Under the pieces are notes generated by a model. That model ran no database searches. It saw only the letters and a program-made list of their open reading frames with translations, and was not told the origin of the DNA. Below, one piece after another: positions 1-55,026 of a DNA stretch of 55,026 bases. Each line of letters starts with the position of its first letter. Position 1 is the first letter of the stretch. Location of the stretch: IMG/VR virus record IMGVR_UViG_3300049217_000152, positions 1-55,026 of that record; one strand, 5' to 3'. Position numbers and translations under genes: made by a program. The DNA is from a virus.

Positions 1-21
1 GGCATTGAGTATCTTCCCACA

Positions 22-783
22 TTATACTTTACCCCTACCACGAAGTCTTTTCTTTGTCATCATTTGCCCGAGAATTATTTTGCCGTTTTCATATTCCAAT
101 CCCAATCGTTTTAGGATCATTTTTACCAAATCTACTTTGATTTCAGGAAGAGTTCTCCACGTCTCGCCCAAAACAATAGCTCTAATATTCTGTATAGTAG
201 TTCCATACTTATCCGCTAACTCCTGATAAGTTGTATACGGAGCCTCTTGCCTGATACGCAAAACTTTATCCGCAGATAGCTTCGCTTGTCCATTATTTTC
301 GCCAGAAAATTTATCTACGACCTCTTGGGGGCGATGGCGACCCAAGAGGGCTCGTGATATCTGATTCTTTGTATTTTCTGAATGAACAAATGTTTTGCCA
401 CCATGCACCTCCGTCATTCTGGCAATAAAGTATTCTGACTGCTTTTTACCATACATCGGCTGTTGCTCTTTTGGGAGCCCAGCATTCCATGGATGATCGC
501 CACCCGATGCTATGTTATAGCCTTTCCCTTTGTTTTGGCTATCGTATTGTTTGATCAGTTGTATTTCGGCCTCATCAGCATCTTCTTGTGTTAGGCACAT
601 AGCGATAACTTCACAGACAAAATTGTCTATTCCATATTTAGCCATAGCTCTATGCACATATTGAAGGGGCCTCTCTTGCTTGGCAAACCTCGTATGTTGC
701 CTCCATCTTCTGATTTCGTTATTGGACTGACCAATGTAAACCTTGTTATTCAGCGTATTTGTAATTTTGTAGAGACGGTGCAT
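22..783 (-). CDS. GIY-YIG homing endonuclease
   Basis: A 253-residue GIY-YIG homing endonuclease, a selfish nuclease that cuts an unoccupied target allele so that its own gene is copied in. The N-terminal nuclease domain (about residues 1-95) starts LYKITNTLNNKVYIG, a variant GIY/YIG pair, followed by RRWRQH and the KYGIDNF and EIQLIKQYDS blocks. A NUMOD-like linker (MYGKKQSEYF) follows. A C-terminal helix-turn-helix (YQELADKYGTTIQNIRAIV) probably reads the target. It starts 6 bp after the stop of a tagged zinc protein. On the minus strand an RBS-like GGGAAG and an ATG at positions 5-3 suggest that the next gene begins at the window edge. Family assignment is sure; the target is unknown. Confidence 0.93.
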   Translation of the reverse strand: MHRLYKITNTLNNKVYIGQSNNEIRRWRQHTRFAKQERPLQYVHRAMAKYGIDNFVCEVIAMCLTQEDADEAEIQLIKQYDSQNKGKGYNIASGGDHPWNAGLPKEQQPMYGKKQSEYFIARMTEVHGGKTFVHSENTKNQISRALLGRHRPQEVVDKFSGENNGQAKLSADKVLRIRQEAPYTTYQELADKYGTTIQNIRAIVLGETWRTLPEIKVDLVKMILKRLGLEYENGKIILGQMMTKKRLRGRGKV

Positions 784-789
784 GGCGGC

Positions 790-1149
790 CTATGACAGCA
801 TAATCAGTATTTTTAGCTTGTCCAGGGTGGCCCGCTTATTTTTAGCGTTGAGCCATATCAGACAGGGTAGCTCTAGTTCATCAACCAACATATAAGCTAT
901 CATCTTGTAGACGTGCGTTCTATTAGTCCAGATGTCGACTGTGACGTAGACATTTTCTAAGGCATATCTCTCAATAACCGGCTCGCCCTTACTTGATATA
1001 CCACATTCGTATCTGGGAAAACCGCCCGGCGAAACCCAACACTCAGAGTTCTTACAGATATACTCGTCCCACTCTCTATAAATCTGATTCTCCGACGTAT
1101 GATTGTGGGAGAATAATGGCATCTCTTTCTCACAGAAGGGACAGTTCAT
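790..1149 (-). CDS. zinc-ribbon protein with C-terminal FS-type tag
   Basis: A 119-residue protein of unknown function. The N-terminus MNCPFCEKEM gives one zinc knuckle and CKNSECW at about residue 32 can supply the second Cys pair. The middle is unlike its neighbours. The C-terminus TLDKLKILIMLS is a diverged copy of the peptide shared by about 14 genes here (consensus KLKT-aromatic-aliphatic-x-FS). The start overlaps the upstream stop as ATGA, implying translational coupling in the minus-strand array. A GIY-YIG gene follows within 6 bp. The zinc motif and tag are seen; a nucleic-acid or protein-binding role is inference. Confidence 0.8.
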   Translation of the reverse strand: MNCPFCEKEMPLFSHNHTSENQIYREWDEYICKNSECWVSPGGFPRYECGISSKGEPVIERYALENVYVTVDIWTNRTHVYKMIAYMLVDELELPCLIWLNAKNKRATLDKLKILIMLS

Positions 1150-1565
1150 AGGAAGGGCGCCAAGGTTCTAATTTTGTTGATCAGCTTCTCTAGCTTAGGA
1201 TAATCAAACTCTAACACTCTACCCTCCCAGGTTATCTTATCTGGTTCTCTATAGATAGCTTGTGCATAATCATTGCGTGCAAAGTAGGTAATGGTAGAAA
1301 CTTGCTTGATGTAATTAACCGAGACATCTACACCTGTGTCAGGGAACAGAACCGATTCTTGTAAACAGTCCCCATACAGGGAAGTAACTTGGAAGAAGGT
1401 GTGGATGGGATAGTCAGGCGATTTCTGAAAGTCTTTGACATTATTACAAACAGAATCTACATAGGACATATTTTTGCCGCCGGCTACCAGGCAGGAACGG
1501 TTAAGGTATTTGGAGTGCCGTAACTCTCTGTTGCAGATGGGACATTTCTCATGAGAAAACGACAT
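1146..1565 (-). CDS. zinc-ribbon protein with C-terminal tag
   Basis: A 139-residue member of the same array. The N-terminus has CPICNREL, with a Cys at about 25 and another at about 40 as candidate further ligands. The C-terminus LEKLINKIRTLAPFL matches the shared tag, but ends PFL instead of the usual xFS, making it intermediate between the two tag classes. The start codon lies inside the last codons of the upstream gene (17 nt overlap), so the upstream tag-coding DNA also encodes this N-terminus. It is coupled by ATGA to the next gene. No known family recognised. Confidence 0.78.
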   Translation of the reverse strand: MSFSHEKCPICNRELRHSKYLNRSCLVAGGKNMSYVDSVCNNVKDFQKSPDYPIHTFFQVTSLYGDCLQESVLFPDTGVDVSVNYIKQVSTITYFARNDYAQAIYREPDKITWEGRVLEFDYPKLEKLINKIRTLAPFL

Positions 1566-1914
1566 ATAGACTCACGCGTTCTTTGAGCTTGACCAAGTCG
1601 GGAAAGTCGGGCTCAATCATCTTCTCCACCTCGATATACTCGGGCTTGTTTTCCTTCAGACAGGAGATGCGACATTTCTGATGCAGGAAGTCAATCTCTA
1701 AGAAACGAGAGTAGGCCGGGTTGAGAGAGAGCTTCATCAAATCTACTTGCTTCGTAGCCTCATCCGTATAAATCATCAGGCTATGACTTAGGCCTTTGGA
1801 GCAAACGCGAAAAGCGTAGTCGGCGGTCTTGCCAACTTGGTGTAATAACTTGTTAGGTTGGCGGCTAGTTCGTAGCTTATTGCCGCAGATTGGGCAGTGC
1901 AGGACATCATCCAT
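1549..1914 (-). CDS. zinc-ribbon protein with FS-type tag
   Basis: About 121 residues when started at the ATG at 1914, which puts MDDVLHCPICGNKL at the N-terminus as in its paralogues. A longer frame opens at 1947, but that extension (MFSRRKVIYFT) has no family counterpart and is encoded across a TATATAC element lying about 10 nt before the 1914 ATG. The knuckle CPIC is followed by CSKGLSHS at about residue 38. The C-terminus LKERVSLYVVFS is a clear copy of the shared tag, preceded by EPDFPDLVKL. Function unknown. It begins the minus-strand run next to a divergent plus-strand gene. Confidence 0.78.
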   Translation of the reverse strand: MDDVLHCPICGNKLRTSRQPNKLLHQVGKTADYAFRVCSKGLSHSLMIYTDEATKQVDLMKLSLNPAYSRFLEIDFLHQKCRISCLKENKPEYIEVEKMIEPDFPDLVKLKERVSLYVVFS

Positions 1915-1916
1915 GG

Positions 1917-1932
1917 TAAAGTATATAACTTT
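1917..1932 (-). promoter_or_regulatory. TATATAC element before the 1914 start
   Basis: On the minus strand AGTTATATACTTTACC lies directly upstream of the ATG at 1914. No Shine-Dalgarno is visible in the same interval. The TATA core sits about 8-12 nt from the start codon, as in several other genes here. It may be a -10-like element giving a very short leader. Based on position and composition only. Confidence 0.35.
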
Positions 1933-2015
1933 ACGTCGTGAAAACAATACCTTACCAATACCAATATCGATGCATATATTTTAGTTCGTTTTACAGCCGA
2001 GAACGCAGGTGCTAC

Positions 2016-2168
2016 ATGGATTTGTTCGAGAAAATTGATTTGTTCGAGAAGATGGCCACCGGCTTACTAGCCGATGACTCGGAAGTCATTGATACTCTTG
2101 AAGAATCTAAGTATGCCACTCTCCTGGCTAAGGTAGAACAATTCAGCAAACAGGCCGATGAAGGTTAA
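2016..2168 (+). CDS. small helical protein
   Basis: A 50-residue plus-strand protein in a mainly minus-strand region. The ATG at 2016, preceded by GCAGGTG, is preferred to an upstream in-frame start at 1938. It begins MDLFEKIDLFEKMATGL with a near-duplicate DLFEK heptad and ends with an amphipathic stretch, LLAKVEQFSKQA. That stretch resembles the N-terminal helices LLRFANMFYSLA and LLKKATSFERLA of two other proteins in the window. Its stop overlaps the convergent neighbour's stop by 4 nt. No function can be given; a helical adaptor is a guess. Confidence 0.55.
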   Translation: MDLFEKIDLFEKMATGLLADDSEVIDTLEESKYATLLAKVEQFSKQADEG

Positions 2169-2569
2169 GAAAACAGAGTATAGGTCTGTAGCTTTTGCTT
2201 GATTAGTCTCACATCGTGAGGCAACTTAAGAATAAAATCGAACTCAACGACGGGTGAGTCAGCATCCCAAGTGATTGGTTCTAGGTCAGAACTTGACTCC
2301 AGTTCACCAATAATCTTCTTATAGATGGAAGTGAAATTAGTCTTTCTACTTCTATAAGTAAGGCCATAATTAAGAACTACATAGTAGTCATCAATGCGAA
2401 GAGAAACTCCTAACAGTTTATTGTCTCCCTGCGGATATATTTCCCTATATCTGGTCTTGAAATGAGGCGCTTGACAACCAGCACACACGTAGATATCAAA
2501 CATCGTATCATTACGATGCTCTGTTATCGGAGCCCAATTATTACATAGCTTACATCTAACATCTATCAT
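2165..2569 (-). CDS. zinc-ribbon protein with FS-type tag
   Basis: A 134-residue array member. The N-terminal ribbon is complete: CKLCNNW at about residues 6-9 and CAGCQAPHF at about 29-32, giving a C-x2-C...C-x2-C site. The core is unlike its neighbours. The C-terminus VRLIKQKLQTYTLFS matches the shared tag and is preceded by the VEFDF element seen before several tags. The start overlaps the upstream stop by one base (TAATG). Function unknown. Confidence 0.8.
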   Translation of the reverse strand: MIDVRCKLCNNWAPITEHRNDTMFDIYVCAGCQAPHFKTRYREIYPQGDNKLLGVSLRIDDYYVVLNYGLTYRSRKTNFTSIYKKIIGELESSSDLEPITWDADSPVVEFDFILKLPHDVRLIKQKLQTYTLFS

Positions 2570-2925
2570 TACGAGAATACCAAGTAAGTTTTGAGCTTAT
2601 TGATTAACTTATGATAATCAGTAAAGTCGGGTTGAAAAAATGGTAAGGCGATTCTTTTAGGCTTAGGCTTATCTGATTCACGAAGAGCTGGCGGAGATAA
2701 AACTATCGTCAAAGATTCTTCTTGTAATAGAACCCACTCCGCTATAATCTCTGGGTTAGTTCCTATCAGCAATTCTAATTCCATTACCTCATTGGTAGCT
2801 TCTTCTGCTACAAACACTATTGAATGCGTGATATTCTTCCGGCAACTCTTAATGATAACACGAGCACCATTGAATTCTATGAGCATCACTCCTTGACAGA
2901 TGGGACATTTATCGGGCAATTGCAT
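2569..2925 (-). CDS. zinc-ribbon protein with FS-type tag
   Basis: A 118-residue array member. It begins MQLPDKCPICQGVML, with a later CRKN at about residue 29 as the partial second knuckle. The C-terminus QPDFTDYHKLINKLKTYLVFS is the clearest example of the FS tag: an acidic-aromatic lead (PDF), an amphipathic helix, then KLKTYLVFS. It is translationally coupled to the next gene (TAATG) and starts 7 bp after the preceding minus-strand gene. Function unknown. Confidence 0.8.
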   Translation of the reverse strand: MQLPDKCPICQGVMLIEFNGARVIIKSCRKNITHSIVFVAEEATNEVMELELLIGTNPEIIAEWVLLQEESLTIVLSPPALRESDKPKPKRIALPFFQPDFTDYHKLINKLKTYLVFS

Positions 2926-2932
2926 CTTATCC

Positions 2933-3250
2933 TTAGGCGAACAATAAGAGAGTTTTGATCTTGTCTTTTAGTTTGGGAACATCAGAGAAATCAGTATACA
3001 CTACTTGGTTGATTCTGGTACGGGGTGAATTATGCCACGTCCACACTTCGGAATAACCTTCGTCATAATGGACCTTTAGATGCAGTTGCTCGCCTTTACC
3101 TCTAAACCCTATTCTAATTTTGGCAAATACACCATTTCTAACGCGGTAGGTCAAAGAGTGGTCTTTCTGCATACACACGTGATCGGTGTACATAATTATG
3201 TTATTGGTTTCCGTCTTTCTAGAACAGATTAGACAGGGTAATGCATTCAT
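2933..3250 (-). CDS. zinc-ribbon protein with tag (LFA ending)
   Basis: About 105 residues from the ATG at 3250, chosen because it gives MNALPCLICSRK, matching its paralogues. The reading frame stays open to 3292, but that extension has no family support. A second Cys near residue 26 (HVCMQKDHS) may complete the site. The C-terminus TDFSDVPKLKDKIKTLLLFA is the shared tag with Ala replacing the terminal Ser. It is divergent from the plus-strand gene at 3305. Function unknown. Confidence 0.75.
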   Translation of the reverse strand: MNALPCLICSRKTETNNIIMYTDHVCMQKDHSLTYRVRNGVFAKIRIGFRGKGEQLHLKVHYDEGYSEVWTWHNSPRTRINQVVYTDFSDVPKLKDKIKTLLLFA

Positions 3251-3304
3251 AATGGCTCGCCCTATATCAGTTATCCGGCATAATGATAGCAAGGTGAAGT
3301 GGAA

Positions 3305-3715
3305 ATGACAGCTATCAGAGCCAAATCCGTAAAACGAGTAATCCTAGATTTCAGTGCCCCTAAATGCTCCAGGCACCGTATTATGAAATCTCTACGTAAT
3401 TGTGAAGTGATAGGGATTCAGGAGTCTAAAGAACGACCCGAGTTTACTATCTTTAGCAATGAGATTAGGGTAGGGATGTACACCATAACTCTAGAGCTTC
3501 CGTTAGACGGCTCTTTCAACTGGCACAGGCTGCGAGAGTACGGCGACTTTCAAATTAGCATTTGCGATACTAAACTCATTGACCTGAAAAGAGATGTTAG
3601 GTTCAAGGATCAATCGTGGGTGTCACATAACTTCTTTGGTCAGTTGCGTATCAAACACTTAATTGACATCATTAGTTATGTGCATCGTCTCAATAAACTG
3701 AAAGCCTTTTTATGA
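3305..3715 (+). CDS. unknown protein with LKAFL C-terminal tag
   Basis: A 136-residue protein with no recognised domain. The start is set by AGGTG at 3292-3296, which is 8 nt before the ATG at 3305 but only 2 nt before an in-frame GTG at 3299. The protein is basic at the N-terminus (MTAIRAKSVKRV). Its C-terminus VHRLNKLKAFL is the second tag flavour. No zinc motif is present. The stop overlaps the convergent gene's stop as TTATGA, so the Leu-stop of this tag and the Ser-stop of the opposite FS tag are read from the same six base pairs. Confidence 0.78.
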   Translation: MTAIRAKSVKRVILDFSAPKCSRHRIMKSLRNCEVIGIQESKERPEFTIFSNEIRVGMYTITLELPLDGSFNWHRLREYGDFQISICDTKLIDLKRDVRFKDQSWVSHNFFGQLRIKHLIDIISYVHRLNKLKAFL

Positions 3716-4285
3716 GAACACGATATAGGTCTTGATCTTCTCAAGAAAACGCTGTCTATTCTTGAATCTTTCTCTGGACATTAGAGGTAATGTCATCCGA
3801 AGCTGATTGCCACCTGACTTAGTATTAGGTTCCGGCACCACCAGCAGATTACTTATGTTCTTGTCATAGTAGCTATAGAGATGGTATAGCTTGCCACCAT
3901 CCGTAACGGCTGTTAGCTCGCTGGATAAGGTCGTGCCCTCGATAAACCCCTTATCTAAATGAAACTTCAAATCGTGGCTAACAGTCTGGGTATGACAGTT
4001 AGGACAGATTGTCTCTAAAGAAACTTTGCGATCACTTAGATAGGCCATTAGAGCCGATTTATCGTTAGCTAATATCTCATTAGTCTTGTGAAAAATATAG
4101 AGCTTGAGCACATTAGAGTAAGTAATGAGTAGGTCAATCTCCACGAAGTTGGGACCGACTATACCCCTAAGGTAGCTGGTGTCTGACTTGTGAGAGCTGA
4201 TGCCAATCCTAAAGTTGTTAGGCTTGCCGCATCCGAAGCAGGGACAGCTATAGTCAATGAAGTCCTTGACCGTCATCTTTCTCAT
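3710..4285 (-). CDS. double zinc-knuckle protein with FS-type tag
   Basis: A 191-residue array member. The N-terminus [21 protein letters not shown] carries the first knuckle and ICPNCHTQ at about residue 94 the second. The C-terminus RFLEKIKTYIVFS is the shared tag. The first 18 residues are nearly repeated in the short chimera immediately upstream (4285-4482), whose stop overlaps this start as TAATG. Function unknown; tandem duplication with the chimera is seen directly. Confidence 0.8.
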   Translation of the reverse strand: MRKMTVKDFIDYSCPCFGCGKPNNFRIGISSHKSDTSYLRGIVGPNFVEIDLLITYSNVLKLYIFHKTNEILANDKSALMAYLSDRKVSLETICPNCHTQTVSHDLKFHLDKGFIEGTTLSSELTAVTDGGKLYHLYSYYDKNISNLLVVPEPNTKSGGNQLRMTLPLMSRERFKNRQRFLEKIKTYIVFS

Positions 4286-4482
4286 TAGGAGTTCTGCTTT
4301 TGCAGGTAAGCTATCATAAAGCCTTGAATGTCGCCATTCAGCACGCCATCCGCATCAGAGGTTTCGTGGTCGGTGCGATGGTCCTTGACCAATTTGTAGG
4401 GCATGAGAGTGTAGGTTCTAATCTGGTTGCCGAAGCAGGGCGCGTTGTAATCGATGAAATCTTTTACAGTGAACTTTCGCAT
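4285..4482 (-). CDS. chimera: zinc-protein N-terminus joined to RF2 C-terminus
   Basis: A 65-residue reading frame made of two unrelated pieces. Residues 1-18, [18 protein letters not shown], match the start of the neighbouring zinc protein ([18 protein letters not shown]). From there to the end, [18 protein letters not shown] through [12 protein letters not shown], it matches the C-terminus of release factor 2 ([30 protein letters not shown]). The junction falls at the shared Phe-Gly codons (TTYGG), a microhomology. It lacks the zinc core, tag, GGQ and SPF motifs, so neither parent activity is expected. It may be expressed: it has an intact ATG and is coupled to the next gene. It looks like recombination debris left by the adjacent HNH gene. 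Confidence 0.7.
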
Positions 4483-4488
4483 CTATAC

Positions 4489-4499
4489 GGTATATACCG
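4489..4499. promoter_or_regulatory. palindromic GGTATATACC element
   Basis: The palindrome GGTATATACC lies between the chimera start (minus) and the HNH start region (plus), about 8-15 nt from each. It resembles the TATATAC elements before several other starts. Because it is symmetric it could serve either strand. Role inferred from position only. Confidence 0.3.
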
Positions 4500-4502
4500 G
4501 GC

Positions 4503-5084
4503 ATAGACAAAAACGCAACAAAGAAGTGGGACAAACAACGTCAGTCGGAATATTACAAAGAGTGGCGCAAGGCTAATAAAGAAAAACTCACGGCGTACCA
4601 GAAAAATTGGCGCGCAGAAAACAAAGACCACCTCGAACAGTACTACAATGACAACTCTGAACAGATATCAAAACGACAGAAGGGATGGCGCGTATCACAT
4701 CCAGGTCGTGCCAAACGGCTCTGGGACGCATGGTACCAGGAAAACAAGACACGAAGTCCTCGAAGACGCTTTACTGAAGCTAAACACGCGGCCAAGAAAC
4801 GCGGAATTTCTTGGTCTCTAACTCTCGAAGAATATACAGCATTGATTGCCATGCCATGCTATTACTGCGAGAATAAACTTTGCGAGCCTGTAAAAAGAGC
4901 CACGGGACTTGATCGTCTAAATTCTGATGAAGGATACGAACTATCAAACGTGGTCTCATGTGGTTACATGTGTAACTGTATGAAACACATGTTTCTAACA
5001 CCAGAAGAGATGAAATTCGTCGCACAAGCACTTATTGTTTTCAGAGCACGCGGGAAGATGGATGCTGCAAAAAAGCTACCATGA
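4503..5084 (+). pseudogene. HNH homing endonuclease with lost start codon
   Basis: The open frame from an ATA at 4503 reads as a complete HNH homing endonuclease of about 193 residues. A charged Tyr/Trp-rich N-terminal repeat (EYYKEWRKANKEKLTAYQ, then similar units) is followed by the HNH core: PCYYCENKL, GLDRLNSDEGY, NVVSCGYMCN and LTPEEM. There is no ATG, GTG or TTG in frame before the TTG at 4842. The natural start is most simply an ATG changed to ATA at 4503-4505 (giving DKNATKKW next). Its last 15 codons lie antisense to the end of RF2. Probably a degraded or very weakly translated element; residual expression from ATA cannot be excluded. Confidence 0.7.
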
Positions 5085-6141
5085 ACCCCTGCACATCACC
5101 ATCTAAAACGGATGCGGCTTTAGAGGTTTCGTGATTAGTTCTATGATCTTTCACGAGAGTATATGGACTAAGCGTATACGTCCTTATCTGGGCTCCAAAT
5201 GAAACATCAGAGAGGGCCGATACTTTCTTGTCCTGTTCTTCTCGCTTCTTCTTCAACTCATAATCATATAGTTTGGACTTTAACATCTTCATAGCAAACC
5301 TACGATTAGTATGTTGCGAACTTTCCGCCCTAGAATTGACTATAATACCAGTAGGGACGTGTTTAATCCTAACGGCACTTTCAATTTTGTTGACTGCCTG
5401 CCCACCAGAACCAGATGCCCTCATAGTGGTAATCTCGATGTCCTTTTCATCCACCTTGATGTCAATAGTATCTTCAATGTCAGGTGTCACATAGACAGCG
5501 GCAAAGGAAGTTTGACGAGCATCAGCCGCATTGAAGGGTGAGTTGCGGATCAAACGATGCACGCCCGACTCGCTCTTGAAAAAACCATAAGCGAAGGGAC
5601 CGTCAACTCGAATGGAAACGGAGTCAGTACAGATCGAGCTATGCTCTTCCGATGGCTTCTCGTCAAGGATCTCTATCTGAAATCCTTGGTTATCGGCAAA
5701 GCGTGTGTACATACGATAAAGCATGGTAACCCAGTTAGCCGCTTCTAATCCACCGGCACCAGCACTGATAGAGATGATGGCAGGAGTTTGATCGACAGGA
5801 TCCTTGAGCATTTCCTGAAAGACCAACATATGAAGTTGTGTATGGATATCTAGAAGATGAATGAAATCTGCCTCATTGAGACCGTCGGTAGTCTTAATGA
5901 CTTCCTCGTAGAATTCCAGGTACTCGCTAGCTTGGCTAACGTATTCTAAATATTCAGAAGCTTGCTTACGTTCTTTCATCAGGGCTCCGGCAGCCCGAGG
6001 ATCGTTCCATAGACCTGGGGCATTAAGCTTCTCATCTAGCTCGGCCATCCTTTTTTGAAGTGGATCGGCGGGGGACATCTTTTCCAAGGCAGCCATGCTG
6101 TCTCGGCAGGCTTGGAGTGTCTGTAAATGCACTGTGTTCAT
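5041..6141 (-). CDS. prfB: peptide chain release factor 2
   Basis: A full-length 366-residue class I release factor. The N-terminal helical domain includes [16 protein letters not shown] (about residues 44-59). The codon-recognition tripeptide SPF is at 201-203, in [15 protein letters not shown], which marks RF2 (UGA/UAA) rather than RF1. The peptidyl-tRNA hydrolysis motif GGQ is at 246-248 ([15 protein letters not shown]). No programmed frameshift is needed: the frame is open from the ATG. The last 15 codons overlap the antisense HNH gene, and a second, different copy of the RF2 C-terminus sits beyond it, so the 3' end has been rearranged. Phage-borne RF2 would favour termination at UGA/UAA during infection. 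Confidence 0.96.
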
Positions 6142-6163
6142 GATAGGTTATACTCAAATATGG

Positions 6164-6619
6164 TTAGGAGAAAATAATCCAAGTCTTCAATCTCTCTTTG
6201 AAATTATCTAGATGATGCCAGTCAATCTCAAAAGTGTAAGGTATCCTACAGACAGGAAACCACTTACGCCTACCTTTCGGTTTTGATGAGCCGGCCAACT
6301 CTAACGGCGGGTCCTCAAAACTACTAACGATAAAAACCGGACTGTCGGTGCAAGGAACGTCTTCACGCCAAATTTGACTAGTTTGCTTGGATGACTCCAC
6401 CATAATATGATAATCATCAAGACAGAATGAGAAGCTGAGTAAAGTTCCATCCGTCATGTTTGACGTATACACTCCGTCTGGATACTGTATCTCTTCCTCG
6501 AAATCGATGGGGCACTCGTGTTGTTTGGAGATGTCGTTGCAAGTATAAACGTCCCTGTCGTCGTGTAGCAACCAACGCATCGGAGTTTTACAAAGCGGAC
6601 AAGTAGTTGTTATTTCCAT
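6164..6619 (-). CDS. zinc-ribbon protein with FS-type tag
   Basis: A 151-residue array member. It begins MEITTTCPLCKTPM, with CNDISKQHEC at about residues 28-37 providing the second Cys pair. The C-terminus FEIDWHHLDNFKERLKTWIIFS is a strong copy of the shared tag, including the acidic-aromatic lead. A TAAGTGAG stretch precedes the ATG. It lies between RF2 and a GIY-YIG remnant. Function unknown. Confidence 0.8.
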   Translation of the reverse strand: MEITTTCPLCKTPMRWLLHDDRDVYTCNDISKQHECPIDFEEEIQYPDGVYTSNMTDGTLLSFSFCLDDYHIMVESSKQTSQIWREDVPCTDSPVFIVSSFEDPPLELAGSSKPKGRRKWFPVCRIPYTFEIDWHHLDNFKERLKTWIIFS

Positions 6620-6638
6620 AGCTCACTTATGTATTCAG

Positions 6639-6713
6639 TTATGACATTAGTATCCACGAGTTGAACCTGTCGATCAGGTGCTCTCGCTGATCCAATTCGA
6701 AGTTGGGTCTGAC
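6639..6713 (-). pseudogene. orphan 3' end of a tagged zinc protein
   Basis: On the minus strand this segment reads VRPNFELDQREHLIDRFNSWILMS then stop. It closely matches the last 24 residues of the neighbouring protein (VRPNFELTRRPELISRLDSWILMS). No start or upstream portion of the gene survives; instead it is joined, in another frame, to the first residues of a GIY-YIG nuclease. It is a leftover of a duplicated tagged gene. The similarity is directly visible. Confidence 0.75.
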
Positions 6714-6769
6714 ATTCCGATATAAACTTTTCCGTTGAGCCGATTAGTGATCCTGTACAAATAGTGCAT
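6674..6769 (-). pseudogene. GIY-YIG endonuclease 5' fragment
   Basis: From an ATG at 6769 the frame reads MHYLYRITNRLNGKVYIGMSD and stops after 31 codons. The first 18 residues are the GIY/YIG strand pair of a homing nuclease, close to HYLYKITNRINKKNYIG of the intact gene at 7525-8256. After the YIG the sequence runs into the orphan tagged tail in a different frame. The RBS (GGAGGTG) and leader are intact, so a 31-residue peptide could still be made, but no nuclease. Confidence 0.75.
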
Positions 6770-6815
6770 CGCTGCACCTCCATACAGTATATATCAACGA
6801 TATCAAGATGTTCGG
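6770..6815 (-). promoter_or_regulatory. conserved GIY-YIG leader with TTGATATATA box
   Basis: On the minus strand the interval between the zinc-protein stop and the nuclease ATG reads CCGAACATCTTGAT, then TTGATATATACTGT, then GGAGGTG. The same arrangement precedes the intact GIY-YIG gene at 8256 (CGAACATCGTGAT, TTGATATATAGTGT, GAGGTG). Conservation of a noncoding leader between two copies suggests a promoter plus RBS mobilised with the nuclease. Confidence 0.5.
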
Positions 6816-7538
6816 CTACGACATCAATATCCAAGAGTCCAAACGAGAAATTAGTTCTGGCCTCCGTGTTAGCTCAAAGTTGGGGCGAACGCCTAACATC
6901 GGCAATTCCTTCTTGAAGACCTTGGGCTCGAAATCAGCCACCTTTCTTTCGGCGGCTGTGGTAGCATAGTATCGGAGAACGGTTTGGGCGGTCTGGTAAT
7001 CAAAATTCAGGGCGTAAACCTTTTCCAAATCATCATTCTGCACCTTGAAGATGCAAATCTCATCTTTGGTTTGGCTAGGTGGTAGCTCAAAGATTCCATC
7101 CTTATCCTCCTCGTTCTTATCTTTAGAACGAGTTAGTTCCCATTCATCCACCTTATCATTACAGCTAAATTTGACGTAAGGAGAGGAACGAACATAACAA
7201 GCTATGTATGGATTCATAATCCAAGTATTGTAAGGCCTGTCTTCAATAGCGTCTTCATTACACATATAGTAGAAGAAGAAAGACCAGTCATTGAACTGAT
7301 TCATTACCTTGGTATCGCTGAAATGAACATCAAGATTGTCTCCGTGATCTACCAAGCGAACAGAAGACTTTATCTCTACACAAGTAGAATCTCCTTTGAT
7401 CAACAAGAAATCAAAGACACCCGGAGCCAAAGTCTTAGCCTTCCATAAAGGTCCCTCTGATACTTGTAGATATAGGCTAAGCGTTTCACCACAAACAGGG
7501 CAGTGCTTATTGAAATCCAAAAACTTACTCAGGTTCAT
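6816..7538 (-). CDS. large zinc-knuckle protein with WILMS tag
   Basis: About 240 residues from the ATG at 7538, which gives MNLSKFLDFNKHCPVCGETL and parallels MNLGEFISHRSHCPLCGTAL of the protein at 10765-11409. The frame is open to 7550. GGAG at 7545-7548 suits the 7538/7541 ATGs. A knuckle CPVC near residue 15 is the only clear zinc motif. The C-terminus NFELTRRPELISRLDSWILMS is a tag variant shared exactly with the orphan tail at 6639. It overlaps the end of the upstream GIY-YIG gene. Function unknown. Confidence 0.8.
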   Translation of the reverse strand: MNLSKFLDFNKHCPVCGETLSLYLQVSEGPLWKAKTLAPGVFDFLLIKGDSTCVEIKSSVRLVDHGDNLDVHFSDTKVMNQFNDWSFFFYYMCNEDAIEDRPYNTWIMNPYIACYVRSSPYVKFSCNDKVDEWELTRSKDKNEEDKDGIFELPPSQTKDEICIFKVQNDDLEKVYALNFDYQTAQTVLRYYATTAAERKVADFEPKVFKKELPMLGVRPNFELTRRPELISRLDSWILMS

Positions 7539-8256
7539 CATTAGCTCCATAATTTTGTAGAATCCATATTTGGTTATTTACTACCCTAGATATTAGGGCT
7601 GAAGACACACCATATTTCTCAGCCAACTTTGCCATTGAAATGCCGCCCAAAGCGTATTCTTTTCTTATTTTTCTTACTATATCCCAAGTGAGTTTTGATT
7701 GAGAATGTTTTTCTCCGACATATTTGCCCTTGAGAGATTGTGAGATTTTTTCCTTATGCTTTTTAGATAGCACAGATCCCCCTCTGTCGATAGACATTTG
7801 CTGCTTTTGTTCTGCACTCCAGCGAGGCTGGTTCTTTTGAGACTGCGATATAAGTCGCCTAGTTTCTTCTGAAACGGGACGGCCAGTCAGTGATCTTGAT
7901 ATGTTCCTTTTGCGTTCTTCTGAATGTTTCTTGCCAAAACTTGGATGATCGGAGCCGCTACCAAGAGTGTCGCCGCCCTTAACAATGTTATATCCTTTTT
8001 CTTTGTTGCGACTATCGTATTGTTTGATAAGCTGCACTTCAATTTCATCTGCATCATCTTGCGTTCGACAAGTGGCTATCACTTCAAGTTGAAAATTATC
8101 AATACCGTATTTGGCCATGGCCAAATGGATGGCCTGAGGTGGCTTTTCTTGTTTAGAATAACTTTTATGCGCCTGCCATCGTCTTCTGATATTTATTGTA
8201 TGACCTATGTAGTTCTTTTTATTTATCCGGTTAGTTATCTTGTATAAATAATGCAC
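7525..8256 (-). CDS. GIY-YIG homing endonuclease
   Basis: About 243 residues. The nuclease domain begins HYLYKITNRINKKNYIG, with IRRRWQAHKS, AKYGIDNFQLEV and VQLIKQYDSRNKEKGYN following, the last carrying the expected catalytic Glu region. Several NUMOD3-type repeats follow (FGKKHSEERKRNISRSLTG, LSKKHKEKISQSLKG). A C-terminal helix-turn-helix (MAKLAEKYGVSSALISRVV) ends it. The GTG at 8256 is chosen by alignment to the ATG of the sister fragment at 6769 and the GAGGTG upstream; an in-frame GTG at 8262 is possible. It sits between two tagged zinc genes and overlaps the start of the next. Confidence 0.92.
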   Translation of the reverse strand: MHYLYKITNRINKKNYIGHTINIRRRWQAHKSYSKQEKPPQAIHLAMAKYGIDNFQLEVIATCRTQDDADEIEVQLIKQYDSRNKEKGYNIVKGGDTLGSGSDHPSFGKKHSEERKRNISRSLTGRPVSEETRRLISQSQKNQPRWSAEQKQQMSIDRGGSVLSKKHKEKISQSLKGKYVGEKHSQSKLTWDIVRKIRKEYALGGISMAKLAEKYGVSSALISRVVNNQIWILQNYGANDEPE

Positions 8257-8300
8257 GTCCACCTCATCACACTATATATCAAGCAAATCACGATGTTCGA
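8257..8300 (-). promoter_or_regulatory. conserved GIY-YIG leader with TTGATATATA box
   Basis: A noncoding leader on the minus strand between the TTCTTGA end of the zinc gene and the nuclease GTG. It contains CGAACATCGTGAT, TTGATATATAGTGT and GAGGTG in the same order and spacing as the leader at 6770-6815. Probably a promoter with its RBS; no transcript data. Confidence 0.5.
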
Positions 8301-8915
8301 TCAAGAAAACGTAACGAGAGTTTGCACTCTCGTCAGTAGTTTATCTCTACCCATCTCTTCAAAGTCCAGCATTGGCACGCTAATAGGATCAGCATCTTCA
8401 TTAATAGCAGAGTAGATAAAGGTCATATTCTGAAAGCAATAGTTCTGCACATTCAGTTTGCCAGTCTTGAAGCACTCAAGATAGAGTTTGAGTGGCATTA
8501 TCTTGTTTCCCCGGAAGGGGGAATGGCACCAAGTAAAAACATCACTACACAAATTGTATTTGACATCACACTTTTTACTAGGACAATACAATTCTACGTG
8601 TGGCTTCAAGTCTCCGAAAGCCTGCATAGCTAAACGTTGATCTATGACAGGAGTTTCGGAAGGGTTAGTGATCTCAAACGTCAAGACATTGGTGTTTATA
8701 TCGATGGCTCCACGGGCTTCAATGGAATAAGTTTCCGTGGTATGCCTAATGTCAAAAGCAAACTCCTCATCTTTGAGAGGGGCGTTGATAATGGGAATGC
8801 TGTTTTTACGGGGGCCAATGAAATTGGTCAGCACAGTTCGTAAGGGTCCTTGGCAGAATAGGCACCTTTCTTTTATCCTGGTAAACTCTAAAATGTTGCC
8901 GTAATGTTTCTGCAC
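8301..8915 (-). CDS. zinc-knuckle protein with FS-type tag
   Basis: A 204-residue array member. CLFCQGPL at about residues 18-21 and CPSKKC at about 110 are the likely zinc ligands. The C-terminus RDKLLTRVQTLVTFS is the shared tag, with a preceding LDFEEM lead. It follows the next upstream gene after only 6 bp. Function unknown. Confidence 0.78.
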   Translation of the reverse strand: MQKHYGNILEFTRIKERCLFCQGPLRTVLTNFIGPRKNSIPIINAPLKDEEFAFDIRHTTETYSIEARGAIDINTNVLTFEITNPSETPVIDQRLAMQAFGDLKPHVELYCPSKKCDVKYNLCSDVFTWCHSPFRGNKIMPLKLYLECFKTGKLNVQNYCFQNMTFIYSAINEDADPISVPMLDFEEMGRDKLLTRVQTLVTFS

Positions 8916-8921
8916 AAAGCC

Positions 8922-9560
8922 TCAAGAGAAAATGACTAGGTTTTTGATACGTTTCAATGTCTTATCGGGATCGTGGACATCCAAAGGAACTAGTGGAAGT
9001 GTCAGGGTTTTATCGTTCCAGCAAAGGGACGTTCTCTTGGGAGAGCCAGAAAAACACGTATACACTGTCTGATTAGTAGGATAGATATTCTTGATCTCGT
9101 GAACAGAATCACCGCTCTTGCTTTCGATAGAAAGCATTTCCGAATTTAGTTCTGTGGTGATTTGCCCTTGACCTTTTCCATTTGTATCTAGAATAATCTT
9201 GAGCCCAAATCCGTATTGACAGCAATCCTGACAATTAACTGCCAAACCAACATAAACCGCTCCGTTGAAAGCAATCTGCTGATAGACTGGAGAACCAGTA
9301 TAACTACCTGAATGTCCTGTATATCCAAAGACCGGATACATCTGATTAGAATTTTTGATAGTCAGACTAAACTCCCGAGTATCCATATCAATGGTCAAAA
9401 CACCATCGTGATGCCAAGTCAAAGTTCTCTTTTGATGACCACTAACGGGATCTTGAATAATACTTAGCTCAGCATCATCTCCATCAATCTTCATAGGGCC
9501 AGTGCATACTGGACAGTTCATATGATAGTTGATGCCGGCTAGAAGGGAGGGAAATGTCAT
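8922..9560 (-). CDS. zinc-knuckle protein with FS-type tag
   Basis: A 212-residue array member. MNCPVCTGPM begins at residue 14; the longer start at 9560 is preferred because it overlaps the upstream stop as ATGA. A second Cys cluster, CQDCCQYG, lies near residue 113. The middle is beta-rich in appearance. The C-terminus DPDKTLKRIKNLVIFS is the shared tag. Function unknown. Confidence 0.78.
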   Translation of the reverse strand: MTFPSLLAGINYHMNCPVCTGPMKIDGDDAELSIIQDPVSGHQKRTLTWHHDGVLTIDMDTREFSLTIKNSNQMYPVFGYTGHSGSYTGSPVYQQIAFNGAVYVGLAVNCQDCCQYGFGLKIILDTNGKGQGQITTELNSEMLSIESKSGDSVHEIKNIYPTNQTVYTCFSGSPKRTSLCWNDKTLTLPLVPLDVHDPDKTLKRIKNLVIFS

Positions 9561-10213
9561 GAGGAAGAGTCTTCGTAAAAATCTGCGAAGACATCTTTGG
9601 TTAGACCTGCATCAATAAGAACTGGACGGCCATCTTTAGTTCCCCAGGAAGAAATCCTGGCTAAGTCGCCCGGCATCAGCTTAAATTTTTCACCAACGTC
9701 TCGCAACTCTTTATATATGTCCGACTTGGCAACCTTATCAAAGTTCTCTGGCTTTTCTTTATCAGTATTTCCTGAAACATTTTTGAGCCCATAACGAATA
9801 GCATTACCAAAGTCCTCAAATTTGAGGTGAGTCATTTCCTCAAATTCTTTTTCGGTAATCTTTTCCAAGTAATGAGTCTCCATCCAGGCGTGATTCTTAG
9901 CACAGCTCAGGACGGTATTGAGATACTTGGACTTCATCTGCGGGTTGGCCTCGGCTTTGTTTTGGGCGATGCCTTTATCATTCTTGGCCAACTTAAGAAT
10001 TGTTTTGCCGGGTGTCAAGTAGACAATGCGTGAAGAACCGGAAGACAAATGTTTTAAATTGGATTCAGCGTACTTCTTGCGTGCGGAGTAGGTCTCTAAC
10101 TTCTCCAAATTGGACAAGACCGTCTTGAGATTGTCAGAATTGGGTGGCAGCTCTTCGCCAGCAGCTAAGGAATAGAACATATTGGCGAAACGCAGAAGCT
10201 TGTTGGGGTGCAT
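9557..10213 (-). CDS. protein-kinase-like fold protein
   Basis: A 218-residue protein resembling the kinase-fold proteins of large phages. It opens with an amphipathic helix, KLLRFANMFYSLA. The segment GSSRIVYLTPGKTILKLAKND (about residues 59-79) looks like a glycine-rich strand plus a VAIK-type lysine (Lys74), followed by KGIAQNKAE, where Glu88 could pair with it. Near the C-terminus VLIDAGLTKDVF stands where the DFG region would be. The canonical HRD loop is not obvious, so catalysis is uncertain. It is coupled by ATGA to a tagged zinc protein. Phosphotransfer to host proteins is inference. Confidence 0.5.
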   Translation of the reverse strand: MHPNKLLRFANMFYSLAAGEELPPNSDNLKTVLSNLEKLETYSARKKYAESNLKHLSSGSSRIVYLTPGKTILKLAKNDKGIAQNKAEANPQMKSKYLNTVLSCAKNHAWMETHYLEKITEKEFEEMTHLKFEDFGNAIRYGLKNVSGNTDKEKPENFDKVAKSDIYKELRDVGEKFKLMPGDLARISSWGTKDGRPVLIDAGLTKDVFADFYEDSSS

Positions 10214-10251
10214 GCGATAATGCGAAGTTAGTAATATCGGAATATAAGTAT

Positions 10252-10770
10252 ATGAGTTCTTTCACTAATCAAGAATATCTGGAGCTGTGTCAGAGGCTAG
10301 TAGACCAGCAATATGAAGATCTAGTAGATGAGACGCCAGCAATAGATAACGAATGGATACCGGCTGAACCCGAATTCAAGTGGAAGAAAAAGTTCAAGCC
10401 CAATGTCAACGGCTCTATCGATATGACCGACACAAAGTCTAATCTAATCAGGGACTTACTGTGGAAATGCACCAACATCAAAGTAGGCAACTTCAAGATT
10501 AGAATCAGTAGCTACACCGGTGAACCAGGCCAACACGGCGCCTTGGTCAGTATGCGCTTAGAAGTATGGGAAGAGCGTCATAAGACACCTAATGGCCATC
10601 CTTGTAAGATAGACTTCCCGGTCAACTGGACGAAAGATACTCGTTTCACCGGACGTCCTTGGCTCAAATACTTTACGAATGGTTATTCAGGTGGAACTAT
10701 TCCCATCGATACCGTAGTAGATATAATTCGTTGGATGCAAGCTATCAAGAAACTAACTGCCTTCTTATGA
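10252..10770 (+). CDS. unknown protein with KKLTAFL tag
   Basis: A 172-residue protein from the ATG at 10252; the upstream open frame back to 10144 runs antisense into the divergent gene and is rejected. It is rich in charged and aromatic residues (EPEFKWKKKFKPN) with no known domain. The C-terminus IIRWMQAIKKLTAFL is the LKAFL tag flavour with Thr for Lys. The stop overlaps the convergent zinc gene's stop within TTATGA, the same geometry as at 3710-3715. Function unknown. Confidence 0.75.
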   Translation: MSSFTNQEYLELCQRLVDQQYEDLVDETPAIDNEWIPAEPEFKWKKKFKPNVNGSIDMTDTKSNLIRDLLWKCTNIKVGNFKIRISSYTGEPGQHGALVSMRLEVWEERHKTPNGHPCKIDFPVNWTKDTRFTGRPWLKYFTNGYSGGTIPIDTVVDIIRWMQAIKKLTAFL

Positions 10771-11409
10771 GAAGACCACTAACTTATTGAGTCGGTCGAC
10801 AGTTTCTTCTTTGGAGATAAAGGGAACTAGGGCCAACTGAAGTGTTGTGTTTTGACTGGGGTGAGACCAGTCCAAATTATGATGTGGACCTTCCGATTTG
10901 TAAATGATTAGCTCACTACGATTTTCAATCAGATAATTGGTTAGTATATAGCAACGATAGTAATCATCTATTGGATGAGATAGTCCGAACTGTTCTACCC
11001 AAATTTCTAATGGCTCGAAAGAACCGGCAAACAAATTGATGTTGAACTGTTTGGAACCGTAAGCGTATTCTGAACAAGTAGGACAGCCTCGATAGAACTT
11101 AAAGAACTTGAGATTTTTGTGTAGTTCCTTGAACCTATCCATCAAAAAAGTGGGAGCCACTTTGTGATAGGCGTCTTCTTTACCCTTTTCGTAAAACTCT
11201 ATCTGAAAGGATGGATCGTTCATTCCAAATGAGTAAGCTACCTTATAGTCTTTTTGGAACTGATTGAGTCCGTCTAACTCAAAACTAACTGATACCCTGT
11301 TATCTTCGTAGCTGATGCTCTGTTTTCGGCGAGAATGAAAACCCGTCACCAAGGCTGTGCCACACAGTGGGCAATGACTTCGATGGCTGATAAACTCACC
11401 TAAGTTCAT
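10765..11409 (-). CDS. double zinc-knuckle protein with FS-type tag
   Basis: A 214-residue array member. MNLGEFISHRSHCPLCGTAL resembles the N-terminus of the 6816-7538 protein, and GCPTCSEYAYG at about residue 105 gives a second knuckle. The C-terminus KEETVDRLNKLVVFS is the shared tag. The ATG overlaps the stop of the FGE-like lipoprotein gene (ATGA), so it is probably cotranscribed from that gene's promoter. Function unknown. Confidence 0.8.
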   Translation of the reverse strand: MNLGEFISHRSHCPLCGTALVTGFHSRRKQSISYEDNRVSVSFELDGLNQFQKDYKVAYSFGMNDPSFQIEFYEKGKEDAYHKVAPTFLMDRFKELHKNLKFFKFYRGCPTCSEYAYGSKQFNINLFAGSFEPLEIWVEQFGLSHPIDDYYRCYILTNYLIENRSELIIYKSEGPHHNLDWSHPSQNTTLQLALVPFISKEETVDRLNKLVVFS

Positions 11410-12218
11410 TGCGTATCCTTACAGCACCTACCACCAAGCTCGTAGAAAACAGTGTCAGGTCCATGAGCTATTGTCTCGGGTCTGCATCGGTTTCTAGCTC
11501 CCAGGACCCAGTGTCCACCCATCAGCCCACTTTTATAGGGTTGACCAGAAGAATTGACTACCCACTCATCTGCGTTGCCAGTCATATCGTGCACGCCATA
11601 ATAAGAGACACAGTTAGGCATAGAACCAGAGGCCACACTTTGATTGAGCTTATCTACTATCTCGGGAGTCAGTTTAGTATTGACCGCATCATACCAAGGT
11701 CTCTGTGGGTGATCAATATTACAGATACCAGCATCTCGTTTATAGCCATAGGGATATGGAAGAATCTTAGGTCCTTCACAGGCCATAGACCACTCATGAT
11801 CCTGGCAAATTCTCTTTCCCTGTCCTTCACAGTTTTTCTTCATATCATACCAAGACAACATAACGGTAGGACGTTCTCCCGCTTTGTTAGGCCATTCATA
11901 AGTATCCATACAGAAATGCATATGAACTTTCTTATTGTCGGGCGTCAAACACTTGGTGGGGGCGAATTCTAAACATCTGACATAGCCATTGACATTATGC
12001 ACGTTCTTATCTAGATTGAGACACTCTTGTACCACGTTATGGCAAAAGTCTCCAGTGATTTCTACCATATCAGCAGGACAAACACTCTCTACAGATTCCA
12101 TGACGCCTGAAGTTATTGGCGCTGTCATAACGTCCGCCCGCAAAACTATTTTGTCTTGTGTAGAGCAGGCAATTATTAGAAATGTAGCGGCTAAAAATAA
12201 AAATACGGGGCGCTTCAT
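11406..12218 (-). CDS. FGE/SUMF1-like lipoprotein
   Basis: About 270 residues from the ATG at 12218, preceded by GAGGAA. The N-terminus MKRPVFLFLAATFLIIACST is a lipoprotein signal with lipobox LIIAC, so Cys18 would be lipidated and the protein anchored in a membrane. The remainder resembles the formylglycine-generating-enzyme (sulfatase-modifying-factor) fold: MHFCMDTYEWPN, GKRICQDHEWSMAC, YGVHDMTGNADEWV and GARNRCRPE are typical blocks. Whether the catalytic cysteines are kept is not clear; many family members only bind. A surface lipoprotein made during infection could block superinfection. Its own promoter and upstream terminator give it the layout of a moron gene. Confidence 0.8.
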   Translation of the reverse strand: MKRPVFLFLAATFLIIACSTQDKIVLRADVMTAPITSGVMESVESVCPADMVEITGDFCHNVVQECLNLDKNVHNVNGYVRCLEFAPTKCLTPDNKKVHMHFCMDTYEWPNKAGERPTVMLSWYDMKKNCEGQGKRICQDHEWSMACEGPKILPYPYGYKRDAGICNIDHPQRPWYDAVNTKLTPEIVDKLNQSVASGSMPNCVSYYGVHDMTGNADEWVVNSSGQPYKSGLMGGHWVLGARNRCRPETIAHGPDTVFYELGGRCCKDTQ

Positions 12219-12236
12219 GATTCCTCGGAGACCATC

Positions 12237-12264
12237 AGTATAATCATCCTCGTCCGCTCCGCAA
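12237..12264 (-). promoter_or_regulatory. sigma70-like promoter of the lipoprotein gene
   Basis: On the minus strand TTGCGG (12264-12259), a 16-bp spacer and TATACT (12242-12237) form a plausible -35/-10 pair, about 19 bp before the lipoprotein ATG at 12218. It lies just downstream of a terminator. Assigned by similarity to the host-type consensus only. Confidence 0.5.
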
Positions 12265-12270
12265 GTTGAC

Positions 12271-12309
12271 AAAACAAATAAAAATGGCGATGATTCGAGG
12301 TCATCGCCA
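12271..12309 (-). terminator. rho-independent terminator
   Basis: On the minus strand a perfect 9-bp stem TGGCGATGA/TCATCGCCA with a 7-nt loop (12285-12309) is followed by TTTTTATTTGTTTTG. It would end transcription of the peptidoglycan-binding protein gene (12388-12855) before the lipoprotein promoter. Confidence 0.85.
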
Positions 12310-12387
12310 CTCTAAGCTAAGGTATATGTGTTGAACTACCGAACTAACATACTTGGTAGGAGCGCTTACCTAACTGCTCAACATAAA
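12310..12387 (-). other. noncoding leader with inverted repeats
   Basis: About 78 bp between the 12388 stop and the terminator hold no reading frame. On the minus strand GTATGTT and AACACATATAC can pair around an AGTTCGGTAGTTC core, and CTACC/GGTAG can form an alternative stem. It may be a structured 3' untranslated region; I could not fold a tRNA from it. Confidence 0.3.
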
Positions 12388-12855
12388 TTAAGTCTTGTAT
12401 TTTGGTTCATTGGCTAGCATTTCTGCCCAATCTAGAACCTTCTGATTCGTTAGTTTGTGTTTGTTAGTTGGATCGAACTTCTTCTTGAAAGCATCGATAG
12501 CTTTTTGCGTTTCTGGGCCCAATACTCCGTCTGCCTTGATAGGCATTCCGATACCTTCTACGGTAACAATACGGCCGAGGGCTTCTTGTTGAGATGGACG
12601 AATTGGGGGCTGACCTGTGATATTAACAGTTGGGATCTCTTGCATCTTGGTTGGTTCAGAAGCTGGTGATGCAGCGGGAGGGGCTGGATAGCCTTCTTGT
12701 TTTGGATTGCCAAACTCGTCTAAGTTCTCATATTGTTTGACGGTTCCTGAGTCGAAACCCTGGGAGAGTGCCTGCAAAAATGATTTACGATCGCTGTAAA
12801 CAGCTAATCTTTCAAAAGAAGTGGCTTTCTTGAGTAATGTATCGGCTTTTGACAT
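12388..12855 (-). CDS. peptidoglycan-binding-domain protein
   Basis: A 155-residue protein. The N-terminus MSKADTLLKKATSFERLA is an amphipathic helix like those of two other proteins here. A Pro/Ala-rich linker (about residues 55-68) leads to a C-terminal PG_binding_1-like domain with IKADGVLGPETQKAIDAFKKKF, the typical DGxxGPxTxxAI core. It has no catalytic motif, so it probably tethers a virion or lysis component to the cell wall. A strong terminator follows. Domain call is good; role is inferred. Confidence 0.75.
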   Translation of the reverse strand: MSKADTLLKKATSFERLAVYSDRKSFLQALSQGFDSGTVKQYENLDEFGNPKQEGYPAPPAASPASEPTKMQEIPTVNITGQPPIRPSQQEALGRIVTVEGIGMPIKADGVLGPETQKAIDAFKKKFDPTNKHKLTNQKVLDWAEMLANEPKYKT

Positions 12856-12929
12856 TAGGTAACCCCTGTTGTAAACACTGGCTTCGATTATGCATTATTA
12901 TGCCTGGGGTAAATAGCATAACATATTGA

Positions 12930-13811
12930 TTATTTACGAAAGATAAACGCCGGATTATGAGCTTCGTTTTCGCAGTTGGGTTCGTGCACAGGACTACCCC
13001 TAACTCCCTGGTTATCTACTAGTCCACAATTACAGCCGCAACAACTATCCTGACCACATCTACGGCAGGTTTTCATACCCGAAAAGTTATGACATCCATC
13101 GCAATAGAAAGGGTATCGACAGCAATTACAGCAGCTCATACCAATTCCCCACGGTAAATCTATGTCGCCGGGGCAATGATTGACTCTAAGTAGCTCATAT
13201 ATGTTAAGTCTTTGTATGTCATAGGACTGGCCTGGAGGACCGTAGTAATTCTTGAAATGAACCTCGTGATCTTCGTCTTCATCATCCCAGTCACGCTCAT
13301 GCTCATCATCCCAGTCATCATCCCCACACCCACAATTTTGCTTTTGGCCACGGTTATACTCGATGGTAGCTCGGTGAAATTGGCTAGGTGCCACATTACG
13401 GTCATGATCTCTGTCTCTATCTTGTCCACAAGGAGTAGGAGCGCCACAGTATCCGTCGCTATCATTATCCCATCTATGATCTGCTTTGCTGGCGAAGCGA
13501 TTGAATTCTATATCGGCCATACCTTGGTGCACGAACAAAACTACATCTGCATATTGTCTATTGTATCCGTCTTGAAGTGTAGGCAGAATAACCATAATTC
13601 TCAAACCGCGTAAATGCACGATGGTGGGGTAGTAAGGTTCAGCCGCCACACGAGCATCAAACTCGCTCTTGAACATAATATCGTCAATAAACAGTTGCTT
13701 GACCAGATTGGATATGGTACTCGGATCAGGACTGTCATTGGTGTGTAGGGTAGTGAGGAAATCAAGACCGCCTACATCGTTAATAAAGATAATTGCCGGT
13801 GGTAGAGCCAT
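12930..13811 (-). CDS. Cys-rich protein with Asp/His-rich linker
   Basis: A 293-residue protein with no recognised family. Residues 1-105 look like an ordinary folded domain (hydrophobic strands such as RIMVILPTLQ and ADVVLFVHQ). The middle (about 115-190) is dominated by Asp, Glu, Arg and His (GQDRDRDHDRN, DDDWDDEHERDWDDEDED). The C-terminal part is very Cys-rich with knuckle-like pairs (CCNCCRYPFYCDGC, CRRCGQDSCCGCNC), which could hold several metals. It has its own start near a divergent promoter region. Metal binding is likely from composition; function unknown. Confidence 0.7.
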   Translation of the reverse strand: MALPPAIIFINDVGGLDFLTTLHTNDSPDPSTISNLVKQLFIDDIMFKSEFDARVAAEPYYPTIVHLRGLRIMVILPTLQDGYNRQYADVVLFVHQGMADIEFNRFASKADHRWDNDSDGYCGAPTPCGQDRDRDHDRNVAPSQFHRATIEYNRGQKQNCGCGDDDWDDEHERDWDDEDEDHEVHFKNYYGPPGQSYDIQRLNIYELLRVNHCPGDIDLPWGIGMSCCNCCRYPFYCDGCHNFSGMKTCRRCGQDSCCGCNCGLVDNQGVRGSPVHEPNCENEAHNPAFIFRK

Positions 13812-13850
13812 AATTGTATGAGATTTTATTCACTTGACCGCGAATGATCG

Positions 13851-14129
13851 ATGATTAAGCTGCTCCCCACAATGCGATTATTATTCATCCCTGGAGATAA
13901 CTCTGATTTCTATCCAACTGGTGATTTGTTGGAGATATATCTGTGCAAAGACTGTGGAACCCACAAAGAATTCAAAGACAATTTCTGTATGATTGCCTAT
14001 CCGAGGTATCCAAGAACCGAACTGGGAACACCTGATGAGTGCTTTATCTGTAGTAAACATTTTGATGGTGACACGCCCGCTACCAACGTGGTTATCGAAT
14101 TGACCAAGCCAGCTAAAAAGGAAAAATGA
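13851..14129 (+). CDS. small zinc-ribbon protein
   Basis: A 92-residue protein with CKDCGTHKEF (about residue 32) and CFICSKHF (about 64), a C-x2-C...C-x2-C ribbon. The C-terminus is Lys-rich (ELTKPAKKEK) and has no tag. A second in-frame ATG at 13872 is an alternative start. It is first in the plus-strand nucleotide-metabolism run and overlaps the dUTPase start by 4 nt. Function unknown. Confidence 0.65.
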   Translation: MIKLLPTMRLLFIPGDNSDFYPTGDLLEIYLCKDCGTHKEFKDNFCMIAYPRYPRTELGTPDECFICSKHFDGDTPATNVVIELTKPAKKEK

Positions 14130-14623
14130 TAAGCGAAAAGATGCCAATATTCAAGTTCGCAATGAGAAAAGAACTAATCCATCAACCTCAGTATTTTCCT
14201 AAGAAGGGTACTGAGAAGGCTACTGGTTGGGATGTGTGCGCCGCTCCAGATGAATCTATCAAACTAAGAGCCGGCCAGTATGCCAAAATACCTTTAGGGT
14301 TTCGCGTTTTCGCACCCGAAGGTTGGTGGTTGGAACTGCGCCCCCGTTCCTCTACTTTCGCTAAAAAACAATTACATTGTTTATACGGCGTTATAGATGA
14401 GGACTACGAAGGGGAGTGCCTTTTTGCCTGTCAATATATTCCCGACATTTCATCTCTAGGCAAAGACATTGTGATTGCTTCAGGAGATGTGATCGGACAA
14501 CTCGTCCCTGTCAAAAGGCAGGAGATGCAAATAGAAATGGTAAGTAATGAAGAATACAATGTTCTCTGCAAAGAAAGAAACACCGCCCGTGGAACCGGAG
14601 GCTTCGGATCTACCGGAGGATGA
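14126..14623 (+). CDS. dut: dUTP diphosphatase
   Basis: A 165-residue trimeric-type dUTPase, converting dUTP to dUMP and pyrophosphate. All five family motifs are present in order: ATGWDVCAA (1), RPRSS (2), LYGVIDEDYEGE (3, with the catalytic Asp), GQLVPVK (4) and the C-terminal P-loop-like RGTGGFGSTG (5). Length is normal for the family. It is followed by the HD phosphohydrolase with a long overlap and, further on, by ThyX, which would use the dUMP. Confidence 0.95.
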   Translation: MISEKMPIFKFAMRKELIHQPQYFPKKGTEKATGWDVCAAPDESIKLRAGQYAKIPLGFRVFAPEGWWLELRPRSSTFAKKQLHCLYGVIDEDYEGECLFACQYIPDISSLGKDIVIASGDVIGQLVPVKRQEMQIEMVSNEEYNVLCKERNTARGTGGFGSTGG

Positions 14624-15530
14624 TATCAACTGGGATAGTTATCCAGATTTTCCACTTTGGGACAATGACGATGTAGAAGTAATCAGGCAAAATACGCCTG
14701 CCGTCAAAGAGAAAATGTACTCTAATCTGGATCCCTTAGACAACACTCTATTGGGCAAGGGCGTTCCTAATTTCGTTCTAGATCCTGGCTCTGTCAAGAA
14801 CTTTCCTCCATTGGCCACTCCTGAACAGTTAGAAGCTATGCAGAGATACTATATGGGAGAACAAATGGTTAGACCTCCTATCGTCCGAGAAATCCCTGAT
14901 ATGTCGGCAGGTTCTCAAAGTGTGTTCTTTGAGGGAGCTGGTATCAAGAAAGGTTTTGATAGAGAGGCTGCCTGGATTCAGACTCATTCCGGTCGCCGTT
15001 TCTGCCCTACCAGCCCTAACCCAAAGGCTATCGTCATTCAGGACGTAGCCCACGCCCTTGCCATGCAGTGCCGCTTCTCAGGCCATTGTAGGAAGTTCTA
15101 TTCGGTCGCTCAGCACTCTGTCTTGGTTAGCCACATCTGCGACTCTCAGGACGCCTTGTGGGGCCTGCTGCACGATGCCTCCGAGGCTTATCTAGTAGAC
15201 GTCCCTAGACCCCTCAAAAGGTCGGGTAAGCTCCAGGGATACATAGAGTTTGAGGCTAAAATGCAAGAGGCCGTATGTCGCAGGTTTGGATTGCCCTTGA
15301 AAGAGCCTCCTTCTGTCAAGAGGGCAGATCAGGCCTTATTAGCTACTGAGGCTAGGGACCTTATGTCTCCCCTGCATCCTGATTGGGATTGGCCAATAGA
15401 GCCTTTACCCTTCTTGATCGAGCCTTGGGAACATCAAAGGGCAAAAGATATGTTTATGAAGCGTTTCTTTGAGCTGACAGGTTCTCCTCATGGATATGAG
15501 CATTATCTCCACTATAAGGATCAGCTCTGA
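14547..15530 (+). CDS. HD-domain phosphohydrolase (YfbR-like)
   Basis: A 327-residue protein. A poorly conserved acidic N-terminal extension (about 1-140) precedes an HD domain. IQTHSGRRFCPTSPN, IQDVAHALAMQCRFSGH, FYSVAQHSVLVSH and LLHDASEAYLVDVPRPLK carry the metal-binding His and His-Asp residues. The family hydrolyses 5'-deoxynucleotides. The start at 14547 overlaps the dUTPase gene by 77 nt; ATGs at 14559 or further in are possible because the first part is not conserved. Probably works in the same nucleotide-pool pathway. Confidence 0.85.
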   Translation: MKNTMFSAKKETPPVEPEASDLPEDDINWDSYPDFPLWDNDDVEVIRQNTPAVKEKMYSNLDPLDNTLLGKGVPNFVLDPGSVKNFPPLATPEQLEAMQRYYMGEQMVRPPIVREIPDMSAGSQSVFFEGAGIKKGFDREAAWIQTHSGRRFCPTSPNPKAIVIQDVAHALAMQCRFSGHCRKFYSVAQHSVLVSHICDSQDALWGLLHDASEAYLVDVPRPLKRSGKLQGYIEFEAKMQEAVCRRFGLPLKEPPSVKRADQALLATEARDLMSPLHPDWDWPIEPLPFLIEPWEHQRAKDMFMKRFFELTGSPHGYEHYLHYKDQL

Positions 15531-15542
15531 TATAGATACAAT

Positions 15543-15896
15543 ATGCCACCAGAAACCAAACAGACAGAAGAAAAGCTAAGCAAAGAAGAAGTTGCCAAAA
15601 GGGAAGCTCTCAAAAAAGAAGCTGCTGCCAAAAAGGCCAAGAAAGAGGCGGAAGAGAAAGCCAAGCTGCCGCCCCCTAAGTTCTATTTTGATGTCAAGGT
15701 AGAATGTATGTTGCCGGCTACCCTCACCTATCGTGTCTTGGCGGAAGATGCTAGACAGGCTGCCGAATTGATCAAAGGTCAATCGCCTACTCAGGTCAAA
15801 CATAAATTGATTGGCAGAAAAGAAATCAAGCTGACCGTTTATGATGCCGGTAGCTCGATGATCAAATGGATGCAAAATTTATTTGGTGGCAGATAA
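15543..15896 (+). CDS. coiled-coil small protein
   Basis: A 117-residue protein. The first 45 residues are a Lys/Glu/Ala-rich helix (KREALKKEAAAKKAKKEAEE). The rest is a compact domain, FYFDVKVECMLPATLTYRVL to the C-terminus, with no known match. A GATATA element lies at 15529-15534, 9 nt before the ATG. The stop overlaps the start of the SET protein (TAATG), implying coupling. Function unknown. Confidence 0.7.
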   Translation: MPPETKQTEEKLSKEEVAKREALKKEAAAKKAKKEAEEKAKLPPPKFYFDVKVECMLPATLTYRVLAEDARQAAELIKGQSPTQVKHKLIGRKEIKLTVYDAGSSMIKWMQNLFGGR

Positions 15897-16387
15897 TGTA
15901 TACCCAGTATCTCACTGTCAAGTCTACCAAGAATGGTCAGGGAGTTTTTACTTCCATTAGAATACCAGCCGGAGTTCCTGTCATGGAAATTACGGGCCCG
16001 CTTCTACAAGGAGATCCGCCCGCAGATGCTGACTACTCGGCTTATTTACAAGTGGGCGCCAATTCCTTTCTTGGCCTTTCCGGTGGCATAGATGATGCAG
16101 TGGGTCATAGCTGTGATCCTAATTGTCTAATGCAAGTGGTAGGTAATAGAGCCATCTTGTATTCCTTGTATGTGATCCCGCCAGGTGGTGAGATCAACTT
16201 TGATTACTCTACTACTTCGACTGATAGCCCGGAAACTTGGCAGATGCATTGTAAGTGTGGCTCCAACAAGTGCAGAAAACTGATTAGTGGTTTTAGCCAT
16301 TTGGAATTCGTGCTACAAGAACGCTACAGGCGTAATGGTATGGTGCCACTCTTTATCACTCACCCCGGACTTATCCAAAAAGTGTAA
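15896..16387 (+). CDS. SET-domain protein (putative protein lysine methyltransferase)
   Basis: A 163-residue compact SET domain with a post-SET zinc motif. GQGVFTSIRIPAGVPVME (about 14-31) matches the SET N-terminal part. HSCDPN (71-76) is the cofactor-binding NHSCxPN-type motif, EINFDY (99-104) the ELxFDY motif with the catalytic Tyr, and CKCGSNKC (119-126) the post-SET cysteines. The enzyme would transfer methyl groups from S-adenosylmethionine to protein lysines. The start is fixed by the TAATG overlap. The substrate (host ribosomal, DNA-binding or phage protein) is unknown. Confidence 0.85.
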   Translation: MYTQYLTVKSTKNGQGVFTSIRIPAGVPVMEITGPLLQGDPPADADYSAYLQVGANSFLGLSGGIDDAVGHSCDPNCLMQVVGNRAILYSLYVIPPGGEINFDYSTTSTDSPETWQMHCKCGSNKCRKLISGFSHLEFVLQERYRRNGMVPLFITHPGLIQKV

Positions 16388-16390
16388 GCT

Positions 16391-16786
16391 ATGCACACGA
16401 AAAACTTTTTAGTCGATCTATCTAATTGGGACGAGGTCAAAGAATGCTTGATCCGTGATGGAGCGGTTATAGCTATGGGTGCCTTGCATTTTACACTGCG
16501 GGTAATGTTTAGGTTCACCACTAAACAGGAAGACAAAGATTTCATAGCCAAATTCGGCTTTCGGAAGATCAAAACCAAGACACATCACATTAGAGTTTTT
16601 CACGATGATCAACATACAGAACCATTGGTTATAGTGAAGCCCAGAGGTTTCTTGAAGATGTGGCAAGCAATGGAGAGAATGGATATGCCAGAATTTGTGG
16701 CAGAAGAAATATTCGACCCAGATTGTTCAAGAGAGAAAAGAAAACACTTGTTAGGCAAAGCAATTAGCTTGAAAGCCTTTTGGTAA
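16391..16786 (+). CDS. unknown protein with LKAFW tag
   Basis: A 131-residue basic protein with no recognised domain. It has beta-strand-like segments (LHFTLRVMFRF, KTHHIRVFHDD) and a charged C-terminal helix ending LGKAISLKAFW, the Trp form of the tag. It is the first of three LKAFW proteins on the plus strand. It starts just after the SET gene. Function unknown. Confidence 0.75.
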   Translation: MHTKNFLVDLSNWDEVKECLIRDGAVIAMGALHFTLRVMFRFTTKQEDKDFIAKFGFRKIKTKTHHIRVFHDDQHTEPLVIVKPRGFLKMWQAMERMDMPEFVAEEIFDPDCSREKRKHLLGKAISLKAFW

Positions 16787-16799
16787 GAAGCGAGGAAGA

Positions 16800-17468
16800 A
16801 TGTCAGGACTACATTATTACGTCATAGATACGGAAACAACCGGATTGAAATCTGGATACCACGAAATGACCGAAATCGGAATAATAAGGTGTGTAGATAG
16901 AGTTCAGCTCTGGAGGCAGATCAAGTGTGTTTATCCTGAAAGAGCCAACTTCGATGCTCTGGCCATCACCAAGAAAACGATGAGCGATCTAGAGCGAGGC
17001 TATGAGGGAGCGGCGGTAGTAGCGGAGTCCGAGAAGTTCTTTGCGGAAGATGGTTTGACGCCAGCTCACCGTTGCATCGTAGCTCACAACGCCCCTTTTG
17101 ATAGGAAGTTTTTACATGCCCTATGGGAGTCCTGTGGCAAAGAGTTCCCTGCTCATTTGTGGCTGGACACCATGTCATTGACTCGTCAGTTTCTCAAAGA
17201 GACTGGCATAGAGGCTGACCACAAAGCTAAAGGCTTGAAGAAGCCGCCCGTCAATTTGCACGCCGCCTGTGATTGGGTGGGTGTCAAGAAGATCTCCGAG
17301 GCTCACAATGCCAAGGTGGATAGTAGAAACACCTACTTGCTTCACCGTCAATTGGTAGAAGAAAAGAAGGTAGACTATTTGCCTTTTATCAAGACAGCCG
17401 CTCATATCGTGGCACCTCCGCCACCCGATGATGACGAGGGCTTGGACATGTCATTGTTAGATATATGA
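16800..17468 (+). CDS. DEDDh 3'-5' exonuclease (DnaQ/RNase T-like)
   Basis: A 222-residue exonuclease. Exo I is DTETTG at residues 10-15, Exo II HNAPFDRKFL at about 97-106, and Exo III the HNAKVD/TYLL segment near 163, supplying the acidic metal ligands and the histidine. An insert with FAEDGLTPAHRC is shared with the second exonuclease at 26439-27059 (LAEDGLPAEKRV), so the two are paralogues. The Pro/Asp-rich tail is flexible. It may proofread or process DNA or RNA. The start follows GAGGAAGA, and its stop overlaps the next start (ATGA). Confidence 0.9.
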   Translation: MSGLHYYVIDTETTGLKSGYHEMTEIGIIRCVDRVQLWRQIKCVYPERANFDALAITKKTMSDLERGYEGAAVVAESEKFFAEDGLTPAHRCIVAHNAPFDRKFLHALWESCGKEFPAHLWLDTMSLTRQFLKETGIEADHKAKGLKKPPVNLHAACDWVGVKKISEAHNAKVDSRNTYLLHRQLVEEKKVDYLPFIKTAAHIVAPPPPDDDEGLDMSLLDI

Positions 17469-18130
17469 AGAGTCCCAGTATCGAAAGGTTCCACGCCAAG
17501 ATAGAGAAGCAGATCCGATTAGTGGAGTCTTATACTGAATTAGAGGGACTGGTTTTTATCATCAAGATCTGTCGTCTCAAACCTTACGATTATGTCTTTG
17601 GCAAGAGGGAAACCTCAGCATCTTTGCATCGTTGGTGGTTTGATGAGTTTGGCAATTCCTTGGTCATCAAGGGTAAGCAAGTGTCTATTATCTACAATGA
17701 TCTCCGTCTAGATCGCAAAGAGATTATTGGGACTGATCTGTATGCTGGCCTAACAATGGATCGTATCGCTAAGATGAGTGAGTTGGCTCATCTTATAGCT
17801 GGCAAAGACGATGACTTACACCAGGATTGCTTCCTGCTGTCTTTCTTAGGGTTGGATAAGCATTTACGTTCCTACCTGTATTTGTATGGGGAGTGGCAGC
17901 AAGTATCGCCTTTGTTGATGGGGATCCATAACTTGGAAGCTCTAGCTAATAGCACAACTGTCAAGCACTACCGTCAATTGGCAAATAAAGAAAATTCGGT
18001 TTTGCCTTGCATTTCCACTCAGGCGTGGCTATCTTACTTACCCGCCAGTGTGGATTTTCTCACATTGTTAGACAAACAGTTTGATACTGTTTTACCCATT
18101 TTTAACCATAAGGAACACAACATTGAGTAA
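17465..18130 (+). CDS. unknown 221-residue protein
   Basis: No family recognised. The protein is mostly helical in appearance, with a basic N-terminus and a hydrophobic central part (FLLSFLGLDKHLRSYLYLYG). It is translationally coupled to the exonuclease (ATGA) and followed immediately by the IF-1 gene, whose RBS lies inside its last codons. The operon position suggests a nucleic-acid or translation role, but nothing in the sequence proves it. Confidence 0.65.
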   Translation: MKSPSIERFHAKIEKQIRLVESYTELEGLVFIIKICRLKPYDYVFGKRETSASLHRWWFDEFGNSLVIKGKQVSIIYNDLRLDRKEIIGTDLYAGLTMDRIAKMSELAHLIAGKDDDLHQDCFLLSFLGLDKHLRSYLYLYGEWQQVSPLLMGIHNLEALANSTTVKHYRQLANKENSVLPCISTQAWLSYLPASVDFLTLLDKQFDTVLPIFNHKEHNIE

Positions 18131-18344
18131 TAGAGACAGATTAGAGTTAGAAGGAACCGTTATCGATTCCAATAAGGGCAAGTTCAAGGTGAAGGTCAAC
18201 GAAAACCACACCGTCCTTTGCACGCTCAGCGGCAAAATCAGAACTAATTCGGTGCGTATTTTACTTGGCGATTTCGTAAAGATCGAAGTAAGCGAATACG
18301 ATTTATCGCAAGGTAGAATTGTATATCGTATTAAGGGCATGTAA
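18123..18344 (+). CDS. infA: translation initiation factor IF-1 homologue
   Basis: A 73-residue S1/OB-fold protein, almost exactly the length of bacterial IF-1. LELEGTVIDSNKGKFKVKV, LSGKIRTNSVRILLGDFV and SEYDLSQGRIVYR follow the bacterial protein closely, including the SGKxRxNxxRIxxGD and YDLxxGRIxxR blocks. IF-1 occupies the ribosomal A site during initiation. The start is a TTG at 18123, with AAGGAA at 18110-18115 (7 nt spacing); no ATG is available at the conserved N-terminus. A hairpin-prone GGGC...GCCC follows the stop. A phage IF-1 is unusual and suggests control of initiation. Confidence 0.93.
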   Translation: MSNRDRLELEGTVIDSNKGKFKVKVNENHTVLCTLSGKIRTNSVRILLGDFVKIEVSEYDLSQGRIVYRIKGM

Positions 18345-18357
18345 GCGCCCTTTCGGT

Positions 18358-18390
18358 GATATAGATTGGGCGGTTTGACTACGTTAGGAG
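18358..18390 (+). promoter_or_regulatory. GATATA element and RBS of the IMPDH-like gene
   Basis: GTGATATAGATTGG lies 36-41 nt before the preferred ATG at 18399, and AGGAG at 18386-18390 is the RBS that decides this start over the GTG-free upstream frame opening at 18366. The GATATA box resembles others in the window and may be a -10 element. Confidence 0.4.
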
Positions 18391-18398
18391 AGATCCGA

Positions 18399-19466
18399 AT
18401 GATGATACTCGAAGGCTTGACGTTTGATGATGTGCTATTGGTTCCGCAACATTCTGATGTAAAAAGTCGCTCTACTGATGTAGACATCTCCGTCAATTTC
18501 GGCGCTTGCCATTTCGAGCACCCTATTATCCCAGCCAATATGAAAACGGTGACAGGCAAAGAAATGGCGCTGCACATCATCAAAAGTGGTGGCTTAGCTA
18601 TTCTACACCGCTTTATGGATATCCCAGAGCAATTGCATATTTCTGGAAAGATCATTGATGACCACGGCAATGAGCAGTTTGCTGTTTCCGTAGGTGTCAA
18701 ACCCTCTGATAGGGAGATGCTATTAGCCTTCTACAAAACCGGCATCCGAATGGTTTGCGTGGATGTGGCTCACGGGGATTCCGAGTTGTGTGTAGATATG
18801 GTGTCTTGGATTAGGGCTACCAAACCAGATATGTTCATCATTGCTGGCAACGTAGCCACTGGTGAGGGAGCTAAGAGATTGTGGATAGCTGGCGCCGATG
18901 CTGTCAAAGTGGGCGTTGGCCCAGGCTCTCTCTGCACTACCAGAATAGAAACTGGTAATGGCGTGCCACAACTGACCGCTTTGATGCAAGTCTTCCACAC
19001 CAAGAACGAACTGCTCAATCTCAATCGTATGTATGTAGAGCCGCCCAACTTTGAGCGAAAACACCCACAGTTGAGAGATAAACTTTACATCATCGCAGAT
19101 GGCGGCATCAAAGCGGCCGGTGATATTGTCAAGGCCCTGTGCTTTGCGGATATGGTGATGATTGGTAATCTCTTTGCTGGTTGTGAGGAAACTCCCAGTG
19201 AGAAGATGATTATGGATGGCGTCACCTACAAAAAGTATGTGGGCAGCTCTACTCATAAAGCCAATCATATCGAGGGGATAGCCGCCCTAGTTCCTTACAG
19301 CGGCAGCTATCGGCAAGTCATTACCAAACTGTTGGAAGGTTTACGCTCTGGCTGTTCCTACCAAGGGGCTCATACACTCAAAGAGCTGCAAGAGAATCCG
19401 ATCTTCGTCAAGATTACTAATGCGGGACTCAAAGAGTCTCATCCACACGATGTAGTGATAACATAA
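18399..19466 (+). CDS. IMP dehydrogenase/GMP reductase family enzyme
   Basis: A 355-residue TIM-barrel enzyme starting [17 protein letters not shown] after a good RBS. The catalytic loop [18 protein letters not shown] carries the nucleophilic Cys at about residue 179. [17 protein letters not shown] is the phosphate-binding part. The end, [17 protein letters not shown], is IMPDH-like, whereas the preceding [15 protein letters not shown] recalls GMP reductase. The regulatory CBS pair is absent and the flap is short. It may oxidise IMP to XMP for guanine nucleotides or reduce GMP. The gene lies next to thyX and dut in a nucleotide-pool cluster. Confidence 0.88.
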
Positions 19467-19474
19467 GGTGAACT

Positions 19475-20131
19475 ATGGAAGAGAAACACAAGAATAGAGT
19501 AGAGCTAATAGGCGTCTATGGCTCTGATGAAACGCATGCCCTGTCCGCTTGGACTTCAACATCTAGAGATTTAGATGATGAGAAACGTGGTAGAATGGGC
19601 AAACTGCTAACTATGCTAGCAGAAAATCACCATGAAACCCCGTTCGAAAAGAGTTCGCAGCATTTTCTGGTAACAACAGAGATAAACACCCACTACCAAA
19701 TTCTCAAACATCGCATAGGTGTATCAGTCAATGCGGAATCAGCCCGCTACAAAGAGTTGAAAGATGATAAGTTTTACATACCAAATGATTGGCCCCAAGA
19801 TGAACAAACATTGCTAATAATACACTGTGAGGAATCTATTCGCAAGTATCACGAATGTTTGACTCGTTTGGTCAAAGCCGGAGTTTCCAAAAAACGAGCC
19901 AAAGAGAGTGCTCGTTTTTATTTACCGCAGGCCAACCAGATCACGGCCGATATTATGTTCAATTTTAGATCCTTTATGCATTTTGTCGGGCTGCGCAACA
20001 ACGAGCACGCACAAAAAGAGATTCGTGATATATCTCGACAGATGCTGGAAAAAATTGAGCAGACGAAACAGTTTTCATTATCACTGAATGCCTTCGGCTG
20101 GACCGAAGAAAAAATATATGGGCCCCGATAA
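19475..20131 (+). CDS. thyX: flavin-dependent thymidylate synthase ThyX
   Basis: A 218-residue ThyX, making dTMP from dUMP with FAD and methylene-tetrahydrofolate. The signature RHRxxSxNxxSxRY appears as KHRIGVSVNAESARY (about 78-92), with Lys for the first Arg. ENHHETPFEK (about 50-59) and MHFVGLRNNEHAQKEIR (near 170-185) are the other conserved blocks. An RBS-like AAGGTGA precedes the ATG. The 3' end overlaps the next gene, a GIY-YIG endonuclease. It acts downstream of dUTPase. Confidence 0.95.
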   Translation: MEEKHKNRVELIGVYGSDETHALSAWTSTSRDLDDEKRGRMGKLLTMLAENHHETPFEKSSQHFLVTTEINTHYQILKHRIGVSVNAESARYKELKDDKFYIPNDWPQDEQTLLIIHCEESIRKYHECLTRLVKAGVSKKRAKESARFYLPQANQITADIMFNFRSFMHFVGLRNNEHAQKEIRDISRQMLEKIEQTKQFSLSLNAFGWTEEKIYGPR

Positions 20132-20858
20132 TATTTACTATACCTATCACCTTGTTGATCCTAAAACAAACGAGGCCTTCTACGTTGGTAAAGGTAAAGG
20201 ACAGCGCGCCTATATTCATTTAACGAGAGCATTGCATTGGCATGAAACCGGACTATCGGTACCAGGCGCCAATTTTCATCTTTACAATAAGCTCCTAAAG
20301 CTTCAGCGCAATGGACTAGAGCCCATTTACGTTTTTGTTCTCGAAAACGTTTCAGAGAAAGAGGCGTTAGCACGAGAAATGGAAGATATCCAAAAGATAG
20401 GAATAGATAAGTTATGCAACCTTACCTATGGTGGTGAGGGAGAAACCAGATCGCCTGAAATCTTGAAGAAGATCTCAAAATCTCTCAGAGAATTTTGGGA
20501 CTCTGAAGATGGCACACAGATGCGTCAAAAGTTTTCGGAAAATAGAACCGGTGAGAAAAACCCCAGATGGGGCACTATTGAAGACGATGAGCATAAGATG
20601 AATCGTATGGCGCCAATGCTATCACGGCCTCGATGGAATGTAGGATTGAAGGGCGACCCACGCTCTAAAGGTCATCCCAAAGGAAGCTTACCACACAACG
20701 CTCTTATGTGCCGCTTGATAAACGAAGATGGAAGAATTGTGGAAGCGAACTCTCTCAAAAAGTTGTCTGAGCTATCCGGCGTCCCACTAATGTCAATTAG
20801 TAGAATAAGGGCTGGTAAGAAAAACAAGAAAGGGTGGCGTCTTGAAACTATCGAGTAA
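20118..20858 (+). CDS. GIY-YIG homing endonuclease
   Basis: About 246 residues from the ATG at 20118, inside the end of thyX; the frame is open further upstream but the nuclease domain begins here. The domain uses YYTYHLVDPKTNEAFYVGKGKGQRAYIH, the YVGKGKGxRaxxH subtype distinct from the other GIY-YIG genes in the window. A NUMOD-like part (GEKNPRWG) and a C-terminal helix-turn-helix (SLKKLSELSGVPLMSISRI) follow. Placement at the 3' end of thyX fits a homing site in that gene. Confidence 0.9.
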   Translation: MGPDNIYYTYHLVDPKTNEAFYVGKGKGQRAYIHLTRALHWHETGLSVPGANFHLYNKLLKLQRNGLEPIYVFVLENVSEKEALAREMEDIQKIGIDKLCNLTYGGEGETRSPEILKKISKSLREFWDSEDGTQMRQKFSENRTGEKNPRWGTIEDDEHKMNRMAPMLSRPRWNVGLKGDPRSKGHPKGSLPHNALMCRLINEDGRIVEANSLKKLSELSGVPLMSISRIRAGKKNKKGWRLETIE

Positions 20859-20866
20859 GAGGATCT

Positions 20867-21205
20867 ATGGCACGCCGTAAAAAACCAGCAAGGAGAGTTC
20901 ACTTGAAAGCTGCACCACGCATTTTCATCAAATCACCCACAACCATCATGACGATAAACTACAACGCTATCATCATTGATGGGCCGGTTAGTGATGCGGC
21001 CGTAGATTTTGTCCGCTATCTTTTTGACGAGCAAAGAAGTTGGGCCTCTATAAATCAAGAACGAATAGATATGATGTCTCTTCATATCCACAACAACAAT
21101 GGTAGGTATCACTTCACTGTTGATCAGAATGTGAGATTGCCAGAAAACTGGAACGAGTTCGTTTCCATCGTGCAGAGGATTTGCCAACTGAAAGCCTTCT
21201 GGTAA
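20867..21205 (+). CDS. unknown protein with LKAFW tag
   Basis: A 112-residue protein with a strongly basic N-terminus (MARRKKPARRVHLKAAPR) that could contact nucleic acid. The body shows beta/alpha alternation with no known match. The C-terminus IVQRICQLKAFW is the tag. GAGGATCT upstream of the ATG is the RBS. The stop overlaps the next start as TAATG, and the next protein also ends LKAFW, so the two are coupled. Confidence 0.75.
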   Translation: MARRKKPARRVHLKAAPRIFIKSPTTIMTINYNAIIIDGPVSDAAVDFVRYLFDEQRSWASINQERIDMMSLHIHNNNGRYHFTVDQNVRLPENWNEFVSIVQRICQLKAFW

Positions 21206-21660
21206 TGAGCCACTTCATTCCGGTCTACGATGTATTTCTGGCGCCACACGAAGTGTCTCGCTTCTACGCAACAGACGATGGGTCGTTCTGCTCCGTTTCA
21301 AACATAGAAAAGCCGCTTATTCATATACCCGACTCTATCTGGAATGCTGCCACCAAAGGTTGGGATAAAGGACAGTATCGCGATTACAAAGATGTCATTG
21401 CGGTTCCTACCTGGGGAGCTAAAAAAGAAGATCTAGATGAACACCTACCTCCTAATATTGTTGGCTGTGCTCAATCAGCCTATGGGATATCGGAGGGACG
21501 CAAATTTGCGGTCTTTGTTGTTCAAAAAGAATTGCCTCATGGTCTGGTAGAAATCGGCATCTTCAGTCCAGGTAATGACCGAGGTTATTTGAGCCACTAT
21601 CCCCACAGCAAGTGGGAGAACTACATCAATAGGTATATGGGCCTGAAAGCCTTCTGGTAA
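21205..21660 (+). CDS. unknown protein with LKAFW tag
   Basis: A 151-residue protein starting MSHFIPVYDVFLAPHEV at the TAATG overlap; the frame is open upstream to 21181, inside the previous gene. No domain recognised. The C-terminus ENYINRYMGLKAFW matches the tag of its neighbour, although the bodies are unrelated. It is convergent with the next gene, with 3 bp between the stops. Confidence 0.75.
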   Translation: MSHFIPVYDVFLAPHEVSRFYATDDGSFCSVSNIEKPLIHIPDSIWNAATKGWDKGQYRDYKDVIAVPTWGAKKEDLDEHLPPNIVGCAQSAYGISEGRKFAVFVVQKELPHGLVEIGIFSPGNDRGYLSHYPHSKWENYINRYMGLKAFW

Positions 21661-21663
21661 GCC

Positions 21664-22119
21664 CTATTTGTAAGAGGGATACTGGCGACAGTTCCAGCAG
21701 ATCAGGGTATCATTCTCCTGATTAGGCTCGGCAAAGGGACAGAAATCGTTGCACTTGGAGCACTTCATTCCATCCAGCTCGTGCACATTGGCGACCATAT
21801 TTTCTTGAATGTGGATGACGTTCTCATCCAGAAACTTGAGATCTATTCGCAATCTCTTGCAAACGTATTTGTCCGCTACTATGGAATCCTTGAGGGAATA
21901 GTATTGCGGAACGTATAAGTAATAGCCGTGATCATCTCGGCAGACAATCTCGAAGGTCTTGATCTCATCATAGTTTTTGTAAGGGCTGACTATGGTGGCC
22001 GACTTCACACGTACGTCAACCCTGTCGCCTGGGTGAAGTCGAGTCATATCCTTATGCGGTAATATGACGACTTCATCGCCCCAGCTAACATAAGGGCCAG
22101 TATTTATGATGCGTAGCAC
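21664..22119 (-). CDS. zinc-ribbon protein (YYLYVPxYY family)
   Basis: A 151-residue protein with a GTG start. Residues 1-55 contain DRVDVRVKSATIVSPYK, possibly a small barrel. A conserved stretch follows: HGYYLYVPQYYSLKD, YVCKRLRIDLKFLDENVIHI. A C-terminal ribbon uses CSKCNDFC and CWNCRQ. The second half is duplicated in the gene at 22996-23268. No tag. Function unknown. Confidence 0.75.
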   Translation of the reverse strand: MLRIINTGPYVSWGDEVVILPHKDMTRLHPGDRVDVRVKSATIVSPYKNYDEIKTFEIVCRDDHGYYLYVPQYYSLKDSIVADKYVCKRLRIDLKFLDENVIHIQENMVANVHELDGMKCSKCNDFCPFAEPNQENDTLICWNCRQYPSYK

Positions 22120-22155
22120 TTACGTTAGGACTGTGGTTGGGTCTGGCCGTTCACG

Positions 22156-22299
22156 GTGGAGTTCAATCCAAAAACGAAGTGCGAATATTCTGCTGCCGCC
22201 ATTCCGTGTTCACGAGGTCAGAAGGTGGACATAGAGCAGTTTCGAGCGGCCCTAGAAGCAGAGCTGGACAAGCTACGAATGCTTATTCCATTTTCGTGA
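22156..22299 (+). CDS. short frame ending in an FS-type tag, probably 5'-truncated
   Basis: A short plus-strand frame of 47 codons from a GTG at 22156, open upstream to a stop at about 22126. It reads VEFNPKTKCEYSAAA, then VDIEQFRAALEAELDKL, and ends RMLIPFS. The end is the shared C-terminal peptide, here after an amphipathic helix. No N-terminal zinc motif remains, and there is no good RBS. It overlaps the convergent M23 stop by 17 nt. Best read as the surviving 3' end of a tagged gene; it may be translated from the GTG. Confidence 0.45.
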   Translation: MEFNPKTKCEYSAAAIPCSRGQKVDIEQFRAALEAELDKLRMLIPFS

Positions 22300-22981
22300 T
22301 CTTGTAATACTCATGTGATAGTACGAGAAGCTTATCGACTTCTCTAGAAAATGCCATACGACGTTCCGCCACATGTTCCTGCATGTTGAAGGCTTGTGCC
22401 TCCTGCTTAGCTTGTTCGGAAAGCCACGGCCCGCGCTTTTGCTCCTCAGCACTCAAATTGGTGTAAGCTGGGACGGAGAAATAATGAGCAGGGTCTTGGA
22501 TCTGGCCGTTCTGCCACACTTGGAAATGACAGTGTGGAAAAGTGTGGCTGGCATTACCTGTGTTGCCCACATTACCTAGCACGGTATTGACGGTCACCTT
22601 GTCACCCTTCTGCACTCTTGCAGTCGATAAGTGGGCGTAGTAAGTCCTGACGTTGTTAGCGTGTTGGACGTTGACCACATTGCCACCCATCGGATCGGTT
22701 CCGACGTTGGTGACCACGCCGTCAGTCAAAGGGTAGACTGGCGTACCTGCTGGGCTGCGCATATCAACGCCCATATGGCCTTTGGGATGAGTAGAGTTCG
22801 GCTGGTAGGTAAATCCACCAGAGGAAGCCCAGCTGCCGTGTAGAGGGGCCGTGTAGCCCCCAGGCGAAGTTATAGGCTTCTCGGCCGCCTGCGGAGCCCC
22901 TACGGGCGCGGCAGGGCGTTTATAGCCAAAGAGGCCCTTGACCTCATTGATAAGCTGCTCTAGATAACCATCGAAATCCAT
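22283..22981 (-). CDS. M23-family peptidoglycan endopeptidase
   Basis: A 232-residue LytM/M23 metallopeptidase, cutting peptide cross-links in peptidoglycan. The zinc ligands are visible: H69 and D73 in GHMGVDMRSPAG, and the HxH pair in PHCHFQVW (H150, H152), with H117 in YYAHLST as the catalytic helper. No signal peptide is present, so release needs a holin or the protein rides in the virion tail. The C-terminal helical tail (REVDKLLVLSHEYYKI) may dock it. A TATAAT-containing element lies just before the start. Confidence 0.93.
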   Translation of the reverse strand: MDFDGYLEQLINEVKGLFGYKRPAAPVGAPQAAEKPITSPGGYTAPLHGSWASSGGFTYQPNSTHPKGHMGVDMRSPAGTPVYPLTDGVVTNVGTDPMGGNVVNVQHANNVRTYYAHLSTARVQKGDKVTVNTVLGNVGNTGNASHTFPHCHFQVWQNGQIQDPAHYFSVPAYTNLSAEEQKRGPWLSEQAKQEAQAFNMQEHVAERRMAFSREVDKLLVLSHEYYKITKME

Positions 22982-22984
22982 ACC

Positions 22985-22993
22985 ATTATATCG
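22985..22993 (-). promoter_or_regulatory. CGATATAAT element before the M23 gene
   Basis: On the minus strand CGATATAATGGT lies 4-12 nt before the M23 ATG at 22981. It contains a perfect TATAAT and also fits the GATATA element recurring near other starts. The spacing would give a nearly leaderless transcript. Positional evidence only. Confidence 0.35.
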
Positions 22994-22995
22994 GT

Positions 22996-23268
22996 TTAGT
23001 GATAGGTGTTTTGACGACAGCTGAAGCAGACGAAGGTATCATCTTCTTGGTTGGGAGCCGCATAGGCAGAAAAATTACGGCAAATCCTACAGGTCTGCCC
23101 ATCCAAATTGTTGAGCACCGAGGCTATCATATTGGGCTGAATATGGATGATGTTCTCATCCAAGTATTTCTTGTCTATCCCGAGGACTTTGCAAACATAC
23201 TTATCGACAGCTGTGCAGCCTTTGAGACGGTAGTACGAGGGGACATAAAGGTAGTAGCCATGCAGCAT
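22996..23268 (-). CDS. truncated copy of the zinc-ribbon protein (GIY-YIG fusion junction)
   Basis: From an ATG at 23268 the frame reads MLHGYYLYVPSYYRLKG and then follows the second half of the protein at 21664-22119: KYVCKVLGIDKKYLDENIIHI, CRICRNFSAYAAPNQEDD and CFSCRQ. The frame is open to an ATG at 23367, but those 33 extra residues are an out-of-frame reading of GIY-YIG nuclease DNA. The gene's original 5' half is missing and replaced by nuclease sequence. About 90 residues with an intact ribbon could be made. Confidence 0.6.
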   Translation of the reverse strand: MLHGYYLYVPSYYRLKGCTAVDKYVCKVLGIDKKYLDENIIHIQPNMIASVLNNLDGQTCRICRNFSAYAAPNQEDDTFVCFSCRQNTYH

Positions 23269-23410
23269 GCACAGCAAAGTATTTGGTTGGATACTTTGCC
23301 TTGCCCCGTCGAGATACAGACTTATGGGACTTCCATCGATCCTTGGGATCGGTAGCTTTTCCGACATACATTTTGCCGTTTATCTTATTCTCGATGAAGT
23401 AGATAAACAT
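23250..23410 (-). pseudogene. GIY-YIG endonuclease 5' fragment
   Basis: From the ATG at 23410 the frame reads MFIYFIENKINGKMYVGKATD, then KDRWKSHKS and KYFAVHAA, the expected first 50 residues of a GIY-YIG nuclease. It then runs out of family resemblance and stops at 23201. The loss of similarity coincides with the start of the duplicated zinc-protein 3' half in another frame. Catalytic Glu and DNA-binding domain are absent, so it is a remnant. Confidence 0.75.
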
Positions 23411-23416
23411 ACCGCG

Positions 23417-23896
23417 TCAAGTCGTCTCTTCATAAAATGAGACGCTCACGCCCTTTTCTACCAACTCCGTGTTAAGGAGATCGGTTAGCTCTGGCACGGC
23501 GGCTACTAACAGGGAAGAAACGTGAACAGTGGCTCTTTCATATTTAGCCATCTTGCAAACTTCCTTCAAGCACTTCTCTAAACCGGCCTGGTCAGTCGTT
23601 AGCTCCTCTGTTTGGCAAAGCATATGCACGACCCAAGTATCCGATTGGACAGCCGTAGTATTGACGGCTCCTAGCTTATAGGCGCCCGTACGGGTATTGA
23701 ACCACCCCTTAGCTTCTTGCTTGACCTTGGGCCACTTCTTCTCGAAGATGGGGTAGAGTGGGCTTTCAGCCTTACCAGCCATGTTGTTGAGGTTTAGCAC
23801 GAAGCGTAGCCCAGAGTTTTCCGGGGTGAGGATGCTTCCTTGCACTATCTTGACACGACCTGCTTGCTGAAATCTGTTTTTAGTTTGCTCTGTCAT
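23417..23896 (-). CDS. macro-domain-like protein
   Basis: A 159-residue protein. VKIVQGSILTPENSGLRFVLN, NNMAGKAESPLYPIFEKKWP and GAVNTTAVQSDTWVVHMLCQ recall the macro domain (ADP-ribose and derivative binding or hydrolysis): an early strand-Asn region, a Gly-rich loop, and the strand ending in a hydrophobic-Q pair. The canonical GGGV loop is not clear. A GATATA element at 23933-23938 and AAGGAAAT precede the start. If correct, it could reverse or read ADP-ribosylation in infected cells. Moderate confidence only. Confidence 0.45.
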   Translation of the reverse strand: MTEQTKNRFQQAGRVKIVQGSILTPENSGLRFVLNLNNMAGKAESPLYPIFEKKWPKVKQEAKGWFNTRTGAYKLGAVNTTAVQSDTWVVHMLCQTEELTTDQAGLEKCLKEVCKMAKYERATVHVSSLLVAAVPELTDLLNTELVEKGVSVSFYEETT

Positions 23897-23936
23897 ATTA
23901 TTTCCTTTATGGACTGACTCTATACAAATGAATATA

Positions 23937-24602
23937 TCAGTGCCAACGAGGGTTTTTCTGTGGAGGGTTGCTGTCTAGAATAAACATCTCTAAATCGGCC
24001 ATCTTCTTACTAAACTCTTCAGATGGATCATCAGCCTTTCTAATGTCTTCTAAAGATAACCTATAAGGCTTGAAACCAAACTGTTTGGAAGCATCTAGGT
24101 TGGCTTGCAGGTCATCTACATAAACACAGCCATGCCATTTAGGATGGAGCTGGAGAAAACTTTGGTAGTAGAGATGGGTGGGCTTCCTGGCCCCTACCTG
24201 ACAGCTAAAGTGCTTGACAGCTTCCTCGAAGAAACCATCCTGATTGAGTACCTTAGCCATACGCTCCGCGTGCTCTAACCCCACGTTAGAGAGTAGAGCG
24301 ATCTTGAGGTTGTGTTCCTCCTTTAGGTCCAGCAGTGCCTCCAGCATATAATCAGCGGATGTCACCACCTCATTCCATTGGGAAATCAGCTCCTCAATAA
24401 TAACGGGAGACTTGATCTTGAAATGGTCTCGAAGTTCATCGGCCATATGAGTGCAGCCCAAATCGTGGAGCTGCTGGGTGCGGTTCATAAAGTAGTTAGC
24501 TTCTTCTAAAGTTAGATTGAGCGACTTGGATAACTGTTTTAGGAACGGATTGAAATCCGAATGCACCAAAACATTACCAACATCAAAAGCACAATAAATC
24601 AT
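23937..24602 (-). CDS. HAD-superfamily phosphatase (YihX-like)
   Basis: A 221-residue HAD hydrolase from the ATG at 24602, preceded by GGAG; a longer frame to 24638 is rejected because motif I would be far inside. Motif I is AFDVGNVLVHSD, motif II LLSNVG, motif III the Lys in GARKPTHLYY, motif IV YVDDLQANLDASKQFG. The DxGNV form is typical of sugar-phosphate and FMN phosphatases of the YihX type. Divergent from the broken GIY-YIG gene. The substrate is unknown. Confidence 0.85.
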   Translation of the reverse strand: MIYCAFDVGNVLVHSDFNPFLKQLSKSLNLTLEEANYFMNRTQQLHDLGCTHMADELRDHFKIKSPVIIEELISQWNEVVTSADYMLEALLDLKEEHNLKIALLSNVGLEHAERMAKVLNQDGFFEEAVKHFSCQVGARKPTHLYYQSFLQLHPKWHGCVYVDDLQANLDASKQFGFKPYRLSLEDIRKADDPSEEFSKKMADLEMFILDSNPPQKNPRWH

Positions 24603-24610
24603 AATAATAA

Positions 24611-24622
24611 CTCCGATATATA
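24611..24622 (+). promoter_or_regulatory. CCGATATATAAC element
   Basis: CTCCGATATATAAC lies 8-19 nt before the GIY-YIG ATG at 24630, between two divergent genes. It fits the GATATA element seen at other starts. Position only. Confidence 0.3.
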
Positions 24623-24629
24623 ACGGTGT

Positions 24630-25253
24630 ATGTTCCACGTATACACCATCCAGAACAAATTGAACCTGAAAATTTATGTGGGTAAAACTAAAAATTTATC
24701 CAGCAGATTTTATGGGCACAAAAATACAGCCAAAAATGGCTATATCAGCGGTAGAACTAATTTTAACCTGATACATAAAGCACTAAGAAAATACGGTGAA
24801 GATAATTTTTCTTTCCAATCACTATAAGAATTTGAGAACGAACAGGACGCCTTAGAAGCAGAAAAGTTTTGGATTGCATTTTTCAGATCTAATGTAGTCA
24901 GATTTGGTAGCGAATACGGATATAATTTGACCGATGGTGGTGATGGTGCTTCGTCTGGCATTAGTAATCCATTTTATGGCAAGCCATTGCTAGAAACAAC
25001 TAGAAAGAAGCTGAGTATATCACACACTGGACAGCATGTAGGCGAACTAAATATAATGCACAACAAACATCACAGTATATCTGCTAAAACAAAAATGAGT
25101 ATCAAAAATAGAAAGGTAGACGACATATCAGTTGAGCAAATCAGAACACTATCACGGACAGGTAAATATACCGGAAAACAATTGTCCAAGATGTTCAATG
25201 TTTCTACCGCACAAATTTCAAGAATCATCAACAGAAAACAACGTAATCTATGA
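24630..25253 (+). pseudogene. GIY-YIG homing endonuclease with in-frame stop
   Basis: A GIY-YIG gene interrupted by one in-frame TAA at 24825-24827. The first part has MFHVYTIQNKLNLKIYVGKTK, LSSRFYGHKN and RKYGEDNFSFQSL. Past the stop the same frame continues EFENEQDALEAEKFWIAF, GYNLTDGGDGASSG and a C-terminal helix-turn-helix (GKQLSKMFNVSTAQISRII). A single base change explains the break; there is no frameshift. Without readthrough the peptide lacks the catalytic Glu. It is more AT-rich than the flanking genes, consistent with a foreign element. Confidence 0.85.
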
Positions 25254-25257
25254 TCCT

Positions 25258-26226
25258 TTACAGTTTGTTATGCAAATATCCAATAGCAGAAGATTGGGCT
25301 GGCCTAATCTCTAAGGGAGAGACAGCAGAAATATCCATCTCATAAGTCATTATGTGCCCTAGTCGTAGGTGTGCCGATAATTGACTATTGATGATGGACT
25401 CCGCGTTCTGGTAATCGGGATAGATAAGGGCCGCCTTCTTGTTATAAAATGCGTCAGCCAAAAAACTGGCCTGACCCTGGCAGACGAAGGTGGGAGAATT
25501 TCCTAGATTGCAATAGTATTCGTCTTGCATTCCTATATCCTTGACCTGCACACCCGCGTGCCTTTGCGTAGGCGATTCCATAAAAGCAATGCTGTCAGGA
25601 TATTTCTTGAGAACAGATATGAGCTTGTTATCGGGGCTGGAAAGCCCAGCAATAACGTTATGTTGGCAGGGCACTGACTTTTTGGCGATTTTGTGATACG
25701 GCCTGATCCAAGTAAAGTTCTCCTGCAAATTAGGCGGGTTGGCGGTATCACCGAAGTGGGAACACACCAAATTGCAATTGGAGTTGTCAATCATATTGAC
25801 AATGCGTTGCGTATTGACAGGGTCTCTATTCAAGGAATGAGCGTGGTGCTTGAAGAGTCCTAGATTGTATTTCTCTCGCTTGGTCAAAGCAAAATTGATC
25901 AACGAACAACTATACTGCCAGAGAGCAATGTTCAACTCATTAGCGATATAGCTGGTGAAGTATTCCAAATCGCTAATGATGAGATCGGGAGCAAAGCTTT
26001 TGACTTGCTCGAAATAGACTTCCAAGTTGTCATTATCCACAGACAATAAATCTGGTCGATAGATATTGAGCAGGGCATCAAGAGTCCAATCAATGTTCAT
26101 TCCTTTAGGGGAAGAAGTCTTATAAGCGGCTATCTTGATTTGGTGTCCGGAATATACCTGTTCTAAAAAACGAGCCAACTGTATCTTGGCATTGTGGTTA
26201 TTAGAAGCGGCGTATAAGATCTTCAC
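25258..26226 (-). CDS. glycosyltransferase-like protein (GT-B fold)
   Basis: A 322-residue protein resembling the MJ1255/VC2487-type glycosyltransferases. MKILYAASNNHNAKIQLARF is the N-terminal nucleotide-fold strand-loop-helix. Near the C-terminus, FVCQGQASFLADAFYNKK and LIYPDYQNAESIINSQLSA correspond to the usual donor-binding region (GxxxxxEAxxxGKPxLxxP...Q..NA). The donor and acceptor are unknown; phage glycosyltransferases can modify DNA, virion or host surface. The start overlaps the upstream tagged gene's stop (ATGA). Confidence 0.65.
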   Translation of the reverse strand: MKILYAASNNHNAKIQLARFLEQVYSGHQIKIAAYKTSSPKGMNIDWTLDALLNIYRPDLLSVDNDNLEVYFEQVKSFAPDLIISDLEYFTSYIANELNIALWQYSCSLINFALTKREKYNLGLFKHHAHSLNRDPVNTQRIVNMIDNSNCNLVCSHFGDTANPPNLQENFTWIRPYHKIAKKSVPCQHNVIAGLSSPDNKLISVLKKYPDSIAFMESPTQRHAGVQVKDIGMQDEYYCNLGNSPTFVCQGQASFLADAFYNKKAALIYPDYQNAESIINSQLSAHLRLGHIMTYEMDISAVSPLEIRPAQSSAIGYLHNKL

Positions 26227-26435
26227 AGAAATGCCTTCAGTTTACAGTATCGCTCTACCAAGGATCGAATCTCCGGCAGTTTTCCAGTTCTAATGACATT
26301 GCCCTCTGGCTTCTGTATAAGATAGAAGTCTGCATTAGGATTTATCCAAAGCATTCCAAGAGTCATTCCCACACTTGCGGCTTTGGCCACAGTATCATCT
26401 AATAACCTATGGAATTTCTTCTTTGACCTTTTCAC
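26223..26435 (-). CDS. small protein with LKAFL tag
   Basis: A 70-residue basic protein starting MKRSKKKFHRLLDD. The C-terminus IRSLVERYCKLKAFL is a clean LKAFL tag that makes up nearly a quarter of the protein. It is coupled by ATGA to the glycosyltransferase-like gene and lies 3 bp after the exonuclease stop. No other motif. Function unknown. Confidence 0.75.
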   Translation of the reverse strand: MKRSKKKFHRLLDDTVAKAASVGMTLGMLWINPNADFYLIQKPEGNVIRTGKLPEIRSLVERYCKLKAFL

Positions 26436-26438
26436 AAG

Positions 26439-27059
26439 TTAGCCGATCAAACCATTAGCTTTAGCGCACTTCAATAAACTCTGAAAATACTCTACCTGCT
26501 TCTCAAAGACTAACTTGGTAGCCATAGTATCAGCCGCAGCGGTGTGAGCTTTCTCATTCTTGACCCCATACTTCTTGACCAAGTTATTGAGGCTATAACC
26601 CTCGGCAAACTCTCCGCCACAGAAATCGAAAAAGAGTTCCACCTGCATCGTATCCATTGACCTTCGACCAAACGGAAAGGAATCTTTGGAATTGCATTTG
26701 ATCCACAACTGCTCCAGACGATCCTTGTCGAAGCTGACATTCTGTCCGATCAAAACTCTCTTCTCGGCAGGTAATCCATCTTCTGCCAGCCAGTTCTCAA
26801 CCTCAATAATGGCAGCGCTGGGCTCCAAATAACGTTCACGACCTTCTTTAGTCTTATGAGTGATGTCTTCCAGTTTATGACCATTGATGCGTAAAGCGGC
26901 CGGCTCTATTGTTTCGGGCGTATTAGCCTTGAGACACCAAGTCTTTTGAGCTTCCTCGCTTTCCGGAATCAAACGATATAAGGAGAGTTCGATTACTTCG
27001 CAGTTGGTAATATGAAGGCCAGTTGTTTCAATATCTGTAATGTAAAAGGAAAAGTTCAT
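26439..27059 (-). CDS. DEDDh 3'-5' exonuclease, second copy
   Basis: A 206-residue DnaQ-like exonuclease. Exo I DIETTG is at residues 9-14, Exo II GQNVSFDKDRL near 110, and AHTAAADTMATKL near 178 provides the His-Asp of Exo III. It shares the LAEDGLPAEKR insert with the plus-strand exonuclease at 16800-17468. GAGGTGTAATTT upstream of the ATG is the RBS. Proofreading, RNA trimming or host DNA decay are all possible. Confidence 0.9.
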   Translation of the reverse strand: MNFSFYITDIETTGLHITNCEVIELSLYRLIPESEEAQKTWCLKANTPETIEPAALRINGHKLEDITHKTKEGRERYLEPSAAIIEVENWLAEDGLPAEKRVLIGQNVSFDKDRLEQLWIKCNSKDSFPFGRRSMDTMQVELFFDFCGGEFAEGYSLNNLVKKYGVKNEKAHTAAADTMATKLVFEKQVEYFQSLLKCAKANGLIG

Positions 27060-27129
27060 AAATTACACCTCGGGTGTGAAGGACTGTGCCCACTCAACAT
27101 AAGCAGCAGGTCTGAGGAGTCAAGCCGGC
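27060..27129. other. 70-bp intergenic gap
   Basis: No reading frame, hairpin or repeat stands out here. The only recognisable element is the GAGGTG ribosome binding site for the exonuclease at its lower end (minus strand). Confidence 0.5.
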
Positions 27130-27498
27130 TTATTTTAGTTTTTTCTTGATCTCTTTCTTCAGAGCGTTAAAAGACTTAATGCCGCCCTTGAATTGGGCAA
27201 TCAGGAAATTAACCCCATCGATGGTGCGGAGGAAATCTTTCTCTTTATTATTGAGCTTAGAGCCCTCTACCACAAAGACTACCTTGGCATCCTCAAAGAT
27301 TTTCCAACGGGCCCCATTATGCGGTAGTTCTACATATTTGACTCGAATGACCGGAAGTTTGACGTCATCATCCTCGTGATACAAGTCATACTCAAACTTA
27401 GATAAAGTATGAGGCGAATAAGATTCTTTGGTAGAATCCTCCGCCATGACGGTGGACTCTGGTTTATCTGGTCGTGTTGCTGTTGTCGCGGTGGGCAT
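27130..27498 (-). CDS. unknown acidic/basic small protein
   Basis: A 122-residue protein. A Thr/Pro/Ser-rich N-terminus (about 1-30) is probably disordered. A compact domain with RWKIFEDAKVVFVVEGSKL follows, then a Lys-rich helix at the end (FNALKKEIKKKLK). No family recognised and no tag. The start overlaps the stop of the HNH gene (TAATG). Function unknown. Confidence 0.65.
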   Translation of the reverse strand: MPTATTATRPDKPESTVMAEDSTKESYSPHTLSKFEYDLYHEDDDVKLPVIRVKYVELPHNGARWKIFEDAKVVFVVEGSKLNNKEKDFLRTIDGVNFLIAQFKGGIKSFNALKKEIKKKLK

Positions 27499-28052
27499 TA
27501 TGCTACTCTTTTTCTATTTACATAGGCTTCACACATTTGATCGAATACTTGATCTCCAAATTCACAGAGGGCAAAATTAACAATCACACAAACTATCCTA
27601 ACATTATCTTTGGTATAACCACGTTTGCTATCTATACGATCTAATGAGGGTGCAAATGGTCTTTTGTGTGTTAAGTCTAAACTATCATCACCTATATCGT
27701 ATTGAAATTTTATTCCAGTAAGCGCACATTCATTATTTTGGCGCTCAAAAAGACTTAGCAGATACTCTTTATCTATATCGAAGTCTAGGCCGTGTGTTTT
27801 ATTACGACTTTTAGCGTGTTGAAACATTAGGGCCGCCACACTATCCAAGTTATCACTGTAATATCTCTTCTTAGCACGAACCAGCGCACTAGCCCTTCTC
27901 CCAGGAAAGTTTCTTTTTCTTTCCTCTCTTGCTAGCTCGCGATATCTTGGCAAATTATCCAGGCGGTGTTGATTTTTCTTCTTATTCTGACAAGCTTTTG
28001 AGCCACAAACTCGTCCCTTTGTTGGGCCGCCACAATAGATACAAATATTCAT
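27498..28052 (-). CDS. HNH endonuclease (homing type)
   Basis: A 184-residue HNH nuclease. The N-terminus has a zinc finger (CIYCGGPTKGRVCGSKAC). The C-terminal half carries the nuclease: ECALTGIKF, SLDRIDSKRGYTKDNVRIVC and VNFALCEFG. The C-terminal 50 residues closely match the HNH protein at 44426-45028 (SIDRIDSSRGYTKDNVRIVC). It fits between neighbours with TAATG and ATGA overlaps, an unusually clean insertion that keeps operon coupling. Targets unknown. Confidence 0.88.
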   Translation of the reverse strand: MNICIYCGGPTKGRVCGSKACQNKKKNQHRLDNLPRYRELAREERKRNFPGRRASALVRAKKRYYSDNLDSVAALMFQHAKSRNKTHGLDFDIDKEYLLSLFERQNNECALTGIKFQYDIGDDSLDLTHKRPFAPSLDRIDSKRGYTKDNVRIVCVIVNFALCEFGDQVFDQMCEAYVNRKRVA

Positions 28053-29257
28053 CTAACAATCTCGTTTGCTACGGAGATCCCCATGATCCCAGCAGCTAAT
28101 ATACCAGAGATTCCGGCACTTTCGCCCACTACAAACATTCCATCTACTTCTGTCTCTAGATTATCTCCAATATTGATTTTAGGAGCTAAAGGAGTAATAG
28201 TTGGCACGTGGAAATAAGCTTTAGTAGCTATCTCTGGAATAGCGGTAGCTAATTCAGTAATAACAGAACCAATCCAATCATATTCTTCAATCATAGATAC
28301 TTTACTCTTACCGGTTAAAATAGAGGAGACGCGCTCTTTGATAATTCGATCATTAGCCAGAACGAACATCAATTTACCGATACGATCAGTCTGTTCAAAA
28401 CCTGTTCCTGGAAAAGGACGATTACCAATTAGAGAGAAAGATACCTTATCTGTCTTCCATCTATTTTCATTAGAACGGAAAGCAGAGATAGCCATATCCA
28501 AATGATCTTCTGGAATAATGGTGCCGAACCAAGAAAGTGGCCCTATTTCAATATCATCTTTGATAATACTGCAATTAGAGCGATTGAACTCCTTCATTAT
28601 ATTGGAGTTAGTTTCAATGCGAATACCAAATCTGGCTATATCATTATTATCGATAATTCCAAAGTTAGCATACAGTTCTTTAGCCCAACGCCAGCCACTA
28701 CGACCTACTGCAATAACTAGCTTCTTACAGCGATACTCTTGATCTTCCGTGGCAACAACAAACATACCCTTCTGCTTGGTTACACGCATAACTTCGTTAT
28801 CAAAACAGAAGGTAATGTTCTTATTCTGTTCGATAGTCTCTGCCATATATTTGGAAAGCGCATGGATTTCTTTAGGATACACTTGCACATAATTATTTAG
28901 GACAATATCATATCCTATCTTCTTCAGCCTCTTCTCCACGGCCACGTTAGGGGTGCGATCTTTGACCACCTTGAAAGTGTCAATCTTCTCTAGGACATGA
29001 CGCATCCAAGTATGAGCTGACTTAGCCTTACGCAGGCCAATCAATTCAGAGACTTTACTCACATCTGTCTGATATAGCTTACCATCACTATTTGGTAAAC
29101 AACCTAACCAACCTTCCAGCTGTCGGCGTCTCTTCATAGGAGGACGGCCCAAATCAAAAAGAATAACCTTAGTGTTCTTATGGTCTTTGGCTAATTTCAA
29201 AGTAGCAAAGGCCCCAGCCACACCTGCGCCCACAATACCCACATCAAAATCTCTCAT
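28049..29257 (-). CDS. FAD-dependent oxidoreductase
   Basis: A 402-residue flavoprotein from the ATG at 29257 (MRDFDVGIVGAGVAGAFATL, the dinucleotide-binding GxGxxG). A second strand-loop with KVILFDLGRPP follows. The C-terminus GMFVVGESAGISGILAAGIMG is the typical FAD-closing motif, and KKLVIAVGRSGWRWA the central one. It resembles the geranylgeranyl reductase/BaiN-type dehydrogenases. A TATAAT-type promoter lies upstream. The substrate cannot be told; phage genes of this type are uncommon. Confidence 0.85.
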   Translation of the reverse strand: MRDFDVGIVGAGVAGAFATLKLAKDHKNTKVILFDLGRPPMKRRRQLEGWLGCLPNSDGKLYQTDVSKVSELIGLRKAKSAHTWMRHVLEKIDTFKVVKDRTPNVAVEKRLKKIGYDIVLNNYVQVYPKEIHALSKYMAETIEQNKNITFCFDNEVMRVTKQKGMFVVATEDQEYRCKKLVIAVGRSGWRWAKELYANFGIIDNNDIARFGIRIETNSNIMKEFNRSNCSIIKDDIEIGPLSWFGTIIPEDHLDMAISAFRSNENRWKTDKVSFSLIGNRPFPGTGFEQTDRIGKLMFVLANDRIIKERVSSILTGKSKVSMIEEYDWIGSVITELATAIPEIATKAYFHVPTITPLAPKINIGDNLETEVDGMFVVGESAGISGILAAGIMGISVANEIVR

Positions 29258-29307
29258 GCCTATCCTTTGCGTCTTGTGTAGCAAGACCGGCTCACCGCTA
29301 TGAGGGT

Positions 29308-29335
29308 ATTATATCAGTGATTAGATTATCGTGAA
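29308..29335 (-). promoter_or_regulatory. promoter with TATAAT before the oxidoreductase operon
   Basis: On the minus strand TTCACG, 16 bp, then TATAAT (29313-29308, in CTGATATAATACC) lies about 50 bp before the ATG at 29257, in the gap after the tail genes. TTCACG keeps four of six -35 bases. It also matches the GATATA element seen elsewhere. Confidence 0.5.
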
Positions 29336-29931
29336 TAAAAAGAGGCCACATATGTATTGATTAATGTATGAGTAGTATTTGGATTAGTGCAGGTAGATGC
29401 GGCAGGAGAACCAGTAGCTACAAAAGACTCGTAGACAGCACCCGAAACATAAAAACCTACCATCTTATAATATTTGGTGGTGCCGCCGCCCCCTCCAGGA
29501 GGAGTTGGTAGGCCGGGAGAAAATAATGTGTTGCCGATAGTAGCCTGATCATTATCTATTGCATTAAGAAAGGCAGGAATGGAAGAAGAAATATCGTAAC
29601 TACCATGGCTGGTGTCAGGGGTTGCCAGATCGGTTGCACTTGAAATGTTCTTTTCTGTTGTTCCTACATAGGCAGATGTATCCCAATCAAGTGACCAACT
29701 GATAGTTCCATTGTTTGCATCTGTGACAGCGCTAGCATTGGTGATTGTCACGCTGGTAGATGAAACCCAAGTAGCAACCGGAAATGGACCGTTGTTGGCT
29801 CCTGTGGCAGCTCCAAAGATAGTAAGAGTGCCTCCAACGGGAGGAGAGCCTCCCGAGGCCTGAACTATGTTCGTGAGCCCGCTCACCGTAATGGTGCCGG
29901 CCGTGTTAGTTATCGAGGCTGCATTTCCCAT
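29326..29931 (-). CDS. putative tail/structural protein
   Basis: A 201-residue protein rich in Thr, Ser, Gly and Ala, with an Ig- or beta-sandwich-like start (ITNTAGTITVSGLTNIVQA) and a Pro/Gly loop (GLPTPPGGGGGTTKYY). No catalytic motif. It is cotranscribed with the next two tail genes. Composition and neighbours support a virion tail or decoration protein; exact role unknown. Confidence 0.65.
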   Translation of the reverse strand: MGNAASITNTAGTITVSGLTNIVQASGGSPPVGGTLTIFGAATGANNGPFPVATWVSSTSVTITNASAVTDANNGTISWSLDWDTSAYVGTTEKNISSATDLATPDTSHGSYDISSSIPAFLNAIDNDQATIGNTLFSPGLPTPPGGGGGTTKYYKMVGFYVSGAVYESFVATGSPAASTCTNPNTTHTLINTYVASFYSR

Positions 29932-29944
29932 ATTTTACTGACCT

Positions 29945-31336
29945 TTATGGAGCTGGTGTTGTTGATCCGTCCCAAGGACCAATGTAGACGGCAATACTTG
30001 AAGCTCCAATGGTTGATACCCAACACACCCACATTTTTGAGTCCGTTGTATCGAAAAGATTGCCGGCAGACGCATATCGCAACCAGCGAACGCGACCTTT
30101 GCTTTGCTCCACGCCAGTCCTATCACTCCAAAGAGCTACGGTATCTGTGCCAAGAGGTTTGATAGTGGCCGGATGGTTCTGAGCACGAACGAGATCGGCA
30201 TTGTTACTTACAAAAGGCGGAGCCCCACTTGTGCCCTGAGCTGGGTACGTTGGTCGATGATAGGAAGCAATATCTGGAATAGTTCCTGGTGTTCCGCCCA
30301 CTCCACGAGCAATGTAACCATTGAACCCCACCTGAGCGGCCATGAAAGTTGAAAATGGGATGCTATTAACATTGGCAGAAGTCCCAGTAGTTCTTGAGTA
30401 ACTTCCTGTTCCAGTGCTTTGCAACCAAAAACCCTCGAAAGGACAAACATCACCCGGTTCCGTATCATCAAGTCTAAAAATACCGGCAACGTTGTTGCCA
30501 GATGGATATCCAGTTGTATTGGTAGACATGAACCAAGCAGTACCATCAGCCGATACGCCCGAAGATGGTGTAGCATTCGCAGCAGAAATTAGGGCGTGTG
30601 CCGTTGTATTGTTGAAGTAAGTCCAATATTGAGCTGAGGAAGATCCGCCGGCCCCTAATAACGCTATAGCGCTTGTTGGAAAAGAGTTACCAGTGCCACC
30701 GCCAGCTGGGGCCACAGTAGCTGTGCATCCAGCTGCGCCGGATGCCAGTGTTGAGAATAAACTTGCTGACTCACCTGATGCATCTGCAAAAATCCAATAG
30801 ACGGTGCCTTGTTGAGTAAGACCAGAATTCTTCCAGATACAGATTTCTTGTGTATATGTAATTAAGCTTGTTGGTGTGACTGTGGCTGCACTAACTGCGC
30901 CTGTAATTAGATGCGTGCCATCAAACGTACCAGTTCGAGGCATAACAATAATCCAACCGAAATTTGTTGGATCGAATACATAGCCAAGAATTTCCCCCGT
31001 TGCAGCACTAGTAGCTTGAGATACTTGTTCTCCTCGAACGAAGGTGCCGGTTGAGGCAGCTGTAATTGCTAGCTTGAGAACTTGAGGTCCTTGAGCTACC
31101 CACCACGGACCACTGGTAGCGCTAAAAGCTGTTGGATAAGTATCATTGGTAGGTGTTCCACCGCCGCCCCATAAATCATTAGCGGCAACACCAGATGTAT
31201 CTTTCGACGTACCATCAGCCGAAGCTTTGTAAATCCATCCGGCCTGCTTCATACATCTGGACAACATCCAAACTTGAGAGAAAACATTGTTAGCTACATC
31301 AGTAGCCGTAGTGTAAAATTTAGTAACGTTTGCCAT
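29945..31336 (-). CDS. putative tail protein
   Basis: A 463-residue Gly/Thr/Ala-rich structural protein. It starts MANVTKFYTTATDVANNVFSQ and contains long low-charge stretches (AAVAPAGGGTGNSFP-like loops, SSGVSADGTAWF). AAGAGGAAATA precedes the ATG. It sits between two tail genes in the same direction. No homologous family could be named from sequence alone; a baseplate or fibre part is likely. Confidence 0.65.
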   Translation of the reverse strand: MANVTKFYTTATDVANNVFSQVWMLSRCMKQAGWIYKASADGTSKDTSGVAANDLWGGGGTPTNDTYPTAFSATSGPWWVAQGPQVLKLAITAASTGTFVRGEQVSQATSAATGEILGYVFDPTNFGWIIVMPRTGTFDGTHLITGAVSAATVTPTSLITYTQEICIWKNSGLTQQGTVYWIFADASGESASLFSTLASGAAGCTATVAPAGGGTGNSFPTSAIALLGAGGSSSAQYWTYFNNTTAHALISAANATPSSGVSADGTAWFMSTNTTGYPSGNNVAGIFRLDDTEPGDVCPFEGFWLQSTGTGSYSRTTGTSANVNSIPFSTFMAAQVGFNGYIARGVGGTPGTIPDIASYHRPTYPAQGTSGAPPFVSNNADLVRAQNHPATIKPLGTDTVALWSDRTGVEQSKGRVRWLRYASAGNLFDTTDSKMWVCWVSTIGASSIAVYIGPWDGSTTPAP

Positions 31337-31359
31337 TATTTCCTCTTATAGATATTGTT

Positions 31360-33435
31360 TTATGACCAGGTAACTTTCAAGGTAGCCATGTCCAAAGTTA
31401 CTTCATCACTTGGACCGCCTCCACCCGCCATTTCTATTTGTACCTGATAAACATCTAGACTACTTGCTAAATTAGAAGTTAGGTCTCCAGTTTGTAAAGA
31501 GACTGGTGTAGTGGAGCTAGTTGTCAAAGTGCTGCCAGTAACTACACTGGCGGTAGTCAAATTATACAACTGAATGGTCATGACCGGACCTGTAGTTTCT
31601 GCAACCACTCTTAGAACGGTGGTTAGACCACTTTGGGCAGCTTTGATAGCGGTTGGATCAAACTCAAAAGTTCCAGCACTAACGAAGGTAGTTGAATTAG
31701 TGCTGGTGATACCGGCGAATGGATAAATTGTTAGTGAGTCATCACCAGCCGCATCAATGTCAGGAGCGGCCTTCCAATAACCGTCTGTATTGTCCCAAGT
31801 TAGAACGTAGCCATCAAAAGAAGAGTTAAATGTCTGTGGATGAACGGGGTTACCTCGTAACGCAACAACCGTATTAGAACCGAGTGAACCAGTAACATCT
31901 CCTCCTAGTATGCCGCCAGCAACTGCGGGTTGAGCTGACCAATATCCGTCAGAACCAAACGTCAACACATATCCATCATCGATACCGCCCAAAACTTGGT
32001 AATGAATTGGATATGTCTGTAATCCTGCAACTACGGGACCTGGATAGCTACCACGTAAATCACCTGTAGCAGGACCAGTTGGATAAGTTCCGAGACCTAC
32101 GGTGGTCCAGATAAGGGCGGATCCTGTGTAAGTTAGAACGGTATCATATCCGTCAGCCAGTGTTGGAACTGGAACTGGATTTTGTTGAATGCCCACTACT
32201 GTTAGATCACCCGGAGTGATTACGCTGGCAGTAATATCTCCACTAATGGTATATGGTTGATAAGCAGTAGGAGACGCCGCAATAACAAACTGGCCTTCGC
32301 TGGGTGTGGTAGAGGTAATACCGGTCGCTGCTAAAGTACCCGTTACTGAGTTAGTGTTGGATAGATTAAGTTGTGCATATGTCAAAGAAGAAGATCCAGA
32401 GACTTGCAAGACGTTTCCAGTTGTTAGACTGCCACCTACCGGAACAGAGGAGCCATGAACTTTGAGAACGGACGGAGAAACATCGGTTCCACCCAAATCA
32501 CCTGCTAACTCTATGACGCCCAAAGCAATAGTAGTAGCTACAGGTAGATTGACGGCAGGCAGAACGCCTGCCACGAAATTAGAACCACCAGCCAGATTGA
32601 CTGGAGCATAAGTAAGGGCCGAGCCACCACTGACCTGCAAAACATTGCCCGGAGTCAAAGTACCAGAAACTGGAACAGTGGCTCCATTGATGGCAATAAC
32701 GGTCTGACTGGTATTGGTACCAGATAAATCGCCTCCGGCTGCAAAAGTAGTAGCATTACCTGGGCCCCATGCAGCGCCATTCCAAGTGAGAACTTGACCA
32801 GAAGAGGGCGCGGTACTCAGAACAGCTCTAGTCTGTAGTCCAGTAACAGTTGGGTTTGGATAAGATCCAGAGAGATCGCCTCCGGCCGTACCTGTAAAGG
32901 AACTAGGAACCCAAGCACTACCGTTAAAGGTAATGAATTGTCCGCTGCTAGGGGAGGAAACAGAAAGGGTGATACCTTGTAGCTTGGCGATAGTAGGATT
33001 TGGATAGGTTCCGGCTAGATCTCCACCTGCTGAACCACCTGAGGCTGGAGTAGTTGGTATCCATTGAGTGCCGTTCCAAGCCACTACTTGGCCGATAGAC
33101 GGCGCTATACCAGATAAGCTTCTGCCTTGCAAACCAATAACGGTTTGAAGCGTATTGCTGCCAGCTAAATCTCTGCCGGCCGTAAAGCTACCGCCACCGG
33201 AACCACTGCCAGGAACCCAGGCTAAACCGTTCCACTGCAAAACTTGGTTAGGCAAAGGTTGATTGCTTCCTGAAGCAAGAACAGGATTACCCTGGATATT
33301 GACCAGAGACGGGTTTGGATAAGTTCCGTCCAAATCTCCGCCAGCCGGACTGCCATCTACGATGGGGCCTTGTGTTTGTACCACTACTGTAGGCAGTGTT
33401 AGGTTGTTATCCGGGCTGTACGGGTAATTTGTCAT
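31360..33435 (-). CDS. repeat-containing tail fibre protein
   Basis: A 691-residue fibre protein made of about nine degenerate units. Each unit has GGDLxGxYPNPxVxxLQ, then a spacer with PxxGQVLxWNGxAWxP (for example GGDLAGTYPNPTIAKLQG and GQVLTWNGAAWGPG). A C-terminal beta domain (about 560-691) probably forms the tip. This repeat type is common in phage tail fibres and collar proteins. Part of the repeat region matches the divergent plus-strand gene at 33538-35028. Host-receptor binding or fibre shaft is inferred. Confidence 0.85.
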   Translation of the reverse strand: MTNYPYSPDNNLTLPTVVVQTQGPIVDGSPAGGDLDGTYPNPSLVNIQGNPVLASGSNQPLPNQVLQWNGLAWVPGSGSGGGSFTAGRDLAGSNTLQTVIGLQGRSLSGIAPSIGQVVAWNGTQWIPTTPASGGSAGGDLAGTYPNPTIAKLQGITLSVSSPSSGQFITFNGSAWVPSSFTGTAGGDLSGSYPNPTVTGLQTRAVLSTAPSSGQVLTWNGAAWGPGNATTFAAGGDLSGTNTSQTVIAINGATVPVSGTLTPGNVLQVSGGSALTYAPVNLAGGSNFVAGVLPAVNLPVATTIALGVIELAGDLGGTDVSPSVLKVHGSSVPVGGSLTTGNVLQVSGSSSLTYAQLNLSNTNSVTGTLAATGITSTTPSEGQFVIAASPTAYQPYTISGDITASVITPGDLTVVGIQQNPVPVPTLADGYDTVLTYTGSALIWTTVGLGTYPTGPATGDLRGSYPGPVVAGLQTYPIHYQVLGGIDDGYVLTFGSDGYWSAQPAVAGGILGGDVTGSLGSNTVVALRGNPVHPQTFNSSFDGYVLTWDNTDGYWKAAPDIDAAGDDSLTIYPFAGITSTNSTTFVSAGTFEFDPTAIKAAQSGLTTVLRVVAETTGPVMTIQLYNLTTASVVTGSTLTTSSTTPVSLQTGDLTSNLASSLDVYQVQIEMAGGGGPSDEVTLDMATLKVTWS
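31860..33380 (-). repeat. tandem GDLxGxYPNP tail-fibre repeats
   Basis: Degenerate protein-level repeats of roughly 45-60 residues, each with a GDLxGxYPNP-type turn and a WNGxAWxP-type turn. They diverge enough that DNA identity is patchy. The repeat count of about nine is by eye. Confidence 0.7.
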
Positions 33436-33537
33436 ATTCCTCTAAGGTGATAGCTCTCAGAGTAATGCGGAAATTTTAGTATGAATTCCTACCTATATGA
33501 ATAAGCAATGGATATGCTACAATTTTGATATTTAGAC
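33436..33537. promoter_or_regulatory. divergent promoter region between tail genes
   Basis: A 102-bp AT-rich gap between divergent tail genes. On the plus strand it contains TACAAT at 33518-33523 and TTGATATTTAG at 33525-33535 just before the ATG at 33538. On the minus strand CCTTAGAGGAAT gives the RBS of the long fibre gene. Both directions presumably start here; no clear -35 was found. Confidence 0.4.
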
Positions 33538-35028
33538 ATGACCAGCACCTATCCGGCTCAGATCGATAACACCTATAGTTTACCTACTGCGATTGATAAT
33601 CTCACTCCAGTTCAAGGAATACTTTTCAATAACTTGAGAGACGCCGTCATTGCGATCGAGTCAGCTATTGGTACGCAACCAGCAGGCCCCTACAGCAATG
33701 TAGCAGCTCGATTTACAAATCTAGAGAATATCGTTGGAAACCTAAAGATTATAACTTTAGCAGGAGATTTGGGAGGAACCCTCGCCGATCCTGTGGTGAT
33801 TGGTATTCAGGGAGTACCGGTTGTGCCGGGTACGCCTAACTTCGGCCAAGTGATGATGTCTAACGGTATTGCTTGGATACCTACCACATTTTCTGGAGAC
33901 ATAGCACAGATCTCCTCTACACAAGGACAGCTAACCGTCATCAACATCAATGGCGCTTCTGTCCCTGTTTCGGGCGCCTTGATTACAGGCAATGTGCTAC
34001 AAGTTTCTGGCGCTGCGGCTCTGTCTTATGGACCAGTCAATCTAGCCGGCGGTTCCAATTACGTTTCTGGCGTTCTGCCTGCCAGCAATTTACCCCTTGC
34101 AACTACTTCTGCTTTAGGTATTATTCAGTTAGCCGGAGATATTGGCAATGTAGCTACCGCTCCCCAAGTATTGTCTTTGACAGGTGCGGCCGGTGTAATC
34201 AACGTAGCTAATACGGGCAATGTTATTACTTGGGCCAGCTCTACCACGGCCCCTGGATTAGGTCAGGTGACTAACGCTGTAAGTAATGGACATACTCTTA
34301 CTTTGACTGCCCAGTCCAGCATTGCCGCTGCCTCTAGTGGCGGAGCTATCAATTTGGTTACTGGTGTTGGTACTTCCAACAGTGGTCCTATCAACTTGAC
34401 TACTAGTGCTTCTGGCTCACCTGGACGTATCAACTTCAATATTGGCGGAACAACAACAGCTTTCTTGAATGCGACCTCTTTCAACTTAACCAATAATGCC
34501 AATCTAACGTGGGTCAATACTTCTGCTACACCAAGTATCACGCAGAATATTACCACCACAGGCACTGGACAACTTCTTACCATTCAGGCACAAAATGCTA
34601 CCGGTTTCGTCGGAGGCGCACTAACCCTCACCTCTGGTTCTGGTACTACAGCCGGAGCCCTCAATCTTCAGGTAGGTGGAACTAATGCCATCACTATTTC
34701 TGGCACACAAGCTATTGTACTTGCCGGTTCGGTTGCGGTTAGAAGCGTCACTGAAACTACCGATTATGTCATCGATAGTGGGGGAATTCCAGATTATGTG
34801 GTGCAGTGTAATGATGCAGGCCCCATGAATGTTACTTTGCCTGTCCCAACACGTGGTCGTATGCTAATCATCAAAGACATAACTGGGGCTGCCGCTACTA
34901 ATCCTATCACTATCATTCCAAATGGTTCAGAACTTATCGAAGGTATCAATGCCCCTTATGTTTTAGCAACTAACTTTGGTGTTATTAGATTGCAGGCGGA
35001 CCCTTCTGGTAATTGGTGGTTCGTTTGA
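33538..35028 (+). CDS. tail fibre protein with shared modules
   Basis: A 496-residue fibre protein on the opposite strand to its relative. The N-terminal part (AVIAIESAIGTQPAGPYSNVA, about 37-57) is shared with the 35936-36628 protein and may attach the fibre to the virion. The middle (GASVPVSGALITGNVLQVSG, VNLAGGSNYVSGVLPASNLP) is closely related to the 31360-33435 protein. The C-terminal domain (MLIIKDITGAAATNPITI) is shared with 35936-36628. So the gene is a mosaic of cassettes. Confidence 0.82.
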   Translation: MTSTYPAQIDNTYSLPTAIDNLTPVQGILFNNLRDAVIAIESAIGTQPAGPYSNVAARFTNLENIVGNLKIITLAGDLGGTLADPVVIGIQGVPVVPGTPNFGQVMMSNGIAWIPTTFSGDIAQISSTQGQLTVININGASVPVSGALITGNVLQVSGAAALSYGPVNLAGGSNYVSGVLPASNLPLATTSALGIIQLAGDIGNVATAPQVLSLTGAAGVINVANTGNVITWASSTTAPGLGQVTNAVSNGHTLTLTAQSSIAAASSGGAINLVTGVGTSNSGPINLTTSASGSPGRINFNIGGTTTAFLNATSFNLTNNANLTWVNTSATPSITQNITTTGTGQLLTIQAQNATGFVGGALTLTSGSGTTAGALNLQVGGTNAITISGTQAIVLAGSVAVRSVTETTDYVIDSGGIPDYVVQCNDAGPMNVTLPVPTRGRMLIIKDITGAAATNPITIIPNGSELIEGINAPYVLATNFGVIRLQADPSGNWWFV

Positions 35029-35041
35029 TAAGGAAAACACA

Positions 35042-35914
35042 ATGACAAACTTTACAAGTCAAATCTTTACCGTTGATGGAACCTGGACAGCGCCTGCCGG
35101 TGTTACTCAAGTGCTAGTTAATGGCTATGGTGGGGGCGGAGGCGGGGGTGGCGGGCAAGGAAACAACCCTGAGCCATTGCCTGGAGCCTGTGCTGGTGGT
35201 GGCGGAGGGGGGGCCTCTATCAGAGGATCTTCTTTTTGCACTGTAGTACCAGGAACCCTCTACAATATCTTCATTGGTACGGGCGGATCGGGTGGAGCTG
35301 GTGGAAGCAATAGTGATGCTTTACCATATGATGGACATGGTGGTAGCATTGGCGGTGCCACCATTTTCAGAGTGCCAGCCGGAATTATTCTAGCTTCTTT
35401 TGCAGGAGGTTCAGGTGGACAAGGCGGCATAACCGATCTTATTTCTGGAGCCTCTATTGGTGGAAACGGAGGAGCATCTTTTACTACTTGGGACGGAACT
35501 TTTGTATTACCGGTCTTTACTATATCTACCGCTTGTGGCGGTAATGGTGGAGCAGCTGATTTATCTGGTTCTAGCGCTACTTCACATCCAGGTTTTCCGG
35601 GAGCCAATAACGTGTCGGGCGCTTTTCTAGCAGGGGTGGGTGGAGCGGCTGGGGCCACAGGAGCTGGTCCAAAACCAGGCGGTTCTGGTGGTGGTGGCGG
35701 GGGTGCCGGACCTGAAGGATATGGTGGAGATGGTTCTGCGGGTGCGGCGGGCTCTAATCCAGGCGTTCCTGCCACTGGTGGTAGCGGAGCTGACAACAGT
35801 GGTGCAGGCGGAGGCGGTGGAGGCGCGGCTTCAACCGATGGTCCTTCTGGAACTGCTGGAGGCCCAGGCGGTAGTGGTGGTAGTGGTCTACTCAAAATAT
35901 CGTGGTGGATCTAA
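35042..35914 (+). CDS. glycine-rich tail protein
   Basis: A 290-residue protein starting MTNFTSQIFTVDGTWTAPAG at 35042 with AAGGAAAAC upstream; an earlier in-frame start at 34976 would overlap the previous gene and is rejected. FTVDGTWTAPAGVTQVLVNG is the opening of the glycine-rich tail domain. It is followed by long Gly tracts (GYGGGGGGGGGQGNN and many GGxGG units) ending with SGLLKISWWI. Such domains form poly-Gly-II bundles in phage adhesins and can bind host surfaces. Confidence 0.8.
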   Translation: MTNFTSQIFTVDGTWTAPAGVTQVLVNGYGGGGGGGGGQGNNPEPLPGACAGGGGGGASIRGSSFCTVVPGTLYNIFIGTGGSGGAGGSNSDALPYDGHGGSIGGATIFRVPAGIILASFAGGSGGQGGITDLISGASIGGNGGASFTTWDGTFVLPVFTISTACGGNGGAADLSGSSATSHPGFPGANNVSGAFLAGVGGAAGATGAGPKPGGSGGGGGGAGPEGYGGDGSAGAAGSNPGVPATGGSGADNSGAGGGGGGAASTDGPSGTAGGPGGSGGSGLLKISWWI

Positions 35915-35935
35915 TTTGAGAATGGAATGTAATCA

Positions 35936-36628
35936 ATGACCTTCTTTGACGATAAAGCTTATACAATCAATGATTTGATCACGGCTGTCATAGCTATTGA
36001 GACCGAACTAGGATCTCTACCAGCCGGGGACTACGCTAGCGTCAGAACCAGATTAGACATTTTAGAAGCTCGTATCAATAATCCTAACGCTCCGGCCCCT
36101 AACGTCAACAATCCGTTCTACATCGGTGGTAGCCCTATCTCTGGTGTTAGCATTCGAGATGGCTACGGCGATCCTAACATCGGTGGTATTTCGGCCGTCC
36201 CAGGCTCTCTTTACCTAAGAGAAGATGGATACGTTACTCAAGGCTTATACCTTTTCCGTCCAGATGGCAATTGGTATCCAGTAGAAGTGGCCGATGGTTA
36301 TGATACTAGCCAAAACGCTGAACAAAGAACCGTATCAGCACCTACTTATACAGTGGATTCGCTAACTCCTGACTATGTTATCTTCACTGATAGCACATCT
36401 AACACCATTACTATTACATTACCGGCGCCAACCTCTGGAAGAGTGCTGATTATCAAAGACAAGACGGGAAAAGCCGCTATTAACAGCGTTACCATTTCAC
36501 ATCACGCCTCCGAAACCATTGATGGGGCCGTCAATTATGTACTCGATGTACAGTATGCCAGTGTGCAATTGATTTCTGACGGAACCAATTGGTCGGTGTG
36601 TGGCTCTTATAACGGAACCATTGTCTAA
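35936..36628 (+). CDS. short tail fibre protein
   Basis: A 230-residue fibre protein. AVIAIETELGSLPAGDYASV near the N-terminus matches the 33538-35028 gene, and its C-terminal part (SGRVLIIKDKTGKAAINSVTI, ETIDGAVNYVLD) is the same terminal domain. The central section differs (YIGGSPISGVSIRDGYGD). It is convergent with the adhesin gene at 36633, with only 4 bp between the stops. Likely an alternative or accessory fibre. Confidence 0.78.
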   Translation: MTFFDDKAYTINDLITAVIAIETELGSLPAGDYASVRTRLDILEARINNPNAPAPNVNNPFYIGGSPISGVSIRDGYGDPNIGGISAVPGSLYLREDGYVTQGLYLFRPDGNWYPVEVADGYDTSQNAEQRTVSAPTYTVDSLTPDYVIFTDSTSNTITITLPAPTSGRVLIIKDKTGKAAINSVTISHHASETIDGAVNYVLDVQYASVQLISDGTNWSVCGSYNGTIV

Positions 36629-36632
36629 CGAG

Positions 36633-38990
36633 TTAGAAACCACCCTGCTGTACAAGCCACGCTTCCGCTGCTGTCACTTCGGCTGGAGAGAGGGCGCGGT
36701 TCCAAACATCAATTTCTAATAGACGACCACCAAGAATTTGTTCTGCGTCTTGCCCGCCAGCACCCACATGTGGAGGTGATGAGCCCGCCAAAACAGTTTG
36801 AAATACATTTGCACATGGTCCCGAGATAATAGCGCTTCCGCCATCCACATACATATGGAAGTAACCATCTGTGGCGAATTGATTGAGACCACTATAGGTC
36901 ACTACGCAATAATGCGGATCTGATTGAGTAAGAGGCGGTGAAACTACGAAATAGGTATTGTAAGGAACCTGACCACTATTTGCGAAGTAGCAAATAAATC
37001 TAAAGTGAGTATTTGGGTTTACTGGATCTGAATTCACTCCTAAAGCAGGCATAGCATTTGATTCAGTTCCGTATCCAAAAATATTCTGAACATAATAACA
37101 GTATACTTGATCCACCTCTTGATTAGTAAGTAGGGTTCCGGTTCCTCCAGTACAACCAGTAAAAGTATTGCCACCACTAGTTCCAGTATATGAAATAACT
37201 TGTTGGGTACTACCAATAGTAACTGTAAAAATACCGGGAGCATTAAAACCTGAGGTAGAAACTACAGAGATGCTAGATTGTGGAAGAGGCTGATTATTTG
37301 ATCCAGAAGCTATGGTGGTGTTGACTAAAGCAATTCCGCTACCATCATCATACTTAAATGCTGTGGCAAAAGAAAAACCATTAGGAGATACAAAGGCATC
37401 GCCCGCCCTGTCTGTTTGAGCGGGCGTGAAGTCGGTCTCGTGGGCGGTTGGAAATGTGAAATCGATAGTAGGATTACCATTTATACCAGACGGATTAGGC
37501 ATTCCATAACCACTAGTTGAAAAATATTCGCCCACCCTAGCAACATTAAGCCACTGTCTAACCACACCATCAGTTACTAAATCTTCAGTGTGCATTGTTC
37601 CGGCTCCACCAGTACATCCCGTAAATGTGTTGCCAGAAATACCAGAATATAGAACGACACTGAGTCCATCCTGGTTACCACCACCACCCGTATATGTAAG
37701 AATGTAAATGGTGCCGCCTGAAGGGTCGAAACCGGCGGTTGAAACAACAGAAATTACGGCCTGAGGAAGGATAGCGCCGTTTGATCCAGAAGCTATGGTC
37801 GTCTGGGTTCCAGTACCACCAACCACATTAGTTCCTTCATTTGCTCGAAGGGAACACGTAAGTCCCTTTGGAGGAAGTCCACTTGGGGTGAGATCCAAAG
37901 TAGCTACACCGCCCACGTCAGATATATTTCCACCATTACCAATTACATTGAGATGATCATATGGATTTCCTACAAGCGGTACTCCTGTTTCCTGAAAATT
38001 CATACCACCTGGGGTTGTCCAAGTGATTTGTCCGGTTCCATTAGCGGTAGGAACTTGACCTAACGTAGCAGACCCAGAACCCGTAATAATCGGAGCTGGA
38101 GCGCCACCTGTTAGAGTGATAGAAGTTCCTACACCAATCAAGTCTGATGTATATAAAGCATTGGCACCATTCAATTGAACGCCGGCACCAACTCCAGTTC
38201 CAATCATAGTTATGGTGGTAACATTTTCTGTACTACCATCGCTAACGATGGTAGAGTTAACCGAACCACCATAGCTGCTCCATACAGTACTAGATGTAGG
38301 AGAGGAAAAATTAGCCTGAACTTGAATGCTACAATTAATAGTTATGAATCTAATACCCTGTACCGTAATAGTACCCGAATCACTTATGAATGCAGAGCTG
38401 GTTGCATAGATATTATTTGATCCAGTGCCTTCCGACTGAAAGAAGTTCTTGACAAAGACATCATTCAAACAAATGGTTCCGTTGGCCACGATACCCAAAA
38501 AGTTAAAATCCACATTGCCACTGATAGTAACAGTGCTAATACCGGAGATAGGGTTACCAAATGAAGCGAATGAGGGGTCGAGACCTATCGTTCCAGTAAA
38601 AATGGTAGAACCGTCTGAAAAAGAGATGTCTCCCACTTTGAGTCTATCAAAGCCGTTGATAACTACGAAAGGAACCAAGGCCATATTTTCTGCATATTGG
38701 CCGGGAGCAAACTGCACCGCATAGAAATTCCCCGAAGCTGCCCCATTACCCACAGCCGTAGTAGCGGCCTGAGCGTAGGTAGCAAAGGGCTTGAAGATAG
38801 TTCCGTCTCCACTAATATCGTTACCGGTCTGAGACACATATAGGATATTGGCCTGATTGGTCAGCGTAGGCTGGCCCGGCGGCCCTCCGGGACCTGGTGG
38901 TCCTGGTGGCCCGATTATTTCTACGTTTGGATCTGTAACGAACTTGAGTCCGTCCCAACGTAAGTATCCTGGTATTAGAAACGCGCCCAT
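36633..38990 (-). CDS. large adhesin/tail protein with collagen-like and LamG-like parts
   Basis: A 785-residue virion protein. MGAFLIPGYLRWDGLKFV is followed by a short collagen-like stretch (GPPGPPGPGGPPG, about 27-39). A parallel beta-helix-like region starts ILYVSQTGNDISGDGTIFKP. Two copies of TTIASGSN...LPQ..ISVVST.GF with NTFTGCTGG follow (about 400-480 and 560-640). A C-terminal concanavalin/LamG-like domain (GYFHMYVDGGSAI, LLEIDVWNRALSPAEV) may bind sugar. AAGGATATAC before the ATG is the RBS. Confidence 0.82.
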   Translation of the reverse strand: MGAFLIPGYLRWDGLKFVTDPNVEIIGPPGPPGPGGPPGQPTLTNQANILYVSQTGNDISGDGTIFKPFATYAQAATTAVGNGAASGNFYAVQFAPGQYAENMALVPFVVINGFDRLKVGDISFSDGSTIFTGTIGLDPSFASFGNPISGISTVTISGNVDFNFLGIVANGTICLNDVFVKNFFQSEGTGSNNIYATSSAFISDSGTITVQGIRFITINCSIQVQANFSSPTSSTVWSSYGGSVNSTIVSDGSTENVTTITMIGTGVGAGVQLNGANALYTSDLIGVGTSITLTGGAPAPIITGSGSATLGQVPTANGTGQITWTTPGGMNFQETGVPLVGNPYDHLNVIGNGGNISDVGGVATLDLTPSGLPPKGLTCSLRANEGTNVVGGTGTQTTIASGSNGAILPQAVISVVSTAGFDPSGGTIYILTYTGGGGNQDGLSVVLYSGISGNTFTGCTGGAGTMHTEDLVTDGVVRQWLNVARVGEYFSTSGYGMPNPSGINGNPTIDFTFPTAHETDFTPAQTDRAGDAFVSPNGFSFATAFKYDDGSGIALVNTTIASGSNNQPLPQSSISVVSTSGFNAPGIFTVTIGSTQQVISYTGTSGGNTFTGCTGGTGTLLTNQEVDQVYCYYVQNIFGYGTESNAMPALGVNSDPVNPNTHFRFICYFANSGQVPYNTYFVVSPPLTQSDPHYCVVTYSGLNQFATDGYFHMYVDGGSAIISGPCANVFQTVLAGSSPPHVGAGGQDAEQILGGRLLEIDVWNRALSPAEVTAAEAWLVQQGGF

Positions 38991-38997
38991 GTATATC

Positions 38998-39018
38998 CTT
39001 ATGATTTGGAGTCATAAG
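38998..39018 (-). other. leader hairpin before the adhesin gene
   Basis: CTTATGA and TCATAAG form a 7-bp stem with a 7-nt loop directly upstream of the AAGGATATAC RBS of the gene at 38990. It could stabilise the mRNA or control access to the RBS. A GATATA-containing box lies further upstream at 39035-39040. No experimental support. Confidence 0.35.
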
Positions 39019-39039
39019 AATACCAGACTTTTAGTATAT

Positions 39040-39588
39040 CTACTTTCCCAAAGCCAGGATAGAGTCAATCAATTGCACGCGTTCCTGCATATTATCCATA
39101 TTGATTTGGAAATGCGGCAAATTCCACATGCACAGCATAAACTTGATCATTGCATCGATAGCCACCACGCCATCCCAATTTAGACTTTCGCGGACTCCGT
39201 CAGCCTTCAGGGTGGCCTTGGACGGGCGAACGAAGAATATAAATACTCCTGGCTCACGCAAAGATGCCAAATAGGCGGTTAGCTCCGTAGATTGCAGAAG
39301 GTCAGGTAAAACGGTGCTATGTTGGGCGCCATAAGCTAAACAATCAAAACTGCGATCCGAGACAAATTGATCTAATTTGCCCTCTTCGTGAAGCTGCCTA
39401 TAGAAGATGTCCTTCTGGTAGGTATTGACCAACTCCATATCATAGCGCAAGGAGTCCAATTGCAGCTCCTTTTCCGACAAAATCATACGAGCTACTTCTG
39501 TAATCATAGGGAAGTTATAGCGTTCCGAAACATAACGAGCACAGGTGGTTTTACCCGTGCTGTGAGAACCGATGAAATAGACCTTCAT
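39040..39588 (-). CDS. P-loop kinase-like ATPase (AAA_28/NadR-type)
   Basis: A 182-residue P-loop protein. The Walker A GSHSTGKTT is at residues 8-16, followed by EVARMIL and FVSDRSFDCLAYG (Asp-Arg, typical of nucleoside or NMN kinases). It resembles the AAA_28 family near the ribosylnicotinamide kinase domain of NadR. It may phosphorylate a nucleoside or NAD precursor. The start overlaps the stop of the upstream tagged gene by 4 nt. Substrate unknown. Confidence 0.8.
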   Translation of the reverse strand: MKVYFIGSHSTGKTTCARYVSERYNFPMITEVARMILSEKELQLDSLRYDMELVNTYQKDIFYRQLHEEGKLDQFVSDRSFDCLAYGAQHSTVLPDLLQSTELTAYLASLREPGVFIFFVRPSKATLKADGVRESLNWDGVVAIDAMIKFMLCMWNLPHFQINMDNMQERVQLIDSILALGK

Positions 39589-39926
39589 AGAAATGCCTTT
39601 ATCTTTTGGTATTTGGTAAATTTGTGAATAACTTCATCTTCCGTATAACCAATGAAAGTGTAGATATGCAATGCATCATTTCCACTCATTAATCCCTTTG
39701 GCTGATTTGGTTGTTTGATCCGGCAGGCCGGAGCGTTTCTCTCTGCATTAGCGAAAATTATGTCGTCATTAAAATTCGCAGTACTACGATCGCCAAACCA
39801 AATATACAGCCCGCAATCAGAATAAGTTTTGACGTATATGCCGCCAAAAATCATATACAAAAAATCATCTAACTTGACTGGGTCATATCCTTCAAAGAAC
39901 TCTTGTAGCTTGTCAGACCGAATCAT
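39585..39926 (-). CDS. unknown protein with KIKAFL tag
   Basis: A 113-residue protein, MIRSDKLQEFFEGYDP at the start, with no recognised domain. The C-terminus VIHKFTKYQKIKAFL is a tag with Ile for Leu. The stop overlaps the kinase ATG and its own ATG overlaps the tag stop of the frameshifted gene upstream (ATGA). It belongs to a chain of coupled tagged genes. Function unknown. Confidence 0.75.
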   Translation of the reverse strand: MIRSDKLQEFFEGYDPVKLDDFLYMIFGGIYVKTYSDCGLYIWFGDRSTANFNDDIIFANAERNAPACRIKQPNQPKGLMSGNDALHIYTFIGYTEDEVIHKFTKYQKIKAFL

Positions 39927-40088
39927 AAGAATGCTTTCAGTTTAATGAATCTCTCGAAATCTTGCGTTAGTTATCATAACGCCCGAAGGATCTTCGTAGA
40001 TATTGTATTTATCGCATCGAAAAGCTATCAAAAACTGATAGAACAATTTGTAGCCATATATCTGGAGCAACGCTTGTAAGTTTGTCAT
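39923..40088 (-). pseudogene. frameshifted small gene with LKAFL tag
   Basis: From the ATG at 40088 the frame reads MTNLQALLQIYGYKLFYQF, NIYEDPSGVMITNARFREIH and stops at a TAA (39944-39942). In the +1 frame the same DNA then reads DFERFIKLKAFL and ends in a TGA (39925-39923) that overlaps the next ATG exactly as in other tagged genes. So the tag is present but out of frame, by one lost or gained base between codons for VMIT and the tag. Either a pseudogene or a programmed frameshift. Confidence 0.65.
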
Positions 40089-40558
40089 ACGAACGCTTTC
40101 AGGTTATTGAACTTGTTGAGATAGTAAAGCATACAATCTCGGGCTCCATCGAACCCGTGATACTTGGTAAAGAAGAAGATGAAGACGTGTTGCAGGTAGC
40201 GGTCGCCAAAGGAACTTGACAACTTGACTCTGTTAGAGAAAGAGTATTCGATGTAGGGGAGAGGATCTGCCCACGGCTTATCTAACTTATCGAAACCTGT
40301 CTTGAAGTCAGCTAAAATTCTGTCAGGCCAATAGTTGTCTCTTTCGGCGGCCACAAAAACAATGGGCTCGCCACACTTTTCTGCCACAGCATGCACCTCT
40401 TGCAAAAAACCAAAGCTATTCATTTTGTAGCTGGTAAGAGCTTCATCTAATTCTGGCGAGACCTGAATGCGGCATTTCTTACGGATGCCGTCTAATAGTT
40501 TTTCCGCGCTATTTTTCTGTTCGCTGGCAATATACTCGTCGATACTATACTTGAACAT
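40085..40558 (-). CDS. unknown protein with NLKAFV tag
   Basis: A 157-residue protein. It begins MFKYSIDEYIASEQKNSAEK and has a core with PIVFVAAERDNYWPD. The C-terminus YYLNKFNNLKAFV is a tag ending in Val. The stop overlaps the next gene's ATG, and its start overlaps the end of a 58-residue gene. No domain recognised. Confidence 0.75.
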   Translation of the reverse strand: MFKYSIDEYIASEQKNSAEKLLDGIRKKCRIQVSPELDEALTSYKMNSFGFLQEVHAVAEKCGEPIVFVAAERDNYWPDRILADFKTGFDKLDKPWADPLPYIEYSFSNRVKLSSSFGDRYLQHVFIFFFTKYHGFDGARDCMLYYLNKFNNLKAFV

Positions 40559-40721
40559 CCGAAATGAGTTGCTTGAACTCCTCCGCCGTAATCTCTACGG
40601 CATTGGTTATCTTCTTGAGTGGGTCAGCGTGATCCTTAGCGGAGATGCTGATGACTATCTTGCCGGGGTTAGCTGATTTCTGACAGTCAATATAGGACTT
40701 GTCCTCGAAAGTGATTTTCAT
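40545..40721 (-). CDS. conserved-looking small protein
   Basis: A 58-residue protein: MKITFEDKSYIDCQKSANPGK, then KIVISISAKDHADPLKK and a C-terminal helix ITAEEFKQLISDV. The strand-strand-helix pattern and clean start (ATGA overlap with the upstream gene) support a real gene. It overlaps the start of the next gene by 14 nt. No tag. Function unknown. Confidence 0.7.
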   Translation of the reverse strand: MKITFEDKSYIDCQKSANPGKIVISISAKDHADPLKKITNAVEITAEEFKQLISDVQV

Positions 40722-40897
40722 CTGACCGTCCTCAAACTAGCAATACATCTGTGGTTCTCAAATACATTGATATCGATAGCTGCGCCGTGTTCTGCTACAG
40801 CTTTATCAACTATCTTAGCTGCTTCAATAAATGATGCAACGTCTCCAAAAACACTATGTGGTATGTAAGTCTTCTGCCACCTAATAACGATTTCCAT
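40718..40897 (-). CDS. small unknown protein
   Basis: A 59-residue protein, MEIVIRWQKTYIPHSVFGDV to CIASLRTVR. GGAGAAG about 8 nt before the ATG is a good RBS, and its stop overlaps the next ATG (ATGA). It has alternating strands and one helix (VASFIEAAKIVDKAVAEHG), like a small binding domain. No known family. Confidence 0.65.
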   Translation of the reverse strand: MEIVIRWQKTYIPHSVFGDVASFIEAAKIVDKAVAEHGAAIDINVFENHRCIASLRTVR

Positions 40898-40913
40898 TGT
40901 AATCTTCTCCTAT

Positions 40914-41165
40914 TTACAAAAACGCTCGTAAGTTCATAAATCTATTCCATCTCTTCCAAAAATCCCGATAAGAATCTCCCCAAGGCATAGATGACATTCC
41001 TACGGTGTGACTATATCCTTCTTTAGTCCGAATCTCAAAAGACCAGTTATCGAAGTTTTCATAGTATGGGGCCGGAAAGAGCTTCTCAAACTCACGTAAC
41101 AAAACAAGGGGCCGGCCCTGTAAAACCAACCTGATTTCGCCTATACCTCTCACTCCTGTTATCAT
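40914..41165 (-). CDS. small protein with NLRAFL tag
   Basis: An 83-residue protein, MITGVRGIGEIRLVLQGRPL at the start. The C-terminus FWKRWNRFMNLRAFL is the tag, with Arg for Lys. The ATG overlaps the stop of the methionine aminopeptidase gene (ATGA), so it is coupled to it. No other motif; function unknown. Confidence 0.75.
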   Translation of the reverse strand: MITGVRGIGEIRLVLQGRPLVLLREFEKLFPAPYYENFDNWSFEIRTKEGYSHTVGMSSMPWGDSYRDFWKRWNRFMNLRAFL

Positions 41166-41983
41166 AGGCTTCTATCGGTAATGATTTCTACACGATCTGA
41201 ATGCACAAATATAGAGTGCTCAAAATGGGCGGACAAGTCTGGTGTCATCACTGTCCAACCATCCTCTGCGGTGGTGGTGGCAACAGAGCCTAAGACGAAC
41301 ATAGGCTCGATAGCGATAGCCAAGCCAGGATGGATTCTTACTCCCTTGTCAGCAGTAGAGATATTTTCCACAAAGGGTTGGGCGTGAGGTGTTTCCCAAT
41401 CCAAACCGTGGCCACCATAATTGTTGATGACATTGAAGCCATACTCTTTGGCGCACTTGGAGATAGCTTGACCAATGATGCCTATCCTATCCTCCGCCCC
41501 TAATTTTCTGCCCATATCGATAGCACCAATAGCTATCATCAAAGCTTCTTCCGTGGCTTTGACCAGCTTGACATGCGTGTCAGACTTGGGTTGGCCGTAG
41601 ATGCAAGTAATAGCGGTATCTGCAATAGCACCCTGATAAGTGGCCCCTAAGTCAAAAGAAACTAAATCTCCCTCTTGTAACACGTAGCTAGTAGGAATAC
41701 CGTGCACCAACTGCTTGTTGACAGAAATACAGACAGCATCAGGGAAACCCTTATATCCTTTGAAAGTGGGAGTACATCCGCTATGGTCTTGGATGTAGCC
41801 TTCGGCAAGGAAACTCAGTTCCTGTAAAGAAAGATCGGTACCCCTCTTTACTTGGTCTTCCAACAGCAAAAGGGCCCCAGCAGTAACTTTGCCAGCGACC
41901 CTTTGTTTCTCCAACCAGTTATCGTCTTTTAGACGGATCAAGCTGTTGTCAGCGAACAGCCCTCGGGGAGCGTTCAGTCTCAT
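41162..41983 (-). CDS. map: methionine aminopeptidase type I
   Basis: A 273-residue methionine aminopeptidase, removing the N-terminal Met of new proteins. The five metal ligands are all visible: D111 (VSFDLGA), D122 (AIADTAIT), H192 (GGHGLDW), E226 (AIAIEPM) and E255 (HFEHSIFV). The substrate-site His94 lies in NKQLVHGIP. Length fits bacterial type I enzymes. With IF-1 and RF2 it forms a set of phage translation-associated genes. Confidence 0.95.
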   Translation of the reverse strand: MRLNAPRGLFADNSLIRLKDDNWLEKQRVAGKVTAGALLLLEDQVKRGTDLSLQELSFLAEGYIQDHSGCTPTFKGYKGFPDAVCISVNKQLVHGIPTSYVLQEGDLVSFDLGATYQGAIADTAITCIYGQPKSDTHVKLVKATEEALMIAIGAIDMGRKLGAEDRIGIIGQAISKCAKEYGFNVINNYGGHGLDWETPHAQPFVENISTADKGVRIHPGLAIAIEPMFVLGSVATTTAEDGWTVMTPDLSAHFEHSIFVHSDRVEIITDRSL

Positions 41984-41986
41984 TTT

Positions 41987-42241
41987 TTACTTCTTTCTAC
42001 CTTGAATTCCTGAATAGATGCTAGTAATACGAACGGCTGCTTCTTTGGCCGCTTGCACATTTTTGTAGTCTACGTAGTCCTTGAAATCAGTATCCAAAAG
42101 TATTCCAATGATCTTCTTATCCAACAGCAGAAGAATGCCATTGAGTTCCGTCACAGTCTTTCTATCGATAGCAGGCAATGCGGTGGCGTTGCACACGTAT
42201 TGCCTAACCGAAATCAAATCTGTGAGTTCTTTGAGATCCAT
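41987..42241 (-). CDS. small helical protein
   Basis: An 84-residue protein, MDLKELTDLISVRQYVCNAT to SIYSGIQGRKK, helical in appearance, with a hydrophobic centre (LNGILLLLDKKIIGILLD) that is probably a buried helix rather than a membrane span. The ATG overlaps the last base of the upstream stop. It lies between the proline-rich protein and methionine aminopeptidase. No family recognised. Confidence 0.65.
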   Translation of the reverse strand: MDLKELTDLISVRQYVCNATALPAIDRKTVTELNGILLLLDKKIIGILLDTDFKDYVDYKNVQAAKEAAVRITSIYSGIQGRKK

Positions 42242-42654
42242 TATCGAACCTGTGGCTGAGGGCGCTGTAATGCTCCACCCTTGATAATGTCACCAGCTTC
42301 ACTGACGGCATCAGCATCAGTCAAGCCGTACTTCATATACAACTGAAGCACAACATACTTATAGGACAATTCAGCCGTTTCACTTTGTGCTAGAGCGGTC
42401 TTAGCTTCAGCTAAAGCGGTTTGGCGGCGGCAGCGGGCCAGCTCTAAAGCCATTCTGTCAACATCCATCAACTTAGGGGTTGGGGGTGGGGGTGGAGGTG
42501 GAGGCTCCGGTGGGGGCACCACAACAGGGGTCACGGGAACCTCAACAGGGACTGGCACTACAGGAGCGCTAGAGGCAGTAGCCAGGGGAACTTCTTCCAT
42601 AGCAGATTTAGAATCGAATGAAGATTGAGCGAATGGATTTTGTTTCTTAGACAT
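42241..42654 (-). CDS. proline-rich protein with C-terminal helix
   Basis: A 137-residue protein. The N-terminal half is disordered and Pro/Val-rich, with a run of prolines (PPPEPPPPPPPPTP, about 50-63). The rest is a helix with many Ala and charged residues (LARCRRQTALAEAKTALAQ) and ends GGALQRPQPQVR. It could be a linker or scaffold-like protein. No known domain. Confidence 0.65.
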   Translation of the reverse strand: MSKKQNPFAQSSFDSKSAMEEVPLATASSAPVVPVPVEVPVTPVVVPPPEPPPPPPPPTPKLMDVDRMALELARCRRQTALAEAKTALAQSETAELSYKYVVLQLYMKYGLTDADAVSEAGDIIKGGALQRPQPQVR

Positions 42655-42666
42655 GAAAAATGCTCC

Positions 42667-43977
42667 TTACAGGATTTCAGCGGCTAAGGATGCCAACTTG
42701 CTACGTTCACCTTGAGTGAACGTAATGTGACCAGCTAAATCGGAGTCCTTAAACTTTTCAATTACGTGAGTCAATCCGTTACTAGTAGCATCCAATACCG
42801 AATTGTCGATTTGTTCTATATCACCAGTTAGGATGATTTTGGTGCCCTCGCCCGCACGAGTTAGGATAGTCTTGACGTCTTCCTTGCTCAAGTTTTGGCA
42901 TTCATCTACCAGAATAATAGAGTTTGGGATACTACGACCACGAATATAGGTAATAGCTTCCATCTCAATTTTGCCCTTCTTCTGATACATTTCCAGTTCT
43001 TTTCTCCAATCACCACCATTTTTGCTGGCAAAGAGAATCTCGAAATTGTCCATAATAGCGGAGAACCAAGGAGCTAACTTCTCTTCCATTGTTCCTGGCA
43101 AATAACCAATGTCATTACCCACTGGTTGAATTGGTCGATAGATCACGAACTTATCGTATTCCCTTTTGCCGAGCACCAATTCCAAAGCCGTAGCTAACAC
43201 AATCAAACTCTTACCCGTACCAGCTCGACCGATGAGGGTAACCAAATTAATGTTCTTATCCATAATGAGATCGATGGCAAAGCTTTGCTCTTTGTTGCGG
43301 CTAGAAATATTCCAAGGGTAGGACTTGCGAACCAAGCGGACACGGTCGGGAGCTACCTTGCGGCCCATAGAAATACCGTCTCCGTTATCAGCCGCAAACA
43401 AGATACATTCGTTAGGCGCCATGTCAAGGCCCATTACTCTGGGGTCAATCCATCCGTTTTGTTGCAGATCAAGGCCAGCCTCTTCATTGACGGAGACTTG
43501 CACGCCCGAATAAAGATCGCTCAGAGAGTATTTGTTACCCTCGTGAGCTTGTGAGTCAATACCACGAGCTTTGGCCTTGACACGCAAATTGATGTCATTG
43601 CTAACCAAAATGACATCGTGTTCTGCATGGTTATGCCAGGTGTCTTGTAAACAGGCCAAGATCTGAGTGTCTCCATAAGTAGGATCACCCAATCCCCGAT
43701 AAGCAGGCTGAGAGAGATCAATGTAAGACGCATCTACCTTGATGACAATATCGTTATCCACCATAATACCGGTGCTGATATCGCCCTTTTCGCTAATCTC
43801 ATCTAATAATCTAATAGCCACACGAGCATTTCTGCCCACTTCGTTAGAGAGCTTCTTCAACTTATCCAATTCATTGAGCACGGCAATAGGGATAATCACA
43901 TCGCTATTTGGAAATTGTTTGTGCGTGCAAGGATCATAAATTAAGGCGGACGTATCTAATACGTATTGAGTTCTCAT
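42667..43977 (-). CDS. phoH: PIN-PhoH fusion ATPase/RNase
   Basis: A 436-residue PhoH2-type protein. The N-terminal PIN domain (about 1-145) has YVLDTSALIYDP and acidic residues D8, E36, D103 and D128 of a ribonuclease site. The C-terminal PhoH P-loop ATPase has GRAGTGKS (about 250-257), LVDECQNLSKEDVKT and LTGDIEQID. Such fusions couple RNA unwinding to cleavage in toxin-like and phage contexts. A role in RNA turnover during infection is likely. The start overlaps the upstream gene's stop by 4 nt. Confidence 0.93.
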   Translation of the reverse strand: MRTQYVLDTSALIYDPCTHKQFPNSDVIIPIAVLNELDKLKKLSNEVGRNARVAIRLLDEISEKGDISTGIMVDNDIVIKVDASYIDLSQPAYRGLGDPTYGDTQILACLQDTWHNHAEHDVILVSNDINLRVKAKARGIDSQAHEGNKYSLSDLYSGVQVSVNEEAGLDLQQNGWIDPRVMGLDMAPNECILFAADNGDGISMGRKVAPDRVRLVRKSYPWNISSRNKEQSFAIDLIMDKNINLVTLIGRAGTGKSLIVLATALELVLGKREYDKFVIYRPIQPVGNDIGYLPGTMEEKLAPWFSAIMDNFEILFASKNGGDWRKELEMYQKKGKIEMEAITYIRGRSIPNSIILVDECQNLSKEDVKTILTRAGEGTKIILTGDIEQIDNSVLDATSNGLTHVIEKFKDSDLAGHITFTQGERSKLASLAAEIL

Positions 43978-44399
43978 TCTGTCTCGTGTTCTTCTGGAGC
44001 GTCAAAAACTGACCAGCAATTTACTTCCATTTCAAGGTAAAATCGTTTTCTTGGATCGTGCACTCTAGGTTCTGATTTCAATTTATAGGTGCACTTAAAC
44101 CATTCGGCCATTAGGTCGCCGTCTAAGAATATCCGCATGTGTCCATCTAGGTCATCTATAACTTGGATGCCGTAAGTAGCGAGGACATGTCGCAATTTTA
44201 CTTTTTGAGGGGCAGGCAGAACTCCGTCTTCGACCCAAATCTCATGGAATTGGTCAGCGATTTTGGAATCCGCAAAACACTGTTCTAGGATGCCTCGAAG
44301 AAAACGAGCCTTTTCCTCTTCTTCTACCTGCCTGGTGTTCTCATTGTAGTTCAATAAAATTGTTCCGCGCATCACAGAAAAATGCTCCGTTATTAGCAT
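43974..44399 (-). CDS. unknown protein upstream of phoH
   Basis: A 141-residue protein. It begins MLITEHFSVMRGTILLN; the internal ATG at 44372 is an alternative start, with no clear RBS for either. The body is acidic with two strands and helices (KVKLRHVLATYGIQVIDD, GHMRIFLDGDLMAEWF). It ends in an acidic tail and is coupled by ATGA to phoH. No domain recognised. Confidence 0.65.
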   Translation of the reverse strand: MLITEHFSVMRGTILLNYNENTRQVEEEEKARFLRGILEQCFADSKIADQFHEIWVEDGVLPAPQKVKLRHVLATYGIQVIDDLDGHMRIFLDGDLMAEWFKCTYKLKSEPRVHDPRKRFYLEMEVNCWSVFDAPEEHETE

Positions 44400-44410
44400 G
44401 GTTAGCCATT

Positions 44411-44422
44411 TGTTATATACGA
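44411..44422 (+). promoter_or_regulatory. TTATATAC element before the HNH gene
   Basis: TGTTATATACGATAC lies 1-15 nt before the ATG at 44426. It resembles the TATATAC boxes near 1920 and 4490. No Shine-Dalgarno is visible, so a leaderless transcript is possible. Position only. Confidence 0.3.
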
Positions 44423-44425
44423 TAC

Positions 44426-45028
44426 ATGAAGAAAATCACGAAGATATGCTCAGTTTGCGGAGCACCCAAAATATTGAACGAATTTTATACGTACAAGACT
44501 CGAACCTTGAAGGTTGAAAAAAGAAGGAAGCAATGTAAGAGCTGCTACAAACTGGCGGGCGAGCGGCATGGCAAAGAAAGACGTGCAAGAATACGACTCA
44601 CGAGAACGAGAAAGTGCGTTGGATTTTGTGGCAAAACAAAACTATGGACGGAGTTCGATAAAAAATGTACGCTATGCAAAGAGTGTGCTGGTAAGGGCTA
44701 CCTATCGCAGTGGATTTCCAATATCAAACAACGTTCCCATAAGAAAGGCTGGAGTTTTGACATAGACACTCAGTTTATTCAGGAACTCTTTGAGAAACGG
44801 GACGGCAAATGTGCGATAACAAAAATTCCATTTACGTTTAGTCCAACGAGACATAAGACTTACAAGAAAGATCCGTTTTCCCCATCGATTGACAGGATAG
44901 ATTCATCGAGAGGATATACAAAAGACAACGTTAGAATAGTGTGCGTGGTCGTAAATCTTGCTCTGAATGAATTTGGCTATGACGTGTTTGCAAAGATGTG
45001 CAAAACATTTGTAGAGAATGCTGCGTAA
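44426..45028 (+). CDS. HNH endonuclease (homing type)
   Basis: About 200 residues from the ATG at 44426. The N-terminus has two zinc knuckles (CSVCGAPK, CKSCYK) and a second pair further on (CVGFCGKTK, CTLCKEC). The HNH core CAITKIPFTF, SPSIDRIDSSRGYTKDNVRIV and VNLALNEFG is close to that of the 27498-28052 protein. It is the only plus-strand gene in a minus-strand run, as expected of an inserted homing element. Target unknown. Confidence 0.88.
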   Translation: MKKITKICSVCGAPKILNEFYTYKTRTLKVEKRRKQCKSCYKLAGERHGKERRARIRLTRTRKCVGFCGKTKLWTEFDKKCTLCKECAGKGYLSQWISNIKQRSHKKGWSFDIDTQFIQELFEKRDGKCAITKIPFTFSPTRHKTYKKDPFSPSIDRIDSSRGYTKDNVRIVCVVVNLALNEFGYDVFAKMCKTFVENAA

Positions 45029-45223
45029 TTAACAGTATACGTCTTCTTCAGGAATTCTCATCGTGGTCGCGCGGACGCTTCCTGCAAGGAACGGTTCATC
45101 CCAGTCAATAGAATATTGAATATCACTATTTCGCCCAATCTCTATATGACTAATAGTTCCGCTGATATCAGCTGCCCCATATCTAAAAGATACGTGTTGT
45201 CCAACATCAAACTTCGTTATCAT
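45029..45223 (-). CDS. small beta-barrel-like protein
   Basis: About 64 residues from the ATG at 45223, set by AGAGGTAAA; the frame is open upstream into the RNR gene. It reads MITKFDVGQHVSFRYGAADI and is mostly strands (SGTISHIEIGRNSDIQYSIDW), like a small SH3 or Tudor-type barrel. No match recognised. It lies at the end of the RNR transcript. Confidence 0.65.
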   Translation of the reverse strand: MITKFDVGQHVSFRYGAADISGTISHIEIGRNSDIQYSIDWDEPFLAGSVRATTMRIPEEDVYC

Positions 45224-45245
45224 TTTACCTCTCGAATAATTAGCA

Positions 45246-47735
45246 TCAACATTTTGACCATCCACAAGACATACAAGTTAGGCACTTTTCTAAGTAAGCG
45301 AAACAGTTTTCTTTACCGCACAAAGGGTTAGGACACTTTCTTTGGGCCGTAGACTTGGTGCCCTCTTTGATGTAATCCTTGAGAACACGAGCAATAACCT
45401 TGGAAAAAGAAGTCACGTCGGAATGCTTATCCTTCTGAAGTTGCTCTACCACATATTGAATAGGAGTACCGTGGCGGAGGGCTAAGGAGATGGTTCTGGT
45501 GAAAGCTCCGAAGTTAGCATTCTCGAAGACGTTGGCGATATCCTTGATGATCATTTGATCATCTCCCTCACCGATAGTTAGGTTGTAGGTAGTGATATCA
45601 TCCACTTTACCATTCTTGACAACTTTACCCATCTTGAACTTATTAGGGATGTCTACGTATTTGGATAGGCCTCCGAAGACTTCGTAGGGCTTACCATTGA
45701 GCAAACCCACAAAGATAGTCCAAGTCTCTCCACTAATCTTAGCCTTCTTGATTTCACAAGGCAACTCAATGGGACGCTTGGGAGCCATACACACTTCAAT
45801 GTCAGAAGGGCGGCCATCCGAAGTATTGACAGGCTTGGTGCTAATCAAAACTCCATCGCGGCATTTATCGCGATACACGGTAAAGCCCTTGCAACCTTTT
45901 TCCCAAGCCCTCATATAGACTTGAGATACGACATCCTTGCTCACATTTTCCGGCAAGTTGCAGGTCTTACTGATACTATGATCAATATGCTTCTGAGCCG
46001 CTGCCTGTAAATCTACAGAGGCTACCCAATCGATTTCATTAGAGGTGGCGCCGGCATAAGGCGACTTGCTAACGTCAGTTTCTCCCGTAGCATCCATCCA
46101 TCTCTGCACACCGTGATGATAGACGGTAAACTCTTGCCAAGAATCACCCGAAGCATCCACGAAATCCACACGGACATTCTTGTCGGAAGGATTCTGCTTC
46201 TTACGGCGAACATAAGATAGAAGATAGACGGGCTCAATACCAGAAGAAGTTTGAGTTTGGGTAGAGACGGAACCAGTCGGAGCTGTAGTAAGTAGAGCTA
46301 CGTTCCTGCGACCATGAGCTTTGTATAGCCTGGCCAGCTCTTTATCTTGGGAAAGAACGTGGTTGATGAAGGGATGACCCTTTTCTAGAGCAGCGTCAAA
46401 GATAGGGAAAGCTCCTCGTTCTGCTGCCATAATACAACTGGACTTGTAAGCATTGACCATCAGTTGACGATAGATCTCATCCGTTAGTTCGATGGAGTGT
46501 TTAGATCCATACTTGACGCCTAGGGCAGCTAAGCAATCACCTAAAGCTGTAATGCCAGTGCCAGTTCTACGGCCCATAATGCAAGAGTCGAGGAACTGCT
46601 TCCACATATGCAGTTCAATCCGCTTGATCATCTCTGGTTCAGGATCAGACTCAATCTTCTTGATGACCCTCTTGATCTTTTCGATTTCCAAATCTACCAA
46701 GTCATCCATTAGTCGTTGAGCCTTTTGACACACGATGGCGTAATGCTCATAATCGAACTTAGCTTTTTTGGTGAATGGATTACTCACGAAAGACAAAAGG
46801 TTAACGACTAATAGGCGGCAAGAATCCAATCCTAATGGCAATTCGCCACAGGGGTTAGTAGATTGCGTTCTAAAGTTAAGGTATTTGGTAGCGTAGATGT
46901 CAGCAGGGGAATTGTCGATGATGTGATCCCAAAACAAAACGCCCGGCTCTGCACTAGCCCAGGCGCTATCGATGATCTGATTCCAAATGGATTTGGCCTT
47001 GACGGTCTTAGTGATGATAGGCTTTTTAGCCTCTACTGGCCACTGGAGTGTATACTCTTCATTGTCCTTGACGGCCTTCATAAACTTGTCGGTGATCCTG
47101 ACAGAAATGTTGGCGCCCGTGACTCGCTTATTATCTCGTTTGATATTGATGAAGGTTTCGATCTCTGGATGGTTGATATGGTTGGAAAGCATCAAGGCGC
47201 CTCGGCGGCCATTCTGTGCAATCCCTTTGCAAGTATCAGAAAACTTGTCCATAAAAACGCCAATACCATCAGTGGTCTTGGCGGAGTTATTGACCACAGT
47301 TTCTTTAGGTCGTAAGTTGGCAAGGTCGGTTCCCACGCCAGCTCGACGCTTCATTAGTTGAGCTATCTCTTGATCCGTCTTGAAAATGCCACCGATAGAA
47401 TCATAGGCTGACTCTACTACGAAGCAATTACCTAATGACTGAACACAATGGTCATTACCTACCCCAAACATAGGGCTGCCTTGCGGTACGATAAACTTAT
47501 AGTGATCGAGCAAACAGAATATCTCTTCCTCTGACATGGGGTTAGGATACTTCTTTTCTATCCTAGCAAACTCCTTGGCCAAACGACGATGCATATCAGC
47601 GGGAGTCAATTCCAAATGACGTCCATTGGCATCTTGCAATGCGTATTTATCAGCGAATACTCGGGCGGCAAGTTCATCGCCTCCAAAATATTCAACTGAC
47701 GCTTGTAAAACCTGAGAGTAAGAGTATCCTGTCAT
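45246..47735 (-). CDS. nrdJ: class II (B12-dependent) ribonucleotide reductase
   Basis: An 829-residue adenosylcobalamin-type RNR, reducing ribonucleotides to deoxyribonucleotides without a separate radical-generating subunit. LGNCF (Cys104) is half of the redox pair, NPCGELPL (294-301) the active-site loop, and LLTTAPTGSVS the phosphate-binding block. The C-terminal part has the TSCPD domain (LPCEIKKAKISGETW) and ends with a zinc ribbon (CPNPLCGKENC, CMSCGWSKC) that regenerates the active site. It needs no oxygen. Main supplier for the dNTP cluster. Confidence 0.95.
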   Translation of the reverse strand: MTGYSYSQVLQASVEYFGGDELAARVFADKYALQDANGRHLELTPADMHRRLAKEFARIEKKYPNPMSEEEIFCLLDHYKFIVPQGSPMFGVGNDHCVQSLGNCFVVESAYDSIGGIFKTDQEIAQLMKRRAGVGTDLANLRPKETVVNNSAKTTDGIGVFMDKFSDTCKGIAQNGRRGALMLSNHINHPEIETFINIKRDNKRVTGANISVRITDKFMKAVKDNEEYTLQWPVEAKKPIITKTVKAKSIWNQIIDSAWASAEPGVLFWDHIIDNSPADIYATKYLNFRTQSTNPCGELPLGLDSCRLLVVNLLSFVSNPFTKKAKFDYEHYAIVCQKAQRLMDDLVDLEIEKIKRVIKKIESDPEPEMIKRIELHMWKQFLDSCIMGRRTGTGITALGDCLAALGVKYGSKHSIELTDEIYRQLMVNAYKSSCIMAAERGAFPIFDAALEKGHPFINHVLSQDKELARLYKAHGRRNVALLTTAPTGSVSTQTQTSSGIEPVYLLSYVRRKKQNPSDKNVRVDFVDASGDSWQEFTVYHHGVQRWMDATGETDVSKSPYAGATSNEIDWVASVDLQAAAQKHIDHSISKTCNLPENVSKDVVSQVYMRAWEKGCKGFTVYRDKCRDGVLISTKPVNTSDGRPSDIEVCMAPKRPIELPCEIKKAKISGETWTIFVGLLNGKPYEVFGGLSKYVDIPNKFKMGKVVKNGKVDDITTYNLTIGEGDDQMIIKDIANVFENANFGAFTRTISLALRHGTPIQYVVEQLQKDKHSDVTSFSKVIARVLKDYIKEGTKSTAQRKCPNPLCGKENCFAYLEKCLTCMSCGWSKC

Positions 47736-47793
47736 AATCCATCCTGTAAGAGAATTAAGTGTGTAAAGTCCTCATATTGTATCTTGAAGACGG

Positions 47794-48423
47794 TTAGATT
47801 TTGATCTTCTCTTTCATAGTGGAAAGAGCGCTGTTGATCGTTTTGATACAGCTCAATCGAGATATGTTTAGCTTCTTGCATATCTTGTTAATTGACATGG
47901 GCTTGTCGCCATCAAATCCATATGCCAAGCTGATGATCTCCTTCTGCTCTTTAGAGAGAAGAGAGATCGCTTCTTGGACGGCATAAGTCGTCTGTGATTC
48001 TTCCAATTCCTTATCAGGGCAATGATGCTCCTCGATCTGGATTGGTATCACGGACTCTTTGTGTGGCGTATTAGCCTTAGCTACTTTTAATGGAAAACGA
48101 ATGGTAGTGTGCAAGTTGGCGCTCCTGGAAATGCGAGTGCCAATGTAGTTATGTGCCCAAGCAAAGAAATTTCCCTTGTTAGGCTTGAAGGTTTTCATGG
48201 CTTTGATCAGAGCCTCGAAACCTTCTTGATTCAAATCCTCATAATTACTGAATGTCTTGTAGCGACCAGTCTTCATCGTCACCAAATATCGAAACTTCTC
48301 GATGCAAACCTTCTCGTGACGCTTGAGTTGCGCGCTAACTTTTGGGTCAGCAGTTTCGGAAAACTGAGTTCTCAAATCGATTAGCTTGCTCATCAAATCA
48401 TGTGCTTCTTGTTCTGTCAACAT
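47794..48423 (-). CDS. RNA polymerase sigma-70 family factor
   Basis: A 209-residue sigma factor with regions 2 and 4 only. Region 2 includes NYEDLNQEGFEALIKAMKTF and NFFAWAHNYIGTRISRSA (about 60-105). Region 4 is a helix-turn-helix (LSKEQKEIISLAYGFDGDK, MSINKICKKLNISRLSCIKTI). A region 1 or 3 is not seen, so it is ECF-like in layout. It would redirect host RNA polymerase to phage promoters, perhaps those with the GATATA element found here. GGAGAGAG precedes the ATG. Confidence 0.9.
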   Translation of the reverse strand: MLTEQEAHDLMSKLIDLRTQFSETADPKVSAQLKRHEKVCIEKFRYLVTMKTGRYKTFSNYEDLNQEGFEALIKAMKTFKPNKGNFFAWAHNYIGTRISRSANLHTTIRFPLKVAKANTPHKESVIPIQIEEHHCPDKELEESQTTYAVQEAISLLSKEQKEIISLAYGFDGDKPMSINKICKKLNISRLSCIKTINSALSTMKEKIKI

Positions 48424-48518
48424 GTATTTTTTCTCTCTCCGGCTCGAAAGTAATAGTATATGCGATTATGCATTGTGGCTTCTAAAAATTGATCCAACAA
48501 GCATCGCAACAGTGGAAT
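48424..48518 (-). promoter_or_regulatory. promoter region of the sigma factor gene
   Basis: About 95 bp without a gene. On the minus strand it contains GCATATACTATTAC, a TATACT -10-like box 26-31 nt before GGAGAGAG, the RBS of the sigma gene. No convincing -35 was found at the usual spacing. Confidence 0.4.
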
Positions 48519-48668
48519 TCACTTACTAATTTCTTCTTCAAGAATCTCTACAGCCGATTCTACAGTGGATCTCAGAATCTCTTCATCATCTAACGTCAAG
48601 GCAAACTTGAGCAGCTCAACTACTTGTTCTAACTTACGATTATCTGGGCTGCCACTCTTGTTTCTCAT
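48519..48668 (-). CDS. small acidic helical protein
   Basis: A 49-residue protein, MRNKSGSPDNRKLEQVVELL to EILEEEISK, nearly all helix and strongly acidic at the end. The ATG overlaps the upstream stop (ATGA), which supports translation. It precedes the sigma-factor gene, so an anti-sigma role is possible but unsupported. No known family. Confidence 0.6.
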   Translation of the reverse strand: MRNKSGSPDNRKLEQVVELLKFALTLDDEEILRSTVESAVEILEEEISK

Positions 48669-48859
48669 TTGGAATAGGAGTCCTTGGCCCAACCACCGCC
48701 CTCTAAAATAAACGAACCGCCTGCGGCTATCAGTCTTTTCACCTTTTGTTCGGGCTTATCTTCTTCCTGACACTTGGGGCACAACTCTAGCTCTTCCGTG
48801 ATGGAATGCACATGCTCAAATTCTCCATGGACAGGACACTCATACAAATAGGTCGGCAT
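48665..48859 (-). CDS. FmdB-like zinc ribbon protein
   Basis: A 64-residue protein of the FmdB regulatory type: MPTYLYECPVHGEFEHVHS, with CPKC at about residue 27 completing the C-x-x-H/C-x2-C zinc ribbon (Cys8, His11, CPKC). VKRLIAAGG follows as in the family. It is a paralogue of the protein at 49520-49837 but lacks its coiled-coil tail. Role unknown; family members are putative transcription regulators. Confidence 0.8.
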   Translation of the reverse strand: MPTYLYECPVHGEFEHVHSITEELELCPKCQEEDKPEQKVKRLIAAGGSFILEGGGWAKDSYSK

Positions 48860-48866
48860 TATTACC

Positions 48867-49094
48867 TCAATTTACGTTATACGTCTCTAACAACTTAAGT
48901 TCCTTTTTGATGCTGTCAATTTCCGTGCCAACTTTGTTTATTTCGAGGCGTATCTTTTTTATTTCGGAGATTTTTGTTTCCATTGACGTTTCGGTATCAT
49001 TCTCCAGCGCGTGAATCTTGTTCAATAAATCTCGGACAGTAAAACTACAGACGAGCATCTTGGTAGAAAGTAATGTGCGAGGATCATTGCTCAT
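48867..49094 (-). CDS. coiled-coil small protein
   Basis: A 75-residue protein. The second half is a coiled coil (ETKISEIKKIRLEINKVGTE and on to KELKLLETY). It has no catalytic or metal motif. The ATG overlaps the upstream stop by 4 nt. Probably an adaptor; function unknown. Confidence 0.65.
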   Translation of the reverse strand: MSNDPRTLLSTKMLVCSFTVRDLLNKIHALENDTETSMETKISEIKKIRLEINKVGTEIDSIKKELKLLETYNVN

Positions 49095-49339
49095 ATAGAG
49101 TTCCCTGGTAGCTTCACCGTTCTTTGACCCAGAATGATATCATCATAATCAAGAAAAATGGCACAATCGGTAAGCAACGTTAGTATGCCATTAGGCACCA
49201 TCTTGATACCCTTACCCGGAATGAAATCATCTTGATCGACACTTCCAACCACGTATCCATCTACCAAGATATCTAGTCTATGCATAGGCGGACGGGCAGA
49301 TAATTTGCCAGTCTTATTGATCATTAGCGGGTGTCTCAT
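49091..49339 (-). CDS. unknown beta-rich small protein
   Basis: An 82-residue protein starting MRHPLMINKTGKL at 49339. GGAGG 5 nt before this ATG decides it over the internal ATG at 49324. The body has strands (RLDILVDGYVVGSVDQDDF, ILTLLTDCAIFLDYDDIIL). It overlaps the upstream gene's last 26 nt. No family recognised. Confidence 0.65.
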   Translation of the reverse strand: MRHPLMINKTGKLSARPPMHRLDILVDGYVVGSVDQDDFIPGKGIKMVPNGILTLLTDCAIFLDYDDIILGQRTVKLPGNSI

Positions 49340-49523
49340 AAAGCCTCCGTATACGATCGCCTAAAGGGTCTCTCAAGATGTAAGAACATTTGTCAAGCAA
49401 CTCTCTCATTGCCTTTATATTTGCCCGTTGCTTTTGTTGAATGAAAGCTAATGCTCGTAGCTCTTCAAAAAAGGAGTTCTCTATTAACTTAACTTTAGAG
49501 GTTATGAGGAAAGGACGAATCAT
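49314..49523 (-). CDS. small helical protein
   Basis: A 69-residue basic helical protein, MIRPFLITSKVKLIENSFFE, then RALAFIQQKQRANIKAMREL. The ATG overlaps the previous stop (ATGA). Helix content and charge suggest a binding or regulatory role, but no motif is recognisable. Confidence 0.65.
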   Translation of the reverse strand: MIRPFLITSKVKLIENSFFEELRALAFIQQKQRANIKAMRELLDKCSYILRDPLGDRIRRLYETPANDQ

Positions 49524-49837
49524 CTCCTGCGCTCGCTCTTCTGCTTATCCATCTTGACTTGCAAATCTTGATATCGTTGTTCGCCCAACAAGTTGGCATA
49601 CACCTTCTCGTCTTTGGCAGCATCAGCCTTGATCTTCTTGGCATCGGCCTTACACTTGTCCACCAAATCTTGACCGACCAGTTCCACTACGCCTCGGCTA
49701 CCCAAAGAGATTAGTCGCTTGATTTCTTGGTCTTTACCGACTTCTTTGCATTGGGGGCAGTGTTCTAGTTTAGTAGCGCTGGAGTGAAACTCCTCAAAGA
49801 TACCGTGTTCGGGACATTCATATTCATAGGTTGGCAT
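49520..49837 (-). CDS. FmdB-like zinc ribbon with coiled-coil tail
   Basis: A 105-residue protein from the ATG at 49837 with AAGGAAG upstream; a start at 49855 is possible. MPTYEYECPEHGIFEEFHSS and CPQC near residue 27 are the FmdB zinc ribbon. IKRLISLGS follows, then a Lys/Ala/Asp-rich helix (DKCKADAKKIKADAAKDEK) absent from the paralogue at 48665. Possibly a small regulator. Confidence 0.8.
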   Translation of the reverse strand: MPTYEYECPEHGIFEEFHSSATKLEHCPQCKEVGKDQEIKRLISLGSRGVVELVGQDLVDKCKADAKKIKADAAKDEKVYANLLGEQRYQDLQVKMDKQKSERRR

Positions 49838-49848
49838 TTGTTCTTCCT

Positions 49849-50226
49849 TTACCAAAAAGCTTTCAGCTTCATATAGCTGCGTATCTTGAGTGCATCGCCT
49901 TCTTTGCGGAAGGATAACGGATCTGACCAGGCTGTGCTGTATGAATCAGTAGGTAGTTGTGTAGCGATTTTGATGAGACCTGTTTCTAATCCCCAATTTC
50001 CCCAGCAAGTGGTAATACCGTTATTGAAGAAACCCTTCTTACCCATACGCATAGCCGTCTTAGAAAGACATTCGTAGAACCTGCGCTTCTGTTGGGGTAT
50101 GACAGTAAACTGCACTAAATCGGATGGATACACACAGATGTGAGTATATTGTAGTTCGTTGATAATGATATCGAGATTGTCAATAGCGATTTTATCCATT
50201 TCTTTCACCATAACTATTAAGTTCAT
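49849..50226 (-). CDS. unknown protein with KLKAFW tag
   Basis: A 125-residue protein, MNLIVMVKEMDKIAIDNLD to the end. The centre (RFYECLSKTAMRMGKKGFFN) has one Cys only, no zinc motif. The C-terminus ALKIRSYMKLKAFW is the Trp tag. The ATG overlaps the upstream small gene's stop (ATGA). Function unknown. Confidence 0.75.
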   Translation of the reverse strand: MNLIVMVKEMDKIAIDNLDIIINELQYTHICVYPSDLVQFTVIPQQKRRFYECLSKTAMRMGKKGFFNNGITTCWGNWGLETGLIKIATQLPTDSYSTAWSDPLSFRKEGDALKIRSYMKLKAFW

Positions 50227-50396
50227 TCACTCTTTACTAAGTTCCTGTCTACTAACTTGTATTCTATATCTTTAGTCCAATTCTTTTTGATGTCTTGCTT
50301 GTATTTTTCGTTCTTGACCTCGAAGACAATAAACAGTTTTCCGGTCTCTTCATCATACTCTATTCGGACGGCTTCTGCCACTACTTGATCTATCAT
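50223..50396 (-). CDS. small unknown protein
   Basis: A 57-residue protein, MIDQVVAEAVRIEYDEETGK, then LFIVFEVKNEKYKQDIKK. GAGGTCAAA before the ATG is the RBS, and the stop overlaps the next ATG. A simple strand-strand-helix pattern. No family recognised. Confidence 0.65.
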   Translation of the reverse strand: MIDQVVAEAVRIEYDEETGKLFIVFEVKNEKYKQDIKKNWTKDIEYKLVDRNLVKSE

Positions 50397-50432
50397 TTTG
50401 ACCTCTATTATATGCTAGATTCGCCATAGATA

Positions 50433-51842
50433 TCATAGGTCTAATAGCTCTATTTTGGCCGAAATATCATCAGGATCGCGTAGCTCGAAGGTGGTCGGAT
50501 CTTCTTCGACCTTTTGGTCTTGCAAAGAACCGCAAGCCAAATCCTTAATGAGGACGGCGGAGCCTAACTCTCCATCTCTATTCTTGATCAAGTGATACTT
50601 CATATCGGGATAGCTTTTCTCGTTGGCACGAGTTTCAATCTGAATAGCTACGTTGGCGTTCTGCATAATCAAAGCCGAACGGCCGATACGATGCAAACCA
50701 ATCTTATCTTCTTCCTTGGCGCCCTTGGGACGGTTGAGCTGGACGGCACTGAGAACCGTACAGTTATGCACTCTGGCAAACTCGTGCATCTTCTCGGCAA
50801 TCTTACCCAACTTGAGCCAGTCCTCCATGTCCGTGCCATCGTAGTCCATCAAACCTAGATAGTCGATGACCACAATCTTGGGGTCGTAGACCAGCTTGGC
50901 TTCCTCATATAACAGCTCGATGTTTTCCATCGTAGCTCCACGAGGGATATCTATGATCTCAAATTGAGAAGGATACTTGGTGATAAAACGCAAAACCTTC
51001 TTGAGTCGGTTAGCTTCTTCAGAATTGAGCTTAGCAGAACGAATCAGTTTGGTGGGGTTCTTGGAGAGTCTACCATAGATACGATTACGACAGGGCTTGA
51101 ATGGCATTTCCAAAGAGAAGTAGACAATGTTGTTGCCGAGGGTAAACTGAGCCTCATCCATATCAATGGTGTTGTTTTGCAACCACAGTTGGATGGCCAT
51201 ATTCATCAGGAGCATGGATTTACCACCGCCCGACTCTCCACCAATCAACCACAATTCACCTGGGCGGGCTCCGTCCGTTACGTGGTCAAGGAAAGAGTAG
51301 CCAGTTCGAATACCTGCGTCATAGTTAGGATCTTCCGTCTTGGCATTGTATTCATCACGGAAGATAGCCACATCTTCCTTCAGAGTCCTGCGCTCAAAAG
51401 AACGAGTCTGATGCAAAGACTTGATCGACTGAACCGTCTTCTGCAATTCCTGCACTGACTTGTTGACATCAATGCTGCCTGGATCTAGCTTGGCCAGAAT
51501 CTCTTTGGTAGCGATGAGTTGCTTTTCTGCGAAGCGATTCTTGAGCTTCTCTAGATCGTGCTTATACTCGTGGTCATTGACTTTGACCTTATCAATCTCG
51601 GCCCAAACATTCTTGATGCTCTCTAATTGTTTCTCGTTATTGCCCTTATTGAGCTTCTCGGTAATAACACGGAGAGTGGGGAGTTCTTTGTAAGTGCGAA
51701 TGTAGCCAACAATGGTGCTGGCAAAAACCCACACCTCGGGCAAGAAAAGTTTGGAATCACAATCATTGGCAAAGTCCAAAGCGTGCTTTTTGTTAGTAGT
51801 AATGCTCTTGAGTATGGATAAGTCTAGCGCGCTTAGGTTCAT
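50433..51842 (-). CDS. DnaB-like replicative helicase
   Basis: A 469-residue helicase of the RecA/DnaB type. The N-terminal helical domain (about 1-170) is less conserved. The Walker A GGESGGGKSMLL is near residue 206, followed by VYFSLEMP (motif 1a), IVVIDYLGLMDYDG (Walker B) and VLSAVQLNRPK. RIGRSALIMQNANVAIQIE is the C-terminal region near the arginine finger. It unwinds DNA at the phage fork. It overlaps the loader gene by 4 nt (ATGA), so the two are coupled. Confidence 0.93.
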   Translation of the reverse strand: MNLSALDLSILKSITTNKKHALDFANDCDSKLFLPEVWVFASTIVGYIRTYKELPTLRVITEKLNKGNNEKQLESIKNVWAEIDKVKVNDHEYKHDLEKLKNRFAEKQLIATKEILAKLDPGSIDVNKSVQELQKTVQSIKSLHQTRSFERRTLKEDVAIFRDEYNAKTEDPNYDAGIRTGYSFLDHVTDGARPGELWLIGGESGGGKSMLLMNMAIQLWLQNNTIDMDEAQFTLGNNIVYFSLEMPFKPCRNRIYGRLSKNPTKLIRSAKLNSEEANRLKKVLRFITKYPSQFEIIDIPRGATMENIELLYEEAKLVYDPKIVVIDYLGLMDYDGTDMEDWLKLGKIAEKMHEFARVHNCTVLSAVQLNRPKGAKEEDKIGLHRIGRSALIMQNANVAIQIETRANEKSYPDMKYHLIKNRDGELGSAVLIKDLACGSLQDQKVEEDPTTFELRDPDDISAKIELLDL

Positions 51843-52543
51843 TTGCCCTCTTTTCTAATGTCTTTACCACCAACCGCAAACTCTTTGGTGTATCCCTTCA
51901 TCAAACTATCGATGCTGGCCTTGAGAGGGCCGTGGAAACTCTCTACTACGTTAGGGCTATTGGTGCACATGAGAGTGGGTAGGTTGTTTTGACTACGAGT
52001 ACGGAAGACGCCTTCCAAACTTCGAGCATACAGATCGGACGCGTTCTCGGTGGTGAAGAATCTACTATCGAACTCATCAATAACCAGGAAATCTACCAAG
52101 TTCAATTCGCGCCTGGAAAGAAACCTATCTTCCCCGCTACCAGAAGTCATCACGCTCACGATATCACTCAAGGTGGTGTAAAGACAGGAATAGCCTTTCT
52201 GGGCCGCTTTCTTGAGGATGCAGGTAACGGTCATTGTTTTGCCAGTCCCGTGCAAACCTTTGAGACATAAAGAGCCACCATTGACATAAGAGGCTTTGAT
52301 GTCTGCCGTGTATTCTTCATACTTAGTTTTGAGTCGAGGATCACCAACAAAGTCTCGTTCCATCTTGAGAAACCAATAACCGATAGGGATGTTGGACTCA
52401 AAATATCTCATCAATGCAGTTTTCATCACAACTTTTTCTGACGACTCATATTTACCATCATCCACGGCGGCCAATGCTTCCTGGAGTTTTTTAGTCGGAA
52501 CATTATTAAGGGCGGAACATCGCGTAAAATCTATCTGATCCAT
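51839..52543 (-). CDS. helicase loader (DnaC/IstB-like AAA+)
   Basis: A 234-residue AAA+ protein from the ATG at 52543, chosen by GAGGCAAGT upstream; the frame is open to 52612 but overlaps the nuclease gene. The N-terminus holds helices (KLQEALAAVDDGKY). The AAA+ core has CLKGLHGTGKTMTVTCIL (Walker A) and FLVIDEFDSRFF (Walker B), with sensor MCTNSPNVVESF. It should load the adjacent DnaB-like helicase onto DNA. Confidence 0.9.
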   Translation of the reverse strand: MDQIDFTRCSALNNVPTKKLQEALAAVDDGKYESSEKVVMKTALMRYFESNIPIGYWFLKMERDFVGDPRLKTKYEEYTADIKASYVNGGSLCLKGLHGTGKTMTVTCILKKAAQKGYSCLYTTLSDIVSVMTSGSGEDRFLSRRELNLVDFLVIDEFDSRFFTTENASDLYARSLEGVFRTRSQNNLPTLMCTNSPNVVESFHGPLKASIDSLMKGYTKEFAVGGKDIRKEGK

Positions 52544-52553
52544 ACTTGCCTCA

Positions 52554-53219
52554 TTATTCGATCCAGGTTTTTCGTCTAACAATCTGGTTAATGATTTGCT
52601 GACTGACGCCATACTTTTTGGCCAAATCTACTTGCCTGGCACCACTCGCAAACTCTTCTCTTATGGAACGAACAATTTTCCATGTTAGCTTGGCTCCTGG
52701 ATGCTTTTCGCCAGAACTAGATGCAGACATTTTTTGTCTGGTTTTCTCAGAATGATGCTTGCCAAGCATTATAGTGTTTCCTATTTTTGCCGCCGATTGT
52801 TTTATTCTAGTCTCTTGTGAAAGTGGTCGACCTATTTTAGCAAGAGACATTTTCTTCTTACTAGCCTCTGTATGAGTTTTACCTTTTTGAGCCTCGGACA
52901 TCAATCTTCTTGTTTCTAAAGATGGTTTTCCGTTAGAACCGCCATCTTTGATATTATAGCCACGCTCTATACTTTCATAACTCTTGATGAAATGTTGCTC
53001 CCAATAATTGGCAACACCTTGCGTGTGTGCTACGGTTAGCAACTCTATAATGAAATTGTCTCGACCATATTTTTTGAAAGCGTTATACAGTTTGCGACAG
53101 CCATTTGCCTTCGGGGTTTTGTGTTTAGACAGTCTTTCGCTCAAGGTAGTCCACGTTTGTCCTACATAAACTTTGTCGTTTACCCTATTGCGAATGACAT
53201 ACACATTACACCAATCCAT
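52554..53219 (-). CDS. GIY-YIG homing endonuclease
   Basis: A 221-residue homing nuclease. CNVYVIRNRVNDKVYVGQTW holds the GIY/YIG pair; KKYGRDNFIIEL and WEQHFIKSYESIERGYNIKDG follow, with the catalytic Glu region. NUMOD3-like repeats (SEAQKGKTHTEASKKKMS) and a C-terminal helix-turn-helix (RQVDLAKKYGVSQQIINQIV) complete it. It is inserted directly before the helicase loader. Intact. Confidence 0.92.
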   Translation of the reverse strand: MDWCNVYVIRNRVNDKVYVGQTWTTLSERLSKHKTPKANGCRKLYNAFKKYGRDNFIIELLTVAHTQGVANYWEQHFIKSYESIERGYNIKDGGSNGKPSLETRRLMSEAQKGKTHTEASKKKMSLAKIGRPLSQETRIKQSAAKIGNTIMLGKHHSEKTRQKMSASSSGEKHPGAKLTWKIVRSIREEFASGARQVDLAKKYGVSQQIINQIVRRKTWIE

Positions 53220-53221
53220 AT

Positions 53222-53707
53222 TTACTTCTTTCTGCCAAAATGCTTTCGGAGAATGTTCGCTTCTTGCTTGGCAGCTAAGATAGCAATATTCCCACTAGGA
53301 GCATAAGCTGAACGCCTAGGGGCAGATGGAGAACCAAAATGTTCTTTGATCTTATCAGAGATGATTTTCTTTTCTTGCTCTACCACCAATTGACGTAACT
53401 GTTGGACATTCATTTTAGCCAGCTCCGCGTCATCTGTTGGGTTCAAGACTTCCTCTAGCTTCTCCTTGACGGCCTGTTTTATTTCAGGCAATTCAAGTTT
53501 CGGCTTTTCGATTGATTTTTCTTGTGGTTCTTCCAGCACAACCTTGGTGACCGCTATATCCTCGCTCGGACGATGTATAATCAAAACACTTTGATCGGCT
53601 AATGATTTCAATACTACTTGGACGTCAGACCACTCTTCCACAATTCCTTCTAGAACCATTGTGGAACGCATAAAACATTTGACGTGTTGTCCTTTTTCTG
53701 GAGTCAT
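53222..53707 (-). CDS. Sm/Hfq-like barrel protein
   Basis: A 161-residue protein. The N-terminal part (about 1-60) reads KGQHVKCFMRSTMVLEGIVE, then VQVVLKSLADQSVLIIHRP. This follows the Sm fold of Hfq: a strand with a residue pattern like GxxLxGxI, then an LLK-type strand, then a short strand with HAI. The Sm2-like end is less clear. The remainder is a charged helical tail (PEIKQAVKEKLEEVLN). RNA binding is inferred from fold resemblance only. Confidence 0.5.
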   Translation of the reverse strand: MTPEKGQHVKCFMRSTMVLEGIVEEWSDVQVVLKSLADQSVLIIHRPSEDIAVTKVVLEEPQEKSIEKPKLELPEIKQAVKEKLEEVLNPTDDAELAKMNVQQLRQLVVEQEKKIISDKIKEHFGSPSAPRRSAYAPSGNIAILAAKQEANILRKHFGRKK

Positions 53708-54060
53708 AGGAATGCCTTTAGTTTGTGGAAACGTAATAGTGCTGAGATGACTTCAGCGTTATCAGACTGTATGATAAAGATGGTAGATGATCCATATAGT
53801 CCAACATCAGTTCCCCGTACCGCTATTGCGCATATCTGTGAATAGGACGCAACATCGGAACCTGGCTTCTGACAAAACCCATCTATCCATCTGTCTATAG
53901 AACGCTTGCTAGTCTGATGATCGACGACCCAAACGTGAGGAATGCGTAAAACACGCAAACACTCCTTGACAAAAGAGGAGCCTACAGCTTCGCTCAGGTT
54001 TTGTAGCTTCTTATTGGCATAAGAAATTGGCTTGAAATAATGCCGCATGTGGTATTTCAT
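53704..54060 (-). CDS. unknown protein with KLKAFL tag
   Basis: A 118-residue protein, MKYHMRHYFKPISYANKKLQ at the start, with a beta-alpha core (VLRIPHVWVVDHQTSKRSIDR). The C-terminus ALLRFHKLKAFL is a perfect tag. It is coupled to the next gene by ATGA and starts in the upstream tag's stop. Function unknown. Confidence 0.75.
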   Translation of the reverse strand: MKYHMRHYFKPISYANKKLQNLSEAVGSSFVKECLRVLRIPHVWVVDHQTSKRSIDRWIDGFCQKPGSDVASYSQICAIAVRGTDVGLYGSSTIFIIQSDNAEVISALLRFHKLKAFL

Positions 54061-54404
54061 AGGAATGCTTTTAGTTGTGATACTTGAGTTATCAGTTTGA
54101 CTATCTCATCAAAAGATGTTTGATGAAGAACAAGACAAATTATATCGTGTTCAGATGGGACAGTTTTCAATATGGGATCTGGAACAGCAGGAGCCCACAG
54201 ACTAAGAACTTTTTTGATGTCCCAACCTTTGCGACCGATCCTGATAGCTATTTCGTGTCTGGCAGTCCTGCGATCTACGTGAAGTATGTCATACTCGATA
54301 TGATTGACTTTGAGAGCCTCAAACATAAGATCTCCGTTATACTTGCCTTTACCTAACACTCTCTCTATCGCCCTGGTTAGACTATTACCCTTTCGCATTC
54401 TCAT
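54057..54404 (-). CDS. unknown protein with QLKAFL tag
   Basis: A 115-residue protein, MRMRKGNSLTRAIERVLGKG, with a basic N-terminus and beta-rich middle (YDILHVDRRTARHEIAIRIG). The C-terminus KLITQVSQLKAFL is the tag. It is adjacent to the next tagged gene and coupled to the large gene upstream by ATGA. No domain recognised. Confidence 0.75.
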   Translation of the reverse strand: MRMRKGNSLTRAIERVLGKGKYNGDLMFEALKVNHIEYDILHVDRRTARHEIAIRIGRKGWDIKKVLSLWAPAVPDPILKTVPSEHDIICLVLHQTSFDEIVKLITQVSQLKAFL

Positions 54405-55006
54405 ACGATTCTCTTGAGCACTTCCGGGTCAAAACCCATTTCTGTTATCTTATCCATAGCCAGGGTGATATCATTAGGAGTATCGTCCATCTGCACAATG
54501 AAGGCCAAGTCGCCATAAGTCTCTACGTGAATATGGCCAACCTCTTGAAGAATGGCACGATACTCTTTAGGCAACATAGTGGAACGATCTACATTGAGAT
54601 TTTTCTTACCACCCAGTAGCACATTCATCTTGTAAGGAATAAGCACTTCGTCTTTGGTGATGAAGGAGATGGAAGTGAAGCGACGCTTAGTCTTAGGGAC
54701 CAAGTTTAGATACGCCCAGTCAATGTATTCCTTTAGAATCTTCGGGTTGGCGGATAGCTTGGCACACAGCGTGTTGAACTGCCATACCTCAAAACATTTT
54801 GACGGGCTGGGGTTGTTGAACTTCCAAGGGTAATCTACTCCATAAGTTTCCTTATACTTCTGGCAGAAATAACCAAGGAGGTGAGCCGCTTTCCATTGTG
54901 CCACCTCCAGCGTTTTGATTTCAGCAAACTTCTCGAAGAACTTACGATACTTGTCGTTAGGGATGGTAGTTAGTTCTCCGCCCGTTTCTTCAATCTTGTC
55001 GGTCAT
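54401..55006 (-). CDS. unknown 201-residue protein
   Basis: A 201-residue protein, MTDKIEETGGELTTIPNDKY, then helices (VAQWKAAHLLGYFCQKYKE) and a beta section (RFTSISFITKDEVLIPYKMN). It has an acidic, aromatic composition without zinc or tag motifs. GAGGAAGAA precedes the ATG. It opens the coupled run of tagged genes at the right edge. No family recognised. Confidence 0.7.
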   Translation of the reverse strand: MTDKIEETGGELTTIPNDKYRKFFEKFAEIKTLEVAQWKAAHLLGYFCQKYKETYGVDYPWKFNNPSPSKCFEVWQFNTLCAKLSANPKILKEYIDWAYLNLVPKTKRRFTSISFITKDEVLIPYKMNVLLGGKKNLNVDRSTMLPKEYRAILQEVGHIHVETYGDLAFIVQMDDTPNDITLAMDKITEMGFDPEVLKRIV

Positions 55007-55026
55007 TTCTTCCTCATCCTCTTGCA

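Follow-up and report, generated by a model that had tools for sequence, protein, structure and literature searches.

A translation initiation factor IF-1 gene conserved in a clade of huge phages with release factor 2 and methionine aminopeptidase

Translation genes have been described in huge phages, among them IF1, IF3, RF1, RF2, S21 and EFs (Al-Shayeb et al. 2020, PMC7162821). The conserved genes listed for Jug phages include initiation factor 1A (PMC12363816), and bS21 has been proposed to favour phage transcripts (PMC9723584). The presence of IF1, IF3, RF2 and S21 in huge phages is already known, and the general idea is published (PMC7162821). The locus considered here lies in a 55,026-bp stretch of DNA (the window), which is a whole virus record and, judged by its size against that of its relatives, presumably a fragment of a larger virus. 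The gene set is of the same kind as that reported from phages over 200 kb (PMC7162821), and its IF-1 is phage-encoded as in the Lak and Jug gut phages, whose genomes span 360-550 kb. In contrast to the published sets, it belongs to one clade with a conserved trio of IF-1, RF2 (in a fixed divergent arrangement) and methionine aminopeptidase. This clade is newly defined, together with IF-1 features of its own and a conserved upstream gene without a known fold. The window carries the following features.

5041-6141, minus strand: peptide chain release factor 2 (RF2)
17465-18130, plus strand: conserved 221-residue gene adjoining IF-1
18110-18114, plus strand: Shine-Dalgarno-like AAGGA, within the preceding gene
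18123-18344, plus strand: IF-1 (infA)
18402-19466, plus strand: IMP dehydrogenase/GMP reductase-family gene
41162-41983, minus strand: type I methionine aminopeptidase

The IF-1 gene is a genuine, intact copy of bacterial IF-1. Its coding frame occupies positions 18123-18341, closes with a TAA stop at 18342-18344 and yields 73 residues without an internal stop. The product scores 82.5 bits against the infA equivalog TIGR00008 (cut-off 61.15, E 1.6e-23, residues 5-69) and 66.4 bits against Pfam eIF-1a (PF01176), and the equivalog cut-off is also passed by the IF-1 of all 11 relatives. An initial annotation had called the protein a near full-length IF-1. The identity stands, but the alignment with solved IF-1 chains from the PDB (44-52% identical) runs end to end, so the protein is full length. 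The TTG start with a ribosome-binding site inside the upstream gene, also proposed at that stage, is borne out by the AAGGA located 8 nt 5' of the TTG (a 5-nt Shine-Dalgarno score) and by the relatives, of which L002 has TTG at the same codon and others have ATG. The IF-1 frame begins before the preceding gene has ended, and the two frames share 8 nt. IF-1 would be produced during infection, probably by translational coupling to this preceding gene. In a further relative (L010, 7971-8004), the IF-1 N-terminus bears a DRDRDR expansion encoded by a short tandem repeat of GATAGA.

Across two IMG/VR scans, IF-1 occurs at 68-82% identity on 21 viral contigs, the longest of 480,838 bp, and further matches fall to about 60% identity or less. 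The nearest bacterial IF-1s, from GTDB genomes, reach about 50-57% identity. The window sequence and its relatives cluster together (support 98/87) in a tree of 116 distinct IF-1s, with no row from a bacterial genome among them, and the tree, built on 70 residues, assigns this group no bacterial sister. The dN from the window IF-1 to its relatives is 0.17-0.30, with saturated synonymous sites and variation at all third codon positions of the alignment, a pattern that indicates purifying selection on IF-1 in the clade. Since IF-1 is universal in bacteria, a host infA in a mis-assembled contig has to be weighed. No support for it was found, and the difference between bacterial and viral identities, the conserved phage neighbourhood and the monophyly of the clade leave it a vanishingly small probability. 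Contamination is excluded on these grounds, and the gene is a phage gene, as first annotated. It had also been described as rare in phages. This is true of phage records at large, with tblastn matches in 34 of 50,697, several of which may be bacterial DNA (fragments without annotation, labelled as phages of ordinary hosts); within this huge-phage group the gene is routine. Lak phages and others are among the tblastn matches, and Lak IF-1 is just 39% identical to that of the window, a comparison over 70 residues in which common descent and separate acquisition cannot be told apart. At the DNA level, positions 1-25000 of the window match none of the phage records.

The neighbourhood of IF-1 was read in 11 relatives. 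The order dUTPase, HD-domain gene, the gene at 15543, SET-domain gene, exonuclease, the 17465-18130 gene, IF-1 and IMPDH-family gene is present in all 11, with insertions, and ThyX comes next in several. The IMPDH-family gene (PF00478, 309 bits) lies 3' of IF-1 in every relative inspected, often beyond inserted genes. The 17465-18130 gene is directly 5' of IF-1 in most relatives; in L003, L004, L007 and L008 a homing endonuclease or up to two small genes intervene, the endonuclease in L007 and L008 being of the GIY-YIG type. Its orthologues in L002-L012 show 43-60% identity. Searches with its product in Pfam, PHROGs, PDB sequences and phage tblastn returned no match, and its AlphaFold2 model, although confident (pLDDT 82.5), resembles no PDB fold at E≤0.001.

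The AlphaFold2 model of IF-1, made from phage sequences alone (pLDDT 86), adopts an S1-type OB fold with a short helix (residues 37-41) between strands 3 and 4. Its best Foldseek matches are all IF-1 (TM 0.85-0.91) and include the 30S-bound 9fco, 9h9h and 1hr0. In C. difficile IF-1, residues K39, R41, R46, Y60, R64 and R66 lie at the 30S interface, the β1-β2 loop sits in the minor groove of h44, and this loop and the 39-46 region contact h44 and the 530 loop (PMC10913371). In E. coli numbering with Met counted, none of the 18 distinct phage-clade sequences departs from K39, R41, N43, Y60, R66 or R70. Position 46 is K or R throughout, and the basic contacts K39, R41, R46 and R66 thus read K, R, R/K and R in 18 of 18, so that the predicted A-site binding surface is kept. 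The clade therefore resembles bacterial IF-1 (InfA) in its full-length OB fold, its equivalog-level score and the equivalents of these invariant residues, and the phage IF-1 would bind the A site of the host 30S subunit (h44, 530 loop, S12) in the bacterial manner. IF-1 belongs to the S1 family of OB-fold RNA binders and has RNA-chaperone activity, and the window protein also matches the N-terminal OB domain of RsgA weakly. These properties would suit a protein that now serves mainly as a small RNA-binding factor in infection, for example as an RNA chaperone or antiterminator, and not in initiation; the invariance falls specifically at 30S-contact residues, and the gene co-occurs with other ribosome-directed genes, which makes this role very improbable.

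An L-P-N-x β1-β2 loop and Tyr44 are usual in bacterial IF-1 without being demanded by the family model. No clade member has this combination: the phage loop, which reads NKG with few exceptions, has one residue fewer than L-P-N-x, and Ser replaces Tyr44 in 18 of 18 distinct sequences. His35 is likewise replaced by Thr or Ser. Each of the 50 distinct bacterial rows has Tyr at position 44, a count obtained with a pattern that admitted just S or Y there and hence no measure of other bacterial residues at this site. The loop and Tyr44 changes are a lineage difference, because the clade still clears the curated cut-off and position 44 also differs among IF-1-like sequences of other viral contigs. 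The altered loop is the one that inserts into h44 in known structures, and with this change and Ser44 the affinity for 30S could differ. In one alternative, the phage loop and Ser44 change the grip on the 30S A site, with a bias to phage messages or non-standard starts, or with a slowing of host initiation. It is favoured by the clade-wide changes themselves, by their location in regions in contact with h44 and the 530 loop (PMC10913371), and by the bS21 of the largest relatives, given its proposed preference for phage transcripts (PMC9723584). The retention of the main 30S contact residues, the variability of position 44 in other viral contigs, and a use of Shine-Dalgarno sequences and ATG starts about as in bacteria all count against it, and we consider it unlikely. 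A version in which this specialised IF-1, with its own h44-facing loop and Ser44, retunes host 30S initiation during infection together with the 17465-18130 product as partner is a decidedly long shot.

The start contexts were scanned in the window, its relatives, two phages of 430-480 kb and bacterial DNA, with a crude measure that counts matches of 4 nt or more with the anti-Shine-Dalgarno complement 5' of the first ATG of mechanically called open reading frames. Such matches precede 39% of genes in the window (27% for interior ATGs), 42-60% in relatives (15-20%) and 46% in the bacterial set scored alike (25%). By this measure, Shine-Dalgarno use in these phages is about the same as in bacteria, which leaves no start context peculiar to the phages for IF-1 to favour. 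The initial annotation, which noted many starts without a clear ribosome-binding site and suggested that the phage perhaps favours its own start contexts, is not supported on this point, and special start contexts were rejected. A match between RF2 and avoidance of TAG was also considered. Pooled stop codons comprise 27 TAG and 138 TGA, but TAG/(TAG+TGA) ranges from 3% to 30% among phages (15% in the window), so that the link is weak, and it was dropped as evidence.

Both companion genes named at the outset pass their family cut-offs and form a conserved set with IF-1. RF2 reaches 389.7 bits against TIGR00020 (cut-off 370) and keeps the SPF (201) and GGQ (246) motifs; in the window it is a single frame, with no programmed frameshift seen. 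Nine of the 12 records have it above cut-off, each time in divergent orientation to IF-1 and at a distance of 8.5-12 kb. Two records lacking it, G011 and probably G003, end too near IF-1 to hold a whole RF2; the third, G010, starts about 14 kb 5' of IF-1, and the absence there is unexplained. Beside RF2, the last 46 residues of a 65-residue open reading frame (4285-4482, minus strand) resemble the RF2 C-terminus (60% nucleotide identity), and its N-terminus is common to the 3710-4285 gene; the frame is a diverged chimeric duplicate. Type I methionine aminopeptidase, at 214 bits against TIGR00500 (cut-off 171), has residues matching all five metal ligands and the motifs FDLG-x7-AD, GHG, EP and FEH, and is found in 11 of the 12 records. 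bS21 is confined to the contigs over 430 kb, where all four encode it, and two of the four also carry IF-3. IF-1 relatives lie on contigs of up to 480,838 bp with RF2, methionine aminopeptidase, bS21 and IF-3. A further difference from the published sets (PMC7162821) is that RF1 and a true IF-2 were not found in the records searched, where absences mean little because most records are fragments. RF1 matches were the RF2 genes again, and IF-2 candidates in two relatives were rejected with scores far under the cut-off. A tRNA search of the window was negative.

Taken with the fold, contacts and neighbourhood, this co-occurrence makes it probable that the gene encodes a functional IF-1 of a huge-phage clade, adding to or replacing host IF-1 within a ribosome-cycle kit. 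The kit would consist of IF-1, RF2 and methionine aminopeptidase, joined in the largest members by bS21 and sometimes IF-3, and would keep the ribosome cycle going for the phage, with phage IF-1 supplementing or substituting for the host factor. The need for a second IF-1 is not evident, because host IF-1 is normally present. Of the reading first proposed, the IF-1 itself, its phage origin and its conserved association with RF2 and methionine aminopeptidase are retained, and the special start contexts are not. A clade in which these three genes are conserved, with a syntenic IF-1 under purifying selection, opens phage takeover of initiation and termination to tests with small purified proteins.

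Several other features were observed in the window. One of two C-terminal motifs, LKAF[LWV] (10) or LKTYLVFS-like (8), is shared by 18 of the 74 open reading frames, otherwise dissimilar by eye (for example 2165-2569, 2569-2925, 3710-4285, 6164-6619, 8922-9560, 16391-16786, 20867-21205, 39585-39926, 49849-50226 and 53704-54060). These C-termini are less frequent in relatives and occur in 0 of 459 bacterial-locus frames and 0 of 381 frames of other viral contigs; they are possibly a common C-terminal tag or mark a modular gene family. Genes resembling GIY-YIG-type homing endonucleases are located at 22-783, 7525-8262, 20088-20858, 24630-24827 and 52554-53219. The frame at 11406-12272 (minus strand) resembles formylglycine-generating (SUMF) enzymes by eye, with homologues in several relatives.
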